Below are positions 1 through 64,000 of a DNA stretch of 64,000 bases, piece after piece. The stretch is from Halothermothrix sp. (lineage in GTDB: Bacteria; Bacillota; Halanaerobiia; DY22613): contig JAENYK010000007.1 of the NCBI GenBank assembly GCA_016841825.1, positions 112,846 through 176,845 on the forward strand, read 5' to 3'. The translations under genes were made by a program, and so were the position numbers. The stretch's first letter is position 1; each line of letters begins with the position of its first letter. A model generated the notes under the pieces. That model made no database searches, was not told where the DNA came from, and saw nothing but the letters and a program-made list of their open reading frames with translations.

Positions 1-309
1 GTCGATTTCATTTAAACAAGCAATTTTCCCCGATATTTCTTCTTTAGTCAAGCCCAGATTTAAATCCAACAAATTCTTGACTCTACCTTCAGGCAACTCT
101 CTAATATGACTTATTCCTTGAGAAAGGTTTTCCCAGTATTCATTAACATCTTCTGCTCCGGCAAATTTACAATCTATACCGATTATAGCTATATCCTGTA
201 TACTGTCATTTTGATTTTTTAAGGCTCTTAAAATTTTAAATGCAGCTTTTTTATCTAGTTTGCCATTTTGAACGCCTTCTAATATATATTTATTTATCAA
301 AGCATCCAT
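1..309 (-). CDS. Polyketide synthase, N-terminal part only (KS start), cut by the window edge
   Basis: Open from an ATG at 309 to the window edge, giving 103 residues. A GGGGGC ribosome binding site lies 6 bases upstream of the ATG. The first 30 residues are a charged helical segment (MDALINKYILEGVQNGKL) like the N-terminal docking helices of PKS proteins. The start of a ketosynthase follows, with the motif IAIIGIDCKFAGA. It starts 15 bp after the stop of the preceding PKS, so it is the next protein of the same assembly line. Everything beyond the KS start, including the active Cys, lies outside the window, so the module content is unknown. The resemblance to the KS starts of the two neighbours makes the family assignment firm. 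Confidence 0.88.
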   Translation of the reverse strand, partial: MDALINKYILEGVQNGKLDKKAAFKILRALKNQNDSIQDIAIIGIDCKFAGAEDVNEYWENLSQGISHIRELPEGRVKNLLDLNLGLTKEEISGKIACLNEID

Positions 310-324
310 TAACTTGCCCCCTTT

Positions 325-3300
325 TTAGTCCAAACTATCCAAACCTTCCTCTATAGATAGCTCACCCTTCTCAAGACTATCTAGCATGTCTTCTAACTGG
401 GCATCATAATCTTCTGATTTGTTTGCTGCTGCATCTTCTTTTCCTGGAATTTCTTTAATATGTTGAGTCATATCTAAAACTGTAGGATATGTGAATATAT
501 CGGTAATATCAATAATTCCCTGGAACTCTTCGTTCATCGCTTTATACAGTTGAGTCGCAAGAATAGAATCTCCGCCCATTTCATTGAAGGTCTGATATAC
601 ATCTATCTCAGATAAACCTAAAACACTTGCAAATACTCTCCCAATTCTTATCTCTTCATCATCATATTCACCACTACTTTTACCTTTTAACACTACTTCT
701 TTTAGATTTAATTCCTTATCATCTTGATTCACTTTAACTGTTTGTATTTGAACAAGTTTATTAATCTCAAAGGACAAATCAACATAAAGTTGTTCTCTTT
801 GAAGTGCTATTGCTTTATAGTTCAATTCACCTGGTATCAACCTTGGTTCATTGAGTCGCAGTATAGTATCAAAAGCTTCCAAAGCATTTTCAGTAGAGAT
901 CAACCTATAAAATAGATTTTCATCATCACCTGCAGCATCATAGTCAACAGCCATACCGACTTCTGACCACCCAGGCCAATTTATAACTATCGTATTCACT
1001 CCATTCTTTCGTCCATAAGCTGCAAAAGAGTCCAAGAATGAATTCGCTGCTGTATAGTCACTCTGTCCAGCCGATATTTGTAGAGTAGCAATGGAAGAGA
1101 ATAGGACAAAGAAATCTAATTTATCTTCTTTAGTTAAATCATTTAATACCCACGTACCATTTATTTTAGGAAGTATAACATTTCTAAATATATCATTGGT
1201 TTTATTTAAAATGTAACCATCCCCTGCGTTTCCAGCACTATGGATAACTCCATTTATCTTTTTATATTTTTTTCTAGCACTATTTATAACAGTTCTCATC
1301 TGGTCAATATCGCTTACATCTGCATTCATAAGCTCGACGTTGGCTCCTAATGCTTCAACTTCTCTAATTCCTGCAATCTTTCTACAGATTTTGTCATCAG
1401 TACCTTTTTCTAATATACTATCCCATTCTTCTACACCGGGCATTGGCGTTCTATTAATGAGAACCAGATTTACATTTGCGTTAGTTGCGAGATACTTAGC
1501 TACAGCAAGCCCTATACCACCAGTCCCTCCAGTAATAATATAAGCACCTTCATTTTTCATCTGAATTTCTGGTAAATTTTCCTTATCTAATTCTTCTCCA
1601 CTAAATTCTTCAACATATCGTCTTCCTTTTCTATATGCAACTTTATACTTTAAGATCTCAGAATTGAACTCTTCCATAAGCTGATCAATTTCTATATCAC
1701 TATCTATATCGATACATCTAACTGCTAAGTTTGGATATTCTTGTTCTATAACTTTACCCATTCCAAAAAGAGCAGCATTTTGGGGATTTAAGCATTTTTC
1801 ATTTCCAGTTATTTCATCAACATTTTCCGAGATAATTGTTATGTTTAATTTATTCTTTAACTTGCCATCAAGTAAAGCTTTAGTTAGATTAAATAAGCTA
1901 TAAACTCCTAATGTTTGAAATGTTTCAAGTTGTTCTAAGTCTAATAGACCATTATCTTCTCTAAGGGTTAAACAATGTAAAATTTCTGTAATACCTGAGT
2001 CTTTTACATCATTAATCAGTTTTTCATAATCCTCAATACTAGACCCAATTAAATAAGTAGTTGAATCTATCTTTTTAAAACTGTCACCCTGATTTACTTC
2101 TATTAGATTTATATTTCGTGCTTTTAATTTTTTTACAATCTTTTCAGCAATCTTCATTTTTGAACCTAGTACTAGAACAGAACCCTCAATATTTCTTACT
2201 GGTGGAATAGTTTTCTCCTCTTTCCAAAGAATCTTACCGTATACCATCCCTTTACCTGATAGACTGGCAAATTTTCGCTTTTGATCTTTATGAACTTTTT
2301 TGATTGTATAATTCTCGACTTCAACGAGAACTTTTCCATTTTCATCTACTAATGTAACATCAAGAGAGATGGTTTCCGCTCCTGAATTTAAATCTCCTTT
2401 CATTCTCGCGTGACTATAAAACTTTTCTGGTAACTGATGGTATATTTTAAAACTCTTATATATAAAAGGTAAATAAGTATCATTTACCAGCATCATTATG
2501 GAGTTCATAGACTTATCCAGGTTTGCTGGATGAAGAAATGCATCATCTAAATCTGCTAAGAACTCTTTTCTGGTCACAATCTCCACAAAACTCTGATTTT
2601 CTCCCAATTTTACGATAAGAGGAGTAAGCCATCTACCACCAAATGTAAAATCAATATCTTGATCAAACACCAGACTAAGTTCTTTAAGATTACAACTTTC
2701 AAATATTTTATCCACGTCTACATTATCAATTTTGTTATCTATCTTATATACCTTGCCTTCTGCATAGGTAACCCATATATCTTCTTTTGTACTTTGATTA
2801 TCCACTTTGCTTACAATTTCAAATTTTAGATGATCTTCTTTCTTTGTTACAATTGTAAGAACAGATAAAACCTCACCTTCTTCTACGATTAATGGTTCCA
2901 TAAATACTACATCTCTAAGTTCAATATTATAACCTGAATAATATTTACTAGATGCTTTTCTTGCCATTTCTAGATATGATACTCCTGGTAATAAATAACT
3001 ATCAAGTAATTTATGATCCGAAAGTACCCATTTGTTTACTGTAAAGTCTGTTTGATATATGATTTGATCCTTAGTCTCTACTACACATTTATCTAATAGT
3101 AAGTGCCCTATTTTATCAGTATCATCTTTCATTAAGTAATCTTGTGTTCGGAATTTTTTTGGTGGAGCCCAATAACGCTTTCTTTCCAGAGGATAGACAG
3201 GTAAACTTACGATAAAATGTTGACTATTTTTATATAAGTTACCCCATTCGATAGAAGCGCCTTTGATATATAGCTCACATAACTCTTTCAAAATAGAACT

Positions 3301-5148
3301 GTAATTTGTGAGCTCAGAATTAAGTTTTTGAAGTTTTTCGTGAACTTTATCTTCTAATTGCCACTTTTCACTTTCAGTAAGGTCACCATCTTCTAAAGCT
3401 TGCCGATTTCCAGTAATGAGTTTGAATTTACCGTAATATATTCCCTCTTCAAAAACACTTTCTAGTCCGTTTTTATCTAAGATTTCTAATTTTTTCTTTA
3501 AGTCTTCTATGCTATTTACAACAATGGCTACTCTATGTGAATAATGTCCTCGACCTGTTAAAACAGTATAGCAAACGTCTTCAATATTTAAATTCAATTC
3601 ATCTCTATTTAAAAATTTTGTATATTTTTTTATATAATTATTTAATACATCTTGATTTTTTGCACTAAGGGTGAATATATTTGGTCTATTATCATTATTG
3701 ATCACTGGTAATTTATCTGGAGCCTCTTCGACTATTACATGGCAGTTAGTTCCACTAAAGCCAAATGAGCTTACACCAGCTCTTCTTTTCTCTCCATTTG
3801 GAACCCAATCAACCAGTTTGTCAGATACATAAAGAGGTGAATTGCAAAAATCTATATATCTATTTGGTTTATTAAAATTTTCCATAGGAGGGAATTTTTT
3901 GTTCTTCATACCGAGTATAGTCTTAATTAATGCTGCAATACCTGAAGCAGCCACTGTATGCCCAATAGAGGCCTTTATAGAACCTAAAGCACAAAACTGT
4001 TTTTTATCTGTGTATTTTCTGAAAGCTTCTGTTAGCCCTTTGACCTCAATTGGGTCACCCAGATTAGTCGCTGTTCCATGAGCTTCAACATAAGAAACGG
4101 TTTCTGGGTCTATACCGCCCTCTTTCCAGGCAGCGATGATAACCTCTTCTTGTGCTTCTGCATCAGGTGCAGTTAGTCCATTAGAAGCACCATCATTATT
4201 TATAGCTGATCCTCTGATAATCGCATGAATATTATCGCCATCTTTTAAAGCTTCCTCTAATGACTTTAGAAGAACAACCCCTACACCTTCTCCCCACAAC
4301 GTTCCATTTGCATTGTCATCGAAAGGTCTCACAGTTTGATTAGGAGACTCTACTATACTTGTATCCAAAAGCATAATCTCAGATTTAGCCTCTGCAGCAT
4401 CATTTATTAAACTGATTCCTCCAACGATTGCCATATCACAATCCTTGTTTTTTAATGCTTTGCATGCTTGATGCACAGCTACAAGTCCTGAAGAACAAGC
4501 TGTATCTGTAACTAAGCTAGGACCAGAAAGATTATATAAATACGAAACTCTACTAGCTAAAATGCTAGCCCAAGAACCGGTCAAGTGCATTGGATCCATT
4601 TTGGTCATATTTTTGTAATAACACATAGTTGTTGTATCATGTCCTACATAAACCCCCGTTTTAGTTCCGTAAATCTTATCTCCACCATAACCTGCATCCT
4701 CTATAGCTTCCCAGGCAGTTTCTAAAAATAATCTTTGATCAGGATTCATGTAGGTTGCTTCTCTGGGAGAAATGTTAAAAAATTCAGCATCAAATTTATC
4801 GAGTCCATCTTTTAAATACCCGCGTTTCGGATAATAAACATTCTCTCTAGATATCGGCACTCCTTTCAAAACTTCCCAAAATGCCGGGTGATCTAAAAGA
4901 AACTCTTCATCTTTAATTCTCTCTTCTGGATACTCAGCTATACAGATTTTTTTATTAGCTATATTATCCCAAAACTCATCTATGTTTCTTGCCCCAGCGA
5001 ATTTGCCACTCATACCTATAACTGCTACATAATCATCATCTATGCTCTTATTCTTTCCCATTAATTCCTTTAACAGTTTTTCCGCCTCTTTCGGGGACAG
5101 TTTCTGTTCAGAAACTTGCTTATAGATATAATTTCTTATTAACTCCAT
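325..5148 (-). CDS. Trans-AT polyketide synthase module KS-DH-KR-ACP (1607 aa)
   Basis: A single-module modular PKS without an AT domain. Domains in order are: docking helices 1-35; ketosynthase about 38-475 with the Cys-His-His triad (TDTACSS, C218; AHGTA, H357; IGHTVA, H397); a KS-side linker ending in SLPVYPLERKRYW near 650; a dehydratase-like double hotdog about 680-930; a ketoreductase with TGGTGGIG and the SDYTAAN tyrosine near 1365; an ACP with GGDS at S1528; and a C-terminal docking-like tail (LDSLEKGELSIEEGL). The DH motif HxxxGxxxxP reads HKLLDSYLLP, so the Gly is Asp while His712 remains, and activity is uncertain. The start ATG abuts the upstream stop and has AAAGGAGG before it. 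The missing AT should be supplied by the free transferase encoded upstream. Confidence 0.93.
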   Translation of the reverse strand: MELIRNYIYKQVSEQKLSPKEAEKLLKELMGKNKSIDDDYVAVIGMSGKFAGARNIDEFWDNIANKKICIAEYPEERIKDEEFLLDHPAFWEVLKGVPISRENVYYPKRGYLKDGLDKFDAEFFNISPREATYMNPDQRLFLETAWEAIEDAGYGGDKIYGTKTGVYVGHDTTTMCYYKNMTKMDPMHLTGSWASILASRVSYLYNLSGPSLVTDTACSSGLVAVHQACKALKNKDCDMAIVGGISLINDAAEAKSEIMLLDTSIVESPNQTVRPFDDNANGTLWGEGVGVVLLKSLEEALKDGDNIHAIIRGSAINNDGASNGLTAPDAEAQEEVIIAAWKEGGIDPETVSYVEAHGTATNLGDPIEVKGLTEAFRKYTDKKQFCALGSIKASIGHTVAASGIAALIKTILGMKNKKFPPMENFNKPNRYIDFCNSPLYVSDKLVDWVPNGEKRRAGVSSFGFSGTNCHVIVEEAPDKLPVINNDNRPNIFTLSAKNQDVLNNYIKKYTKFLNRDELNLNIEDVCYTVLTGRGHYSHRVAIVVNSIEDLKKKLEILDKNGLESVFEEGIYYGKFKLITGNRQALEDGDLTESEKWQLEDKVHEKLQKLNSELTNYSSILKELCELYIKGASIEWGNLYKNSQHFIVSLPVYPLERKRYWAPPKKFRTQDYLMKDDTDKIGHLLLDKCVVETKDQIIYQTDFTVNKWVLSDHKLLDSYLLPGVSYLEMARKASSKYYSGYNIELRDVVFMEPLIVEEGEVLSVLTIVTKKEDHLKFEIVSKVDNQSTKEDIWVTYAEGKVYKIDNKIDNVDVDKIFESCNLKELSLVFDQDIDFTFGGRWLTPLIVKLGENQSFVEIVTRKEFLADLDDAFLHPANLDKSMNSIMMLVNDTYLPFIYKSFKIYHQLPEKFYSHARMKGDLNSGAETISLDVTLVDENGKVLVEVENYTIKKVHKDQKRKFASLSGKGMVYGKILWKEEKTIPPVRNIEGSVLVLGSKMKIAEKIVKKLKARNINLIEVNQGDSFKKIDSTTYLIGSSIEDYEKLINDVKDSGITEILHCLTLREDNGLLDLEQLETFQTLGVYSLFNLTKALLDGKLKNKLNITIISENVDEITGNEKCLNPQNAALFGMGKVIEQEYPNLAVRCIDIDSDIEIDQLMEEFNSEILKYKVAYRKGRRYVEEFSGEELDKENLPEIQMKNEGAYIITGGTGGIGLAVAKYLATNANVNLVLINRTPMPGVEEWDSILEKGTDDKICRKIAGIREVEALGANVELMNADVSDIDQMRTVINSARKKYKKINGVIHSAGNAGDGYILNKTNDIFRNVILPKINGTWVLNDLTKEDKLDFFVLFSSIATLQISAGQSDYTAANSFLDSFAAYGRKNGVNTIVINWPGWSEVGMAVDYDAAGDDENLFYRLISTENALEAFDTILRLNEPRLIPGELNYKAIALQREQLYVDLSFEINKLVQIQTVKVNQDDKELNLKEVVLKGKSSGEYDDEEIRIGRVFASVLGLSEIDVYQTFNEMGGDSILATQLYKAMNEEFQGIIDITDIFTYPTVLDMTQHIKEIPGKEDAAANKSEDYDAQLEDMLDSLEKGELSIEEGLDSLD

Positions 5149-8100
5149 TTATTGACCCTCCTTTATATTTAACATTATATCAGCATCTGCAACAGCTATT
5201 TCACCTTTAGCCAACTTATCTAATATATTACTTAAATTATCAGATGCCACTGTTTTAACAGGTTCTTTTTTAATTGCTTTCTTCTCTATATAAGCTGCCA
5301 TTTGACTTATAGTCGGATAAGTAAATATGTCAGCTATATTTATAACATTTGGGAACTCTTTTTCTACCTCTTTTAATAGACGTGTTGCCATAATAGAGTC
5401 TCCACCCATTGCACTGAAAACCTCAAAAACATTGATCTCATCGAAACCAAGCAGGTTGGCCCAGATATTTGCAAGCTTAATTTCTACCTCACCTAGTTGC
5501 TGATGATTTTTACCCAAAATTTTAACCGAATCTATTGTGTTATTATCTTTGTGTTTATTATTTGGTCGAGATTTTCTAATCGAAATCTTTAGTTCTTTTT
5601 CAACTTCCTGAGCCAGTTTTGCTTTTAAACTATTTCGCTTTAAGTTAAGCAAATTATAGTCTATCTCACCGATAATAACCCTTGTAACCTTCTTTTCTAA
5701 AACCTTTTCAAACGATTCTAGTGCTAATTTCGTTGATAGAGAAACAAAAATTCCTTCTTCAAGACCATAATCAAAAGCCATTCCTGTCTCTTTCCAGGCC
5801 GGCCAATCTATTGCAATTTTAACAGTTGGACTATCTGATTTAGTATAGACGAAAGAATCTAAATAACAGTTTGCTGCAGTATAATCACCTTGTCCTGGCT
5901 CAGCTAACATTGAAGCAAGTGAAGAGAAGACCATAAAAAAGTCTGGATTATCTACCCTCGTCAATTCATCTAATATCCATGTCCCCTTTGTCTTAGTATC
6001 AATAACTGTTCTAAATTTTTTAATATCTTTATGAATTATAAAACCATCACCTGCCACTCCGGCTCCATGCACGACACCGTCAAGCTTACCAAATTGATCC
6101 CTAAGTGATAATATAAGCTTTTGCATCTGTTGTAAGTCACTAACATCTGCACTATAACAGAACACTTTGGTACCTAACGATTCGATTTCTCTAATACCCT
6201 TTAACTTTTTAAGTAGTTTCTTATCGGTTTCTTCTTTCAGGACTTTATCCCATTCCTCTTTTGCGGGCAAAGATGTTCTATTGACAAGGATTAGGTTTAT
6301 TTTATTCTTACTGGCCAGATACTTTCCAATCTCAAGGCCTATACCACCCATTCCTCCAGTTATGAGGTAAGTTCCTTCAGATTTGATCTTAAGATCTCTA
6401 TGTTCCACCTGTTCTAAATCTACTCTAGCCAACTCTTCTACATACCTTTTATTATTTCGATAAGCTATTAGCTGATTATCTATATTATCCTCAACAATCT
6501 CGTTAATTATCATTGATATTTCGGTATTCGTATCTATATCGATAGATTTAATTTTTAGATTTTCATACTCTAATGGAATAATCTTAGCCAGGCCAAATAG
6601 TGAAGCATTTAGCGGCTTAACTTTAGTTTGCTCAGCAACTACTTGATTAGCATAATCAGAGATTAATATAAAATCAATTCGACTCATATATCTATTGTTT
6701 ATAAATGAGCGTACTAGATAAAAAAGGCTATTAACTCCCAGGTCCTGAGCCTGGTCAAAATCATCTATTTTTTTTACCTCTAAATCATTGAATGCATTGA
6801 ACATATGAATTACCCGGCTGATATCTCTATCTTTTAACTCTTCAGCTAATCTCTGATAGTCAGCTTCATCAAAACTAACTGTATATCTGAAATCATTCTC
6901 TTTTGAAAATTCTTTACCAACCTCTACTTCAATGATGTCGGTATCATCCAGTTTAAGTCCTTTTATTATTTCTTCCACCTTTGGGCTAGAATTTTTAAAG
7001 ATTAATGAAGTTTTGTTATCACTATACTCGCCCATAGTATCACTCAAAGGTTCAGCTATCCAATTGATCTCATAAAACATATTTTTATCTTTTAGTCTAT
7101 GCAAACCATTTTCACTAACCTTCTTTACACTATATTCAGATAGTACAGCAACCACATTCCCTTCTGCATCAGACATTAGAACGTCGGATAAGACTGTCTC
7201 ATTATTATTCTCTAAGGATTCTCTTTTTTTCCAATAACTAATTACTTTTTCAGACATCTGATCATACACTTTTAAGGACTTAAATGTGAATGGTAAAAAA
7301 ACATTACCATCTATGACATCGGTAGTTATATTAATGCACTGATCTAGTAAAGGAGGATATAGGGTATATGATTTTAGATCCCTCTGATATCGTTCAGGAA
7401 CCTCAAAATATATTAAATACTCCCCTTCACCGACATAAACCTTATTTAAGACATCCCACCTATCTCCTACTTGAACTTCACTATCGGTATTTTCTTTCAT
7501 CTCTTTTACCAAAAGGTCGTCAGGATTAATCTGATTATATCTCGCGATAATATCTTTTATAGATTTTTTTGTAGGTTGGACGTGGTCCAACACACAAATC
7601 TTCCCTTCGGCATTCTCAATCCAATTATCCAGATAATCTTTACTTAAGATAGAGAATTTGAGATAATCTTCTTTCTCTTTAACGAGAAGTTGGATCTTTT
7701 TGGGTTGATCTTCTTCTATAATAAATGGAACCTGGAAAATTACATCTTTTAATTCAAACTCCTTGAAATGATAATAGTTTTTTGCTACCTCACAAACCAT
7801 TTCGATGTATGCAGTACCAGGTAATATGAAATGTCCTGATACTTTGTGCTGTTCTAATATCCATTCCCCTTTTACATTGAAATTCTTCTCAAAAATTTTC
7901 ATCCCCATAGTTTCAACTGAACATCTATCAAGTAATGGATGAATACTACTATCAGTTTTTAATATACCATCAAATTCAATCCAACAGCGTTTCTCTTCGA
8001 ATGGATATGTAGGTAAGCTTAGCTTATTATATTGTCTATTTTTATACAAATTTTCCCATTTTACTTCAGCACCCTGTATATACATCTGAATAATATCCTC

Positions 8101-9897
8101 TAAAATATATTTATTATCTGCAACTAATTTACAATCCAGTAGTTTTTCGTTGGCCTTTTTACTAATCTTTTTCTTATCCGATTCACTAATAACCTCTAAA
8201 CCTTCTATATTCCCGGAATTAGGTACAATATTGTGATAACCATAGTAAATTCCAGGTGGTAGATCATCTTCTAAATTTAAGGTTTCTAAAATATTAAGCT
8301 TATCTTTAAGTTCACTAATATCAGATAAGAGTATTGCCATTCTATATTCGTGATGCCCTCTTCCAGTATTTGCAGTATAGCAAATGTCTGCCAAATTAAG
8401 TTTGTTGTGATTTTTTATAAATTTTGAATAATTTTTCACCAATATTTTTAAACTTTCAATATTTTTAGCAGATAAAGTTAAAACATTGAGCTGGTCTTCG
8501 GTATTTACCTCCTCTTTAATTGGTGCCTCTTCTAAAATCATATGACAGTTTGTTCCACTAAGCCCAAAGGAACTTATTCCACATCTTCTAATACTATCGT
8601 TAACCTCCCAATCGTTTAAACAGTCATTTACATAGACAGGAGACTCTGTAAAATCAATTCTTCTATTGGGACGTTTAAAATGTAATGTCGGTGGTATTTG
8701 CCTGTTTTTCAACGCAAAGATTACTTTTACTAATCCTGCCATCCCTGCTGCATGATCTAAATGACCAACATTACTTTTTACTGAACCGATTGCACAAAAC
8801 TGTTTTCTTTGTGTGTAATTTTTAAACGCCCTCTGGATACCACTAATCTCAATGGGATCACCAAGTTCAGTACCCGTTCCGTGTGCTTCAATATAAGTAA
8901 TGGTCTCTGGATCTATATCGGCATCCTGCCAGGCCCTTAAGATAACATCTTCCTGGGCTGATGAGTTTGGTGCTGTTATACCATTAGATCTGCCGTCCTG
9001 GTTAATTGCACTCCCTTTGATTACTGCATAAATATTGTCCTTATCCTCCACTGCTCTTTGTAATGGTTTTAAGATTAACGCAACTACCCCTTCTCCTATG
9101 CCTGTACCATCGGAACTATCATCGAAGGTCTTTGCTCTGTCATCCGATGATTCGATACCAATACCTGCACTTTCAGAGCCTTTCACAGGAAGTAGTTCAA
9201 GTTTTACAGAACCTGCTATTGCCATGGAACAGTCTCCATTCCGCAAGGATCGACAAGCAATATGTGTTGCTACCAGAGCCGATGAACACGCTGTATCTAT
9301 TACCATACTTGGTCCCTTTAAATCAAGCATATATGCTATTCTGCTTGCAATAATCGATGTAACATTGCCGGCTACTGAAAGTTCTGTAGAGTCTGGTGCC
9401 ACTCGTTTCACATACCTATTATATCCTTCTTCAAAGTCACCACTATACCCAATAAACACCCCTGTACTTGAGCCCTTTAATTTCCCACCGCCGTAAGCTG
9501 CATCTTCAATGGCAGAATATGCCGTTTGTAAAAACAGTCTTTGGTTTGGATCCATCAGACTCGCTTCTTTTGGTGATATTGAGAATAGCTTGTAATCAAA
9601 TTTATCAATCTCTGTCATATATCCACTTTCAAGATATTCAGGGAGCAGAGCCGAATTTTGAGATTTATAAATACCATCACTATCTTTTTTCCTATTCTCC
9701 GGTATAGGGCTTACCATATCCATACCTATCGAGAGTTGTTCCCAAAATTCTTGTACATTATGACTATTTGCAATTTTGCCTGCAACACCTACTATGGCAA
9801 TATCCTTTTGAGGGGTCTTCTTAATCTTAATCTCAGTGTCAAGATCGTATTCTGAAAGATTAAGACTATCTAAGCTAGGGAATTCAGACATTTTCAT
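5149..9897 (-). CDS. Trans-AT polyketide synthase module KS-DH-KR-ACP (1582 aa)
   Basis: First PKS in transcription order, so it should accept the peptidyl chain from the NRPS. Domains are: a short N-terminal linker 1-30; ketosynthase about 31-460 (IDTACSSALV, C204; H339 in AHGTGT; H379 in VGHLDHAAG); a linker ending SLPTYPFEEKRCW near 628-639; a dehydratase about 650-930 with intact HKVSGHFILP (H684, G688, P693) and Asp852 in LYPPLLDQC; a ketoreductase about 950-1420 with TGGMGGIG (1180-1187), SSLAS and Tyr1339 in GDYTAAN; and an ACP with Ser1501 in GGDS. No AT domain lies between KS and DH. The KR has AGD where B-type KRs have LDD, keeping the last Asp. The ATG has AAAGGAGGG before it and lies 9 bp after the transferase stop. 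Confidence 0.94.
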   Translation of the reverse strand: MKMSEFPSLDSLNLSEYDLDTEIKIKKTPQKDIAIVGVAGKIANSHNVQEFWEQLSIGMDMVSPIPENRKKDSDGIYKSQNSALLPEYLESGYMTEIDKFDYKLFSISPKEASLMDPNQRLFLQTAYSAIEDAAYGGGKLKGSSTGVFIGYSGDFEEGYNRYVKRVAPDSTELSVAGNVTSIIASRIAYMLDLKGPSMVIDTACSSALVATHIACRSLRNGDCSMAIAGSVKLELLPVKGSESAGIGIESSDDRAKTFDDSSDGTGIGEGVVALILKPLQRAVEDKDNIYAVIKGSAINQDGRSNGITAPNSSAQEDVILRAWQDADIDPETITYIEAHGTGTELGDPIEISGIQRAFKNYTQRKQFCAIGSVKSNVGHLDHAAGMAGLVKVIFALKNRQIPPTLHFKRPNRRIDFTESPVYVNDCLNDWEVNDSIRRCGISSFGLSGTNCHMILEEAPIKEEVNTEDQLNVLTLSAKNIESLKILVKNYSKFIKNHNKLNLADICYTANTGRGHHEYRMAILLSDISELKDKLNILETLNLEDDLPPGIYYGYHNIVPNSGNIEGLEVISESDKKKISKKANEKLLDCKLVADNKYILEDIIQMYIQGAEVKWENLYKNRQYNKLSLPTYPFEEKRCWIEFDGILKTDSSIHPLLDRCSVETMGMKIFEKNFNVKGEWILEQHKVSGHFILPGTAYIEMVCEVAKNYYHFKEFELKDVIFQVPFIIEEDQPKKIQLLVKEKEDYLKFSILSKDYLDNWIENAEGKICVLDHVQPTKKSIKDIIARYNQINPDDLLVKEMKENTDSEVQVGDRWDVLNKVYVGEGEYLIYFEVPERYQRDLKSYTLYPPLLDQCINITTDVIDGNVFLPFTFKSLKVYDQMSEKVISYWKKRESLENNNETVLSDVLMSDAEGNVVAVLSEYSVKKVSENGLHRLKDKNMFYEINWIAEPLSDTMGEYSDNKTSLIFKNSSPKVEEIIKGLKLDDTDIIEVEVGKEFSKENDFRYTVSFDEADYQRLAEELKDRDISRVIHMFNAFNDLEVKKIDDFDQAQDLGVNSLFYLVRSFINNRYMSRIDFILISDYANQVVAEQTKVKPLNASLFGLAKIIPLEYENLKIKSIDIDTNTEISMIINEIVEDNIDNQLIAYRNNKRYVEELARVDLEQVEHRDLKIKSEGTYLITGGMGGIGLEIGKYLASKNKINLILVNRTSLPAKEEWDKVLKEETDKKLLKKLKGIREIESLGTKVFCYSADVSDLQQMQKLILSLRDQFGKLDGVVHGAGVAGDGFIIHKDIKKFRTVIDTKTKGTWILDELTRVDNPDFFMVFSSLASMLAEPGQGDYTAANCYLDSFVYTKSDSPTVKIAIDWPAWKETGMAFDYGLEEGIFVSLSTKLALESFEKVLEKKVTRVIIGEIDYNLLNLKRNSLKAKLAQEVEKELKISIRKSRPNNKHKDNNTIDSVKILGKNHQQLGEVEIKLANIWANLLGFDEINVFEVFSAMGGDSIMATRLLKEVEKEFPNVINIADIFTYPTISQMAAYIEKKAIKKEPVKTVASDNLSNILDKLAKGEIAVADADIMLNIKEGQ

Positions 9898-9906
9898 GAC
9901 CCTCCT

Positions 9907-11160
9907 TTATCTAGGCATTTTAAAGTTGGGAAATAGTCCTCTTGTTCCGGTCTCATCAAAAACTTGATTAAATCTTTCTATCTGTTCATTAACCGGAACC
10001 TGCTTCGTCTCTAATATCGATTTAAGCATATCTAATGCTTCTTCCATCTGCTGTAATGTAGGTTCTCCTTCACTAGCTTCGATTTCTTCTTGTATCTTTT
10101 CAATCCTTTTGTATGGTTTGACTACGCCTTTTTGATATTCTACTTCATTCCAATTGAAATTACGAGTCGAAACCGCGATAGCCATACACTTAGTAATAAC
10201 TGTAATTTTCTCATTTATTTCATACTCTAACTCTTTTTTTAGAGCATTTATATCTTCGTTGCTATCATATGAAAATACAGCGATAGATTTTGCAGAATTT
10301 TTCATAAATCCCTTTAAGATCGCCTTTGGTCCCAACTCTACACCATAATGAATACCTTTATCAAGCATATAACTCATGCATTCTTGCCATCTTACTGGTT
10401 CTATTAGCTGTAACGATAAGTTCTCAACTATGCTATCCACACCTTTATACGGCTTAGCAGTAACATTAGACAAAACTGGATACTTAAGTTCTGAAAATTT
10501 GCACTTTAAAAGCTCTTCTTTAAATCTGTCTGCAGCAGATGTCATTAATGGACTATGGAAAGGAGCACTTACTTTTAATGGTATAGCATTTGCTCCCATT
10601 TCAGCCAGTCTAGCTGCTGCAGCGTCAACTGCTGCTTTATGTCCCGAGATAACTATCTGCTGTTTTGAGTTATAATTTGAGATTACAACTATGTTCCCAT
10701 CTTTAGAAACATCCTCACAAACCTTATTAATTTCCTCCATTTTAAGCCCACTGATAGAAGTCATACCTCCTACTCCCAGTGGGACTGCCTCTTGCATGAA
10801 CTGACCTCTTTTTTTGACCAATCTTAGCGCATCTGAAAATTTAATAACACCTGCACAAGTTAGAGCAGTTATCTCTCCTAAACTATGTCCTGCACACAAT
10901 GCAGGCATAATTCCTATCTCTTTTAAATAAACTCTAAAAGCTGCCACACTCATCGTCAAAATTGCTGGTTGTGCATTTTCAGTTTTAGTCAACTCGTTGA
11001 TATCACCATTTAAACATAACTCCTCTAGATTAAACCCTAATATTTCGTTTGCTTCAGCAAATGTAGCTTTTCCCTCCTCAAAGTTCTGTAATAACTCCTT
11101 TCCCATCCCTATGTACTGTGAGCCTTGCCCAGGAAATAATAATGATACCTTCTTGCCCAT
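9907..11160 (-). CDS. Discrete malonyl-CoA:ACP transacylase (trans-AT), 417 aa
   Basis: This free-standing acyltransferase most likely loads malonyl units onto the ACPs of the AT-less PKS modules. It shows the FabD hallmarks LFPGQGSQYIGMGKE at the N terminus, the nucleophile elbow AGHSLGEITAL, and PFHSPLM for the catalytic His. FabD proteins are near 310 residues. This one carries about 100 extra C-terminal residues of charged, helical character (EASEGEPTLQQMEEALDM), as in the roughly 400-residue FenF/ItuD transferases of iturin-type clusters. AAGGGG lies upstream of the ATG. It sits between the NRPS and the first PKS in a continuous operon, 30 bp after the NRPS stop. The role as the cluster's trans-AT is inferred from context and from the absence of AT domains in the modules. 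Confidence 0.92.
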   Translation of the reverse strand: MGKKVSLLFPGQGSQYIGMGKELLQNFEEGKATFAEANEILGFNLEELCLNGDINELTKTENAQPAILTMSVAAFRVYLKEIGIMPALCAGHSLGEITALTCAGVIKFSDALRLVKKRGQFMQEAVPLGVGGMTSISGLKMEEINKVCEDVSKDGNIVVISNYNSKQQIVISGHKAAVDAAAARLAEMGANAIPLKVSAPFHSPLMTSAADRFKEELLKCKFSELKYPVLSNVTAKPYKGVDSIVENLSLQLIEPVRWQECMSYMLDKGIHYGVELGPKAILKGFMKNSAKSIAVFSYDSNEDINALKKELEYEINEKITVITKCMAIAVSTRNFNWNEVEYQKGVVKPYKRIEKIQEEIEASEGEPTLQQMEEALDMLKSILETKQVPVNEQIERFNQVFDETGTRGLFPNFKMPR

Positions 11161-11190
11161 AGTTAATCATCCCCTTATAGTAAATTTTAA

Positions 11191-14100
11191 TCACTTAAAA
11201 TTAGATGCTATTAATTTGATAACTTTAACATAGTCCTTAATCAAACTAAATACCTCTGTATCTATCAATCTGGCAGCATTATATTTACATAAACATCTAA
11301 GACTACTCTCTCCATCTTTGATACTTATCACTATGTCATAAGCTTTATTCTGATTATCATCTATATTTTCACCAAATATAAATAGAGGTATTATTTCATT
11401 AATTTTTTTACTTATTAATAATCTCTTAGCATGTTCTAACGAATATTGGTCATTTTTGGATATATGACTTAATTTAGTGTTAATAGCTTTAAATAAATTA
11501 TTGAAATTATTGATTATTTGAAATTTTATTCCTAAATTTAACATTTTATTGTGTAGTGAAGGTATTATAACTTGTACCCAGACCATATCCTGTTGACTAA
11601 CTTCGTGTAACAGATACACATAACATCCAAGTAATACATCTAAAAGATTAATATTATTAGCAGTTGCTAAATTATTAAGCCCATTATAAACTTCTTGTCC
11701 AATAGTAAACTCTAATAACTCTTCTACAAATCCTCCAGCATTATTGAAAAATTTTGCCGGTAAAGTAAAACCATTGATATTTATTTTTTTACTCTGTTCT
11801 CCTCCAACCTCCATAAACTTCGATAACTTTTCTATTGTTGGATAAGCAAAGAGGTCGGGTACGGTTACCAAACCTTTATAATCTTTGTCTAATTCTGAAC
11901 ACATTGCGACAATACTCATAGAATTTCCACCTATATCAAAAAAATTGTCATAAATCCCAACAGAATCTCTACCGAGAATCTTTTGCCATAACCTACTTAA
12001 ATACATTTCAACATCAGTTTCAGCCTTTTTAAACTCAACCCCTATATTCTGTTCCTCCATATTGATTATAGGTAAAGACTTTCTATCTATTTTCCCATTT
12101 GAAGTTAAGGGAATGTGATCTAGATGCATATAAATACTCGGAATCATATACTCCGGTAATTTATCAGCAAGATATTTTTTTATAGCATTAGTGGGAATCT
12201 CTGTTTCTGAGACATAATAAGCTACAAGTTGTTTATCCATCCTGACTGTATCTATAGCTATAACTACACAGTCATTAATCTTTCCGTGTTCTAAAAGAAT
12301 ATTTGTTATCTCATTTAGTTCTATTCGATATCCTCTTATCTTAACTTGATAGTCTAACCTACCCAAATATTCTATATTGCCATCGGAAAGCCACCTTGCT
12401 AGATCTCCAGTCTTGTACATCTTTCCTACGCCGAATGGGTTAGTTACAAATTTTTCTCCTGTCAACTCTTCTCTATATAGATATCCTCTTGCTAATCCAT
12501 CACCTGCAATACATAATTCTCCTGGTACTCCTATCGGTTGTAAGTTATGGTTTTCATCTAATATATATATATGTAAGTTAAATATCGGTCTTCCAATCGG
12601 AATATTCTTATACTCTTTTTCTACTGTAAAACTGGCACTTACCACAGTAACTTCCGTTGGACCATAGTTATTTACTAACGTGTACTTTTTCTTCTGATAG
12701 TTATTTAGTTTATCTCCTCCAGTGAGCAACATTCTTAGAGAACTATTTTCTAATTGTAAAAATTTTTCACACATCTGGGTCGGCAGAAAACTAATGCTAA
12801 TAGCATTATTCTCATAATACTCATTTAACCTCTTTATATCTAATTTTAACTCTTTTTCTATGATATATAGGCTCGCACCACAGATTAAATAAGGGTAGAT
12901 CTCCCATACTGACGCATCAAAACCAAAGGATGCATATTTTGTTGCTCTATCAGCTTCAGTTACCGAATACCTTTCGTTGTGCCAGAAACATAAATTAATT
13001 AATGATCTGTGTTCAACCATTACCCCTTTCGGTCGTCCCGTAGAACCCGAAGTATATATTATATAGGCTAAACTATTGGAAGAATTCATAATTTTCAGAT
13101 TACTACTTACACCTTTATACAGCTCTTTATCTTCTAAATCTAGTACTTCAACTTTCGACTCTATTTTTTCTTTTAACTTACTTTGTGTTAACAAGATATC
13201 AATCTTACTGTCTTGGATTATAAATTTAATTCTTGTTTTAGGATATGACTGATCAATTGGTAAATAAGCTCCCCCCGCCTTTAAGATAGCTAAAACCCCA
13301 ATAACCATCTCTAATGACTGTTCTGGCATGATACCTACTTTCATTTCCGCTTTAACTCCTTTAGTTCTCAATACCCTTGCCAACTGATTAGCTTTTTGAT
13401 TTAACTCTTGGTAGGTCAAAAATGTATCTTTATATACTACAGCAACATTTTCTGGCGTCTTCTCTGCCTGTTCTTCGAAAAGTTCATGAATCGTTCTCTC
13501 TTTTGGATATTGAGATTCTGTATCGTTAAACGTATATAGTAACTGTTCTCGTTCTATTTCGCTCACCACTTCAATTCTACCTATTTCAATATCTACATTT
13601 TTTACTACTTCTTTTACCACTTTAATAAAATGATTACCCAATCTTTCTATTGTGTCTTTTTTAAATAATCTGGTTGCATACTCTAATTGACATTTAAGCT
13701 TATTTTCTATTTCTTCTGCAAATAAGGTTAAGTCAAACTTAGAAACATTGAAGTCAAAATTATAATCTATAAACTCTAATTCATCTGTTTGCAACGTCTC
13801 AATATCCATATTTTCCATAGCAAACATTACATCAAATAGTGGATTTCTGCCCATATCCCTTCGTAAATTTAAATCTTCTACCAACTTTTCAAACTGATAG
13901 TCCTGGTGTTCAAATGATTGTAATATATTCTCCTTTACTTCATCAAGGAAATCTATAAAAGTTTTGCTACTTTTAGGATAGTTTCTCAAAGCTAAGGTAT
14001 TTACAAACATTCCCACTATATTCTCTATATCGCTATGATTTCTGCCCGCTATCGGTGAGCCAATAATTATATCATCTTGACTTGAGTATTTTGATAATAA

Positions 14101-16704
14101 TACATTATAAACTGCTAATAGTACCATATATAAAGTTGTCTCCGTCTTTTTACAGAGATTTTTTAATGATTCTGTTAAATTTTCGTCTAATTCAAAGTTT
14201 ATGATACTTCCTTCAAAACTCTGTATATCTGGTCTAAGATAATCCACGGGTAGATCTAAAATAGGTATCTCAACAGAAAATCTTTCTAACCAAAATCTTT
14301 TTTGCTCTTCAATCTTCTTAGTTTTGAATAGTTTATTCTGCCAGTTAACAAAATCTTTATAGTGAATCTTTATTTCTGGCAATTTATGATCTCGATATAG
14401 TTCTCTAATCTCTTTTATGAGTATATTAAGTGATACGCCGTCTGCTATTGTATGATGCATATCTATCACCAATATATGCTCATTAATTGATAATTCTATA
14501 ATACATATTCTAATTAGAGGTGCTACACTTAAATCAAAAGGACGCACAAAATTCTTAATTATCCTCTTTTCTTCTCCTCTATCTGCCTTCAAAATCTTAA
14601 CTTCAAGATCTAGATCCTTAAAATTACTAATTTTTTGTACTGGTTCTCCATCTATAAAGGAAAACGAAGTTCTTAAACTTTCATGTCTTTTTAACATTTT
14701 GTAAAAAACATCTATCAAGCGTTTCTTATTCAAATGACCAATAATTTTTTTCGCTATTGGCAGATTATAATTGATACTGTCTTTTTTCATTTGGTTTAAT
14801 ACTATTAATCTTTTTTGAGCAGATGATACTGGGTGGTACTCCCTGGCCTCTACCTTTTCGATCTTTACAAATGTAGTTCTCTTAGCTTTTTGTATTTCTA
14901 CTGCTAAATTTTGAATTGTTTTTAGCTCAAATATTTCCCTTAATCCCATTTTCACGTTAAAGTCTTTTTCTATTCTAGAAACTAATTGAGTAGCTTTTAA
15001 AGAATGTCCTCCAAGATAAAAAAAATTGCTGTTAATACTAATTTCTTTTATCTTTAATATATGTTTCCATATTTTTACTAATTTTAATTCCACTAGATTT
15101 CGTGGAAGTACATATTCATTTGCAGTATATTTTTTGTCTAGAATATCTGGTAAAGCAGTTCTATCTATTTTACCATTTGGGTTTAATGGCAACTTATCTA
15201 ACAGTACAAAAAAAGACGGAATCATGTAATCAGGTAGTTTATTTTGTAAATATAGTCTGATTTCAGACTCTAAATTGTCAATCTTTATTTTTTCTTCCCA
15301 ATTCTGATTGGGAACTATATAAGCAACTAACTCTTGAGAATTGTCAGTATTTTTTACTATAATATAACTTTCTTTAATTGTTCTATATTTATTTAAAATA
15401 GACTCTATCTCACCTAATTCGACCCTATTCCCCCTTATTTTAACCTGGTCATCTTTTCTGCCTAAAAATTCAATATGACCATCAGGCAACCATCTGGCCA
15501 GGTCACCTGTCTTATAGATCTTCCCTTCTCCAAAAGGATTATCCATAAATTTATCCTTTGTTAAATCTTCTCTATTCAAGTATCCTCTGGCTACTCCATC
15601 TCCAGCTATACATAATTCTCCTTCTTCTCCAGGTAACATTAGTTGATTATTGCTATCTAGTATATAAACCTGTGTATTATTAGAAGGAATGCCTATAGGC
15701 ACAATATCTGTGTTAATGTTATAGGGTATATGATAATGCAATGTATCATCAGAACATTCACTCTGTCCATATGCATTTACTAAACCGATTTTATATTTTT
15801 TATAAAAATTATTCACTAGATCATTGATTACCCTTTCTCCTGTTAAAACTAAATATCTTAAATCTGGTAACTCTATTTTTTTCATACCTTCATCTAGTAA
15901 ATTTAAGTAAATTTTCAGAGCAGAAGGTACTATTTCTAAGACATTAATTCCATCTTCTTTTGCTCTATTAATTAAATCATATATATGTAAGTTTACTTTT
16001 TCTTCAAAAATTATTAATTTACTCCCTGTAATAAGTGGAGCCCAATTTTGCCATATTGATGCTACAAAACTACTATTCAAATTATTACACAAATTATCCT
16101 CAGAAGATATTTTTAATACACTGATTTTAGTAAATATATGATTGATAATGCCTCTATGCTCTAATAACACCCCTTTAGGGTTACCTGTTGACCCTGAAGT
16201 ATAAACTATATATGCCAAATTTGTTGCTTTAGCTTGATAATCAATGTTATCCTTAGAATAGTGAGATACATTTTTGAGTTCTACATTTAATTTTTTACAT
16301 TTAACATCTTCTTCATTATTTATAAAACTTGTTAGTAAAATTTCTAGTTTACAATCCTTTATTATAAAATCTCTTCTGGCCTTTGGATTCTTTAAGTCAA
16401 TACAAACTATAATTCCTCCGAGTTTTAAAATACTTAACTGACTCACTAACAGTTCTAAAGAAGAAGGCATGCTTACACCAACCACTGTACCTTCTTTAAC
16501 ATAATTTTCTTTTAATAAATGTGCCAATTGGTTTGCTTTTTCATCTAACTCCTTATAGGTTAGTTCTTGATCTTGAAATACTACCGCTACCCTATCTGGC
16601 GTTTTTTCTACCTGTTTTGCAATTAAACTTTGAATTGTTTCATACTTTGGATAATCTACTCGTGTATTATTAAATGCTGTCAGTATTTTTTCTCTAAAGT
16701 TCAA
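11191..16704 (-). CDS. Nonribosomal peptide synthetase A-PCP-C-A-PCP with a terminal half condensation domain
   Basis: Start chosen at TTG 16704, because GGAGGTG is well spaced there while the longer frame starts inside that site. Length is 1837 aa. Approximate order: A1 15-520 (YTSGSTGNPKG; NGKIDRTALP), PCP1 540-610 (LGGHSLKATQ), C 620-1060 (MHHTIADGVS, the HHxxxDG motif), A2 1080-1570 (YTSGSTGRPKG; YGPTEVTVV; NGKIDRKSLP), PCP2 1590-1660 (IGGNSMSIV), then about 165 residues. Manual alignment to GrsA gives A2 the code DAWFLGNVVK, the classical leucine code. A1 gives VAWEVTADDK, with Val in place of the amine-binding Asp235, so its substrate is unassigned. It begins with A and has no upstream C domain, so it is probably the loading protein. 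The tail matches only the C-terminal half of a condensation domain. Confidence 0.93.
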   Translation of the reverse strand: MNFREKILTAFNNTRVDYPKYETIQSLIAKQVEKTPDRVAVVFQDQELTYKELDEKANQLAHLLKENYVKEGTVVGVSMPSSLELLVSQLSILKLGGIIVCIDLKNPKARRDFIIKDCKLEILLTSFINNEEDVKCKKLNVELKNVSHYSKDNIDYQAKATNLAYIVYTSGSTGNPKGVLLEHRGIINHIFTKISVLKISSEDNLCNNLNSSFVASIWQNWAPLITGSKLIIFEEKVNLHIYDLINRAKEDGINVLEIVPSALKIYLNLLDEGMKKIELPDLRYLVLTGERVINDLVNNFYKKYKIGLVNAYGQSECSDDTLHYHIPYNINTDIVPIGIPSNNTQVYILDSNNQLMLPGEEGELCIAGDGVARGYLNREDLTKDKFMDNPFGEGKIYKTGDLARWLPDGHIEFLGRKDDQVKIRGNRVELGEIESILNKYRTIKESYIIVKNTDNSQELVAYIVPNQNWEEKIKIDNLESEIRLYLQNKLPDYMIPSFFVLLDKLPLNPNGKIDRTALPDILDKKYTANEYVLPRNLVELKLVKIWKHILKIKEISINSNFFYLGGHSLKATQLVSRIEKDFNVKMGLREIFELKTIQNLAVEIQKAKRTTFVKIEKVEAREYHPVSSAQKRLIVLNQMKKDSINYNLPIAKKIIGHLNKKRLIDVFYKMLKRHESLRTSFSFIDGEPVQKISNFKDLDLEVKILKADRGEEKRIIKNFVRPFDLSVAPLIRICIIELSINEHILVIDMHHTIADGVSLNILIKEIRELYRDHKLPEIKIHYKDFVNWQNKLFKTKKIEEQKRFWLERFSVEIPILDLPVDYLRPDIQSFEGSIINFELDENLTESLKNLCKKTETTLYMVLLAVYNVLLSKYSSQDDIIIGSPIAGRNHSDIENIVGMFVNTLALRNYPKSSKTFIDFLDEVKENILQSFEHQDYQFEKLVEDLNLRRDMGRNPLFDVMFAMENMDIETLQTDELEFIDYNFDFNVSKFDLTLFAEEIENKLKCQLEYATRLFKKDTIERLGNHFIKVVKEVVKNVDIEIGRIEVVSEIEREQLLYTFNDTESQYPKERTIHELFEEQAEKTPENVAVVYKDTFLTYQELNQKANQLARVLRTKGVKAEMKVGIMPEQSLEMVIGVLAILKAGGAYLPIDQSYPKTRIKFIIQDSKIDILLTQSKLKEKIESKVEVLDLEDKELYKGVSSNLKIMNSSNSLAYIIYTSGSTGRPKGVMVEHRSLINLCFWHNERYSVTEADRATKYASFGFDASVWEIYPYLICGASLYIIEKELKLDIKRLNEYYENNAISISFLPTQMCEKFLQLENSSLRMLLTGGDKLNNYQKKKYTLVNNYGPTEVTVVSASFTVEKEYKNIPIGRPIFNLHIYILDENHNLQPIGVPGELCIAGDGLARGYLYREELTGEKFVTNPFGVGKMYKTGDLARWLSDGNIEYLGRLDYQVKIRGYRIELNEITNILLEHGKINDCVVIAIDTVRMDKQLVAYYVSETEIPTNAIKKYLADKLPEYMIPSIYMHLDHIPLTSNGKIDRKSLPIINMEEQNIGVEFKKAETDVEMYLSRLWQKILGRDSVGIYDNFFDIGGNSMSIVAMCSELDKDYKGLVTVPDLFAYPTIEKLSKFMEVGGEQSKKININGFTLPAKFFNNAGGFVEELLEFTIGQEVYNGLNNLATANNINLLDVLLGCYVYLLHEVSQQDMVWVQVIIPSLHNKMLNLGIKFQIINNFNNLFKAINTKLSHISKNDQYSLEHAKRLLISKKINEIIPLFIFGENIDDNQNKAYDIVISIKDGESSLRCLCKYNAARLIDTEVFSLIKDYVKVIKLIASNFK

Positions 16705-16816
16705 ATTCCACACCTCCAATATCCTGTAGTTCCATGTTGTCTACAATTATTATAATATTATATTTAATTATAAATAATTCCATATATATTAAAAAAACAT
16801 CTATAATTCACATATC

Positions 16817-17542
16817 TTAACCATTAATTAATTTGTTCTCGATAATCTTGATGATCTGTACAACATTATCTTTATCGTTTATAAAAAAGTGACCCCCTGG
16901 AAAACACTGAATACTTATTTCATTTTTCGTATACTGCTGCCATCCTGCTAATTGCTCTGTCGTTAATTTATCATCAGAACCTGTAAATACTACAAAATCA
17001 GTTTCTAAAACAGGTTTACTTTGTTCTTTAAACTCTTCTTCATATTTATCAACTGCATCAAAATCAGCTGAAAATATTGGAATAAATATATCCTTTAATT
17101 CAGGATTAACAAAAATTTCTGCAGGAGTTCCTCCATATTCTAAAACACGGTCTTTTAACTTTTCTTCTGGTGAGTTATATATTTTTTTAATTTTTGTTGG
17201 TAAATGTGGGGCTTGTCTGCCAGATAAAAATAAACACTTTGGACTAGGTAATCCTTTTTCTGTAATTTTATTGGTTAATTCGTGAGCAATAATTGCTCCC
17301 ATGCTATGTCCCAAAATCGCATATTCTTCATTTAAATAAGATTTAATTTGTCCATACGCTTCTACAACCATAGAATCAATTGATTTAAGTAACTTCTCTT
17401 TTAACCTTTTCCCATGACCAGGTAAAACGACAGGAATGATTTCTATATTTTCGCAAATTATACTCCCCCAAATTTTATACTCCTGAGCTGAACCTCCAGC
17501 ATAGCTTATACAAATTAACTTAATTTTATTTGAATTGTCCAT
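16817..17542 (-). CDS. Type II thioesterase of the NRPS/PKS cluster (alpha/beta hydrolase)
   Basis: A single-domain external thioesterase of the GrsT/SrfD/RifR kind. In this family it typically removes wrong acyl groups from carrier proteins. Visible motifs are SYAGGSAQEY near the N terminus, the nucleophile elbow ILGHSMGAIIAHEL, the lid region ending in PELKDIFIPIFSADFDA, and the catalytic His in PGGHFFIND. The start was placed at ATG 17542, with GGAG 7 bases upstream, rather than at 17566. Length is 241 aa, normal for the family. It is first in the cluster and 112 bp before the NRPS start. No terminal TE domain is visible in the proteins within the window, so a release role cannot be excluded. 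Confidence 0.92.
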   Translation of the reverse strand: MDNSNKIKLICISYAGGSAQEYKIWGSIICENIEIIPVVLPGHGKRLKEKLLKSIDSMVVEAYGQIKSYLNEEYAILGHSMGAIIAHELTNKITEKGLPSPKCLFLSGRQAPHLPTKIKKIYNSPEEKLKDRVLEYGGTPAEIFVNPELKDIFIPIFSADFDAVDKYEEEFKEQSKPVLETDFVVFTGSDDKLTTEQLAGWQQYTKNEISIQCFPGGHFFINDKDNVVQIIKIIENKLING

Positions 17543-17566
17543 ATAATTCTCCTTACTTGATTTCAT

Positions 17567-18323
17567 TTATTTTTTATGAACTATCCTCCTTTCATTTTTA
17601 CTTTTTCATCTTTTATAAAATTAGTATAAAGTTGATCCCGCTTTATTCATGAAAATCTAAATAAACCTTGTATAATTATAACTCTAAAACTACCTACGAG
17701 TGATATAATAAAAAGGTCAAAATATGCTCAACAAAAAAGGATTTATCTGCCCTCATAGTCCTTTACAATATCCTTATCTGAAAAGTATCAGGTTGTGACT
17801 GAAGTTAGAGGCTAATCTGAATACGAACAATTGGTGAGATGACCTGCATGGATAAAAGCTATCGAAAATATCAATTTCCTATCGTAAACTGAATCGAATA
17901 ATGAGCCTTTGAATGGTTAAAACAAGCATTAAATCTGATTGTTCTCGATCCCCGGGGGTGGGATAGGCAATGTTATTGGTTTAGCAAAGGAAAAATGGAT
18001 TACAAAGTAGTATTAACTACTTAGGTCAGCTGATCGAAATTTTAGAAAAGGTAGTTCCTATACATCTAATGAAATAGTGGAATTACTCCGATGGTTTGAA
18101 AAATTTTCCCTAAATACAAATTACTGTCGAGTGTATAAATCACATTATGTTACTTTATTCGATACTACTAGCCAATTTCCTGCAAAATTTTTTATTTTTT
18201 TATTTTTTACATCTTGTATAGCATTAAACCTATAAATGGGAATCGCTACTATTATTACATATTGAAAAAATTCATGCTTTTATGATACAAAAAATATTTT
18301 TTTATAATTATTGGATTATAATA
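17567..18323. other. Gene-poor stretch upstream of the cluster, with possible decayed coding sequence
   Basis: No intact frame. The plus strand from about 17724 to 18100 reads as short protein-like pieces broken by stops and frame changes (for example KKGFICPHSPL, then AFEWLKQALNLIVLDP, then GKMDYKVVLTT), as in an old transposase or other pseudogene. I could not identify the family. The segment just upstream of the thioesterase (17543-17700) should hold the promoter of the biosynthetic operon, but no convincing -35/-10 pair was found. GGAGG at about 17583-17587 lies roughly 20 bases before the rejected upstream ATG. Confidence 0.35.
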
Positions 18324-18512
18324 TTATTCGTGCTGTTTTGTTATTTTGATACCGACTCCAATAACTTTTTCTAGCAATTCACCCAATTGCTTTAAATATA
18401 AGAAACCACTTTTATGAAAAATAAAGGTATGAATGAGCCACATAATGCCCATAATTGTTAAAAATACTCCAAAATATCCAGTAAGGTTTTCAATTATTGA
18501 TGAAGCTGAGGA
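18324..18512 (-). pseudogene. Fragment of a small membrane protein, no start codon
   Basis: A stop-to-stop frame of 62 codons that reads as a convincing protein end: a hydrophobic segment (GYFGVFLTIMGIMWLIHTF) followed by an amphipathic charged tail (LKQLGELLEKVIGVG). There is no start codon at its head, and the upstream sequence is out of frame, so it is most likely the 3' remnant of a lost gene. The family was not recognised. It lies in the decayed zone between the thioesterase gene and the TPR/peptide pair. Confidence 0.35.
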
Positions 18513-18680
18513 TTAAAAAAATTACCATATAAGCAGATGTATGATTACTTCTCATAATCGCCATAGTGACAATGATATACTACTAGATTTCATTTTTAAA
18601 TTGCTAGAAATATCATAGAAAGAAGGGTATCTTTCAGCTGTAGAAAAATATAATGGATTTTGCTCACTTATAGTAAATTA

Positions 18681-18712
18681 AAAACTCCTTGAGTTGATTC
18701 ACAAGGAGTTTT
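18681..18712 (-). terminator. Intrinsic terminator after the small exported peptide gene
   Basis: Perfect 11-bp arms (AAAACTCCTTG and CAAGGAGTTTT) around a 10-base loop, with T-rich sequence following on the minus strand. It lies 69 bp downstream of the peptide stop, so the TPR-peptide transcript probably ends here and is separate from the PKS/NRPS operon. Confidence 0.8.
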
Positions 18713-18780
18713 AATAGTATTTACTGGTGATTTATTGGACTAAATAATCAATTTTCAGAATGTTTTAAAGGGTGATCTAC

Positions 18781-18924
18781 TTATACAGGGTTATCTTCTG
18801 GTGGAATAACGACTGAACAAGAGTCTGACCCTGGATCACCCCATGGTCCTCCTGCCAAACCAAACCCCCCAACACAGGAAACTAATAAAACAGCCAACAC
18901 CAAAATACACAATAACTTTTTCAT
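18781..18924 (-). CDS. Small exported peptide, candidate signalling peptide precursor (47 aa)
   Basis: Too short for most gene callers. The ATG at 18924 has a GGGGGG ribosome binding site 8 bases upstream and begins 18 bp after the stop of the TPR protein gene. The product starts with a textbook signal peptide (MKKLLCILVLAVLLVSC) and continues as a short Gly/Pro/Asp-rich tail ending in SVVIPPEDNPV. LVSC fits a lipobox, so a lipid-anchored precursor is possible. The arrangement of a TPR protein followed by a tiny secreted peptide is that of Rap-Phr and other RRNPP systems, in which the processed C-terminal peptide is re-imported and binds the TPR protein. That function is inference; no known mature pheromone was recognised. 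Confidence 0.7.
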   Translation of the reverse strand: MKKLLCILVLAVLLVSCVGGFGLAGGPWGDPGSDSCSVVIPPEDNPV

Positions 18925-18942
18925 GAAATCAACCCCCCGCTC

Positions 18943-19917
18943 TTAAATTTTTTTGTAAAGTGATGTACCTTCAAAATCTTTTTTTAAAGTCTTTTCAAGA
19001 GACTTAAAACATTCAAGGTTATGTTCATTAGTAACTTCCATTATCTTTCCTAATACATCAATCGCATAAGTTAGTGCTTCTGCCTGCTTAAAATGTTCGA
19101 AAGCAAGATATAAAGTATCTAACGCAGTGAAAAGCTGATCTTCCCTTAATTCAATCTCAGCTTTGTTGTAGAAAGTTTTGGCAACTTCTAAATTATTCGT
19201 GTATTTTTGCCCGATTACTTCTGCTCTATTTAAATACTCTAAAGCTTTTTCAGAAATACCGTCTTCTTCAAATGATATGTATATAACCGCCAAATTATTC
19301 AACATCTTTGGAAGGTCTCTTTCTTCAAAATACTGTAAAGCTTTTTCACCTATTTCTATAGCTTTATCTATATCTCCAAGGTTAAAATAATAAACACTAT
19401 AATTGTTTAAAATTTTCCCTTTGAGTTTATCATCTACCTCATTAAAGTGAGCATTAGCTAATTCCAGATATTTCTTCATCATTTGGAGAGAATCATCTTT
19501 TTTCTCTGATTTATATTTTACCCAGTTGATCCACCAATTATTTAGTAAGACAATTATTAATAACTCAACATCATCTTGAACCTCATTAATCGACTCTCTA
19601 AAAATGTTTTCAGCCTTTTCTATTTCTCCTAAATATCCAAAAATTACACCTCTATAGTTCTTGAGTCTGACTGCATTTCCACCAGAATTATACTCCAAAG
19701 CATGGTGTATATATTTTAAAGCTCTGTTATGTTGATGGAATTCGTACAAACCTTTTGCATGTAAAAATGTAACCTTCGCAAGCATTTCTACATCATCGCC
19801 TGCTAGAACCTCAGCTATACTAATCTTCGACATAAATCCTAATAAATCCTTCCCTTCCAACATTTTTTCTGCTTCTTCATAAAATATTATAGGTGACAAT
19901 TTTATTGTTTTACTCAC
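18943..19917 (-). CDS. TPR-repeat protein, possible peptide-binding (Rap/RRNPP-like) regulator (324 aa)
   Basis: Almost entirely helical, with tetratricopeptide-type repeats, for example HNRALKYIHHALEY, GDIDKAIEIGEKALQYFEE and SEKALEYLNRAEVIG. No N-terminal helix-turn-helix is visible, so if it belongs to the RRNPP group it is closer to Rap phosphatases (usually about 380 aa, TPR with a small N-terminal bundle) than to PlcR/NprR. It starts at a GTG with GGGGGAAGG upstream and is preceded by a consensus promoter. The exported peptide gene follows 18 bp after its stop. It is oriented toward the PKS/NRPS operon and could control it, but that link rests on proximity only. Confidence 0.75.
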   Translation of the reverse strand: MSKTIKLSPIIFYEEAEKMLEGKDLLGFMSKISIAEVLAGDDVEMLAKVTFLHAKGLYEFHQHNRALKYIHHALEYNSGGNAVRLKNYRGVIFGYLGEIEKAENIFRESINEVQDDVELLIIVLLNNWWINWVKYKSEKKDDSLQMMKKYLELANAHFNEVDDKLKGKILNNYSVYYFNLGDIDKAIEIGEKALQYFEERDLPKMLNNLAVIYISFEEDGISEKALEYLNRAEVIGQKYTNNLEVAKTFYNKAEIELREDQLFTALDTLYLAFEHFKQAEALTYAIDVLGKIMEVTNEHNLECFKSLEKTLKKDFEGTSLYKKI

Positions 19918-19962
19918 AACGCCTTCCCCCTTTTTTGTAAATATTAAATTGACTCAATTAAT

Positions 19963-19991
19963 ATTATAACACCCATACACAATTATTGCAA
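19963..19991 (-). promoter_or_regulatory. Sigma-A type promoter for the TPR-peptide operon
   Basis: TTGCAA (19986-19991) and a perfect TATAAT (19963-19968) are separated by 17 bp on the minus strand, about 45 bp upstream of the GTG start. It is the best-formed promoter I noticed in the window. Confidence 0.7.
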
Positions 19992-20464
19992 TATTTAACT
20001 TATATTTTTTACAATATATTTCATATTTTTTGTATAAATGACTTTTACCTAATAAAAATATCATATCAATTTGCTAGTTTTAGTTTAAAAAATCTCTTTC
20101 AGATTCTCCAAACTCAGCTTGTTCTATATATATTTACAATGATTTAATTTTATACTATTTTCTCTGTAAGCAGCACTTTAACCACCATAAATCTTTTAAT
20201 ATTATTAATTATACTATATTATAGAAGAAATAAGTATGGACATATTCAAATTAGATAAGTGAGAGCTTCAAAAGAAAAAATCTATACATAAAAATAAAGA
20301 CAGTCTTCCAGGGTCTCTAAAAATGAAAATCGACTTTCTTTCTAAGAATATCGCCCGATTAGACGGTTCAGAACACTTTATTCCAGATTCCATGCAGGAG
20401 ATAATAATTTTTCGCAGAAATTATATAATATCTTTGCTATTTTAGTTCAAAGGAGATGATTCTA
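19992..20464. other. Intergenic region between divergent genes, no gene seen
   Basis: AT-rich sequence without a plausible frame on either strand. It separates the minus-strand TPR operon from the plus-strand acetyltransferase gene and must carry the latter's promoter. A TATAAT-like stretch occurs at about 20424-20430, but no convincing -35 was found. Confidence 0.4.
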
Positions 20465-21592
20465 ATGACCTTGCACATTGAGGAGGTTATTTCAAGCAAA
20501 CAACAGCGAGAATTTATTAAATTACCCTGGAAGATCTACAAAGATGACCCGCTCTGGATTCCACCGTTAATTTCTGATATGAAGAAGACTATTAACAGTG
20601 AGAACAATACTTTAAAAACCAGTGGTCCGTTCACGATGATTCTTGCTCGCCAAAATGGAAAAGTCGTAGGAAGATTACTTGTTGCGATTAATGAAAAATT
20701 GAATAAATACAAAGGTATCAAACAAGGTTATCTCTCCCTGTTTGAATCTATCAATGACTTTCAGGTGACAGAAGCTATGTTTGATTATGCCCGGGAATGG
20801 TTAAAGGAAAGAGGAATGGATACTATAATCGGGCCACTAGCTCCACCCAATGGTGATGATTGTCGGGGTTTGGTTATTGATAACTTCCAGGATCCAGCCC
20901 AGGTCATGAACGTATACAATCCACCTTATTACCCGGAATTTTTCCAGAAGTATGGTTTTGTCAAATATCTGGACTATTTTGCATTCCATTTTGATTTAAC
21001 AGTTGGAGTACCTGAGCGCTATCAAAGGGTAGCCGAATATGCACAAAACAAATTCAAATTTAGAATAGACCCCATCGATCTAAAAAATATTGAACGGGAA
21101 ATGGCAGATGTGAAAAAGATTATTGACCTGTCTATGCCTGATGAATGGCCCGATTTTTATCCCCCAACTGATGAAGAGATTGAAATGATTGGTGAGACGT
21201 TAAAACCAGTTGCTGATCCTGATTTTATTTTCATTGCCCGCAATGAGAAAGACGAACCGATTGGCTTTTCCTTAGCTATGCCAAACTATAATGAAGCATT
21301 AAAGCATCTGAATGGTCGTTTGTTACCATTTGGTTTTCTAAAATTTTTGTGGTATAAGCGCAAAATTACCTCGGCTCGAATTTTTGTTCTTTTCGTGATT
21401 CCTGAATATCGTAAAAAAGGTGTCACTGGTGCTATCTATTTGAAGAGTTTCGAATCTGCTATTCGCAAAGGATACACTTTCGGTGAAGGTTCAACTATTG
21501 CTGAAGCTAACCCAGCGATGCGCCGGGACGCTGAAGGCGCTGGTGGTAAAATCTACAAAACATATCGGATTTATCAACATCCAATCGCCTAA
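20465..21592 (+). CDS. GNAT-fold N-acetyltransferase-like protein (375 aa)
   Basis: The start was moved to ATG 20465, because AAAGGAG lies 9 bases upstream of it and would overlap the ATG at 20456. The N-terminal part (LPWKIYKDDPLWIPPL) and the C-terminal part (IFVLFVIPEYRKKGVTGAIYLKSF, with an acetyl-CoA loop-like RKKGVTGA) match large GNAT-related proteins of Clostridia and Proteobacteria that are annotated only as N-acetyltransferases. The middle contains GPLAPPNGDDCRGLVIDNF. No substrate can be assigned. It stands alone and is closed by a strong terminator. Confidence 0.75.
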   Translation: MTLHIEEVISSKQQREFIKLPWKIYKDDPLWIPPLISDMKKTINSENNTLKTSGPFTMILARQNGKVVGRLLVAINEKLNKYKGIKQGYLSLFESINDFQVTEAMFDYAREWLKERGMDTIIGPLAPPNGDDCRGLVIDNFQDPAQVMNVYNPPYYPEFFQKYGFVKYLDYFAFHFDLTVGVPERYQRVAEYAQNKFKFRIDPIDLKNIEREMADVKKIIDLSMPDEWPDFYPPTDEEIEMIGETLKPVADPDFIFIARNEKDEPIGFSLAMPNYNEALKHLNGRLLPFGFLKFLWYKRKITSARIFVLFVIPEYRKKGVTGAIYLKSFESAIRKGYTFGEGSTIAEANPAMRRDAEGAGGKIYKTYRIYQHPIA

Positions 21593-21598
21593 AAAAAA

Positions 21599-21636
21599 AG
21601 AACTCTGTAACTGTTATAGTTTACAGAGTTCTTTTT
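21599..21636. terminator. Bidirectional intrinsic terminator between convergent units
   Basis: 10-bp arms AACTCTGTAA and TTACAGAGTT, with TTTTT after the stem on the plus strand and a run of nine T on the minus strand. It ends the plus-strand acetyltransferase transcript and the minus-strand small-peptide array. Confidence 0.85.
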
Positions 21637-21666
21637 ATCTGATTAGAAAATTCTCAGATTCAAGCC

Positions 21667-21753
21667 TCATCTCCTCCACCCACCTTTACCGTGAGCATGA
21701 CGAATATCTTTTAGTTTTAACTCGTTCAATTCTTTACTCATAAGCAAAATCAT
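21667..21753 (-). CDS. Short ORF 9 of the small-peptide array (28 aa)
   Basis: ATG at 21753 with GAAAGGAGGTGAAGCTA upstream, a near-perfect anti-16S match. This site overlaps the stop codon of short ORF 8, so the two are probably translationally coupled. The product begins MILLMSKELNELKLKDI and ends in a basic, glycine-rich tail (HAHGKGGWRR). No similarity was recognised. It is the last frame of the array before the terminator. Confidence 0.6.
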   Translation of the reverse strand: MILLMSKELNELKLKDIRHAHGKGGWRR

Positions 21754-21758
21754 TAGCT

Positions 21759-21872
21759 TCACCTCCTTTCTTTGCTAATCTTTTTGGCAAACCTCTTTTT
21801 AGCAGACCGCTTCTGCATTGCTCGCTCGCGCACTTCCTCAAATAATTGATCCAAGAGCATATACTTTAACAT
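21759..21872 (-). CDS. Short ORF 8 of the small-peptide array (37 aa, strongly basic)
   Basis: ATG at 21872 preceded by GAAAGGAGAAGAGAAAG. It begins MLKYMLLDQLFEEVRERAMQ and continues into a lysine/arginine-rich tail (KRSAKKRFAKK and on to KERR). It has a hydrophobic or amphipathic head and a highly cationic end, like the other peptides. Its 3' end contains the ribosome binding site of short ORF 9. Function unknown. Confidence 0.62.
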   Translation of the reverse strand: MLKYMLLDQLFEEVRERAMQKRSAKKRFAKKISKERR

Positions 21873-21927
21873 CTTTCTCTTCTCCTTTCTACTCGGTAGT
21901 TATCCGACTTCTGCTACTTTCTACTAC

Positions 21928-22020
21928 TTACTTATTTCTCTTGCCGGATTTACGCATTTTCATCGCCTGCTGTCTTTTTTCATCGACAATTAGATTTGCT
22001 AACATGAGTTCTAATAACAT
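21928..22020 (-). CDS. Short ORF 7 of the small-peptide array (30 aa)
   Basis: ATG at 22020 with AAAAGGAGGAATAACG upstream. Begins MLLELMLANLIVDEKRQQ and ends RKSGKRNK. It is clearly related to short ORFs 4 and 5 in its pattern: an acidic residue at position 4, a hydrophobic LAN/IAK block, IV or II followed by acidic and basic residues, and a GKxNK-type tail. This paralogy supports real coding. Confidence 0.65.
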   Translation of the reverse strand: MLLELMLANLIVDEKRQQAMKMRKSGKRNK

Positions 22021-22038
22021 CGTTATTCCTCCTTTTAT

Positions 22039-22119
22039 CTAGAATTGCTTATTTCTCTTCTTTGACTGAAATGTTCTCTCCTCAACCATACTTTTTATCA
22101 ACACAAATTCAAAACTCAT
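22039..22119 (-). CDS. Short ORF 6 of the small-peptide array (26 aa)
   Basis: ATG at 22119 with TAAAGGAGGGGGAAAA upstream. Begins MSFEFVLIKSMVEERTF and ends in a basic tail (SKKRNKQF). It shares the hydrophobic head, EER/DEK turn and K/R/N-rich end with its neighbours. No homologue recognised. Confidence 0.6.
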   Translation of the reverse strand: MSFEFVLIKSMVEERTFQSKKRNKQF

Positions 22120-22232
22120 TTTTCCCCCTCCTTTACAGTTAATTTTACTTTTTAATCAAAATTTTCTATCACTCTTAATTTAACATCACATTTTTTATTT
22201 TATGCAATAGCAACATGACTTATTCCACTTTT

Positions 22233-22331
22233 TTAATATTTGTGAATCAGTCGATTTTTCTTACCAGGTTTAAATTGACCACTTCGTTCAGCAACTATTA
22301 ATTTTGCAATCATCATCTCAATAAACATCAT
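22233..22331 (-). CDS. Short ORF 5 of the small-peptide array (32 aa)
   Basis: ATG at 22331 with AGAGGGAGGAATTA upstream. The frame stays open to 22415, but no good ribosome binding site lies there, so the internal start is preferred. Begins MMFIEMMIAKLIVAERSGQ and ends in KPGKKNRLIHKY. It is paralogous to short ORFs 4 and 7. The in-frame upstream part reads MVAHVLIVEKEKK, itself resembling IAKLIVAER, so an older duplicate may be fused in front. Confidence 0.62.
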   Translation of the reverse strand: MMFIEMMIAKLIVAERSGQFKPGKKNRLIHKY

Positions 22332-22451
22332 TAATTCCTCCCTCTGATAACTATTATCATAATATTTTTTCTCTTTTTCAACGATCAGCACATGTGCTAC
22401 CATATGCACCAACAAGATAAAGTGTTACCCAAAATTATCCTTCTTACAAAC

Positions 22452-22532
22452 CTACTTATTGTTTTTACCGGTCTGAAGTTCTTTTGCCTTATCCTGAATT
22501 ATTGCTTTAGCAATCAGATATTCCATAAACAT
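22452..22532 (-). CDS. Short ORF 4 of the small-peptide array (26 aa)
   Basis: ATG at 22532 with GAAAGGGGGTTCATAGATT upstream. Begins MFMEYLIAKAIIQDKAK and ends QTGKNNK. Closest in pattern to short ORFs 5 and 7. Function unknown. Confidence 0.62.
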   Translation of the reverse strand: MFMEYLIAKAIIQDKAKELQTGKNNK

Positions 22533-22585
22533 AATCTATGAACCCCCTTTCATAATAATTATCTATTTCTGTGTCAGTGGGACAT

Positions 22586-22657
22586 TTATCTTCTCTGCAA
22601 TTTGCTGGTTTTAGCGGGGCGGTCAACCTTTATCTCCAAAATATACTGTCTCATCAT
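22586..22657 (-). CDS. Short ORF 3 of the small-peptide array (23 aa)
   Basis: Starts at ATG 22657 (a second ATG follows directly) with GAAAGGGGTGATTGCT upstream. Begins MMRQYILEIKVDRPAK and ends KLQRR. Same size class, basic end and strong ribosome binding site as its neighbours. Confidence 0.55.
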   Translation of the reverse strand: MMRQYILEIKVDRPAKTSKLQRR

Positions 22658-22683
22658 AGCAATCACCCCTTTCTGATTAAATT

Positions 22684-22737
22684 TTACTGTCTATACCGTT
22701 CAATAAGTTTTTGTTGGTCTGGAATTTTTATTAACAT
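22684..22737 (-). CDS. Short ORF 2 of the small-peptide array (17 aa)
   Basis: ATG at 22737 with CAAAGGGGGGAGATAAG upstream. Reads MLIKIPDQQKLIERYRQ and then stops. It is the first frame after a terminator-like hairpin at 22779-22805, so it could act as a leader peptide for the rest of the array. Confidence 0.5.
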   Translation of the reverse strand: MLIKIPDQQKLIERYRQ

Positions 22738-22778
22738 CTTATCTCCCCCCTTTGGACAACTCTCTAAAAAAGCAAAAG

Positions 22779-22805
22779 GTACTATAGGAAATAGTCCTAT
22801 AGCAC
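22779..22805 (-). promoter_or_regulatory. Terminator-like hairpin inside the small-peptide array (possible attenuator)
   Basis: Arms GGTACTATAGGA and TCCTATAGCACC pair with one mismatch around a short loop. On the minus strand the stem is followed by TTTTGCTTTTTT. It lies between short ORF 1 and short ORF 2, so it may end a first transcript or attenuate transcription into the other eight frames. Confidence 0.6.
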
Positions 22806-22922
22806 CAAATTAAAAAATAACACATTTTAACAAATTATTAGCGTAAGAAAAGGACCATAGGCCTAAACGACCCAGATCCCAGATTAACGCATGAATATAT
22901 ATCTTAACATATGCAAGTTAAG

Positions 22923-23039
22923 CTAACTAATGCCCAACTCCTTAAAGGGTAGGTCGCAAAAATATTCGCTTTTATCAAAGGACATAACAAAAAATCTCTT
23001 TATCACAGCAATTCTAATTTTCTCAATCGTCTTTTGCAT
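22923..23039 (-). CDS. Short ORF 1 of the small-peptide array (38 aa)
   Basis: ATG at 23039 with GAAAGGAGGTTGCAAA upstream. Begins MQKTIEKIRIAVIKRFFVMS; the later half contains EYFCDLPFKELG and the only Cys of the array. The head is amphipathic and cationic. It is separated from the other eight by 185 bp that contain the terminator-like hairpin. No family recognised. Confidence 0.58.
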   Translation of the reverse strand: MQKTIEKIRIAVIKRFFVMSFDKSEYFCDLPFKELGIS

Positions 23040-23145
23040 TTTGCAACCTCCTTTCAAAAACTAGTAATATCTGCTTTACTTTGTTGATTATATACTCTTC
23101 ACTTCTCAATGTCAAGAGTATTTTGGTAAATATTTTTGTTTTTTT

Positions 23146-23189
23146 ATAGACTGGCTTAACTGGTGAATACACCAATTAAGCCAGTCTAT
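23146..23189. repeat. Long near-perfect palindrome (20-bp arms, 4-base loop)
   Basis: ATAGACTGGCTTAACTGGTG and CACCAATTAAGCCAGTCTAT are inverted copies with one mismatch. It lies between the chemoreceptor 3' end and the small-peptide array. T-tracts are on the wrong side for terminating the chemoreceptor transcript, so this may be a repeat element rather than a normal terminator. Confidence 0.7.
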
Positions 23190-23229
23190 TCAAAATTTTA
23201 ACCCTCCAAAAACTCTGTAAAATCAATAA

Positions 23230-25197
23230 CTACACGTTAAACTTACTCTTCAATTCTCCCATCTGTTCTGACAAAGTCTCCAGGTTAGTAACCAATTGAC
23301 TCATCTGGTCTACTACCTTTAGATTCTCTTCTGAACTTGCAGCAATCTCCTCAGCACTGGCGGCTGATTCTTCTGCTTGAGATGCTACATCAGAGATATT
23401 TCTGGCGATAGATTCACCTGCTTCTTTAATCTTATCAATATGAGAATTCATTTGATTAATCATCTGATCAGATGCTAATACTGCCTGTGCAATACGCTCA
23501 AATGTATCACCGGCAACCTCAGTTAACTTAACACCTTCAGCAAAATCATCTACCTGATCCTGAATCTCCTCACTAACTTGATCTACCCGGGTCTGAACCT
23601 GATTTATCAAGTTTCCAATACGCTCAGTAGCACTTCTAGACTGTTCAGCCAGATTACGAATCTCCTGGGCAACCACAGCAAAGCCCAGACCAGCTTCCCC
23701 GGCTCTGGCAGCCTCAATAGAAGCGTTCAACGCCAATAGATTAGTCTGTTCTGTAATCTGATTAATTAGGTCAGTAATCTCATTAATCTCATCAGATTTT
23801 GTTTTCAAATCTCCCATACCAACCATAATCTGCTGCACATTCTTGTTCACTCGAACAATGGTATTTAAAGCATCACTAATACCCAACTTACCCTGATCAG
23901 CATTGTGCATAACTTGATTAGAATTATCTTTCACATCTTCCATCTGACCTGCGAAATCGTTAATCGATGTGGAAATCTCACCGGCAAAATGAGACGTCTC
24001 AGAAAGATTAATCGATTGACTTTCAGAGATCTTGGCTAGTTCATTGATGATAAAATTATTCTCCGAACTAGAAGCAGCCATTCCCTGAAAAGCTTTAAAT
24101 AATTCTTTAGTTGCCCGGTATACGCTATCCCCCGATTTGATTAGCAGTTGGATAACTTCCTGTAAGCTATTGGTCATCTGATTAAAACTAGTCTCCAGTT
24201 GACCTAATTCATCCTTACGATTAAGTTGTGCCTTAACCGTCAAATCGCCACTAGCAACTTTACCTGCAACCATCTGAACTACCTTCAATGGTTTAATCAA
24301 ACTATATTGAACAAACACAGCCATAGCCAGAAGGGCCAAAATAAACGCAATGATACTCACAACTATAATTGTCTGACTAACATCTTGCCTTGACTGAAAA
24401 GCTACCTTTTGATCTTCTAGAACCAAGAGATATCCATTCAACATCGGAAAAGCACGCATAAAGGCTAAATATTTTTTGTTATCGATGTTAACCATTTGGT
24501 ATTCTCTTTGCTCAGAAGCAACTATTTCATCAAAAAAACCAGCCTCAGAATAATCTTTTTTATTAATATAATCAAGACCATCAGCTGTAACAAAGTGAAG
24601 GTGCTTAGTAGCTGTATTCACATCACCAGCAACTTTATCTAACAATTTCTGAATAGAGACTTCAAAAAAGATCATACCACTGTTACTTTTTCGGATAGAC
24701 ATGGCTGGTCCTGGAAAAACCAAACAAACCTGACCATCTGGTGCAGTATAAGGACCATCCCAAACCTGAAGTTCCTCTTCTGAACGACCGATCCACTTCT
24801 CTTCCCAAACTGGTGCATTCTCTAGCTCTGTCTCAAATTGAGGATATTCATATTCGTTAGCCAGAGAAAGACCTGTTCCGGAAGGTCGAACATATACTCT
24901 GCTAATCAATGAATTAGCTGCAAAAACCTCATCCATACGTTGATTAAACAAAGTTGTGGAACCCATCAGAAAAAGTCCAACCGTATCACCACTAAGTACT
25001 TGTTCAAATCTGCCGTTAAGATCATTTAATTCATTCTCGATCTGGATATATAACCTGTCCAACAAATATCCGTTAATACTATTTATATCTGTCTCGAGAA
25101 CTGTATTCATATGAACATAGACTATCCCACCAATAACAGATATAGGTACTAATAGTGCTAAAAATACCATAACGATAAACTTATTCCTTAAACTCAA
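23230..25197 (-). CDS. Methyl-accepting chemotaxis protein
   Basis: A membrane chemoreceptor of 655 aa, starting at TTG 25197 with GGAGG 8 bases upstream. The GTG at 25206 lies inside that site. Layout: TM1 about 7-30, a periplasmic-side sensor of roughly 250 residues of the dCache type ([19 protein letters not shown]), TM2 about 280-302 ([19 protein letters not shown]), HAMP ([19 protein letters not shown]), then the signalling domain with the conserved hairpin [20 protein letters not shown] and [16 protein letters not shown]. It should signal through CheA/CheW. The ligand cannot be read from sequence. It stands alone. Confidence 0.95.
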
Positions 25198-25432
25198 GCA
25201 GAACACCTCCTTTACTGATAAAATATCTATATATAATTTTCGATAAAAAGAATATATTTCCTTCTTTTAGTTAATCTTTTTTAGTACATTCTCAAAAAAT
25301 TTTTATAAGTTATAACAAATGTGCTGTATAATTATATCTACCTACTCAATAGTCAATTTGTCCTATACATTACTAATCTTTTCACAATTATAGACATAAA
25401 ATTGGGTTTTTTTACATAGTTTACCTGAACAA

Positions 25433-25462
25433 AAAACCCCTCGCTTATAATCAAGGGGTTTT
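25433..25462 (-). terminator. Intrinsic terminator of the abrB-like gene
   Basis: AAAACCCCT and AGGGGTTTT arms, followed by TTTTTT on the minus strand, just downstream of the AbrB-like stop codon. Confidence 0.85.
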
Positions 25463-25470
25463 AAGAATAA

Positions 25471-25719
25471 TTATAATTCTGTTTGCTCTAATTCGTCAAT
25501 ACACTCACGACAGACGATTTTGTTCTTAACTTTTGTAGTATTACTAGCACTACCACAGAAAATACAACCTGGTTGATATTTCTTCAAAATAATTTGATCA
25601 TCGTCAACAAAGATCTCTAATGGATCTTTTTCCGCAATCAACAATACCCTTCTTAATTCGATTGGAAGTACTACTCTTCCCAACTCATCAACCTGTCTTA
25701 CTACTCCAGTTGCCTTCAC
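25471..25719 (-). CDS. abrB: AbrB/SpoVT family transition-state regulator (82 aa)
   Basis: The N-terminal swapped-hairpin DNA-binding domain is almost textbook: KATGVVRQVDELGRVVLPIE, then LRRVLLIAEKDPLEIFVDDD. The C-terminal half differs from Bacillus AbrB and carries two Cys pairs (CIFCG and CREC), a likely zinc ribbon, as in clostridial AbrB proteins. The start was set at GTG 25719, 8 bases after GGAG. This makes the protein begin MKATG, as SpoVT does, while the GTG at 25728 overlaps the ribosome binding site. AbrB proteins repress post-exponential functions, including antibiotic synthesis, so it could influence the nearby clusters; that is inference. Confidence 0.9.
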   Translation of the reverse strand: MKATGVVRQVDELGRVVLPIELRRVLLIAEKDPLEIFVDDDQIILKKYQPGCIFCGSASNTTKVKNKIVCRECIDELEQTEL

Positions 25720-26108
25720 GTTTGTCACTCCTTCTAATTATAGATTACTTATTTATTATTTGACCAAAGACTTTAAAACTCCTGCAAAAATTTACGGTTT
25801 AACAAAATTTTTTTTTAATATACTCCATAGTAATTACTCTATAATATATTTTACTATAGTTAAAGCCATTAATCAAGGAAAATTTAATAAAGTCAACTGG
25901 CTAACCTTATACATTATCCCTATTTTTATACATTATTATATTATTTGCCTATAGATTAAAACGAATTTTACCAATTTCTGATTTCGTTATTAAGAAATAC
26001 TTTAATAATATTTCACCAAGCGAAAATCTATCACTTAATGCAATATTTCCTACATATCTGCAAACTATATACTAGAGACCTTATTTTATTAAAGCAGGTG
26101 TGATATCT
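25720..26108. other. Divergent intergenic region, no gene seen
   Basis: Very AT-rich. It holds the upstream regions of the minus-strand AbrB gene and the plus-strand DUF212 gene. A TATAAT occurs at about 25737-25742 on the minus strand, but too close to the ribosome binding site to be an obvious -10 for AbrB. No hairpins or further frames stand out. Confidence 0.4.
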
Positions 26109-26519
26109 GTGAAAACACTACAAGTAGCACTTTTAGCCATGTTAACTGCACAAGTATTAAAAATATTTACCACCAGACCTTTTTCTATTTCCCGAATAGT
26201 AGGTTCTGGTGGTATGCCTAGTTCTCATTCAGCTTTTGTTACATCCCTCTCCGTAATGATTGGATTAAAATACGGATTTAGTTCAGACATCTTTGCCATT
26301 GTAATCGTCTTTTCTTTAATTACCATGTATGATGCTACCGGTGTACGCCGAGCTGTTGGAAAACAGGCTGCAGTTCTGAATCAACTCATTCTTCATCTCA
26401 CCAACAAAGAAGAAAAAGAAATAATCTATGAAGAATTAAAAGAACTGGTCGGACATACCCCAATCGAAGTAATAGCCGGAGCTGTTCTGGGACTCTTTAT
26501 TGCCCTTTCCTTATATTAA
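26109..26519 (+). CDS. Divergent PAP2 family membrane protein (DUF212/YuiD-like)
   Basis: 136 aa, starting at GTG 26109 with AGCAGGTG 8 bases upstream. The signature of the DUF212/YuiD group is present: SGGMPSSHSAFVTSL and YDATGVRRAVGKQA, with HTPIEVIAGAVLGLFIAL at the end. Three to four membrane segments are visible. The family is related to acid phosphatase/haloperoxidase folds, but the physiological substrate is not established. It stands alone on the plus strand, converging on the dGTPase gene. Confidence 0.9.
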   Translation: MKTLQVALLAMLTAQVLKIFTTRPFSISRIVGSGGMPSSHSAFVTSLSVMIGLKYGFSSDIFAIVIVFSLITMYDATGVRRAVGKQAAVLNQLILHLTNKEEKEIIYEELKELVGHTPIEVIAGAVLGLFIALSLY

Positions 26520-26576
26520 AGTCGCTTTAAGTTTAACAACCTCAAATGAAAGTTTGTATCTCTACTAAAGTAAACA

Positions 26577-27725
26577 CTATTTATACTCCCACCTATAGAG
26601 ATCGGGAGAAATGTCGTTAAATGAATCAATCGGCTCAGGAATAAAATATTCTCGTACCATTTTGATAGCATATTGATCTGTCATCCCGGCAATGTAATCA
26701 TATAATATTTGCTGAAGCGGCCAGCCCTCTCTGTTATATAATTTTTGCATATCTTCCAGATATTGACCAAACCTTCTCTCTAACGGAAATTCACTCTTCT
26801 GATACTTAGCAAACTCTAAGCCATAATTGTGGAAAGTCTGTTCTAACTGCCCATAGAGTAACCGAATAATTCTGCGGCAATAATGCCCATAATGGAGCAG
26901 TTTATGGTGAAAATATATATTCTGATAATTAAACTCTTTTAGATCTACCATTAGCGCGTGTGTCTGTTTTGAGAAGCCGATCTTACCACTGGCCCTGGAC
27001 CAATTAATGACATCCTGTACCATTATGTCAATCATCTCTCCATTAGAAGTTCCTAATCCTGCGGCAATATTTTCTGGAAGTTTCGTGATATCTACCAGAC
27101 CAGCCATGACCGCATCTTCCAGATCACGTCCCAGATAAGCAATCTTATCCGAGACCCGTACAACACATCCCTCATAGGTTGTCGGATAAGTTGCCCTATT
27201 GGTAATACTCGATAATTTCTTCACTTCACTGGTTGGTTCGATCCATTGTTCAAAACTCTCTCCACAGTGAGAGAGGATGCCATCTCTAACTGCATAAGTC
27301 AGATCCAGACCTTGCCCATTTCGTGCCAACACATCTACTACCCGAAGACTATGTAATTCATGCTTAAAACCATGTTCTGTACTCAACTCATTTAACATCT
27401 CCTCACCAGTATGACCAAAAGGTGGATGTCCTAAATCATGGCCCAGAGCAATAGCTTGAGCCAGGTCTACATTTAGTCCTAATCCTTTACAAATAGTAGC
27501 AGCAATCGAAGCCACATGTAGAACATGTTCAATTCGAGTACAGATATGATCATTCTCTGGTGTAAAGAAAAACTGTGTTTTATGCTTTAACCGTCTAAAT
27601 GGCATTGAATGTATTATCGCAGTCTGATCTCGAAAATATGGTCCCCGAATATCTTCCTTACGTTGGTTATTCCTGGAGAGATAGATCTCCTCTGACAAAG
27701 GATTTATAAACCTTTTCTCTACCAT
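26577..27725 (-). CDS. dgt: Deoxyguanosinetriphosphate triphosphohydrolase-like HD protein
   Basis: An HD-superfamily dNTPase of 382 aa. It carries the family N terminus (RGPYFRDQTAIIHSMPFRRLKHKTQ), the metal-binding His in CTRIEHVLHVA, and the HD signature GHDLGHPPFGHTGE, with the later Asp in VRVSDKIAYLGRDLEDA. Enzymes of this group hydrolyse dNTPs to the nucleoside and triphosphate, and the shorter type-2 members often have broad specificity. The ATG has GAGGAGGAAGAACTA before it. The last 20 codons and the sequence after the stop recur as a decayed copy near 28.9 kb. Confidence 0.9.
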   Translation of the reverse strand: MVEKRFINPLSEEIYLSRNNQRKEDIRGPYFRDQTAIIHSMPFRRLKHKTQFFFTPENDHICTRIEHVLHVASIAATICKGLGLNVDLAQAIALGHDLGHPPFGHTGEEMLNELSTEHGFKHELHSLRVVDVLARNGQGLDLTYAVRDGILSHCGESFEQWIEPTSEVKKLSSITNRATYPTTYEGCVVRVSDKIAYLGRDLEDAVMAGLVDITKLPENIAAGLGTSNGEMIDIMVQDVINWSRASGKIGFSKQTHALMVDLKEFNYQNIYFHHKLLHYGHYCRRIIRLLYGQLEQTFHNYGLEFAKYQKSEFPLERRFGQYLEDMQKLYNREGWPLQQILYDYIAGMTDQYAIKMVREYFIPEPIDSFNDISPDLYRWEYK

Positions 27726-27831
27726 TAGTTCTTCCTCCTCGCTATACCTAATTGAGTTTATCCATGAAATCTTTCGAAAATATATCTAAGTTCTATGACT
27801 CCCACTTCATAAGTAGAAGCTGCCTTGTTCT

Positions 27832-27863
27832 ACTTCAGATGGAGTTGAATCTCCAACTGAAGC
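27832..27863. repeat. Palindromic element in the dgt upstream region
   Basis: ACTTCAGATGGAG and CTCCAACTGAAGC form a hairpin with near-matching arms. The same GCTTCAG...GGAGAT...CTCC...CTGAAG design occurs at 28859-28893. This roughly 400-bp intergenic stretch (27726-28123) contains no gene that I can support. Confidence 0.5.
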
Positions 27864-28123
27864 CCCGAAGTTCAGCTTTAGCTATACAAAATCTCCAGGT
27901 CATAATTGGTCAGACATCAGTCTTCATGATACTGGTAATACAATCTTATTATACCATACTTATAGAACGACTGACAAATTTTTTTGCTATTATGTCAAAC
28001 AGCATCAAGAAAAAAATTATTTTTTAATGTATATAAAAATCCCCTCTATCATATGACAGAAAGGATTTTCGAATAAACTATTAATTAGATGCCTAAATAT
28101 TCTGTACCTCAACTTCCCCACAA

Positions 28124-28543
28124 TTATTCATTAAAATACTCAAAATCATATCTGGTCTCCCGATAAAAGTCCAGGCGATTATATAAATTACCAGTATGGA
28201 ATTCGAACTTATGTCCATCTGGATCCAGGAAATATATCGAACGCCCTTCTCTAGAGTCATGAGGTCTTCCCTCTAACAAATCTACAATGCCTAAATTTTC
28301 TAATTTCTCAACCAACCGATCAAATTCTTCATCATCAACTGTAAAAGCAATATGGGTATAGGAATGAGTAATCTCTGTGCGTGGAATCTTCTCCTGAACA
28401 TTGAGTACTACCCAGAGGCCCATAACATCTAAATAAGCCATTCTCTCTCCTTTTAAAACTAGCTGACCATCAAATACCTGTCGATAAAACTCAATAGCCT
28501 TTGCCAAATCTGTCACCGAAAATGTCAAATGATTAACCTGCAT
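28124..28543 (-). CDS. FosB-like VOC-family enzyme (thiol transferase, fosfomycin-resistance type)
   Basis: 139 aa from ATG 28543, with GGGAGGTG 7 bases upstream; the longer frame to 28606 has no such site. It follows Bacillus FosB closely along its length: NHLTFSVTDLAKAIEFYRQ, YTHIAFTVDDEEFDRL, IYFLDPDGHKFEFHTG and LDFYRE. The metal ligands of the VOC fold are present: His in NHLTF, His in YTHIAF and Glu in KFEFH. FosB adds a low-molecular-weight thiol to fosfomycin, but some relatives act on other substrates. It sits alone in its own unit. Confidence 0.85.
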   Translation of the reverse strand: MQVNHLTFSVTDLAKAIEFYRQVFDGQLVLKGERMAYLDVMGLWVVLNVQEKIPRTEITHSYTHIAFTVDDEEFDRLVEKLENLGIVDLLEGRPHDSREGRSIYFLDPDGHKFEFHTGNLYNRLDFYRETRYDFEYFNE

Positions 28544-28796
28544 TAAATTACACCTCCCTGAAATTGTACAACCAATCCTTCCGATAGAACACCTGAACCC
28601 TCCCATAAATAAAGAAGCAAAAACCGCAAAAATAGTAGCTTTTAGTTAATTTTAATCCCGTCATTATGAGAATATTCGCTAATAGATTTAAAAAATCCTC
28701 TGTTTTCTGTTTCTTATTTACACAAATTCTTTATAAAATTTGATTCTGATACTATACTCTCCGTGAAGTATAAGTATCTTTCCGAACTCGATATTG

Positions 28797-28840
28797 AAAA
28801 ACCCGAAGATAGGTGAACATCACCACAAACTTCGGGTTTT
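28797..28840 (-). terminator. Terminator of the ATPase/methyltransferase-like operon
   Basis: AAAACCCGAAG and CTTCGGGTTTT arms around a loop holding a smaller GGTGAACATCACC hairpin. T-rich sequence follows on the minus strand. It is the first terminator downstream of the four-gene operon. Confidence 0.75.
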
Positions 28841-28853
28841 AAGGGGAGGTAAA

Positions 28854-28963
28854 AGTCTGGCTTCAGAAGGAGATTTATATCTCCACTGAAGCAAACACTA
28901 TTTAGTTATTTATACTTCAACCTATAGGGATTGGAAGACTTGTCAGTTAAAATGTCGTAAAAT
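28854..28963 (-). repeat. Decayed copy of the dgt 3' end inside a palindromic repeat
   Basis: On the minus strand this stretch reads TACGACATTTTAACTGACAA, then CCAATCCCTATAGGTTGAAG, TATAAATA and AGTGTTTGCTTCAG. It parallels the end of dgt and its downstream flank (26556-26620: ACGACATTT, CTATAGGTGGGAGTATAAATAGTGTTTAC). Translation gives YRLKYK followed by a stop, where dgt ends YRWEYK. The segment has inverted AGTCT/AGACT ends (28854 and 28940) and an internal hairpin. Confidence 0.6.
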
Positions 28964-28998
28964 AATTTTATCAAGCGATTCCACTACATAATCAATCG

Positions 28999-29283
28999 CT
29001 ATTGCTTATCACCCAGAAAAGATTCAATCATTAATACAATCTTATCCATGTTCTTTTCAGGTAAGTCAATCATTCTACTCTCCATAATTCCCAATAATAT
29101 CTCCTCAAAATGGGAGGTCACATCTTTTAAATTAGATGCTGGATATGAACCAACCAGAGCTGCAGCTATCTCATTACTGGAGATAGTAATTGGATAAGTA
29201 CTATCTAAAGCTTCATTAATTTCATCTACAACTTGTGAGTCAATTAAAGACAAAATTTGCTCTAAATCATCCAAATTTACCAT
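28999..29283 (-). CDS. Small acidic protein of the ATPase/methyltransferase-like operon (94 aa)
   Basis: Family not recognised. The frame is open to a TTG at 29334 (111 aa), but only the ATG at 29283 has a spaced GGAG. The product is acidic and predicted mostly helical: [18 protein letters not shown], then [20 protein letters not shown], and the end [12 protein letters not shown]. It follows the large ATPase gene by 15-66 bp depending on the start, so it belongs to the same operon and is probably a small subunit or partner of that system. Confidence 0.7.
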
Positions 29284-29349
29284 TAACAGATCTCCAATCT
29301 TACTCTGAGGATTCTTTTTCAAAAAATTTTCCAAATAATCTCTAAATCT

Positions 29350-32300
29350 TCAAGTTTTCTGAAATTGGTAAATATATTCTCTGACACCTTTTTTCAACAT
29401 TGGAACAATCTTATCAAGAGGAGGAGTAGTAAAAGGAGTTCCTAAGCGAAATCCACAGTCACATTCCGGACCCTTCTCCAACTGATCTGGTAAATTAGTC
29501 ACCGTACACTTTACCGGGAAAAAGTTATCAATATAACGTTTGATAGGTTTTAAATTATATGCTACTTTTATTGCTTTAATGCTATCTAAAAGACTTAGTG
29601 TGCGATACTCTGGTAAACCTTTTAGTTGAGCTGAAAAGTTAGAAACCTCTTCCTGGAATCGATAATGCTCTTCTAAATATATAGAAACATACCTGCGTTG
29701 AATATTTTGCAGATCTGTAATCAGACTAAGGTAGGTCTCTTTATCTGTCAAAAGCCTTCCCAGATAAGAAAACTTATTTTTAACTGTCAAAACTCCAATC
29801 TTCAGGTTCTCATAGCCCCGTAGCGGAAGATTTATCTCTTTAATATACTGATAGTACTGCAGTAGTTCCTGATCCCTACGGCGGTTAATGAAATGAAGAA
29901 TTTTTTTAATTAGAGTATATTCCTCTTGAAAATTTTCTAAACTGCCGAATATTTCCATCACTGATCTTCGAAAGCGAATCAACCCCTGATGAGATTGATA
30001 ATCATGATGATAAAATTCAGTATCTAAAAGATGACGTAACTTTAGTAGAGGTCTGACTACTTCTCTGACCATCTCATCCTGATCAATCAAGTGACAGAAC
30101 TGGGTTAGAACTTTGATTCCCTGTTCCATCTCATCCAATAATTCACGATGAACATTAAGTATCTGATTCCATATTTTATCTTGATTAACTATTGAGCGTA
30201 TTGGTTCCATATCTGGCAACAATACCTGAATTAAACTGATATATTCCTGCCAGATTCCCGCATCAATCAAATCTCCTTTCTCCAAAAATCGAATTTGATT
30301 GATTAAAGATCGATCTCCTGAACCCAACTCATTTCCCAGGTTTTCCCCAGTAATTAACGCCCCTGCCCGATCCCGACCACGGCACTCACCTTTAACAATC
30401 ATTGTCGCCATCAATACTTCGAATACATGTTCCTGGATGCCGAAAGAAACCTGGCGTAAGATCGGATATACCTCATCCATCACCGAATGTTTATTTCCAT
30501 CTTCTAAAAGTTTCATAATCTCATCAACATAAGGCGAATTAGAGATCAGATAGGCATCTCCATCCCGTTCTTCTGCCAGGTATAGAGGTAAAGCTAATGT
30601 TTGAATCTCACTATTTGATCCCCTAATCTGACCAATGAGAACGAACTCCCTGATCAATTTGTTAGTCTGAAATCGGGTAATTTTCTTTCCAAATTGTGGA
30701 TGATGAACGTATACCTTATCAAAAATTTCTCTGATTACTTCACTCATCAACTCTTCCATGCAGCGAAAAGGAGTCAAAGGTGCATATTCTTGCTGACAAC
30801 TATAGATTGATCCATGGAAATAGGCATTTTGAATGATTAACTGAGCTTTTTTCTGTAAATCGTCAACCTCTGACATTAGTTGAGCACTTTTTTGTAAATC
30901 TTCTTCTGAATCCGGATGCCCATATCTGCTATCCAGCAAATGTTTAACCGCTGCATACCTCGTAAGATGATTATAACTGAATCCATCAATATCTGAAGGC
31001 AGCCAGATTAGATGTCTAGGATCGTCATTCCATAATAGCTTAAGATGCTCTTCAAGATCAATCCTTCGGTTATAATGGGGAAGACCCACAATTAACTCAA
31101 AATCTACATCATCTCTGACTGGATCTAGATTCTTCAACTCTTCCAACTTACTAATCTCTTTTAAGATCATCTTACCAGTGCGAATTGTATTCCGCCAATT
31201 AACTTCAATAGGATGAATCTGATTCCATTCTATTGGTTGATTCTCAAAAAGATCTTTATGATTATTCAACTGTTCATTAACCAATTTGGCCAGTTCAAAA
31301 TCGCTAATCTCTTCCATCAGATTTTGAATCTCATGCTCAATGGAATATCCATGATCAGAGGGATCAATATCATATATTCGATCCAATGGTTCTTCAGCTT
31401 TACTAAATCTAATATGTTTACCTTTACTGCAAATCAATAATTCCTCCAAAATCTCCAATATCTCTTCATATGCCAGGTTAGTGGCTACTCCTAAACCCAT
31501 ACCTTCCATCAAGATATGAGCCAGTTCCCGTGCAGTTCTACCACTCTGTTTGCAAATTTTTAAAATAATCATCGCTTTGATCAGATTACGGGATAAGCGT
31601 CGATTTAATGGATAACCTTTACCATCAATAATAGGTTGAAAAGTATCATGATAGATATCATAATATTCCCGAAAACGAGGTTTTAAAAGAGATTCTGCAA
31701 AGCTATCGAATAATTGGTCTACTGTTACCATCTCAGTAATTGCCCGATTTTGAACCTGAGACAATGTGATCCATAATTCTTCCACCACGGTCCGATCTCG
31801 TGATGCATATTCAGCCAACCGTAACAGACAATCCACAAAACTTTTGTGGAAAGGATATAAGCTGATAAATTCATCTTCTGTAATATGTTTTAAGAGATCC
31901 GGAAATTCATCCTCAAAATCTCGATATAACTCTCTAACCTCTTCTCTAGCTTCAGGTGTTTTAACGGCAATCCGTTTTTCCAAAATCTCTTCAATATTTA
32001 TTCTGGAGAGAACCAGTTGGATAAAACGATCCTGAACTTTTTCTTCCTCCTGATTCAAATACTGATCAGGTTCCAAAATTTGACCGGGATTCTCCTGTGC
32101 TGCCGCAATAAACCAGATCGGTTCGTTTCTCAAATGCTGTCCAAGAGCCTGTAATATCTCCAGGTCTTCAGCTAATTTCCCTTGATTTTTTCTCTTGATT
32201 AGATAGTGAGAGAGTTCATCCACAAAGATGATCATTCCATCAAAATACTCTCGTAACGTCCTGGCCAACATCGAAAACCCTTCTTCGATATTAGGATAAA

Positions 32301-32937
32301 TTATTTCCCGATATTCTTTAGATGAATAAAATCCCATTCGCTGTAGATAACCAACAATAATTCGTGCGGCTTCTGATTTTTTATCTGCCAAAACTTTATT
32401 CCACTCATTCTCATCCAAACCTTCCTCAGCCCGTAAGTAAGCATAAAAATCTTCTGGTCTAATGGCTTGCCAGTTCTTTTCCAGAAAATTATTAATAATC
32501 TTCTCATCATCTCGTAAAAAAAAGTTAATTCCATAACGTTCAAAGGCTGATTCAATCTCCTGAAATAACTTTACTTTCAAATCGCCAACTTCTGTTAACG
32601 TAAAGTTAACACTAATAATCCGCTTACCTTTCAACACTTTTTGATACTTTGCTCTGGCTTCTGGACTGAGTCCTATCCAACAATTCTCATCATTTTGGAT
32701 TAATAGAGTTAAATAAGACATAAAGTGAGATTTACCTGCACCATAACTTCCCAATACCCAAAAACCCTGACCTACTCCTGTTACTACATGACTCAAAATT
32801 CTGGTAAATAGGTGTTCAACATTTCGGGTAATTACATAATTTTTGATTGTCTCCTGACGCTTTCGTCCAATAGCTTCATCCATAGTAATAACGGTCTCTG
32901 GTCGCTCCGGTAATGGAACCAAATCTTGTATTAACAT
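29350..32937 (-). CDS. Large P-loop ATPase resembling PglY/BrxC (DUF6079-like), 1195 aa
   Basis: Walker A GSYGAGKS at residues 63-70 and Walker [12 protein letters not shown] (D240, E241) near the N terminus are followed by about 950 mostly helical residues. A Cys cluster (CTVT then CDCG) lies near the C terminus. The opening ([20 protein letters not shown]), the P-loop context ([19 protein letters not shown]), the size and the pairing with a methyltransferase-like gene fit the PglY/BrxC ATPases of BREX-type phage defence and the DUF6079 family. I could not search a database, so the exact family is moderate confidence. GGAGGGAG precedes the ATG, 2 bp after the preceding gene. It presumably couples ATP hydrolysis to the function of its operon partners. 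Confidence 0.8.
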
Positions 32938-32939
32938 CT

Positions 32940-33674
32940 CTAGGCGCTCCCTCCAATCATAAAATCAACCAAACCAGTTAGATCCTGATAGATCAAAGCA
33001 TACTGGTTAAGCCCACCTCTGCACTCTAAAGTAATATAGTTTTTCAATCGACAGGTTTCTAAAATCAATGGTAATGTCCGACGGTCAATAAATAGATAAG
33101 CGGGAAAAGCTGAATACTTGATTATCTGTTCTAGTGGAGGATTCTTTAATGCGAAGACTTTGGCCTCTGGAAAACCATCACCATACTCAGCATAAAAAGC
33201 ATATGCCACAGCTTCTACTGCTGGTCTTTGATAATCAATATATCGCTCATTTCTACAACTAAAAGGAATCTTAACTTCCTGTAAAGCTTTTTCCAAATAT
33301 TTATATGTTCTAATCTGTTCACATTTAGTCAAGCCGTATTGACTCAGGAAAAAACGTAACTCAGCTTCTTTCCACAAAAAACGATTCTGTTTAAATCCCG
33401 CATAGATACAATTTAAGATGATCTCTTTAATCAATGGTTCTCGTTGTAAATAATGATAAAAGATAATCTGTCTTACCGCCGGTGAATCTCCCCATGCATC
33501 AACTAATTTCAAAAGATGTTGATGTAAATTCTCAGAAAAACCCAAGTAAAGTTCTTCAACCTCTCTGGCTTTTCGTCTGACCATTGTTTCTCCTCTAATC
33601 TCACATTCCAAATATGTTATAGTATCAGGTATGTTTGGCGGCAATGTCGGAGGCTTAACTTTTATGTATCTCAT
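32940..33674 (-). CDS. Unknown protein of the ATPase/methyltransferase-like operon (244 aa)
   Basis: No family recognised. The N terminus ([19 protein letters not shown]) is extended. The middle is helical ([38 protein letters not shown]). The C-terminal half contains a small alpha/beta-like part ([33 protein letters not shown]). No transmembrane segment, nuclease or HTH motif is obvious. Its position between the methyltransferase-like and ATPase genes, with gaps of 2-3 bp, is where BREX-like operons carry small structural proteins such as BrxA/BrxB, but I see no clear similarity to them. Confidence 0.75.
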
Positions 33675-33677
33675 AAT

Positions 33678-35597
33678 CTAAAGCTCACTCCTCATAAGAT
33701 ATTCCCTAATCTTCCCCTTTTTTAATTCATCTAGATAAGTGACTTGATTCAAAATTTCCAGGCATTTACTGGCATATTGCTCACTATCTCCCTTCTTTTT
33801 ATTCCGTCTGGTTTTTTCAAACAACTCTAAATATAGCTTAAAAAAAACATCTGCAGACCAATTAGCCAGTCCAACCAGTGTGCCCGGGACTAGTTCAACA
33901 AAAGTAGAATCTGAACGAATCAATTTGCGTAAGACATCAGGCAAAGTTTCAAACTGATCGTTCTTTTCGTTATCTAAATAATCCATAACTAACTTATGAA
34001 GTGGGATCTCAGCATGTTCACACTCTTCTATCAAAAGACGGTAGTAAGGTGTATGGAAAATATTCCGCGGTTTCAATCGGGAGAATCTATTCACTAACTC
34101 CTCATAACTGAGACCTTTGTGTTCATCCGCTAAAAAACAATATGTCATCTCACGAACAAACTCTGGATAATTCTTTCTCATAGCAGCTCTTCTTTTCTTA
34201 AAAAGTTCTTCTTTCTGTTCAGGAGAAGGTTTGACCCAATATTTTCCTGAAAACATAAAATTCTCATGTAATATATCTTCAAGCGATCTCTCAATCAAAC
34301 AATCATGGAGATAATTTGCAATTAAGTATCGCTGGATCTCTTCCAAAGAAGCTGTTCCATATTCTGATAAATACTGATCTATCTTACGCAAAATGGCTTC
34401 CTCGGTATCGTACAAAGTCTCACACTTCATTTTATTCAATGCTCCCAATATCGTATGTTGGCTTCTTTTCTGAAGAGTTAGACAGAGTGTAGGATAATCT
34501 GGATTCGCATAATTCGCAACCATCTCCACTTCTTCTGGAATCAACTGCCACCCCTCCTTTCCGGCAAGTTGAACGATTAATGTCAGTAGCACATGATGTC
34601 CTGTAAAGATCAAAGTAAAATATGTACCATCTTTCAAAACTCTCTCCATCTCTTTAAATAATCTAGTAAAATCCCTGTTCAATCGATAACGTCCACGATA
34701 ATCTAAGTCAATGGTCATCTCTTCAGTACGATTGGTATACTGACCCAGAAGAATCTCGATTAGATAACTCATCTCTCCTTCACTATACCCACGAATTCCC
34801 GGTAAATGAAGTAAGATATAATCCACACTTGAGGTCTCTACCGTCTGGAGGTCAAATGCAGAAGAGAGATGTACTTTGGGTGTCCAGGCAAAATTTCTGG
34901 CCCGTTGATCCCTAATCAGACTTTTGGACTGAAGATAGTGATCTAATTTATTCTGATAAATCTGAATCGGATACTTTTGTTTTCTATGTTTCGGTAAATA
35001 ATAGGAACGTCGATTTCGACTAACAGCTAACTGTGAAGATTCTAGAAGAGTACTATAAAATACTACTTCCAATAGCTCCCTGGAAGTTAAATCTTTTAGC
35101 CCTGAAATCCTGGTATACAGTTCTTGTAAATCTTGCAAATCTTCTGGATGATAAATCTCTGCTACCTGTTCTACTTTATTATTGATAATTCGCTTAAAAG
35201 AAGGAAATTGAGGTATAGGATTGGTTATAAAACTATCCCATTTCTTCTTACCTTCCTCATGGATTTGACTTTGACTACAGTCGCGGATATTTTGCCATAA
35301 TGCCATTACTCGATTATAGTCAAAAAAGTTAAACAATGTTTTGGTAGTCTTAACAGCAAAGGGATTCAAATCACAGAGTATAGATTTTCGATTTAATTCC
35401 AGAGCAGCAATACCAGTAGTTCCATTCCCACAACAGGGATCTAAAACAACATCTCCTATTGCTGTATATTTTCCCAGGAATTTTTTTACAAGCATATAAG
35501 ATGTAGGTTCACCAAATAATTTTAGAGAAGGAACAATATTTTCCAGGGTTTGATCTTTACTATACGCAAATAACGAAGTTTGATGCCAAATTATCAT
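33678..35597 (-). CDS. DNA methyltransferase-like protein with degenerate catalytic motif (639 aa)
   Basis: Start at ATG 35597, with AAGGGTGAG 4 bases upstream. The N-terminal SAM-binding motif is intact (VVLDPCCGNGTTGIAALEL, residues 51-69, with CDLNPFAV after it), as in N4/N6-adenine or Trm11-like DNA methylases. Where motif IV should read SPPY or DPPY, after SSVDYI, it reads LLHLPGIRGYSE (HLPG at 264-267), so the catalytic residues look lost. The C-terminal 250 residues are helical and may bind DNA or partners. It is first in the four-gene operon. It could be a sensor or DNA-recognition subunit instead of an active methylase; that is inference from the missing motif. Confidence 0.8.
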   Translation of the reverse strand: MIIWHQTSLFAYSKDQTLENIVPSLKLFGEPTSYMLVKKFLGKYTAIGDVVLDPCCGNGTTGIAALELNRKSILCDLNPFAVKTTKTLFNFFDYNRVMALWQNIRDCSQSQIHEEGKKKWDSFITNPIPQFPSFKRIINNKVEQVAEIYHPEDLQDLQELYTRISGLKDLTSRELLEVVFYSTLLESSQLAVSRNRRSYYLPKHRKQKYPIQIYQNKLDHYLQSKSLIRDQRARNFAWTPKVHLSSAFDLQTVETSSVDYILLHLPGIRGYSEGEMSYLIEILLGQYTNRTEEMTIDLDYRGRYRLNRDFTRLFKEMERVLKDGTYFTLIFTGHHVLLTLIVQLAGKEGWQLIPEEVEMVANYANPDYPTLCLTLQKRSQHTILGALNKMKCETLYDTEEAILRKIDQYLSEYGTASLEEIQRYLIANYLHDCLIERSLEDILHENFMFSGKYWVKPSPEQKEELFKKRRAAMRKNYPEFVREMTYCFLADEHKGLSYEELVNRFSRLKPRNIFHTPYYRLLIEECEHAEIPLHKLVMDYLDNEKNDQFETLPDVLRKLIRSDSTFVELVPGTLVGLANWSADVFFKLYLELFEKTRRNKKKGDSEQYASKCLEILNQVTYLDELKKGKIREYLMRSEL

Positions 35598-36003
35598 TGC
35601 TCTCACCCTTAATTTTCACTTTTAACAAATTTATTCTCCGTTTTCCCTTTAATTTCCTTTGGAGAAGATGTCAACGAGTGTCGAATGCCTCTTTTTTTCA
35701 AAAAAGTTTTTCTATTTTCTCCAATCAACAAAATTAATACTCTATTTTTCTCTTTTTATTACATTTAAATTTAATTTTACATTTTAAATTTTCTTTTTCC
35801 TTTACATATTAATCAATCTGTCATTTTTACAAATAGTTTGCTCTCGTTAGTTAAAATTTTTTTAAAAAAATTTGCTCACCTAGTTAAATTTAATCCACAT
35901 AAATCGACTTTTTCGTGATAATTCATGCTTCTATTCTAAAAATAACGTCCATTTGTCGGATTATGAAGGAAATTTTTTTACTAAATAAAAACAAAATATC
36001 TTC
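35598..36003. other. AT-rich intergenic region upstream of the methyltransferase-like operon
   Basis: About 400 bp with no gene. Long T and A tracts dominate. A TTGACA (35669-35674, minus strand) lies about 70 bp upstream of the operon start and could be its -35 box, but the matching -10 (TAAAGG, about 17 bp on) is poor. Confidence 0.4.
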
Positions 36004-36038
36004 AAAAAAAAAAAGACACAGTCATTATAAACTGTGTC
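36004..36038 (-). terminator. Intrinsic terminator of the secreted-protein gene
   Basis: GACACAGT and ACTGTGTC arms, followed by ten or more T on the minus strand, abutting the stop codon of the gene at 36039-36893. Confidence 0.85.
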
Positions 36039-36893
36039 CTATCTTCTCTCATCAATTATAAACATCACTTTACATTCGCTTAAAATCAGACTATTGTTAG
36101 CCAACTCTCGAATGAAGTCAGCATCGTCCAACGGAATAATCACACGATCTTTCGCATTACCACTTCGGCCAACTGCTTTGACTACCAGAGGATTGTCACC
36201 AACTCGTCCATCTTTAATCGCCTCTTCTAAATTATATGCATAACCTACAATTCCCACCTCAATAACATAATCTGGGTCAGCATCCATGGTGCCATAAACC
36301 TCTTCATTCTGCGAATCAAAAATCTTCGGAGCCATAGATGGTCTTACTTGGTAATTACGACTATCTATAACTACGCCAGTATATCCTTTGTAATCAGTTT
36401 TGATCGGTGTATTTTCTTTCTGAACAGAGGGAAGTTGGGGTAGTGTAGGCCGATTAATCACTTCAGGAACGTAATTCCTCTCCCGATACAGTCGATCCAG
36501 AGCCCGGGCTAAATCTGTACCATTCCAGGTTCTGGTTAATGTAGTCTGAACTTTGCCATCTGGAAAAACTTGATCTTCTAAGTAAAAGTCCTTTAATAAA
36601 TTCTGACTAATGATCCTGGTTAATTGTGAATCATCTTTCATCAATTGACCAAGAGTTTTGCCACGAAAGTCCAGTGACCTTAACCAATTTTCAAATTGAT
36701 TAACTACTGCTACTGTTGATTCTTGCTTAGCATAATAAGCTCTTATCTCCGGGTTAATCTCTACCTTCTTACTCTCACTAACCTCAGAAAAGATAATCTG
36801 CCTTCGCCCCATCACATCCTGATAGTTTTCAGCAAAAGCTACTGTTCCAAAACAGATCAGGATAGTCAAACAGATCATGATAACTGATCTCAT
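36039..36893 (-). CDS. Secreted protein of unknown function (284 aa)
   Basis: A clear Sec signal peptide (VIMICLTILICFGTVAFA, with an AFA-EN cleavage site near residue 21). The mature part has a helical first half and a C-terminal domain with YKGYTGVVIDSRNYQVRPSM and GRSGNAKDRVIIPLDDADF. This second half recalls the LPP20/FlgT-like envelope proteins of diderm bacteria, which would fit a Halanaerobiia-type cell, but the link is tentative. GGGAGAG lies upstream of the ATG. It sits 23 bp downstream of pgsA on the same strand and may be co-transcribed with it. Confidence 0.75.
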   Translation of the reverse strand: MRSVIMICLTILICFGTVAFAENYQDVMGRRQIIFSEVSESKKVEINPEIRAYYAKQESTVAVVNQFENWLRSLDFRGKTLGQLMKDDSQLTRIISQNLLKDFYLEDQVFPDGKVQTTLTRTWNGTDLARALDRLYRERNYVPEVINRPTLPQLPSVQKENTPIKTDYKGYTGVVIDSRNYQVRPSMAPKIFDSQNEEVYGTMDADPDYVIEVGIVGYAYNLEEAIKDGRVGDNPLVVKAVGRSGNAKDRVIIPLDDADFIRELANNSLILSECKVMFIIDERR

Positions 36894-36916
36894 TAGTTCA
36901 CTCTCCCGTCTAACTC

Positions 36917-37438
36917 TTATGATTTATAAAAATGATTGTACGCCTTAACTACATATTCTACAGCAGAAAATAAAGTCAGAGGAATAGCAATGATTAAAAA
37001 TATCATGCCGACATATTCGATACCCAATATACTCGCAGCAGCAGTACTATATAAGAAAAATGTCGCAATTTTACCAAAACGACTTGGAAAAATAATATCA
37101 TGCCCGGTAAAATAAACGAATACTGATCCTGATAAAATGGCTATCTCTCGAATTAAGATGATACAAATAACCCACAATGGCAAAAGATTCACCACTGCTA
37201 AAGAAATAAATGCGGCAATCATTGATAATTTATCAGCCAGAGGATCCAACAATCTTCCAATCTTAGATGTCAGGTTTAGGGCTCTGGCAATATATCCATC
37301 CAGAAAGTCAGTAATTCCTGAGAAAACAAAAACCCCTCCAGCCCAATAATAGTGACCCGTAAAATCTGCAAAAAAGAAATACAAAAATACAGGGATGAAG
37401 ATGATTCTACTGGTTGTTAAAACATTTGCGAGATTCAT
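36917..37438 (-). CDS. pgsA: CDP-diacylglycerol-glycerol-3-phosphate 3-phosphatidyltransferase
   Basis: 173 aa. Membrane enzyme making phosphatidylglycerol phosphate, the first step of PG synthesis. The CDP-alcohol phosphatidyltransferase signature DG-x2-AR-x8-G-x3-D-x3-D is present in FLDGYIARALNLTSKIGR and LLDPLADKLS. The start MNLANVLTTSRIIFIPVFLY is typical of PgsA, and four to five membrane segments are visible. AGGAGG precedes the ATG. Confidence 0.93.
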   Translation of the reverse strand: MNLANVLTTSRIIFIPVFLYFFFADFTGHYYWAGGVFVFSGITDFLDGYIARALNLTSKIGRLLDPLADKLSMIAAFISLAVVNLLPLWVICIILIREIAILSGSVFVYFTGHDIIFPSRFGKIATFFLYSTAAASILGIEYVGMIFLIIAIPLTLFSAVEYVVKAYNHFYKS

Positions 37439-37637
37439 TATTGATCATACCTCCTATAAACCCATCGTATCGCTGAATAATTAACGCGTATTGATGTTCA
37501 ATATACTCTCTATATGTTCGCGATAAACCATTAAAATCCTGCATCATCCCTTCTATTTATATCCGATTTCAAAAATTAACATGTAAGCAATACAAATTTA
37601 ATATTTTAAAATGGATTTAATAGCCATATTTAAAGAG

Positions 37638-37718
37638 ATTCAGAAGGGAAGTCTCCTAATCTCTATGCCGTGTGAGGATAAATAACTAAATAAGAAGTAC
37701 ACATCCCCTTCTGAAATC
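37638..37718. repeat. Palindromic repeat related to the 28.9-kb element
   Basis: GATTCAGAAGGG (37638-37649) and CCCCTTCTGAAATC (37705-37718) are near-inverted ends. The interior AGTCTCCTAATCTCTAT and ATAAATAACTAAATA match the minus strand of the 28854-28940 element (AGTCTTCCAATCCCTAT; ATAAATAACTAAATA). The rest of 37439-37756 holds nothing I can support. Confidence 0.55.
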
Positions 37719-37756
37719 ATTAAATCCAGGTATCACAACTTGCTAATAATACGACT

Positions 37757-38830
37757 TTAAAGCGTAAAGCTAGCAACTGTCTCACTATCTAAACGTTTGA
37801 TTACTTCTGTCAATAGCTTTATTGCATTATCATAATCATTACAATTAATGATTCCTGCATGACTATGAATATATCTAGTAGGTACAGCGATCACCAGACT
37901 CGGAACACCTTCATGGAATACATGAATAGCTCCCGCATCAGTTCCTCCGCCAGCCATAGAATCCAATTGATATGGAATATCCAACTCTTCCGCCACATCT
38001 ATAACAAAATCTCTTAAACCTCGATTAGGAATCATACTGGCATCATAAACCAAAATAACTGGTCCTTCACCAAGTTTTTCGTAGGCTTCCAGGCTCTCAG
38101 TACCAGGCATATCACCAGCCACACCCACTTCTAAAGCAAAACCTACATCTGGACAGATCTTATGTACACTGGTTTTGGCTCCCCGTAAACCTACCTCTTC
38201 TTGAACTGAACCTACACCATAAACTGTATTAGGATGATCTACATTTTGTAACTCTTTAATAACTTCCATAAACATAGTACATCCTAACCGATCATCAAAT
38301 GCTTTGGCCATCCAGAGATCAGGATTAGACATCACCGTGAACTCACTAACCGGAATAATTGGATCCCCAGGTCGAATTCCAAAAACCTTTTCAGCCTCCT
38401 CCTTATCCTTAGCACCGACATCAATAAACATTGCACTCTTTTTAACAACTTTATTTCTGGTCTCGGCATCCAGAATATGCGGAGGTATCGAACCGATTAT
38501 CCCTTGAACATCTCCTTTTCTAGTCTTAATTGTAACTCTCTGAGCCAGCATAACCTGTTCCCACCATCCACCAAGAGTTTGGAATTTAATGAAACCTTTA
38601 TCGGTAATATGTTTTACCATAAAACCAATCTCATCCATATGGCCACTTAACATTATTTTGGGACCATCTGCTGGACCTTCTTTTTTACAAATAATACTAC
38701 CTAACCTGTCTTCTTCGATACAGGCCAGACCTTCCATATGCTTCCTAATTATTGCTCTGATCTCATGTTCAAATCCTGGTACGCCTGAAGCATCAGTTAA
38801 TTCTTTTACCAACTTCATTTTGTCATTCAT
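37757..38830 (-). CDS. M42 family metallopeptidase (aminopeptidase/deblocking type)
   Basis: 357 aa from ATG 38830 with GGAGGTAACAAA upstream. Cytosolic dinuclear zinc/cobalt peptidase of the YsdC/FrvX/PepA type. Ligands and catalytic residues are seen in GHMDEIGFMVKHI (His, Asp), AFDDRLGC (bridging Asp), GSVQEEVGLRGA (Glu-Glu) and ALEVGVAGDMPG (Asp), with AGGGTDAGAIH and the final His in TRYIHSHAG. Length and motif order are normal. It is followed by nothing on its strand for 300 bp and preceded by a small zinc-ribbon-like gene 28 bp upstream. Confidence 0.93.
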   Translation of the reverse strand: MNDKMKLVKELTDASGVPGFEHEIRAIIRKHMEGLACIEEDRLGSIICKKEGPADGPKIMLSGHMDEIGFMVKHITDKGFIKFQTLGGWWEQVMLAQRVTIKTRKGDVQGIIGSIPPHILDAETRNKVVKKSAMFIDVGAKDKEEAEKVFGIRPGDPIIPVSEFTVMSNPDLWMAKAFDDRLGCTMFMEVIKELQNVDHPNTVYGVGSVQEEVGLRGAKTSVHKICPDVGFALEVGVAGDMPGTESLEAYEKLGEGPVILVYDASMIPNRGLRDFVIDVAEELDIPYQLDSMAGGGTDAGAIHVFHEGVPSLVIAVPTRYIHSHAGIINCNDYDNAIKLLTEVIKRLDSETVASFTL

Positions 38831-38858
38831 TTTGTTACCTCCAATCATTTTTTAATAA

Positions 38859-39185
38859 TTATTGAGAAACGTTTTCACGTAACTCCGCATACTGCTCTGG
38901 TGTAATCAGCTTCCCACCCTGAATCTCATGCTTTAGTATATTGTAATGTTGATCAAAAAATATCTTAACTCTAATCGTATTAAAACATTTAGGATCTCGA
39001 AGCTCTTTTTGATACAAAAAAGCATAATCTGGAGTTTCGCCATAAGTTGATTGAATGTCATAAGATTTACGCAAGATCAACTCAAATACATTCTTGCACC
39101 GCTGACATTGATAATAGACTTTAATTAAATTTGTTGACATATCAGGTTTTGGAAATAGTTTTTCAAAAAATTTCAAAATATTCAT
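38859..39185 (-). CDS. Small conserved-looking protein with one Cys pair (108 aa)
   Basis: Not recognised. Contains YQCQRCKNVFELILRKS, a CxxC knuckle in an otherwise beta-rich context, plus a third Cys later (DPKCFNTIRV), so zinc binding is possible. GGGAGGACACA precedes the ATG. Co-directional with the M42 peptidase gene, which starts 28 bp downstream, so they probably form an operon. Confidence 0.7.
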   Translation of the reverse strand: MNILKFFEKLFPKPDMSTNLIKVYYQCQRCKNVFELILRKSYDIQSTYGETPDYAFLYQKELRDPKCFNTIRVKIFFDQHYNILKHEIQGGKLITPEQYAELRENVSQ

Positions 39186-39274
39186 TGTGTCCTCCCTGGT
39201 AATTATATAATTAATTTTTCCTATTTTCTAAATATTTATTTTACATCCGGAAAGGAAAATCCTGCTTTATCTCC

Positions 39275-39362
39275 AAAACTATCATACCCTCTGTATAGGC
39301 CAATCTGAAAAAACAGGTTGTCTGCTTTGTTCATAAACCAATACAAAGGGTATGATAGTTTT
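39275..39362. repeat. MITE-like element: 22-bp terminal inverted repeats around 44 bp
   Basis: AAAACTATCATACCCTCTGTAT (39275-39296) and its near-exact inverse (39341-39362, one mismatch) flank a non-coding core. The interior also contains small palindromes. No target duplication is obvious. It lies between the genes ending at 39185 and 39457 on the minus strand. Confidence 0.65.
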
Positions 39363-39456
39363 GTACTCTGTGGGTGATTAATTAAGGCAAACTGACTTGT
39401 TTGAGTAATCTTTCAAATTCAAACAATAACTGTTACTACCATAAGTAATAAAAATA

Positions 39457-39969
39457 TTACCAATTGATTTTCTTAGCTAAGTAGTCAACTATCAGATGGA
39501 TACTATCCTCTTCAAGTTGGAAAACATCGTGACAGATGAATCTAATATGATTCAAATTAACTTCAATGTCGAAACTTAGTTGATTCTGGTCAATATCAAG
39601 AAATTCACTAATCTTGTCACATTCCTCTTTGCTAAGGCGTTCATTACCAATTTCGACTTCACCAAGTTTGAAATATGCAATACCAGTCGCCTTACTTAAT
39701 TCTTCCAGGTCAATCCCTTTCTCCTCTCTAATTCCCCTTAAACGTTCACCCATACTGATATTGGTGGTCAGGAGTAAGTCACAAGGGTGTACTTTTAAAA
39801 ATTCTGCGATTTTGGCCAATAGTTCTATGGATGGATTTGTAACACCTTTTTCGATTTGACCAATGTGACTGGCTGACACCCCAACCGCATTTCCTAACTC
39901 TCGCAAAGTTAGATTTCTCTCTTTACGAATTTTGTTGAGTCTTTCGCCGACCAATATCTTTACCTTCAT
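39457..39969 (-). CDS. XRE-family regulator with two helix-turn-helix domains (170 aa)
   Basis: Start at ATG 39969 after GGAGGTGAATTTTG, not the preceding TTG. Two Cro/C1-type HTH domains stand in tandem. The first is about 7-65 (LNKIRKERNLTLRELGNAVG, VSASHIGQIEKGVTNPSIE), and the second about 74-130 (LRGIREEKGIDLEELSKATG, IAYFKLGEVEIGNERLSKEE). A short helical tail follows. The target is unknown. It stands alone, with AT-rich flanks. Confidence 0.88.
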   Translation of the reverse strand: MKVKILVGERLNKIRKERNLTLRELGNAVGVSASHIGQIEKGVTNPSIELLAKIAEFLKVHPCDLLLTTNISMGERLRGIREEKGIDLEELSKATGIAYFKLGEVEIGNERLSKEECDKISEFLDIDQNQLSFDIEVNLNHIRFICHDVFQLEEDSIHLIVDYLAKKINW

Positions 39970-40215
39970 CAAAATTCACCTCCTGTTAATCTAGATTATA
40001 TTATTGAAACTAAAATTTGTCAATTATAATATTTGATTTTTTTCGGTGCTAATTGTTAATGATAATTGTAAATTAATTTAATACTTTTTTAAATTTCACT
40101 TTAGAAAAAACCCACTTTTAAACAATAATTTTAAAGATAATAGTACTATAGTCCTAACAATAATTCGTTTTTAACGAATTATTTAAATTATAAATAATCT
40201 ATTAACCAAAAAAAA

Positions 40216-40515
40216 TTAGAAAAAATTTTTCATTTTTTTTTTAAAAAGACTATGTTTCCAGGCTAATATATATAAAATTATGGGTATTAGGATAAAACCA
40301 AAGGAGATATCCAATAAAAATAAAACCAAAGTAAAACAAATAAACCGACCCCAAGCCCATTGATCCCCTATGGTTAAGAGTACGGTTAAAAGTAATATAT
40401 ATAGCAGATCATAATCAGGTAAGCCGATGATTTTATGTAATATATGAATGCATGAAAGTAAAATAAAAAATAATAGCGATTTTAAAAAAATATTCCTCCA
40501 TTGAATATTTAGCAC
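40216..40515 (-). CDS. Small hydrophobic membrane protein (99 aa)
   Basis: Starts at a GTG (40515) with GGTG upstream; an ATG overlaps in another frame. Three to four hydrophobic segments run through the protein (SLLFFILLSCIHIL; LLYILLLTVLLTIG; FICFTLVLFLLDISFGFILI), and a basic tail (KHSLFKKKMKNFF) follows. No family recognised. It lies 70 bp downstream of the pseudouridine synthase gene on the same strand. Confidence 0.6.
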   Translation of the reverse strand: MLNIQWRNIFLKSLLFFILLSCIHILHKIIGLPDYDLLYILLLTVLLTIGDQWAWGRFICFTLVLFLLDISFGFILIPIILYILAWKHSLFKKKMKNFF

Positions 40516-40585
40516 ATAGTTTCACCATCCTGCCAAAAAATTACCTATCCATATCCTTTTTCGACATACTCAGAGGAAAATCCTC

Positions 40586-41566
40586 CTAAAATTTTAACAT
40601 CAGGTAATTTTCTATTACTTTTAATTCATCAGGTAAGGTTGAGATAATCTCTTTGTTTCTCAAATACACAAGTGATTCCATAGGATCAACAAAAACCAGG
40701 CGATAAGCATGCAAAAATTGTCGATCTAAAACAATCTGTTTGTCGAGTTTCATAGTTCTTTGAATCTTATTAGTTCCATACTTGAGATCACCGACAATAG
40801 GATGGCCAATTGAAGCAAGGTGAGCTCTAATTTGATGTGTTTTGCCAGTAATTAATTTTACTTCTAGAAGAGAATACTTTGAATTAGATTTTAATACTTT
40901 GTAATATGTATGGACTGGCCAACTTCCTTCTTTAGCGTAATTCAAAATTTTTACTTGATTGGTAGTTTCGTTTTTCAATAAAAAACCATGTAATTCACAA
41001 TCTTTTTTCACTACTCCCCAGACCAGAGCCAAATAATATTTATCGATCTTTTTTTCTCGAATCATCTCATTTAATGTTTGTTGAGTTTGATAATCTTTAG
41101 CAAAAAGAACTAATCCACTGGTATTTCGATCCAATCGATTACTGGGACCTGGTTTGAAAGTCAACTCTTCTGTGGGTATATAATCCTCCTTTTTCACCAG
41201 GTATGTTAAAACCTGCGCATTCAGAGTATCTTGCGGACCTGTTTGATCTTTATGAGTTAAGAGTCCCGCAGGTTTGTCTACCACTAGCAGATGTTCATCT
41301 TCATAGATCACTGTAAATTCTTTTTGAAACTCCTCTATCTTTTCATTTTTCTGAATAAAATCACTTAAAGGAATATATGAATCAAATTGTACCAGGTCAC
41401 CTATCTGTAAACGATAGTTCTGAGCAGCTTTACCGCCATTCACTTTGATCTTCTTTTTTCGCAAATATTTATAAATCAATCCTAGCGGTGCATCTGGAAG
41501 GAATTTTTTAATAAACCTGTCCAGTCGCTGGTCTGCTTCATTGGCAGTAATTCTAATCTCTTTCAT
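40586..41566 (-). CDS. RluD/RluC-family rRNA pseudouridine synthase
   Basis: 326 aa from ATG 41566 with AAGGAAGTGAGTTG upstream. An N-terminal S4 RNA-binding domain (ADQRLDRFIKKFLPDAPLG, KVNGGKAAQNYRLQIGD) is followed by the RluA-type catalytic domain, with the catalytic Asp in SNRLDRNTSGLVLFAKD and KLITGKTHQIRAHLASIGHP and VGDLKYG downstream. It converts uridines of 23S rRNA (RluC/D sites by family). Which sites it modifies cannot be told from sequence. It lies 24 bp after the RsmF-type gene, suggesting an rRNA-modification operon. Confidence 0.92.
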   Translation of the reverse strand: MKEIRITANEADQRLDRFIKKFLPDAPLGLIYKYLRKKKIKVNGGKAAQNYRLQIGDLVQFDSYIPLSDFIQKNEKIEEFQKEFTVIYEDEHLLVVDKPAGLLTHKDQTGPQDTLNAQVLTYLVKKEDYIPTEELTFKPGPSNRLDRNTSGLVLFAKDYQTQQTLNEMIREKKIDKYYLALVWGVVKKDCELHGFLLKNETTNQVKILNYAKEGSWPVHTYYKVLKSNSKYSLLEVKLITGKTHQIRAHLASIGHPIVGDLKYGTNKIQRTMKLDKQIVLDRQFLHAYRLVFVDPMESLVYLRNKEIISTLPDELKVIENYLMLKF

Positions 41567-41590
41567 CAACTCACTTCCTTATCACTAAAA

Positions 41591-42955
41591 TCAAAATAGC
41601 CAACGCATACTTCGCGGATAATGGTTTTTAAGAATGTTATTCACCCTTTTTCCCCAACCCAATGGAAACCCATCTACACTGATTAAAACCCATCCTTTAC
41701 CACCTTCAATCTGTAGCGTCTCTCCCCGCAAATATGAAGCTATTTCATCAGTATTCAAATGAGAAACAACTTGCAATACCTGATCTACCTTTAAACCTAA
41801 TGCCAGACTATGAGCAGGCTCAAACCGATTCTTCTTAAACTCACCCAGATACCACCCTGGACGTACAACCTTTAAACGAGAAAAATCAGGAATTTCAGAT
41901 GGTGTCAAATACAAATGTGAACCAAACAAGGTAAACTCTCCTTTAGGTACTCTCTGCAAGTTCTGTTGACAGAAAGCATAATAATCTTCCAGATCATTTC
42001 TCTTTACTGAGCTCTGATAGGGATAGATTTGATTAATTGACCCATCTTTCTTCCTGATTTTGGCTACATAATGACCTTCACCTTTTAGATATTGGGGCCA
42101 CAGTCTAATAGTTTTGACCAAATTCGAATTAGCATTGTTTACCCACTCTGGTCTTCCGGGTTGAAAACCATCTATCATTGGCATGTCCATCAATTCCAGA
42201 TCAGGATGCATATTTAAGAAATTCTGAACACTTCCTTCATCCTCTTCCGGTGCAAATGTGCAAGTAGAGTAAACAAGTACTCCACCTGGTTTTAGCATTA
42301 CGACTGCCTGATCTAATATCTCTTGCTGCATCAGACTACATGCTGCTATGGATTCTAAACTCCAATGGTTCGTGGCTTCTGGCATCTTTCGAAACATCCC
42401 TTCTCCCGAACAGGGAGCATCAACCAAAATACGATCAAAATATCCGGGAAAATATTGAGCCAGCCGTTCAGGTGTTTCATTGGTAATGAAAGCATTCGTA
42501 ATTCCCATCCGCTCAACATTCATTGCCAATACCTGTGCTCGCTTTAGACTAATGTCATTGGCCACAACTACTCCCTGCCCCTGAAGAGCAGCTGCAATCT
42601 GAGTCGTCTTTCCTCCGGGAGCTGCACATAGATCTAAGATTCGTTCTCCAGGTTGCGTTCCCAGCAGAGACCCCGGAGCCATAGCACTAGGTTCTTGAAT
42701 ATAATATAAACCTGCATTATGATAGTGATGTTTTCCCGGATCATCCAGCTCCTCATAGTAAAAACCTTCTTTTACCCAGGGTATCGGTTTTAAATGGAAA
42801 GGTACTTTTTTCTGCAGCTCTTCGGGAGTTAATTTCAGGGTATTAACCCGAAGTCCATAATATCTTTGCACATTAAAAGTATCCAAAAAGATCTGATATT
42901 CATCTCCCAGGAGTTGCTGCATCCGTTGTAAAAATTCATCAGGTAGTCTTGTCAT
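41591..42955 (-). CDS. rsmF: 16S rRNA (cytosine-C5) methyltransferase, RsmF-type (NOL1/NOP2/Sun)
   Basis: 454 aa. The SAM-binding LDLCAAPGGKTTQIAAAL, the DAPCSGEGMFRK motif with one catalytic Cys and VYSTCTFAPEEDE with the other are all present, in the order used by m5C rRNA methyltransferases. The C terminus extends beyond the core (about 300-454) into a PUA-like part (GEFKKNRFEPAHSLALGL), typical of RsmF/YebU. GGAGGATACCG precedes the ATG. Confidence 0.92.
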   Translation of the reverse strand: MTRLPDEFLQRMQQLLGDEYQIFLDTFNVQRYYGLRVNTLKLTPEELQKKVPFHLKPIPWVKEGFYYEELDDPGKHHYHNAGLYYIQEPSAMAPGSLLGTQPGERILDLCAAPGGKTTQIAAALQGQGVVVANDISLKRAQVLAMNVERMGITNAFITNETPERLAQYFPGYFDRILVDAPCSGEGMFRKMPEATNHWSLESIAACSLMQQEILDQAVVMLKPGGVLVYSTCTFAPEEDEGSVQNFLNMHPDLELMDMPMIDGFQPGRPEWVNNANSNLVKTIRLWPQYLKGEGHYVAKIRKKDGSINQIYPYQSSVKRNDLEDYYAFCQQNLQRVPKGEFTLFGSHLYLTPSEIPDFSRLKVVRPGWYLGEFKKNRFEPAHSLALGLKVDQVLQVVSHLNTDEIASYLRGETLQIEGGKGWVLISVDGFPLGWGKRVNNILKNHYPRSMRWLF

Positions 42956-43090
42956 CGGTATCCTCCATATCTTCTCTGTATAAATATTATTTACCCTTTT
43001 TAATTATAACCCAAAAAATGAAAAAGTAAAGTATTCGATCAGAAATCAGGGAGATATAGCAAAAAATCTGAATAGATGCGTTACCCGATA

Positions 43091-44530
43091 CTACTTTCGA
43101 AATAAACCACTGAATAAAAATACCAGAACCGTGTAAATCTCCAATCTCCCCATCAACATACACCCACTTAGCAGATATTTAGCTGCGTCCGGTATCGGAG
43201 CAAAGGAGTTTAATGGCCCGACCAATTCTAAACCTGGTCCAATGTTACCGAGGGTTGCTGCTACTGCAGAGATTGAACTGATGATATCAATCCCATAAGA
43301 CGTTAACGCTACTACCGAGATAGCAAAGACCAAAATATACAAAAAGAAAAATTCAAGTATTCCAGTAGATACTTCATCAGAAATAAGTTTTTTGCCAATT
43401 GTTAGCTGGGTTACCGCCCGTGGATGACGCAATTTGAATAATTCTAACCGACACTTCTTTACCAATGCATACACTCTGATGATCTTTATCCCACCTGCAG
43501 TTGAACCAGCACAACCACCGATAAACATCAGCAATAGCAATAACCATCGAGCCAGTGGTGGCCAAATATCATAATCCACCACTGAATATCCTGTGGTAGT
43601 AATAATTGATACTACTTGAAAAGCTGCATATTTCAATGATTGATACAGATCATGATACACTTGTAGTCTTAAATTGATCGTAATCATTAAAGTACAAACC
43701 AGAACAATTCCCGTATATACCCGAAACTCAGCATCTTTCCAGATCACACTTATCTTTCCGCGTAATGCTTGATAAAATAAAGCCAAATTTACACCTGCCA
43801 GAAACATGAACAGGGTGACTATCCAATCTACTGTCCCACTATTATACGCCCTAACACTTAAAGTTCTGGAACTAAAGCCCCCTGTGGACATTGTTCCAAA
43901 AGAATGGATCACTGCATCAAAAAGACTCAATCCATTTAAGTAAAGCAAAACTATCTGAAATATAGTCAAGGTCAGATAAACCCACCAGAGTGTCCTGGCT
44001 GTCTCTCTGATTCGGGGACGCAACCTTTCATGCATTGGACCGGGAACTTCTGCTTTAAACAGCTGCATCTTACCGGCCAATTCTGGTAAAATAGCGAGAG
44101 ACATTACAATAATTCCCATACCACCTATCCAATGACTCAAACTTCTCCAAAACAGGATGGTGTGAGAAATATTCTCCAATGACATAATAACTGTCGCTCC
44201 AGTTGTCGTAAAACCGGAAATACTTTCAAAAAAAGCATCTGCATAGTTGGGTAATACTCCTGTTGTTATAAAAGGGATAGCTCCTACCGCTGAGATAATT
44301 ACCCAACTCAAAGTCACAATTGCAAATCCTTCCCGGTAACGAATATTTAATGGAGATTTAAAAATCCAATAAATAACTAGACCAGAGGGTAACACTAAAA
44401 TGGCTAAAAAAAGAAAATCAACCGCATCAGCTTCTCCAAAATACAGCCCCACTATAGCAGGAAATAACAAACAAAATCCCAACAATACCATTAATCCACC
44501 CACTATGTGCAAAATTACCTTAATCCGCAT
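43091..44530 (-). CDS. trkH: TrkH-family potassium uptake channel subunit
   Basis: 479 aa from ATG 44530, where GGAGGGGA is well placed. A polytopic membrane protein with the repeated pore-loop/selectivity segments of the Trk/Ktr family: SGFTTTGATVIM, GTMSTGGFSSRTL, ITTTGYSVVDY and GNIGPGLELVGP. It conducts K+ with an NAD-binding TrkA-type partner. A TrkA-like gene lies 4.5 kb away (49022-50323), not adjacent. Confidence 0.94.
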   Translation of the reverse strand: MRIKVILHIVGGLMVLLGFCLLFPAIVGLYFGEADAVDFLFLAILVLPSGLVIYWIFKSPLNIRYREGFAIVTLSWVIISAVGAIPFITTGVLPNYADAFFESISGFTTTGATVIMSLENISHTILFWRSLSHWIGGMGIIVMSLAILPELAGKMQLFKAEVPGPMHERLRPRIRETARTLWWVYLTLTIFQIVLLYLNGLSLFDAVIHSFGTMSTGGFSSRTLSVRAYNSGTVDWIVTLFMFLAGVNLALFYQALRGKISVIWKDAEFRVYTGIVLVCTLMITINLRLQVYHDLYQSLKYAAFQVVSIITTTGYSVVDYDIWPPLARWLLLLLMFIGGCAGSTAGGIKIIRVYALVKKCRLELFKLRHPRAVTQLTIGKKLISDEVSTGILEFFFLYILVFAISVVALTSYGIDIISSISAVAATLGNIGPGLELVGPLNSFAPIPDAAKYLLSGCMLMGRLEIYTVLVFLFSGLFRK

Positions 44531-44698
44531 AAAAAATCCCCTCCATCCCATATATCCTATTAGGGCAGAGGGGTTAATTATGTCTATTTACTAAATTAAT
44601 AGAATTTGCAGACCAATAGACTCATCAAAACTTTGAAAAGACTCCCTCCGAAATGAAACCGCAGGAGTTCGCTCTTTGACAATCTCAAACTAGATCCT

Positions 44699-45223
44699 CT
44701 ATCTCGCCAATTTTTCAGGGTCAGAATACTTTTGATCAAAGGTATCTACAGTTACCTTTACCATCTTCTGTTCCTCTATCGGACGATCCCGGGAATCAGT
44801 GTCAGTTGTAGCTATCTCATCTACTACCTCAATCCCAGCAATAACTTTGCCAAAAGCTGCATATTGCCTATCCAGATGTGGAGCATCTTTATGTACAATA
44901 AAAAACTGAGACCCAGCAGAATCAGGATTCTGAGATCTAGCCATAGAAATTACTCCTTTTGTATGCTTTAGATCATTTTGCATACCATTACTGGTAAATT
45001 CTCCTTTGATCGAATAACCAGGACCACCCATGCCACTCCCGGTTGGATCTCCACCTTGAACCATAAAACCAGCTATAACGCGATGAAAAATAACTCCATC
45101 GTAAAAACCTGATTTAATCAATGAGATAAAATTATTAACAGTATTTGGCGCTATCTCTGGGTAAAGTTCAACTTTAATCTCTTTACCACCCTCCATTTGA
45201 ATAGTTACTACTGGATTTTGCAT
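44699..45223 (-). CDS. Cyclophilin-type peptidyl-prolyl cis-trans isomerase
   Basis: 174 aa from ATG 45223 after AAGGTGGAGATGAT. Catalytic core FHRVIAGFMVQGGDPTGSG, GVISMARSQNPDSAGSQFFI and AAFGKVIAGIEVVDEI are intact. No signal peptide, so a cytosolic folding helper. Length is normal for a minimal bacterial cyclophilin with a short C-terminal tail. Confidence 0.95.
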   Translation of the reverse strand: MQNPVVTIQMEGGKEIKVELYPEIAPNTVNNFISLIKSGFYDGVIFHRVIAGFMVQGGDPTGSGMGGPGYSIKGEFTSNGMQNDLKHTKGVISMARSQNPDSAGSQFFIVHKDAPHLDRQYAAFGKVIAGIEVVDEIATTDTDSRDRPIEEQKMVKVTVDTFDQKYSDPEKLAR

Positions 45224-45403
45224 ATCATCTCCACCTTTCTGCAAGTTTTTAATATTTTATATCACCCTCAAGATCACTTCATTCATCTTTTTTTGCAATG
45301 ATAAATTTGAATCATAAATAATTTTTTCTAATAATTGACCTGTTTATATTTCATCCTGCAAGCCATTGTAGGAGGACTAGAGCCAAAACTCATAAAATTA
45401 TTT

Positions 45404-45433
45404 CGTTATACGAGTTAACTCACTCGTACAACG
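45404..45433. repeat. Inverted repeat upstream of the cyclophilin/downstream of DegV
   Basis: CGTTATACGAGT and ACTCGTACAACG are inverted copies with one mismatch around 6 bases. The 300 bp between the two genes (45245-45549) contain nothing else that I can support. Could be an operator or a structured RNA element; it lacks a T-tract. Confidence 0.4.
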
Positions 45434-45549
45434 CTCTGAGAGGCCTTAAAAATCAAAGTGTACAAAATATTCTCTCATTCTAATCACAAAAGAAAATATT
45501 TCCTTTCAACAATTTTCATCTTCATCTCAGAAAAACCCGGTATGCTCAT

Positions 45550-46386
45550 CTAACCCTGAAAGAACAATGCCAATGTTTTCGGACCTGCGTGAGCTCCAAT
45601 AGCTGCACCTATTTTGGAGAAAACTACCTCTTGAACATTGAATTTTTCTCTAATTAACCTTGCCAACTCTTCTGCCATCTTTAAATTGTCCGCATGACTA
45701 ATTCCAATAGTCTGATTCTCCAAATTTCTCCCCCGTTGTTCCATTACTTCCAGCATAAATTGAAACATCTTCTTATTCCCCCGAACTTTTTCTAAAGGAA
45801 CAATTGCTCCATCGTCAAACTGAAGAATGGGAATAACTTTTAATAAAGATCCGAGGATAGCCTGAGATGAAGAAATTCTTCCACCCCTTTTTAACATCTC
45901 TAACGAGCCGACAGCAAAAATATGTTCCATCTTCTCTGACATCCGTGTAACTTCTTCCACAATCTCTGCCTTTGACTTACCACTTTGAGCCATCTTTGCT
46001 GCCTGCATCACAACCAGACCTTGCCCCAATGAAGCACACTTAGTATCCACCACGCTAATCCTCTCAGGGTCAATCGCTGCTGCTGACATAAATGCTGATT
46101 CATAAATTGCACTCAGTTTAGAAGAAAAAGTTATACAGACAATCTCATCGTCTCCAACTAATTCTTTTTTAAAAACCTGTTCATATTCGTAAGGTGTTAT
46201 CCGTGATGTAGAAGGCATTGATTTAGTCTCTGTAAGCATCTCATAAAATCTGTCAGGTCCAATATCTACCTGGTCTTTGTATACCTGTCCTTCTATTTGC
46301 ACAGGAATCGATAAAAATGTTACACCTAATCTTTCAAAAACTTCCGGGCTTAAGTCTGCCCCTGTATCTGTCACTATTTTTACCAT
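45550..46386 (-). CDS. DegV-family fatty-acid-binding protein
   Basis: 278 aa. Starts MVKIVTDTGADLSPEVFERL, with SIPVQIEGQVYKDQVDIGPD, the TSRITPYEYEQVF substrate-site motif and SGKSKAEIVEEV, ending with GAAIGAHAGPKTLALFF, all typical of DegV. Relatives bind fatty acids and, in Gram-positives, act as FakB with the kinase FakA to feed exogenous fatty acids into phospholipids; no FakA is in the window. AAAGGAGG precedes the ATG. Confidence 0.93.
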   Translation of the reverse strand: MVKIVTDTGADLSPEVFERLGVTFLSIPVQIEGQVYKDQVDIGPDRFYEMLTETKSMPSTSRITPYEYEQVFKKELVGDDEIVCITFSSKLSAIYESAFMSAAAIDPERISVVDTKCASLGQGLVVMQAAKMAQSGKSKAEIVEEVTRMSEKMEHIFAVGSLEMLKRGGRISSSQAILGSLLKVIPILQFDDGAIVPLEKVRGNKKMFQFMLEVMEQRGRNLENQTIGISHADNLKMAEELARLIREKFNVQEVVFSKIGAAIGAHAGPKTLALFFQG

Positions 46387-46623
46387 CGAAAACAGCCTCC
46401 TTTTATTTTCACCAATAATCTATATTTAGTATACACTCCTTACTAAAATACTGCAAGTTTTGCCAGAGATATTTTTATTATAATCTAACACTAAAGTTAA
46501 ATTATGTATATATAATCTCTAATCTCCATAATCCTGGAACATACGACAAACGAAGGAAAAATATATGTTTATTTATTTTACACTATTTCCCACAAAATGT
46601 ATAGTTCTTCGGCAGATATAAAA

Positions 46624-46656
46624 AACCAGAGGATATCACCCTCCGGTTCTCTGGTT
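46624..46656 (-). terminator. Terminator overlapping the stop of the 75-aa gene
   Basis: AACCAGAG and CTCTGGTT arms with an inner GAGGATATCACCCTC pairing. T-rich sequence (TTTTTTATATC) follows on the minus strand. Confidence 0.75.
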
Positions 46657-46882
46657 ACAAATTATCTTGCATCACTTTGTACTCTTCCATTGTTAAAACA
46701 TTTTCCCGTTTGATACTTAAAATTTTAAACTTTTGAGTATTCAAAATTCTAATAGTCGTATTGTTGACCTTTAAAATTGTACCTTCATGCCATTCACCCA
46801 GAATGTTCTTATACATTACCTGTTCATCTACAACAAACTTATCTTTATCTCTGCTTTGATCAACTTTATTACTGTCATTCAT
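46655..46882 (-). CDS. Small unknown protein (75 aa)
   Basis: Charged N terminus (NDSNKVDQSRDKDKFVV), then a compact beta-rich part (VMYKNILGEWHEGTILKVNN, ILNTQKFKILSIKRENV) that could be an SH3- or KOW-like barrel. AGGTAGGTGATATAG precedes the ATG and a terminator closes it, so it is a free-standing small gene. No family recognised. Confidence 0.65.
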   Translation of the reverse strand: MNDSNKVDQSRDKDKFVVDEQVMYKNILGEWHEGTILKVNNTTIRILNTQKFKILSIKRENVLTMEEYKVMQDNL

Positions 46883-47128
46883 CTATATCACCTACCTTTA
46901 ATGTATACATTGCCAAGTACCGATTAAGTACTTATGTTTTTAATGTCTTTTCTACCCATTATAACACAAAACTTTTATTTTGTAAATTTTAGATAATCAT
47001 TTTAGGATATATATTTTATAATATTTTTTTCGTAGATGTGAATCCCCCTTTGTACACACAGTGGATAATTCGATAATTGTTATGAAATAATACTTTTAAG
47101 AGAAAGAAACCAAAGGAGGTGACATCTT

Positions 47129-47293
47129 TTGGATACCAGAATCACCTGTCATGTAGTAAACTGTAGATATAATGAGAACGAACTCTGTGCAAAAGAAAAT
47201 ATACGGGTCGCATGCAATACACCAAAAGCAACTGGCCCGGAAACAGTCAACTGTATGAGTTTCAAAGTGAATGGGGGTCGCACCCAGATTTAA
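47129..47293 (+). CDS. DUF1540-type small cysteine protein, copy 1 (54 aa)
   Basis: Starts at a TTG with AAAGGAGGTGACATC upstream. Four Cys follow the DUF1540 spacing: ITCHVVNCRYNENELCAKE, a further Cys (VACNTP), and VNCMSFKVNGG at the end. DUF1540 proteins are short, probably metal-binding, and common in spore-forming Firmicutes; their function is not established. A terminator follows 14 bp after the stop. A second copy lies at 48831-48980. Confidence 0.8.
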   Translation: MDTRITCHVVNCRYNENELCAKENIRVACNTPKATGPETVNCMSFKVNGGRTQI

Positions 47294-47306
47294 ACTTTTG
47301 CCGTAC

Positions 47307-47356
47307 AGCAGGTAACCCTGACCATCAAAACAAGTATCCCATCAGGTTTACCTGCT
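47307..47356 (+). terminator. Terminator between the DUF1540 gene and the HD-GYP gene (convergent)
   Basis: AGCAGGTAACCCTGA and TCAGGTTTACCTGCT arms (one mismatch) around about 20 bases, followed by AATTTTCTTTATT on the plus strand. Confidence 0.75.
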
Positions 47357-47408
47357 AATTTTCTTTATTAGACTGTTCTCAAATACCATAGCTTGGATTA
47401 TCCACATG

Positions 47409-48671
47409 TTACAATACTTCGGAAATAGAAGCAAACTGCGACAGATAAACTTTTTTAAATCTGTCACTAACTTTCTGCCGATCAATCTTTTTCACCAGGT
47501 AAGGATCAAATTGAGTACCTGCATGTTTACGCAGTTCACTCCAGGCATATTCATAACTTTGAGCATCCCTATACGCCCGACTTGATGTCATAGCATCAAA
47601 ACTATCTGCTATACACAGGATTCGTGCTTCTAGAGATATTTCTTCACCGGCAACCCGGTCAGGATAACCATTACCATCCCAACGTGTATGATGATATCCA
47701 CTAATCTCTGTCAAATTCCGTAAAAAACTCATCGAATCTAAGACTTCCATAGTGATAATAATATGTTTTTTGACTTTATAAAACTCTTCATCAGTCAGGC
47801 GTCCTTTCTTATCTAATATGGCGACCGGAACACCAAGCTTGCCAATATCATGAAGATATGCTCCCCGTTGAAGAGTATGTAACTCTTCAGTAGTTAGTCC
47901 GACAGTCTCACCAACAATCTGACTGTATTGCACCACCCGTTCAGTGTGACCCTGAGTATAACTGTGTTTGGCATCAATAATCTTACCAAATACCTTAACT
48001 ACCTGATCAAGAAAATTCTCAGGTAAATCTAGCGGAATCTGGCTGACCTCCTGTAATGCCTGATGCATTAAAGGTAAATAACCAACAGTATCACTTATTA
48101 AATGAAAAAAAGTTCCTCCATCGCTGTGTAATACCTCCAGAAACACTGGCCACAGTTCAAGAGCATAATTTTGACCTTTCCTGGTTCGATAATAATTATA
48201 AATGTCAGTTCTTTTCATGGATTCATTCCGTAAAAGCAGGTCAAAATGATCTGCTATATACAGAATTTGACTACCAATACTCAATTCATCTCCTTTCTTA
48301 CCATAAGGATAACCTTGACCATTATACATCTCATGATGATCCAGAATATACCTGGAGGCTTCTTGTAATCCTGGTATTTCAGCAACAATCCTGGCACCGA
48401 CTTCCGGATGAAGACGAATATTCTCCTGTCCTCCATGGTCCAAAAGATTCGCATAATGTACAATATGATCTTTTAAACCAACAGCACCAACATCATGTAA
48501 TAAGGCGGCATAAAATATCTGAACTGCCTCTTTTGGAACAATTAATTTGGCCATTCGATAAGCAATTAGAGCTGTTCGCCAGGCATGATATAACTTGATG
48601 TTCTCATCCAAATCAAGAATTGATGATAGTGTGGAAATTAGTTCGGTAAATTGCATTTCCTTATTTTTCAT
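47409..48671 (-). CDS. Tandem HD-GYP domain protein (420 aa)
   Basis: Two HD-GYP-like domains in one chain. The first is about 15-190, with AALLHDVGAVGLKDHI, DHHEMYNGQGYPYGKKGDE and YIADHFDLLL. The second is about 220-405, with AYLHDIGKLGVPVAILDKKG, YHHTRWDGNGYPDRVAGEE and CIADSFDAMTSSRAYRDA. HD-GYP domains hydrolyse cyclic di-GMP or related dinucleotides. The second domain has the full ligand set; the first has HD and GYP but is more divergent. No receiver or membrane part is visible. AAGGAGGTATTAATT precedes the ATG. Confidence 0.92.
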   Translation of the reverse strand: MKNKEMQFTELISTLSSILDLDENIKLYHAWRTALIAYRMAKLIVPKEAVQIFYAALLHDVGAVGLKDHIVHYANLLDHGGQENIRLHPEVGARIVAEIPGLQEASRYILDHHEMYNGQGYPYGKKGDELSIGSQILYIADHFDLLLRNESMKRTDIYNYYRTRKGQNYALELWPVFLEVLHSDGGTFFHLISDTVGYLPLMHQALQEVSQIPLDLPENFLDQVVKVFGKIIDAKHSYTQGHTERVVQYSQIVGETVGLTTEELHTLQRGAYLHDIGKLGVPVAILDKKGRLTDEEFYKVKKHIIITMEVLDSMSFLRNLTEISGYHHTRWDGNGYPDRVAGEEISLEARILCIADSFDAMTSSRAYRDAQSYEYAWSELRKHAGTQFDPYLVKKIDRQKVSDRFKKVYLSQFASISEVL

Positions 48672-48830
48672 AATTAATACCTCCTTGCTGGATATATATA
48701 TTCTGGATATTTCGTCAAATACCTCCCTTTTCTAATAATTCTTTCGCTTTTTTATGTAAAAAAATTATTATAATATTTTATAACGTATTGAGCAGAATAA
48801 TTTTAAAGATTGAAAAAGGGAGGTGGAATT

Positions 48831-48980
48831 ATGTCCAAAATCTACTGTGATGTTACAAATTGTCACTATAATGCCCACGGACTCTGTAATATAGACCATA
48901 TAGAGGTGAATAGTAACTCGCAAAATCCACAAATAACAGAAGTTGTGAATTGCATGACCTTTAAACCTAAATCTATATAA
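48831..48980 (+). CDS. DUF1540-type small cysteine protein, copy 2 (49 aa)
   Basis: ATG with AGGGAGGTGGAATT directly upstream. Cys pattern: IYCDVTNCHYNAHGLCNIDH, then VVNCMTFKPKSI. Clearly paralogous to the copy at 47129-47293: both have CxVxNCxYN and VNCMxFK. It diverges from the HD-GYP gene and is closed by a perfect hairpin. Confidence 0.82.
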   Translation: MSKIYCDVTNCHYNAHGLCNIDHIEVNSNSQNPQITEVVNCMTFKPKSI

Positions 48981-48990
48981 AAAACGAGTA

Positions 48991-49012
48991 ACCAGCACGA
49001 GTTCGTGCTGGT
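48991..49012. terminator. Terminator between DUF1540 copy 2 and the TrkA-like gene
   Basis: ACCAGCACGA and TCGTGCTGGT are perfect arms, followed by TGATTTATTTTT on the plus strand and TTACTCGTTTTTT on the minus strand. It probably serves both converging genes. Confidence 0.85.
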
Positions 49013-49021
49013 GATTTATTT

Positions 49022-50323
49022 TTACTTTTTACTCGATTTTGCAGTTGTAATCAACTGCACAGTAATCACTTCTTCTCCATCTCGTAATGATGTCTGCTCC
49101 AGCAGAATTAAGAGGCCTCCACGATAAACAAAATGAATACCTTCTGAAAGAACCCCCCGTTCAATCAGAACATGGAAATTTACTGATGATGTATGCTTTT
49201 CTGGAATAATTCTTGATATTAGATAATCTACTACTACCTGAGGTATGGAGATAATTCCATTTAATTCTAGACGTTCCAACATTCCAGTATGCTGACGCCT
49301 GCGTAAAATGGTCAACACATCATCAACTCCATAACTCCTGGCCAACAGACTAGACAATAAATTAATTTCATCATTCTCTGATGCAGCGATAAACATTCCC
49401 GCCTCTCCAATGCCGGCTTCATTGAGTAAAGAGATATCTAGCCCATCTCCATGGAGAATCAAACCACTCTCTAAGACTTTCAACATCTTCTGACATTTTG
49501 CATAATCTTTTTCAATACAGACCAACTTTTTAGAAAAATTCGGCCAATGATTTTTTACCACTTGGATTAAACCAGCCCCACCAATCATCACCTTTGGCAA
49601 ACTATCAAAAGTGACTAATCGTTCCATAGCTCTTTCCTTTTCTGAAGGATCAAATCTAACCAGAATAATATCTCCAGAATCAATTAGAAGTCGGGCAAAA
49701 TCATTAATGTATTTACCATCTTTAATCATCTGCAAAACCTTACTGCGACTACCTAATTTAAGCTGGGAGATTCTTTTACCAATCGAAGGATGACCTGCAA
49801 AAAAACGAATAGCCATCAGCATAGCATTTCCATCAGAATAAATAGTCTGAGTCTCCAGATTAAACTTACGCTCAATCTTCTGAATCACCGTCTCCCAAAG
49901 ATTAATCAAATGCAGATTAACACCCAATCGACTGATGACCGGATAAAAACTATGAAAATATTCCTGATCATGGATCAAGCTGTAGCCTTCTTTGATCCCT
50001 AAATTTTGGCCCAAAAACAGTAACAGAAGATTCAACTTATCTGAAGCTGTTACTGCTATTAAACGACTCTGTTCACTGATTCCAGCATCTCTTAAAGTAT
50101 GTAGAGAAATTGGATTCCCTGCGATAGCTAATACATCTACTTCTTCGTCTAAATTCTGGAGAAAATCTTCCCCCTCATCAATCAAAAATGTATTTTGACC
50201 CTCCTGCCCCAGGACATGTGCCAGATGAACTCCAATATCATTGGCTCCAACGATCACAATCTGATTGGAAGAACTATCACTCCGAGAATGCCGATTATGT
50301 ACACTCTTAATAACACGTCTCAT
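49022..50323 (-). CDS. TrkA-like potassium uptake regulator with two RCK modules
   Basis: 433 aa. Two NAD-binding RCK_N units are visible: IVIVGANDIGVHLAHVLGQE near residue 22 and KVMIGGAGLIQVVKNHWPNF near residue 245, each followed by an Asp/Glu-ended second strand (FLIDEGEDF; VCIEKDYAK) and a TrkA_C-like part (FAGHPSIGKRISQLKLGS; VLIERGVLSEGI). This is the layout of full-length TrkA. The first 20 residues are a basic, serine-rich extension (SVHNRHSRSDSSS). GAGAGGATTGT precedes the ATG. The likely membrane partner is the TrkH at 43091-44530. Confidence 0.88.
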   Translation of the reverse strand: MRRVIKSVHNRHSRSDSSSNQIVIVGANDIGVHLAHVLGQEGQNTFLIDEGEDFLQNLDEEVDVLAIAGNPISLHTLRDAGISEQSRLIAVTASDKLNLLLLFLGQNLGIKEGYSLIHDQEYFHSFYPVISRLGVNLHLINLWETVIQKIERKFNLETQTIYSDGNAMLMAIRFFAGHPSIGKRISQLKLGSRSKVLQMIKDGKYINDFARLLIDSGDIILVRFDPSEKERAMERLVTFDSLPKVMIGGAGLIQVVKNHWPNFSKKLVCIEKDYAKCQKMLKVLESGLILHGDGLDISLLNEAGIGEAGMFIAASENDEINLLSSLLARSYGVDDVLTILRRRQHTGMLERLELNGIISIPQVVVDYLISRIIPEKHTSSVNFHVLIERGVLSEGIHFVYRGGLLILLEQTSLRDGEEVITVQLITTAKSSKK

Positions 50324-50471
50324 ACAATCCTCTCCCGACAGTTGTTATAATAAATTATATTCTCTCAAGTTATCTACTATGTCGGTAATTATAGAGTTAA
50401 AGAGCAGTCCCGGTTATCAGATTTTGAGCAATAAAATATCACATCCGGACAAATCTTAGCTCTAAAGCAAA

Positions 50472-50497
50472 AGTAGAAAGAGAATCCTCTTTCTACT
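50472..50497 (-). terminator. Terminator of the HU gene
   Basis: AGTAGAAAGAG and CTCTTTCTACT arms with a 4-base loop, followed by TTTTGCTTT on the minus strand. Confidence 0.8.
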
Positions 50498-50516
50498 CAG
50501 GTTAAGTACGGTTTAA

Positions 50517-50813
50517 TTATTGAACACTTTCTTTAAAGGATTTACCTGCTTTAAACACAGGAACTGTACGGGCAGGAATCTCAATCTCTTTACCAGTTCT
50601 GGGGTTGCGACCCTTACGGGATTCACGATCTTTTACTTCAAAGCTGCCAAAACCAATCAGTTGAACTTTCTCACGCTTTTTCTCATCTTTCTTAGCCTCT
50701 CCAGCTAAAAACTCAACGATGGAATCAAAAACTGCTGTAACTGCTTCACCAGAATCTTTTTTGGTTAAACCAGTCTTTTCTGCTACCTTATCGATTAAAT
50801 CAGTTTTAGTCAT
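50517..50813 (-). CDS. hup: HU-family DNA-binding protein
   Basis: 98 aa from ATG 50813 after AAAGGAGG; the longer frame starts at a GTG inside that site. It has [39 protein letters not shown] and the DNA-clasping arm [15 protein letters not shown] is normally about 90 residues; here 8-9 extra charged residues ([10 protein letters not shown]) sit at the end of helix 2 before VQLIGFGSF. It is followed by spoIVA, the conserved Bacillus order. Confidence 0.94.
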
Positions 50814-50940
50814 CTTGTCTTTCACCTCCTTTAACGGCCATATCTAATTCTACCTTATTCGTGACATATCAAGGATTCTCCTGCCTTTCACTAAAAATTT
50901 TTTCCAATATCGCAGAAAAAAATTAGTTAAAACCCAAAAA

Positions 50941-50964
50941 GGTCTAGACTTTTTCGTCTAGACC
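50941..50964 (-). terminator. Terminator of spoIVA
   Basis: Perfect GGTCTAGAC/GTCTAGACC arms followed by TTTTTGGGTTTT on the minus strand. Confidence 0.85.
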
Positions 50965-50973
50965 TCCTTTTTT

Positions 50974-52455
50974 CTACAAAATAATACAAATTAACCCGCC
51001 ACTACCTTCATTAATAATCTTTTGTAAAGTATCCTTAAGCTTATCCCGTGCATTTTCTGGCATCCGATGTAACTTATTTTGAATACCTTCTTTCACTAAA
51101 TCATGAAGCGAACGTCCCAGAAAATCACTATCCCAGATAGCAGCTGGATTTAGTTCAAACTCTTCTGCCAAATACTGAATCAATTCTTCACACTGTTTCT
51201 CTGTGCCGACAACAGGCGTAACCTCTGTAGTAATATCAGCCCGAATCATATGAATCGAAGGTGCTTTAGCCCGAAGTTTTACTCCAAACTGAAGACCACG
51301 TTTAATCAATTCTGGTTCATCAAAGACCATCTCTTCAATCTGTGGTGTGACTATCCCGTATCCATATTCTTCAACATCCACCAACGCTCTTGCCACCCGA
51401 TCATACTCTTTTTTCGCATAACTTAGTTCTTGAACCAATGCAAAGAGATCTCTATCATTTTGGACCACATGACCAGTAAACTCCTCAAGAAGTTCATAGA
51501 AGAGTCCTTCCTGTAAGGTGATAGCAATGGTCGCTATACCTTCTCCTAGATTCATCTCTTCTAAAACCACCTCCCTGGTATGTTCACATTCTGTCAGGCC
51601 AGCTAAAGCTAAATCTACATCTCTTAATCTGTCGACATACTGCACAGCTTCTCTGATCACTCTGCGATAATCGGTACTCAACCAATGATTCAATTCCAGA
51701 GAATCAACCCAGTCAGGCATCCTTATTCGGAGCTCAGTAACAGGAAACTCATATAAAATCTCCTGTAAAAGATAGGTAATATCCTCTCTTGTCAGATTAA
51801 GGCAATCAACCGGAATAACTGGTACTCCATATTTGACCCGTAAACTGTCTGCCAATCTACGGGCGTTTGGACCGTTCGGATCGGTAGAGTTTAGTATTGT
51901 CATAAATGGTTTACCCAATTCCTGTAACTCATTCATCACTCTCTCTTCGGCTTTAATATAGCTCTCCCGCGGCAGATCAGTGATAGAACCATCAGTAGTT
52001 ATCACCAAACCAATGGTAGAATGGTCTTCAATAACCCGCTTAGTGCCTAATTCAGCAGCATCCTGGAAAGGAATCTCGTGATCATACCACGGAGTTCTAA
52101 CCATCCGTGACTGTCCATTTTCGTCTTCATAACCTAAAGCACCAGGAACAGAATAACCTACACAATCGACTAACCGAACTCTGAAACTTAGAACATCATT
52201 CAGACTGATTGTTGTCGCATCATCAGGTACAAATTTTGGTTCAGTAGTCATAATCGTCTTTCCTCTACCACTTTGGGGCAGTTCATCTATAGCCCGATCA
52301 TAGTCATAGCCCTTTTTTATATTTGGAAGAACCAATAAGTCCATAAATTTTTTGATAAATGTTGATTTACCTGTACGAACTGGTCCGACAACTCCTATGT
52401 ATATATCTCCTCCAGTTCGTTCTGCAATATCTTGATAAATATTAAACTCCTCCAT
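50974..52455 (-). CDS. spoIVA: Stage IV sporulation protein A, spore coat basement ATPase
   Basis: 493 aa, the usual length. SpoIVA polymerises on the forespore surface using ATP and anchors the coat. The N-terminal TRAFAC-type P-loop GPVRTGKS (24-31), DRAIDELPQSGRGKTIMTTE, VDCVGYSVPGA and the long middle and C-terminal domains are present, ending in the invariant-looking GGLICIIL tail. AAAGGGGGG precedes the ATG. This gene is strong evidence that the organism forms endospores. Confidence 0.97.
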   Translation of the reverse strand: MEEFNIYQDIAERTGGDIYIGVVGPVRTGKSTFIKKFMDLLVLPNIKKGYDYDRAIDELPQSGRGKTIMTTEPKFVPDDATTISLNDVLSFRVRLVDCVGYSVPGALGYEDENGQSRMVRTPWYDHEIPFQDAAELGTKRVIEDHSTIGLVITTDGSITDLPRESYIKAEERVMNELQELGKPFMTILNSTDPNGPNARRLADSLRVKYGVPVIPVDCLNLTREDITYLLQEILYEFPVTELRIRMPDWVDSLELNHWLSTDYRRVIREAVQYVDRLRDVDLALAGLTECEHTREVVLEEMNLGEGIATIAITLQEGLFYELLEEFTGHVVQNDRDLFALVQELSYAKKEYDRVARALVDVEEYGYGIVTPQIEEMVFDEPELIKRGLQFGVKLRAKAPSIHMIRADITTEVTPVVGTEKQCEELIQYLAEEFELNPAAIWDSDFLGRSLHDLVKEGIQNKLHRMPENARDKLKDTLQKIINEGSGGLICIIL

Positions 52456-52697
52456 CTCGTTTTCCCCCCTTTATTGAGAAAATAATTCAGCAAACCTACC
52501 TTCATCCCTCCTTTGAAATCTTAAAGTTGAAAAGGATAATTAACAGTATGATGAGACCATATCATTATATATATATGACCCCTCAAATATTTTATGACCA
52601 TGCTTTCCTGCTTTCTCAGGAAAATTTGATTCGTAATTTTCTCTCCATCAATCTTTATTAAAATATACCGAGAATTATGACTAAAGAGAAAAGAAAA

Positions 52698-52719
52698 AAG
52701 CCACTCCTCAGAGTGACTT
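52698..52719 (-). terminator. Terminator of gpsA
   Basis: AAGCCACTC and GAGTGACTT arms, then TTTTTTCTTTTC on the minus strand, just after the gpsA stop. Confidence 0.85.
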
Positions 52720-52722
52720 CTC

Positions 52723-53757
52723 TTACCACTGAAAATCTTCACGGGCAATCTCCTCAATCTCATGCTTGGCTCCCCGCATCATTAGATCATTAACTGCATC
52801 TTTAGCATTTTTACCTTCAAAGAGAATCTCATAACACTTATGAATTATTGGTAATTCTAAATCCATATCTTTAGTCAGATGATGTACAGCACGACAGGTT
52901 CGCACACCTTCGGCAATCTGCTTAACTTCTTGAGTTGCTTCATCCATTGTCTTACCTTGCCCGATGAGAATTCCAAAACGTCGATTACGACTATGCATAC
53001 TGGCACAGGTTACAACTAAATCTCCCATCCCTGCAAGACCTGCAAAGGTTAACATCTTGGCTCCAAAATGAAGCCCCAGACGTGCAATCTCACTCAGCCC
53101 ACGAGTGATTAACGCCGCTTTAGTATTGTCACCATATCCTAAACCGTCGGCTATTCCAGCCGCCAGAGCAATAATATTCTTCAATGACCCTCCCAATTCT
53201 ACACCTGCTATGTCTGGGTTAATATATACTCTAAAAAACGGGGACATAAATATATCCTGGACCAATTCTGCTACTTTTTTTTCTTTTGCTGCTACAACAC
53301 AACTGGAAGGAAGACGACGACTCACCTCTTCAGCATGAGTTGGTCCACTGAGAACTACAACCCGATCTCCCCATTCAGATCCCATCTCTTCTAAAATTAC
53401 TTCTGACATTCTTAAATGTGTACCTTCCTCAATACCTTTGATCGTACTGACCAGATAAGGTTTCCGATCTCCCAGATGGGTTTTCAAAGTCTTTAAAACA
53501 CCCCTGAGAACGTGTGAGGGAACAGATAAAACGATTAGTTCTGCATCCTTAATGTCCTTCCAATCCATAGTAGCTACTACATCTTCCTCTAATTTGACAC
53601 CTGGAAGAAAATCTTCATTTGTGTGCTTTTCATTAATCTCTGTTAACCATTTTTCCGCAATAACATACACATATACAGGCCCATAGCCATTAAGAGCCAG
53701 TAGATTTGCCAGAGCTGTTCCCCAGCTTCCGCCACTAACTACTGCCATCTTCTTCAT
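52723..53757 (-). CDS. gpsA: NAD(P)+-dependent glycerol-3-phosphate dehydrogenase
   Basis: 344 aa. Makes sn-glycerol 3-phosphate from DHAP for phospholipid synthesis. Rossmann motif VVSGGSWGTALANLLA, STIKGIEEGTHLRMSEVI, VLSGPTHAEEVSRRLPSSCV, the catalytic-Lys region LGGSLKNIIALAAGIADG and LAGMGDLVVTCASMHSRNR are all present. It lies 18 bp after plsY, so the two enzymes of G3P supply and use are in one operon. Confidence 0.96.
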   Translation of the reverse strand: MKKMAVVSGGSWGTALANLLALNGYGPVYVYVIAEKWLTEINEKHTNEDFLPGVKLEEDVVATMDWKDIKDAELIVLSVPSHVLRGVLKTLKTHLGDRKPYLVSTIKGIEEGTHLRMSEVILEEMGSEWGDRVVVLSGPTHAEEVSRRLPSSCVVAAKEKKVAELVQDIFMSPFFRVYINPDIAGVELGGSLKNIIALAAGIADGLGYGDNTKAALITRGLSEIARLGLHFGAKMLTFAGLAGMGDLVVTCASMHSRNRRFGILIGQGKTMDEATQEVKQIAEGVRTCRAVHHLTKDMDLELPIIHKCYEILFEGKNAKDAVNDLMMRGAKHEIEEIAREDFQW

Positions 53758-53775
53758 CTCTACTACCCCTTTCTT

Positions 53776-54408
53776 CTAACGAACTCGTTTTGTCTTCTTT
53801 TTTTTGAAATCAATTCGATTCTCAGTTCCATTTAAAAGGCGCTGGATATTACTACGATGTCGATATACTACAAAAAGTGCAGCAATAATCCCAAAAAAGA
53901 TAAATTCGCCAGGTTCTTTAAAGAGAATCATCAATATCGGAATCATTAATCCACTAATAATTGATGCCAGAGACACATATCGGGTCAGATAGATGATCGG
54001 TATCCAGATCAATAATAGAATTATAATCAACCAGGGCAGAAGAGTTAAGAGTACTCCTACTGTAGTTGCAACCCCTTTTCCACCTTCAAACCCCAAAAAT
54101 ATTGACCAATTATGACCCGCAATAACGATAACTCCGAAGATCAAAAGAATTGTTCTCAATTCTAAACCCCAAACAGGTCCTCCAAGCAAGGATTCAGAAA
54201 GCCTCAATGCCAAAACTGATTTGCCAACATCACCAATGGCAGTAATTAATCCAGCCCTTGCTCCTAATACTCTAAAGACATTAGTTGCTCCAGTATTCCC
54301 GCTTCCATGTTTACGAATATCCAGGCCATAGATATATCTGGATGTGAGATACCCAGTGGGAAAAGCTCCCAGTAAGTAGCACAGCAAAAAGGCAAATATT
54401 AACTTCAA
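53776..54408 (-). CDS. plsY: Acyl-phosphate:glycerol-3-phosphate acyltransferase PlsY
   Basis: 210 aa, TTG start with GGGAGG upstream. Membrane enzyme with the three cytoplasmic motifs: GSGNTGATNVFRVLG, GHNWSIFLGFEGGKGVAT and VYRHRSNIQRLLNGTEN. Five to seven hydrophobic segments. Acylates G3P supplied by GpsA. Confidence 0.95.
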   Translation of the reverse strand: MKLIFAFLLCYLLGAFPTGYLTSRYIYGLDIRKHGSGNTGATNVFRVLGARAGLITAIGDVGKSVLALRLSESLLGGPVWGLELRTILLIFGVIVIAGHNWSIFLGFEGGKGVATTVGVLLTLLPWLIIILLLIWIPIIYLTRYVSLASIISGLMIPILMILFKEPGEFIFFGIIAALFVVYRHRSNIQRLLNGTENRIDFKKKKTKRVR

Positions 54409-54439
54409 CCCAATAACCTCCCTTACAGTCTTTCATTTA

Positions 54440-55753
54440 TTAACTTCGCGTCCGTACAATCAATCTAATCGGTGTTCCATTAAATCCGAAAGCATCCCGT
54501 AAGTTATTTTCCAAATACCGCAAATAAGAGAAGTGCATTAACTCGGTATCATTAACAAAGAAAACAAATGTAGGTGGCTTAATGCTAACCTGAGTGGTAT
54601 AGAAGATCTTTAGTCGTTTGCCCTTATCAGAAGGTGGTGCCTGCATAGCTACAGCTTCTTCCACCACTTCGTTCAACACGCCTGTAGGAATCCTTTTAGC
54701 ATGTTCTTCAGCCACAAATTCCACCATATCCAAAATCTCCATAACCCGCTGTCCAGTTAGGGCAGAAATAAAAATAATCGGTGCATAGGAGAGAAATTTT
54801 AGTTCGTTATAGACAGACTCTGTCATAATCCTCATAGTCCTGTCATCTTTTTCTACCAGATCCCATTTATTAAATACAAGTATGAGTCCTTTTCCCGCTT
54901 CATGGGCATAACCTACGATCTTCTTATCCTGTTCTGTAACCCCCTCTGAAGCATCAAAAACCATTAACACAATATCAGAACGATCTACAGCTCTTAAAGC
55001 TCTGAGCACACTGTAATACTCCACATTCTCATAAACTTTCTTGCGCTTTCTCATTCCGGCAGTATCAATTAGAATATACTCCTGATCCCCCTTACGTAAT
55101 ACAGTATCAATAGCATCTCGCGTAGTTCCAGGTATATCACTAACGATTACCCGTTTTTGTCCAAGCATATAATTGGTTAAAGATGATTTACCTACATTAG
55201 GTCGACCAATAACAGCAATCTTCAATCTTTCATCTTCTTCCGCTTCTTCTACCTCTTCAGGCAATAGATCGAAAGTCTGATCTAAAAGATCACCTACTCG
55301 CATTCCATGTTCAGCAGAAACCGGAAATGGATCGCCTAAACCTAATTCATAGAACTCAAAGGTCTTCATCTCCACATCTTGATAGTTTTCAATCTTATTC
55401 ACAATCAATATCACAGGTTTTTGGCTGCGCCGCAACATCTCTGCAATCTCCCGATCGGCAGAAGTAGTCCCCTCTCGACCATCAACTACAAATAAAATGA
55501 CCTCGGCTTCATTAATCGCCAGCTCTGCCTGCCACCGCATATCTTTTAAGATGACATCTTCAGTAACAGGTTCAATTCCACCTGTATCAATCAGGTTGAA
55601 TTTCCGCCCCAACCATTCTCCTTCACCATAAATCCGATCCCTGGTTATCCCAGGCTTGTTCTCCACAATAGATGAGCGTTGTCCAATTATCCGGTTAAAT
55701 AAAGTTGATTTTCCGACGTTAGGACGCCCAACAATCGCTATAGTTGGCTTCAT
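54440..55753 (-). CDS. der: Ribosome biogenesis GTPase Der (EngA)
   Basis: 437 aa. Two successive GTPase domains, each with a G1 motif ([17 protein letters not shown] at 5-21; [17 protein letters not shown] near 180), G3 ([12 protein letters not shown]) and G4 (NKIE; NKWD), and a KH-like C-terminal domain ([20 protein letters not shown]). Acts in 50S subunit maturation. Confidence 0.97.
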
Positions 55754-55754
55754 T

Positions 55755-57086
55755 TTAATTCTTCACCTCCATCAAATTCATCTCTACTAGTTGATCAATC
55801 AGGCTATTAAAATCTTGCACAAAAATCGTGTTAGGAATATTAGCCTTAAACTCTTTGTCACTTAAGCCATCAATAAATAGTCGATCATCATTTAAGACTA
55901 CTTCGGGCAAGATTACCAGATGATACCGCTCAGGGCCAGCTTTTAAAATAGCCCTCTCCAAATCCTGACCAGTTAGCAGACCTGCAACAGTAACCTTCTC
56001 ACCAAAAAACTGATTAGTCACAGCCAGTAAATCAATCTGTAGATCCTGCACCTGTCTTAAAGGCTCTATAGCCCGCTTTAAGACCTGTTGACCCAAAGTA
56101 CTGGTGACTAGCAAAAGGTTAACTGGTTTCAACATTCTCTCAGGGAGTAAAGGCTGAAGATCTTCTATCTCATCAATTACCAGCCGGGATAGACCGATCC
56201 CATTCTCCAACTGAGGGAACCCATGATACTCTTCCACAGTCGGAAATTCTCTTCCTGTCAAAAGATAAAATTCATCTGCCAGATAGACAAAATTCTCCTC
56301 ACAACGGCTAAATTTGTGCTGAAAAGAACTGACAATCTGATAGACCTCTTCTGCTTTTTCAGAAATAAAGGAAGATAAAGGATACAGTTTTTCACGATAT
56401 CTGGTCAAACCTACAGGAACAATGGCTAAAGAAAGAAGGTTAGGTCGTAAAGTAGCTAAATCTTCAATACTTCGATGCAGTTCTTTTCCATCATTGATTC
56501 CGGGGCAGAGCACTATCTGTGTATGAAATTCAATACCTGCTTTTTTTAACTCCTGCAAAATATTCATAATCCTTCCGGCATCTCTCTTGCCCATCATCCG
56601 TTTTCGGAGTTCAGGATTGGTAGTGTGCACAGAAACATAAAGCGGTGATAACTTCAAACCTTTAATCCTCTCTAGATCTGCTTCTGCTAAATTAGTCAAG
56701 GTAATAAAACTTCCCTGTAAAAAAGAAAAACGATAATCATCATCCTTGAAAGATAACGTTTTACGTAAACCTTCAGGCATCTGATGAACAAAACAGAAGA
56801 TACAATGGTTGGAACATTCCTTAAGTTCATCATAGATAATACCTTCCAGACGAATACCCAGATCTTCTCCCACTTCCCGTTCTACATCTAATAGCCATTC
56901 CTCACCAGAAGGTTTAGCAATCAAAATCTCCAGATGATCATCACTAGTCAAATACACAAAATCTATGTAATCCTTTGGATATTGCCCCTGAATACTTAAT
57001 AACAGATCACCCGATTCCACACCCAGCTCATCAGCGATACTATTAACCATAACCTGTGCAATCCTGATACCTCTCTGCTCAACCAT
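55755..57086 (-). CDS. DUF512-family protein with PDZ-like and radical-SAM-like iron-sulfur parts
   Basis: 443 aa from ATG 57086, which has AAAGGGGATATGAATTG upstream; the ATG at 57107 has none. An N-terminal PDZ-like segment ([19 protein letters not shown]) is followed by a CxxxCxxC cluster ([19 protein letters not shown]) and [17 protein letters not shown], then the C-terminal DUF512 domain ([32 protein letters not shown]). The family is often paired with der in Clostridia. The reaction is not established. It ends 1 bp before der. Confidence 0.9.
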
Positions 57087-57291
57087 CAATTCATATCCCC
57101 TTTGCATACTACAGCCAATTACAAAAATTAGTACTAGGTAATAAAAAATATTACCCTCTTATTATCTACTAAATTCCCCATTTCGTCAAGGGCTTATAAA
57201 TATTTAATACCTTTATTTTAGAATCAACCTCTATAGTATTGGAATCATTGTCGATTGGATTAGTTCTTCAATATATCGTTTTAATGGTATA

Positions 57292-57774
57292 CTATTTTGC
57301 TCTATTTTCCTTTTGAAAATAGCTAACATCTCTTTTGGCTTTAACTACCAATTTGACAAAATCAAAATATACTTTCTGTAACCCACGAACAGTCAATGGC
57401 CTTCCCAAATTAATCCATCCAAGTTTTCTGGACAAAAAACCACCTATTCGGGTCCAAAAATTAACTTTGGGTAGTGTATTAATAAACACATAACTGGTTC
57501 CCGATACCCCCATATTTTGTAAAAGACTCTGAATACTATTTAGAACTAATTCTTTGTCAGATTTCATTCCAATTATGAAAACTTCATTGTCCAATTCATC
57601 ATAGCCAAAAAAAAATGGAGTTCCAATCTGGGAGGTCTCAGTTTTATCATAATAAGGGAGGTTAATTATCTCCGCAATTGATGGAATTATTTTCGTACTT
57701 AACATTCCTGTATGGATGGCTGCTGCCAGAACTGATGAATGAGCACTTCCATAACAATAATAGAATATTTTCAT
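57292..57774 (-). CDS. DUF3189-family protein, copy A (160 aa)
   Basis: Starts KIFYYCYGSAHSSVLAAAIH, the family opening (YYCYGGAHSS type), with FFFGYDELDNEVFIIGM and NTLPKVNFWTRIGGFLSR later. DUF3189 proteins occur in spore formers; function unknown. GGGGGAGG overlaps the end of the upstream paralogue, so translation is probably coupled. Confidence 0.88.
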   Translation of the reverse strand: MKIFYYCYGSAHSSVLAAAIHTGMLSTKIIPSIAEIINLPYYDKTETSQIGTPFFFGYDELDNEVFIIGMKSDKELVLNSIQSLLQNMGVSGTSYVFINTLPKVNFWTRIGGFLSRKLGWINLGRPLTVRGLQKVYFDFVKLVVKAKRDVSYFQKENRAK

Positions 57775-58239
57775 CTAGTTATCCTCCCCCTGTAGAAGTT
57801 TTTTTTTCACTTCAAACACCAATTTATTAACTTCTGGTCTGACTTTTTCCAGACCACCAAATAATCCATTCAAGTAAAGATACTTACGATCGCGATTCTC
57901 ACTAAGGGGGTTAAGTAAGTCAAAAAACCTTACCGATGAACTTGCCAATGGTTGAACATCGACAAAAATAAAATCCTGATTTAATTTAAAAATTCGATTT
58001 AAGCCCAGATAAGCATTACGAATTATCGGAAAAGACTTAACCCTCCCTAACACAAAAATTTCATTACCCTGAGCATCTAAGCCCATATAATGCAAAGTCC
58101 CCGGCGACTTTGCACCAAGAAAATAAGGTAATTGACGCAAATCCCACCGAGAAACATTATCACCAATTAGCTGCAGATGGATCGCTGCAGCTATAATCGA
58201 AAGATGTCGTCCTAATTTATCATGATAGATTACTTTCAT
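57775..58239 (-). CDS. DUF3189-family protein, copy B (154 aa)
   Basis: Start at ATG 58239 after AGGAGAGGTTGT. Opens KVIYHDKLGRHLSIIAAAIH, aligned with copy A but with the Cys and the Ser pair changed. FILGAKSP-like spacing (YFLGAKSPGTLHYMGLDAQG), then EIFVLGRVKSFPIIRNAYL. A diverged tandem duplicate of the next gene. Confidence 0.85.
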   Translation of the reverse strand: MKVIYHDKLGRHLSIIAAAIHLQLIGDNVSRWDLRQLPYFLGAKSPGTLHYMGLDAQGNEIFVLGRVKSFPIIRNAYLGLNRIFKLNQDFIFVDVQPLASSSVRFFDLLNPLSENRDRKYLYLNGLFGGLEKVRPEVNKLVFEVKKKLLQGEDN

Positions 58240-58250
58240 ACAACCTCTCC

Positions 58251-58448
58251 TCAATGTTTCACAATAATCCGTAAACCTTCACTTAATTCATGTACCATCG
58301 ACATAGTGATGCGCGAAAACAACATACTTTGCTCTTCTAACTCTTGTTTATCTTTAACGATAAAAATTGGTGCAGAGCCAGCTACTGTGTTTGCTTTATC
58401 TTTTGTCACAAAGATTGCCAGAACGGTGTTATTTAAAGAAATATCCAT
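58251..58448 (-). CDS. Capping-complex subunit for YIEGIA (65 aa)
   Basis: A 65-residue protein (NNTVLAIFVTKDKANTVAGS, APIFIVKDKQELEEQSMLFS) encoded directly after the YIEGIA gene. It matches the small partner protein known by that name in databases of spore formers. GGGTGGGGATGA precedes the ATG. Role within the complex is not established. Confidence 0.85.
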   Translation of the reverse strand: MDISLNNTVLAIFVTKDKANTVAGSAPIFIVKDKQELEEQSMLFSRITMSMVHELSEGLRIIVKH

Positions 58449-58463
58449 TCATCCCCACCCTTC

Positions 58464-59354
58464 CTAATCTGAAGCCATCTTGCCTGCTTTGGATTGCAGT
58501 GGTTTCCGCTTAGCACTTTCCAGAACGGGAACCCGATTAACAGCTTTGATTAATGCTTCTCCATCTGGTTCAATGGTCATAATAATCATACATACCCGTC
58601 CTGTTTCTAGATCCAGTCTGGCTAATGGAGAATACTGCTGAATCCCCACATCCAATTCTATACCTAATTGAGTTGCCGCATCATGTAAGATAGCTTGTCT
58701 CTGACCAATATTCGCTAAAGTGGCTCTGGCGTCATCATCTTTAGGTTTAATCACTAGACCCAAACCATGTTTTTTCCAGTTCTTTAAACCTTCATCCTCA
58801 CCTACATTCATCATAATCACATCTTCAATTCCAATATTCTTTCCGTTAAATGTAATCGGAACCTGTTCCACGACCGCAATATCTCTCACTCGCTTACCCA
58901 CCATAGCCAATGACATCAAAAGGATAAAGACAACCCCTGTTAATACACCAGGGATTAATTCGAGAAAATGTATTGTCAGAGAAGCAATAAAAGCAGTCAA
59001 CATTGCTAAATAATTTCTTGCTTCAAATAGCTTTGCAATTCCTTCAATGTAAGCTTTCCCCCGGGGAACCAGTTCGGTCTCTTCAATCTCTCCCAGAGTC
59101 TGGCGTTCAATGTTACGAATATCTCTAAACTGTTGAGCTGCCAGAGCTAGAAAAGTCACAGCCACATAATTTTCTTCTAATAAAGCGGGTAGAGCCAATC
59201 CCCCCAATGCCGCTGCAATAAACCCTAAAGTTAGATGAGTGACATAGGCGTGGGGGTAACTGGGATACTGACGATAATCGACTCTGAGAGTATAAAATCT
59301 AGCCAATGTCCCGAGTAGAACACTGATCGAGATTAGTACACCATATTTATCCAT
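58464..59354 (-). CDS. YIEGIA-family membrane protein (296 aa)
   Basis: Named for the motif present here as KAYIEGIAKLFEARNYLAML. Three to four hydrophobic segments lie in the first 160 residues (VLISISVLLGTLARFYTL; LTLGFIAAALGGLALPAL; GVLTGVVFILLMSLAMVG); a cytosolic domain follows (VPITFNGKNIGIEDVIMMNV). The family is restricted to endospore formers and sits beside sporulation genes; biochemical function unknown. GGAGG precedes the ATG. Confidence 0.9.
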   Translation of the reverse strand: MDKYGVLISISVLLGTLARFYTLRVDYRQYPSYPHAYVTHLTLGFIAAALGGLALPALLEENYVAVTFLALAAQQFRDIRNIERQTLGEIEETELVPRGKAYIEGIAKLFEARNYLAMLTAFIASLTIHFLELIPGVLTGVVFILLMSLAMVGKRVRDIAVVEQVPITFNGKNIGIEDVIMMNVGEDEGLKNWKKHGLGLVIKPKDDDARATLANIGQRQAILHDAATQLGIELDVGIQQYSPLARLDLETGRVCMIIMTIEPDGEALIKAVNRVPVLESAKRKPLQSKAGKMASD

Positions 59355-59365
59355 GGAGTAGCCTC

Positions 59366-60571
59366 CTATTTTCGCTTGCTGTTTTTATCTCGTTTCTTTT
59401 CTTTTTTACGGTTACGTCCCAGTATATTGGCAAATTCCTCTCCAGTAAACTCTTTCAAACGACCTCCGACACCCGAAAGTCCCTTTTCATTTAACAGTAG
59501 ATAACCAACTCCTACTACGATTAACCCTCCTAATACCCAGAGAAGATTAGTCCAACTAGCACTCCCCATCGCCCGGTCAGTACCCTGTTCACCACCACCA
59601 AGAGATGCATTGGTTCCATAAAGAACAGTATTTATCGTATCAGCTAAATCTGCTGTACTCTTAGCAGCTGCCTGTTCAGTGGTCACATGAGTACCAAATT
59701 CAAAGAGTAAAGCTCTGGGAGAAAGATCTTGATTATATTTACCTTTCGCATAAAAAATTCCTTTGATTAATCCTGGATATTTCTTATCTGCAACTGCTTT
59801 CAACCTTTTAGCTAATTCTTCATTGGTATTCATGTTGGGATTTTGTCGTCCCACTACCAGACGAATTTTGCTCATCTCTTGACCTTTAACCTTAGTCATG
59901 TATTCGTTAGCTCGCGGAATTGCATCTCGATGAACGTCAAAAATAGCACTAGCACCATCTTTTAAGAGAGCAGCTGCAGTACCTCTAGAACGCTCATAGG
60001 CAGCACCATCATGAGGTAGAAAAGATTCTTCCGATTGAACTACTTTGATACCTTTCTTTTCTAACTGCTCTTTTAACATTGCACCGACATCATAAATTTC
60101 ACCACGTTCAGGTTTAAAAGCTGGCCCAGGAGCATATGATTCAGCACTATGAGTATGATATAACCCTACCAATTTATTACTATCTTTACCCTGAACAAGT
60201 GGTGGTAATTGATCGATAGAACCGGCCAGTGCCTCTCCACTCAATAGTTCAATCTTTCCTTTATCCCTGGCGACTGCTTTACCATCTTCAACTTTGATAA
60301 CTTCATATTCATGATTATCTTCATTAATATATCTGTCACCAACACTAATACCCATACAACTTCCAAAAATATAGTTCCCCTCTTCGTCGTAGACATCTGT
60401 TAGGTCTTCTTCTCTATGCCCAATCAAGGAGTCTAAAGGATCTATAATAGTTTTTGCCGGCAAGTCCAACTCACCTATGTGATCGATCTCGTAATCTGCA
60501 AAAGCTACTGGACTCAAACAAAATACCAAAAAAAGAGATGCAATAAGAAAAAAATTTCTCTGCTTAATCAT
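59366..60571 (-). CDS. spoIIP: Stage II sporulation protein P, septal/cortex amidase-endopeptidase
   Basis: 401 aa from ATG 60571, which follows AAAGGAGGTAAAAAAG and overlaps the end of the upstream gene by 8 bp. Signal peptide FFLIASLFLVFCLSPVAFA, the SpoIIP domain with VGLYHTHSAESYAPG (metal His), SAIFDVHRDAIPR and ALLFEFGTHVTTEQAA (Glu), then one C-terminal membrane anchor (LLWVLGGLIVVGVGYLLL) and a basic tail. SpoIIP, with SpoIID/M, degrades peptidoglycan during engulfment. Confidence 0.93.
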   Translation of the reverse strand: MIKQRNFFLIASLFLVFCLSPVAFADYEIDHIGELDLPAKTIIDPLDSLIGHREEDLTDVYDEEGNYIFGSCMGISVGDRYINEDNHEYEVIKVEDGKAVARDKGKIELLSGEALAGSIDQLPPLVQGKDSNKLVGLYHTHSAESYAPGPAFKPERGEIYDVGAMLKEQLEKKGIKVVQSEESFLPHDGAAYERSRGTAAALLKDGASAIFDVHRDAIPRANEYMTKVKGQEMSKIRLVVGRQNPNMNTNEELAKRLKAVADKKYPGLIKGIFYAKGKYNQDLSPRALLFEFGTHVTTEQAAAKSTADLADTINTVLYGTNASLGGGEQGTDRAMGSASWTNLLWVLGGLIVVGVGYLLLNEKGLSGVGGRLKEFTGEEFANILGRNRKKEKKRDKNSKRK

Positions 60572-61313
60572 CTTTTTTACCTCCTTTTTTAACCTGAAAA
60601 CGCTTCCGACGTTCATCAGGTTTCTCTCCCAGATAATTAGCAAATTCCGAAGACTTTAAACCTCGCGGGCGATTGTCTCCTTTAACCGGACCGCCTCCCA
60701 AACGTTCCCGGATTTCACCAAAGATTTCTGCAATTGCTACTGCGATAATACCCGCAATGACCATTGTATCAAATATTCCAGCACCACCTATATTTATCGC
60801 AGTCGAATAACCACGGACAAAATAATTCATAAACTGAGTAAACAGGTTATATGTTAAATACCCTAAAACTCCAGATACAAATGCAGAACGACGTGAACGA
60901 CCTGCAATATAGGCCACTATACCACCTACAATCGCAATAACATATTGTGGATCAATAATATCCCGATCAGTATGTCCTGCATTAAAGAAAAAATAATTAG
61001 CAACCACATAGATAGCTGCGGCAGTAACCAAAGTAGAAAGAATTGCTCTTACCCATTCCTTAGTAGTTCCTGCCTGGCTCAAAACATAGACTGCCAGAAT
61101 AATTGGTACAACCCCGCCTCCCAAATTAATAGAAACTCGGGGTGAACTGGACAGAGGAATATCGACAAAACTCCCTGCAATCATTGCCACAATAAAGATA
61201 ATAGCCGCCTTATCTGTCAGATGCAATCTGTCTAAAACACGTTGGGCAACTCCAAAAAAAACAAGGGCTCCTACTCCAACTAAAAGAAGAACTCCAATTG
61301 GCACTACATCCAC
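60564..61313 (-). CDS. Polytopic membrane protein, DUF1614-like (249 aa)
   Basis: Six or so hydrophobic segments with the conserved-looking FVDIPLSSSPRVSINLGGGV and VPIILAVYVL near residues 50-80. Later come YVIAIVGGIVAYIAGRSRRS and GGAGIFDTMVIAGIIAVAIA, and a basic C-terminal tail sharing SSEFANYLGEKP with the tail of the SpoIIP protein (GEEFANILGRN). It overlaps spoIIP. The DUF1614 assignment is by pattern, moderate confidence. Confidence 0.75.
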   Translation of the reverse strand: MDVVPIGVLLLVGVGALVFFGVAQRVLDRLHLTDKAAIIFIVAMIAGSFVDIPLSSSPRVSINLGGGVVPIILAVYVLSQAGTTKEWVRAILSTLVTAAAIYVVANYFFFNAGHTDRDIIDPQYVIAIVGGIVAYIAGRSRRSAFVSGVLGYLTYNLFTQFMNYFVRGYSTAINIGGAGIFDTMVIAGIIAVAIAEIFGEIRERLGGGPVKGDNRPRGLKSSEFANYLGEKPDERRKRFQVKKGGKKDD

Positions 61314-61397
61314 CTCCAGGTTATTTATTTCGTCAATAGGTTTCCCTGTAAAAGATTCAATTATGCGAATCTGGAACGGGAAGTAACTTATAAAAAA

Positions 61398-61416
61398 ACC
61401 TCCCTGATCAGGAGGT
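61398..61416 (-). terminator. Intrinsic terminator upstream of the DUF1614-like gene
   Basis: CCTCC/GGAGG stem extended by CTGATCAG, with TTTTTTT following on the minus strand. Second of two terminators between the IspH-S1 gene and the sporulation operon. Confidence 0.8.
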
Positions 61417-61454
61417 GGATTGTTAACCTATTAATTCTAATGCATTACAAAAAT

Positions 61455-61485
61455 CAACCCCAAGCAGAATATCCGCTTGGGGTTG
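61455..61485 (-). terminator. Intrinsic terminator of the IspH-S1 fusion gene
   Basis: CAACCCCAAGC and GCTTGGGGTTG perfect arms, followed by ATTTTTG on the minus strand. Confidence 0.85.
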
Positions 61486-61509
61486 TTACACTACAGATGC
61501 AGTCAAGAT

Positions 61510-63588
61510 CTACTTATTATTATCAAAAATGTCACCAATCATCTCACCAATAGAGAACCCACTGGTTTCCTGTGGAGCAGTAGAATAAGTGTCTGCTTCT
61601 TTGCGATCACTAGCTTTCGCAGATTTCTCTGGTTTTGGTTTTGGAGCTGGAGCAGGTTCCAGTTCCTTCATGGACAGACCCACTTTACGTTCAGCTTCAT
61701 TGATATTGATGATCTTAGTATCCACTTTGTCACCAACTTGAACAACTTCAGTAGCTTTTTCAACATGACGGCGAGCCAGTTGAGAGATGTGAATAAGACC
61801 TTCGATACCAGGAACGATCTCCATGAAAGCACCGAAATCAACAGTTTTAGTGATAGTTCCATTAACTACATCACCAACACTATGATTCTCAATAAACTGT
61901 ATCCATGGATCTGGCAGAATCTGCTTCAGACCAAGAGCAATTCTCTCATTCTCAATGTCAAGTTTTAAAACCTTAACATTTATCTGTTCACCTTCCTGTA
62001 GTACTTCGGAAGGATGATCAATGCGACCCCAGGACATTTCAGAGATATGTAATAATCCCTCAATGCCACCCAAATCTATAAAGGCACCAAAATCAACAAT
62101 CTTAGTCACAGTACCCTCAACAGTTTGACCTTCTTCTAACTTGGCGATTGTCTCAGCTTTAGCAGCTTCACGCTCTTCTTCCAAAACAACCTTTCTGGAA
62201 AGAACTACATTGTTGTTAGCTCTATCAACTTCGATAACTTTTAATTTCAAAGTTTGACCGACAAATTGCTCTAAGTTCTCAACATACTCAATAGCTACAT
62301 GAGATGCTGGTACAAACCCTCGTAAACCAATATCAACTACCAGACCGCCTTTAACAACCCGGGTAACTTCAGCTTCTAAGATCTGACCTTGCTCATAAGC
62401 TTCCAGAATGCTTTCCCAGGCTTGCTCACGGGCTAAACGCTTTCTGGAAAGATGAATATTACCATCTTCATCTTCCAGACCGATTACTACTACTTCAATC
62501 GAATCTCCCTCTTTTACTACTTCATCAGCAGATTGCACAGGGCGATTAGTCAATTCGTCTAAAGTAATGATACCATCAGATTTGTAACCAATGTTTACAA
62601 ATACTGCGTCATCTTTAACCTGAACAACGGTACCAGTATACTTTTGACCTTTCTTTAATTGAGCGATGGAATGATCTAACATCATCTCTTGCTCAGTTTG
62701 ATTTTCAGTGTTGTTAACCTCATCGGTTAAAACTTCTTTCTTTTCATCAGCGAATTCACTCATTACATCCAAGACCTCCTTAATTATCCAATTCGGGGTC
62801 GACGCCCCTGCGGTAACACCAACCCTCTCAACTTCTCGAAACCAGTCCTTTTCTAGCTCGTGGGCAGTTTCAATGTGATAGGTCGTTACCTCTTGATTGT
62901 GACAGATTTCTACCAATCTGTTGGTATTTGCACTATTTCTGCCACCAATGACTAACATTAAATCTACTTTCCTAGCTAGATCAGAAGCTGCTTTCTGCTT
63001 TTCTTCAGTGGTTGTGCAGATAGTATTAAATACCTTAATCTCCTTTGCCAGTTCCAACAATCGGGAAACTACTCCTTGAAAACTCTGTATAGATAGAGTT
63101 GTCTGAGCAATAACCCCGACTTTACGTCTTAATTTATGCTCACTAAGCTCATCAGCGGTTTTGACCACCAGAGCATCATAGTTCACGGAACCGACGATTC
63201 CAATAACTTCTGGATGGTTCTGATCGCCACAGATAAGAACCTGATAGCCATCTTCAACAAGTTGTTTTGCGTACTCTTGTGCCCGTTTCACATATGGACA
63301 GGTAGCATCAATAATCTCTAATCCCTGTTCTGTAATCTCATCAATTACATGGGGCGGAACACCATGTGAACGAATTAACACAATCCCTTCGCGTATATCA
63401 TGATAATCCTCAATAGCTTTGACTCCTACTTCTTCTAGACGTTGGACTACCTGTGGATTGTGAATCAATGGACCTAGAGTAAACAAGGGTCTATCTGATT
63501 GCCGAGCCAGGTCCATGACCAGGTCAGTCGCCCGTTTAACCCCAAAGCAGAATCCAGCATGATCTGCTAACACAATCTCCAGAACCAT
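61510..63588 (-). CDS. Bifunctional IspH (HMBPP reductase) - ribosomal protein S1 fusion
   Basis: 692 aa from ATG 63588 (AAGG 6 bases upstream). N-terminal IspH, about 1-280, with all three cluster Cys: C14 (GFCFGVKRA), C97 (ATCPYVKRA), C191 (TICTTTEEK), plus NHPE (E127) for proton transfer and GASTPNW. It makes IPP/DMAPP in the MEP pathway. After a short acidic linker, four S1 RNA-binding repeats follow (GTVVQVKDDAVFVNIGYKSD; VVKGGLVVDIGLRGFVPASH; GTVTKIVDFGAFIDLGGIEG; GTITKTVDFGAFMEIVPGIE) and a Pro/Lys-rich tail. This fusion is known in Clostridia and relatives. Confidence 0.96.
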   Translation of the reverse strand: MVLEIVLADHAGFCFGVKRATDLVMDLARQSDRPLFTLGPLIHNPQVVQRLEEVGVKAIEDYHDIREGIVLIRSHGVPPHVIDEITEQGLEIIDATCPYVKRAQEYAKQLVEDGYQVLICGDQNHPEVIGIVGSVNYDALVVKTADELSEHKLRRKVGVIAQTTLSIQSFQGVVSRLLELAKEIKVFNTICTTTEEKQKAASDLARKVDLMLVIGGRNSANTNRLVEICHNQEVTTYHIETAHELEKDWFREVERVGVTAGASTPNWIIKEVLDVMSEFADEKKEVLTDEVNNTENQTEQEMMLDHSIAQLKKGQKYTGTVVQVKDDAVFVNIGYKSDGIITLDELTNRPVQSADEVVKEGDSIEVVVIGLEDEDGNIHLSRKRLAREQAWESILEAYEQGQILEAEVTRVVKGGLVVDIGLRGFVPASHVAIEYVENLEQFVGQTLKLKVIEVDRANNNVVLSRKVVLEEEREAAKAETIAKLEEGQTVEGTVTKIVDFGAFIDLGGIEGLLHISEMSWGRIDHPSEVLQEGEQINVKVLKLDIENERIALGLKQILPDPWIQFIENHSVGDVVNGTITKTVDFGAFMEIVPGIEGLIHISQLARRHVEKATEVVQVGDKVDTKIININEAERKVGLSMKELEPAPAPKPKPEKSAKASDRKEADTYSTAPQETSGFSIGEMIGDIFDNNK

Positions 63589-63944
63589 CACCTCCCTTCC
63601 AACACAACAAAGACTTAAAACATGAGCCACCAATCTCCCGGACAGGTGTACGGTATTTACGCTAAAAGTTTTAAGTTGTATTCATTATTTTGAAACTCAC
63701 CACCGTAATACATTCGTCATGGAATTGCATATTCCTTCCTTCAAGTGAAAAAAACTATGCAAAAAGGTAACTTAACTATTCTTTTGGTGGTTTTTTCCTT
63801 AACCTAAATAAAAAAATTACAAATATTATACTTAAAGTAAAGATTCTACTTATCTATGCTCAAAATATCTTAGTCCCTTTGCATATTATTTCTCCTAGAT
63901 AACTATTTATCCATTAATCTGAGCAATTATTTTAATTTTTGTAT
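63589..63944. other. Intergenic region upstream of the IspH-S1 gene
   Basis: 356 bp, AT-rich, with no frame I can support and no clear terminator for the incoming gene or consensus promoter. It separates the last partial gene from the fusion gene. Confidence 0.4.
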
Positions 63945-64000
63945 TTACACACCGAGTTCTAACTGTTGGGCAATCTTATCCATGATTAATTCACCAACTA
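63945..64000 (-). CDS. 3' end of a gene cut by the window edge
   Basis: The frame VGELIMDKIAQQLELGV followed by TAA is open to the window edge. It lies upstream of IspH-S1, where related genomes often carry plsC or cmk, and the helical tail would suit an acyltransferase end, but 17 residues are too few to name it. Confidence 0.4.
   Translation of the reverse strand, partial: VGELIMDKIAQQLELGV

Follow-up and report, generated by a model that had tools for sequence, protein, structure and literature searches.

On the minus strand of the analyzed stretch of DNA (64,000 nucleotides, referred to here as the window), nine ATG-started frames of 17-38 codons, w1-w9, follow one another from position 23039 to 21667, each preceded by a strong Shine-Dalgarno (SD) site. 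This run is not a product of chance, and comparison with related copies indicates that at least w4, w5, and w7 are real genes, belonging to a small-protein family, termed A, which together with its partner peptide B appears to be undescribed in the libraries searched. The explanation favored here, held as a whole with moderate confidence, is that the array arose by tandem amplification of this lineage-specific family and that its products are amplified, regulated, tiny intracellular proteins that help or bind partners. The frames and their products are as follows.

w1, 22923-23039, minus strand: 38 aa, MQKTIEKIRIAVIKRFFVMSFDKSEYFCDLPFKELGIS; SD AAAGGAGGT; no convincing homologue found
w2, 22684-22737, minus strand: 17 aa, MLIKIPDQQKLIERYRQ; SD AAAGGGGG; fits neither family A nor B
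w3, 22586-22657, minus strand: 23 aa, MMRQYILEIKVDRPAKTSKLQRR; SD GGGGTGA; fits neither family A nor B
w4, 22452-22532, minus strand: 26 aa, MFMEYLIAKAIIQDKAKELQTGKNNK; family A
w5, 22233-22331, minus strand: 32 aa, MMFIEMMIAKLIVAERSGQFKPGKKNRLIHKY; family A
w6, 22039-22119, minus strand: 26 aa, MSFEFVLIKSMVEERTFQSKKRNKQF; probable family A, 42% identity with w7
w7, 21928-22020, minus strand: 30 aa, MLLELMLANLIVDEKRQQAMKMRKSGKRNK; family A
w8, 21759-21872, minus strand: 37 aa, MLKYMLLDQLFEEVRERAMQKRSAKKRFAKKISKERR; alike in build, not standing out in the independent model
w9, 21667-21753, minus strand: 28 aa, MILLMSKELNELKLKDIRHAHGKGGWRR; SD AAAGGAGGTGA; homologue not found

The place, strand, lengths, and ribosome binding sites of the nine frames agree throughout with the original prediction, which had also considered nine strong sites in step with nine frames very unlikely by chance. 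That judgment is borne out by shuffling: when frames had to start at ATG, span 14-45 codons, and reach an SD score of 9.5 or more, 300 dinucleotide-preserving shuffles of the 1.4 kb contained 0.25 such frames on average and never more than 2, compared with the 9 observed. In the 1.19 of the 5.08 Mb of the same genome covered by the census, same-strand runs elsewhere never exceeded three, and intergenic SD-led short frames occurred about once per 15 kb.

Other SD-led short frames in this genome (G000) were recorded separately. A run of three, whose products (one of them MLTIKSNVLINDEIISPIKPPLSGYVALPIEPLPGIYPEIPILK) are rich in proline and unrelated, is located at L164 8198-8890 (G000:C24). Two similar frames, MIDKMWELDNLDFGDLIVGPMPPYGSVTIIEPIQPIVKA at L213 5741-5860 and MINKYWDLTMYNFGDETDPPQTPYGAGTAVER at L214 7173-7271 (G000:C22), lie approximately 21 kb apart and are possibly pheromone-like or RiPP-like. 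At L159 3496-4046 (G000:C14), ISIHAPAWGAT is common to two frames separated by about 460 nt, which looks like DNA-repeat read-through, perhaps CRISPR-like, rather than genes.

Family A is characterized by a head of the form M-F-x-E-x-x-L-A-K-x-I-I-x-E-R. Among 59 class genomes, a profile of w4-w7 was convincing only in this genome, with a weak second match (E 0.08) on contig C10, where two SD-led frames (L036 5795-6016) encode an A peptide, MFIEHELAKEIIREKLKQAEDYRRAKSIR, and a B peptide, MMLDPQLMEENKRDGIKKSPIRWKN, flanked by genes that we take, from sequence resemblance, to be a yhcC-like radical-SAM gene and a MATE gene. Searching with A revealed another locus of the genome on C24, comprising three consecutive frames (A, B, and A-like), and one locus in G001, which represents another genus and is the sole other genome of the bacterial family examined. 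Because the A-B pair of G001 is flanked by the same yhcC-like and MATE neighbors, with B following A as at C10, the two loci are, judging from gene order, orthologous. By gene content and kinship, the host of the array seems related to Anoxybacter (Halanaerobiales).

An independent family model, from which all window copies were withheld, was derived from the three A peptides together with the A-like peptide of C24 and was compared with 10464 decoys consisting of natural short frames from these genomes. The scores of w4, w5, and w7 were reached by none of these decoys, that of w6 was marginal (140 decoys), and those of w1, w2, w3, w8, and w9 did not rise above the decoy background; resemblance to B was likewise not found in these five. 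With a model from the three A peptides alone, 0, 1, and 10 decoys scored as high as w4, w7, and w5, respectively. The outside-window scores therefore divide the nine frames into three or four family members and five orphans of similar build, so that only w4, w5, and w7, and probably w6, are demonstrably one family, a distinction absent from the original prediction.

The codon conservation that had been proposed as a check is present, as family copies, orthologous and paralogous, keep frame, SD site, and peptide while synonymous sites saturate. Between the A peptides of C10 and C24, differences at codon positions 1, 2, and 3 number 5, 5, and 17 (pS ~1.1, pN 0.17), and the comparison of C10 with G001 yields pS 1.03 and pN 0.30. 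The B pairs range over pS 0.48-0.86 and pN 0.26-0.34, and the window paralogues w4, w5, and w7 over pS 0.66-0.83 and pN 0.30-0.39. Overall, comparisons between copies of A and of B and among w4, w5, and w7 span pS 0.44-1.14 and pN 0.17-0.39 per site, in pairs of 22-29 codons each, so that single ratios are rough and the argument rests on agreement across many pairs. Read in this way, the values show purifying selection on the peptides of families A and B.

The earlier statement that no family of this kind is described has held in every library consulted. Pfam, NCBIfam, PADLOC, and Rfam returned no match, with w1-w9 covered variably from library to library, and PHROGs returned only noise (E 0.19 and worse). 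Comparison of the array DNA with 60 relatives produced AT-rich noise only. Across 398 phylum genomes, model A4 recovered only this genome and G001, the remaining matches being short, partial, and for the most part embedded in longer frames. No confirmed relative emerged from a family-alignment pattern search of GTDB genomes and viral contigs, and no match from plasmids (queried with an A peptide) or phages (queried with w7). The B model recovered only the known A-B loci and a weak G001 match (E 0.31) lacking a matching SD-led frame. As such searches are insensitive for peptides of 25-30 residues, absence here signifies the lack of a close relative. A distribution limited to one bacterial family could equally reflect fast-evolving selfish or antagonistic peptides. 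Two leads were discarded: Rfam matches at a relaxed threshold were attributed to chance, falling on terminators, and the GNAT gene next to the array was set aside as a synteny anchor in GTDB, since its best relatives belong to other lineages and share only about 50% identity with it.

The surroundings of the array contain the following elements.

23230-25206: MCP gene, upstream of the array
23140-23195: inverted repeat of 26 nt with 88% complementarity, separating the MCP gene from the array promoter
23087-23115, minus strand: SigA promoter of full consensus, TTGACA-17-TATAAT, just ahead of w1
22778-22806, minus strand: hairpin of 12 bp followed by a T-rich tract in the w1/w2 gap, terminator- or attenuator-like, z -6.9
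21593-21636: bidirectional terminator hairpin, common to the array and the convergent GNAT gene downstream

The inverted repeat behind the MCP gene probably shields the array from MCP transcription. At the opposite end, the bidirectional terminator already predicted is supported by a folding z of -5.7 on each strand. The spacer of about 185 nt between w1 and w2 is strongly structured over its whole length (z -4.65); since this distance and the terminator-like hairpin part w1 from w2-w9, the nine frames may not form a single simple operon. Accordingly, w1 could be a leader peptide or a gene apart, and the array proper would then consist of w2-w9, transcribed either through read-through or from a promoter of lower strength.

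The family units are self-contained. They have terminators of their own, and the leaders of C24, G001, and C10 have in common a hairpin that is conserved through two compensatory G-C/A-U pair changes. Their promoters are unusually good matches to the SigA consensus, with 12 of 12 positions in the window, C24, and G001 units and 11 of 12 at C10, a full match having a background frequency of about one per 37 kb. In the C24, G001, and C10a units, a perfect 6-4-6 inverted repeat (TATTCA-N4-TGAATA, TATACA-N4-TGTATA) occupies one fixed position over the spacer and -10, and the other consensus promoters with a 17-bp spacer that were examined match it at no more than 3 of 6 positions. This promoter motif occurs three times in 59 class genomes, always at these units, and is absent from the 57 other class genomes searched. 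The window promoter is overlapped by a different repeat of 8 perfect base pairs, ATACTCTT-N14-AAGAGTAT, which was equaled in 7 of 300 shuffles and could be chance. The consensus promoter, the operator-like repeats, and the w1/w2 hairpin had not been part of the original prediction. As a regulon marker, the 12-mer TTSAGAAGTGAA, present in the window and C24 promoters, was rejected, having one further, unrelated match in 1.6 Mb.

One alternative, although an unlikely one, is that the RNA or the act of translation matters instead of the peptides, with w1 serving as a leader that controls the terminator or with the whole functioning as an SD-rich regulatory RNA. Such a function would suit the terminator-like hairpin placed directly after w1, the conserved hairpin of the C24, G001, and C10 leaders with its compensatory changes, and the C10a unit (L036 3948-4190, G000:C10), whose promoter and inverted repeat are of the same kind and whose terminator is similar, with no SD-led frame found within it. 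However, amino acids are conserved in the family while synonymous sites saturate, C10a reads more simply as a decayed copy than as an RNA-only unit, and an attenuator would have no downstream gene other than w2-w9, the array stopping at its own terminator.

The properties of the peptides bear on the remaining alternatives. Their original description as lacking a signal peptide is sustained by inspection of w1-w9 (17-38 aa), none of which shows a signal-peptide-like stretch. Of the proposed hydrophobic or amphipathic head and Lys/Arg/Asn-rich tail, the hydrophobic character (family-A heads being mainly hydrophobic) and the basic tails stand, with a charge of -3 to +3 over the first 14 residues and of +1 to +10 in the tails of w2-w9, whereas amphipathicity does not, as no window peptide exceeds its own shuffles in hydrophobic moment over residues 1-16 (p 0.12-1.0). 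Conservation in family A lies in the heads and not in the C-termini. A structure prediction for w5 from five sequences gave a helix at 2-16 and a low-confidence tail (mean pLDDT 71). The best 19-residue Kyte-Doolittle mean among the array peptides is 0.86, far below that of a transmembrane helix, and none is indicated.

Leaderless antimicrobial or membrane-active peptides had been suggested as one role. Peptides of this sort would be exported as they are made and would act on the membranes of other cells, in the manner of multi-peptide leaderless bacteriocins or phenol-soluble modulins, and we consider this role rather improbable. Tandem cationic peptides of this size without a signal peptide, expressed from a strong promoter and strong SD sites, would be in keeping with it, and leaderless bacteriocins comprising as many as four ~30-aa peptides are known (PMC6131525). 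The array indeed resembles multi-peptide leaderless bacteriocins such as aureocin A70, with its four peptides, in consisting of leaderless, cationic peptides of ~30 aa from tandem genes, and also the phenol-soluble modulin (PSM) alpha operon of Staphylococcus, in which several peptides of ~20-25 aa without a signal peptide, multiplied by gene duplication, share one transcript. Known leaderless bacteriocins, however, are accompanied by immunity and transport genes (PMC6131525), and PSMs are amphipathic helices with dedicated ABC exporters (PMC5442197). The neighbors of the array are the MCP and GNAT genes, and neither an immunity gene nor an ABC export gene directly adjoins it or the C10, C24, and G001 units; the C10 and G001 units face a convergent MATE gene, and the C24 unit follows a sugar-ABC/cell-wall gene set. 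No exporter was found in the search beside the array, no match in the family libraries searched, and no significant hydrophobic moment in any head; strong charge also extends over the full length of the A peptides from C10, C24, and G001.

The suggested role as type I toxin-like peptides, silenced by leader structure or antisense RNA and inhibiting their own cell on release, is equally doubtful. A structured leader containing CCTCGGGAGG could mask the SD site in C24 and G001, and hydrophobic heads with basic tails recall membrane-associated type I toxins (Fst/Ldr, Ibs), tiny proteins with a hydrophobic part followed by a cationic C-terminus (PMC8309996). In these toxins, a transmembrane helix is predicted and an antisense RNA is present (PMC8309996), whereas the array peptides do not approach the hydrophobicity of such a helix, promoter sequences on the opposite strand are not above shuffle expectation, and nine genes without antitoxins would be costly. 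Both the antimicrobial and the toxin roles are thus disfavored, because the helical heads do not appear to be amphipathic or to span a membrane, and because inspection of the array and its surroundings gave no sign of genes for immunity, export, or an antisense RNA.

Intercellular signaling by pheromone precursors and a TPR-type receptor, to which tandem small peptide genes and a TPR protein gene 1.75 kb past the array would lend themselves, is very improbable, given that signal peptides are lacking, that heads and not C-termini are conserved in family A, that a candidate pheromone gene of its own lies immediately downstream of the TPR gene (18781-18924), and that no receptor gene adjoins the A-B loci elsewhere.

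The TPR region is a separate observation: at 18781-19917 on the minus strand, a TPR-repeat protein (18943-19917) is followed by a 47-aa secreted-type peptide, MKKLLCILVLAVLLVSCVGGFGLAGGPWGDPGSDSCSVVIPPEDNPV, and the two look like a receptor-pheromone pair. They lie beside a PKS/NRPS cluster on the same strand (325-17566), in which two PKS-like proteins, an acyltransferase, an NRPS, and a thioesterase-like protein were named by inspection.

Under the preferred explanation, that of amplified and regulated intracellular partner-binding proteins, each unit would be transcribed singly from its strong SigA promoter. In the three related repeat-bearing units, a dimeric repressor probably keeps this promoter off until a signal arrives, as suggested by the perfect inverted repeat located there. 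With its own strong ribosome binding site for each peptide, a unit would deliver several small proteins together at a high level, most likely inside the cell. The short, helical, mostly hydrophobic head would dock on a partner protein or on the inner membrane face, and the tail, which is basic and disordered, most evidently in the window members, may bind an anionic surface (RNA, the ribosome, or lipid, for example); having several copies in tandem would raise the dose and vary the binding face. A role as small regulators, the third originally suggested, is possible. SR1P of Bacillus is a single cytosolic small protein that binds an enzyme. By description, the family units are similar to SR1P-type proteins in having a stand-alone regulated transcript for a short soluble protein, although one protein per locus is encoded there, compared with two to nine, including paralogues, here.

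A more far-reaching proposal, offered tentatively, is that these loci constitute a new operon class of one Halanaerobiales-like lineage, in which one strong, repressed promoter would drive a diverging cocktail of tiny intracellular proteins with exchangeable docking helices and RNA- or ribosome-binding tails, expanded to as many as nine copies wherever dose or diversity calls for it. Genes so short are usually missed by annotation. Peptide selection, shared neighbors, promoters, and inverted repeats together argue that the family consists of real, regulated genes of ~22-32 codons, which makes it testable, and nine frames in a row would represent an unusual tandem amplification among protein genes of the smallest size.
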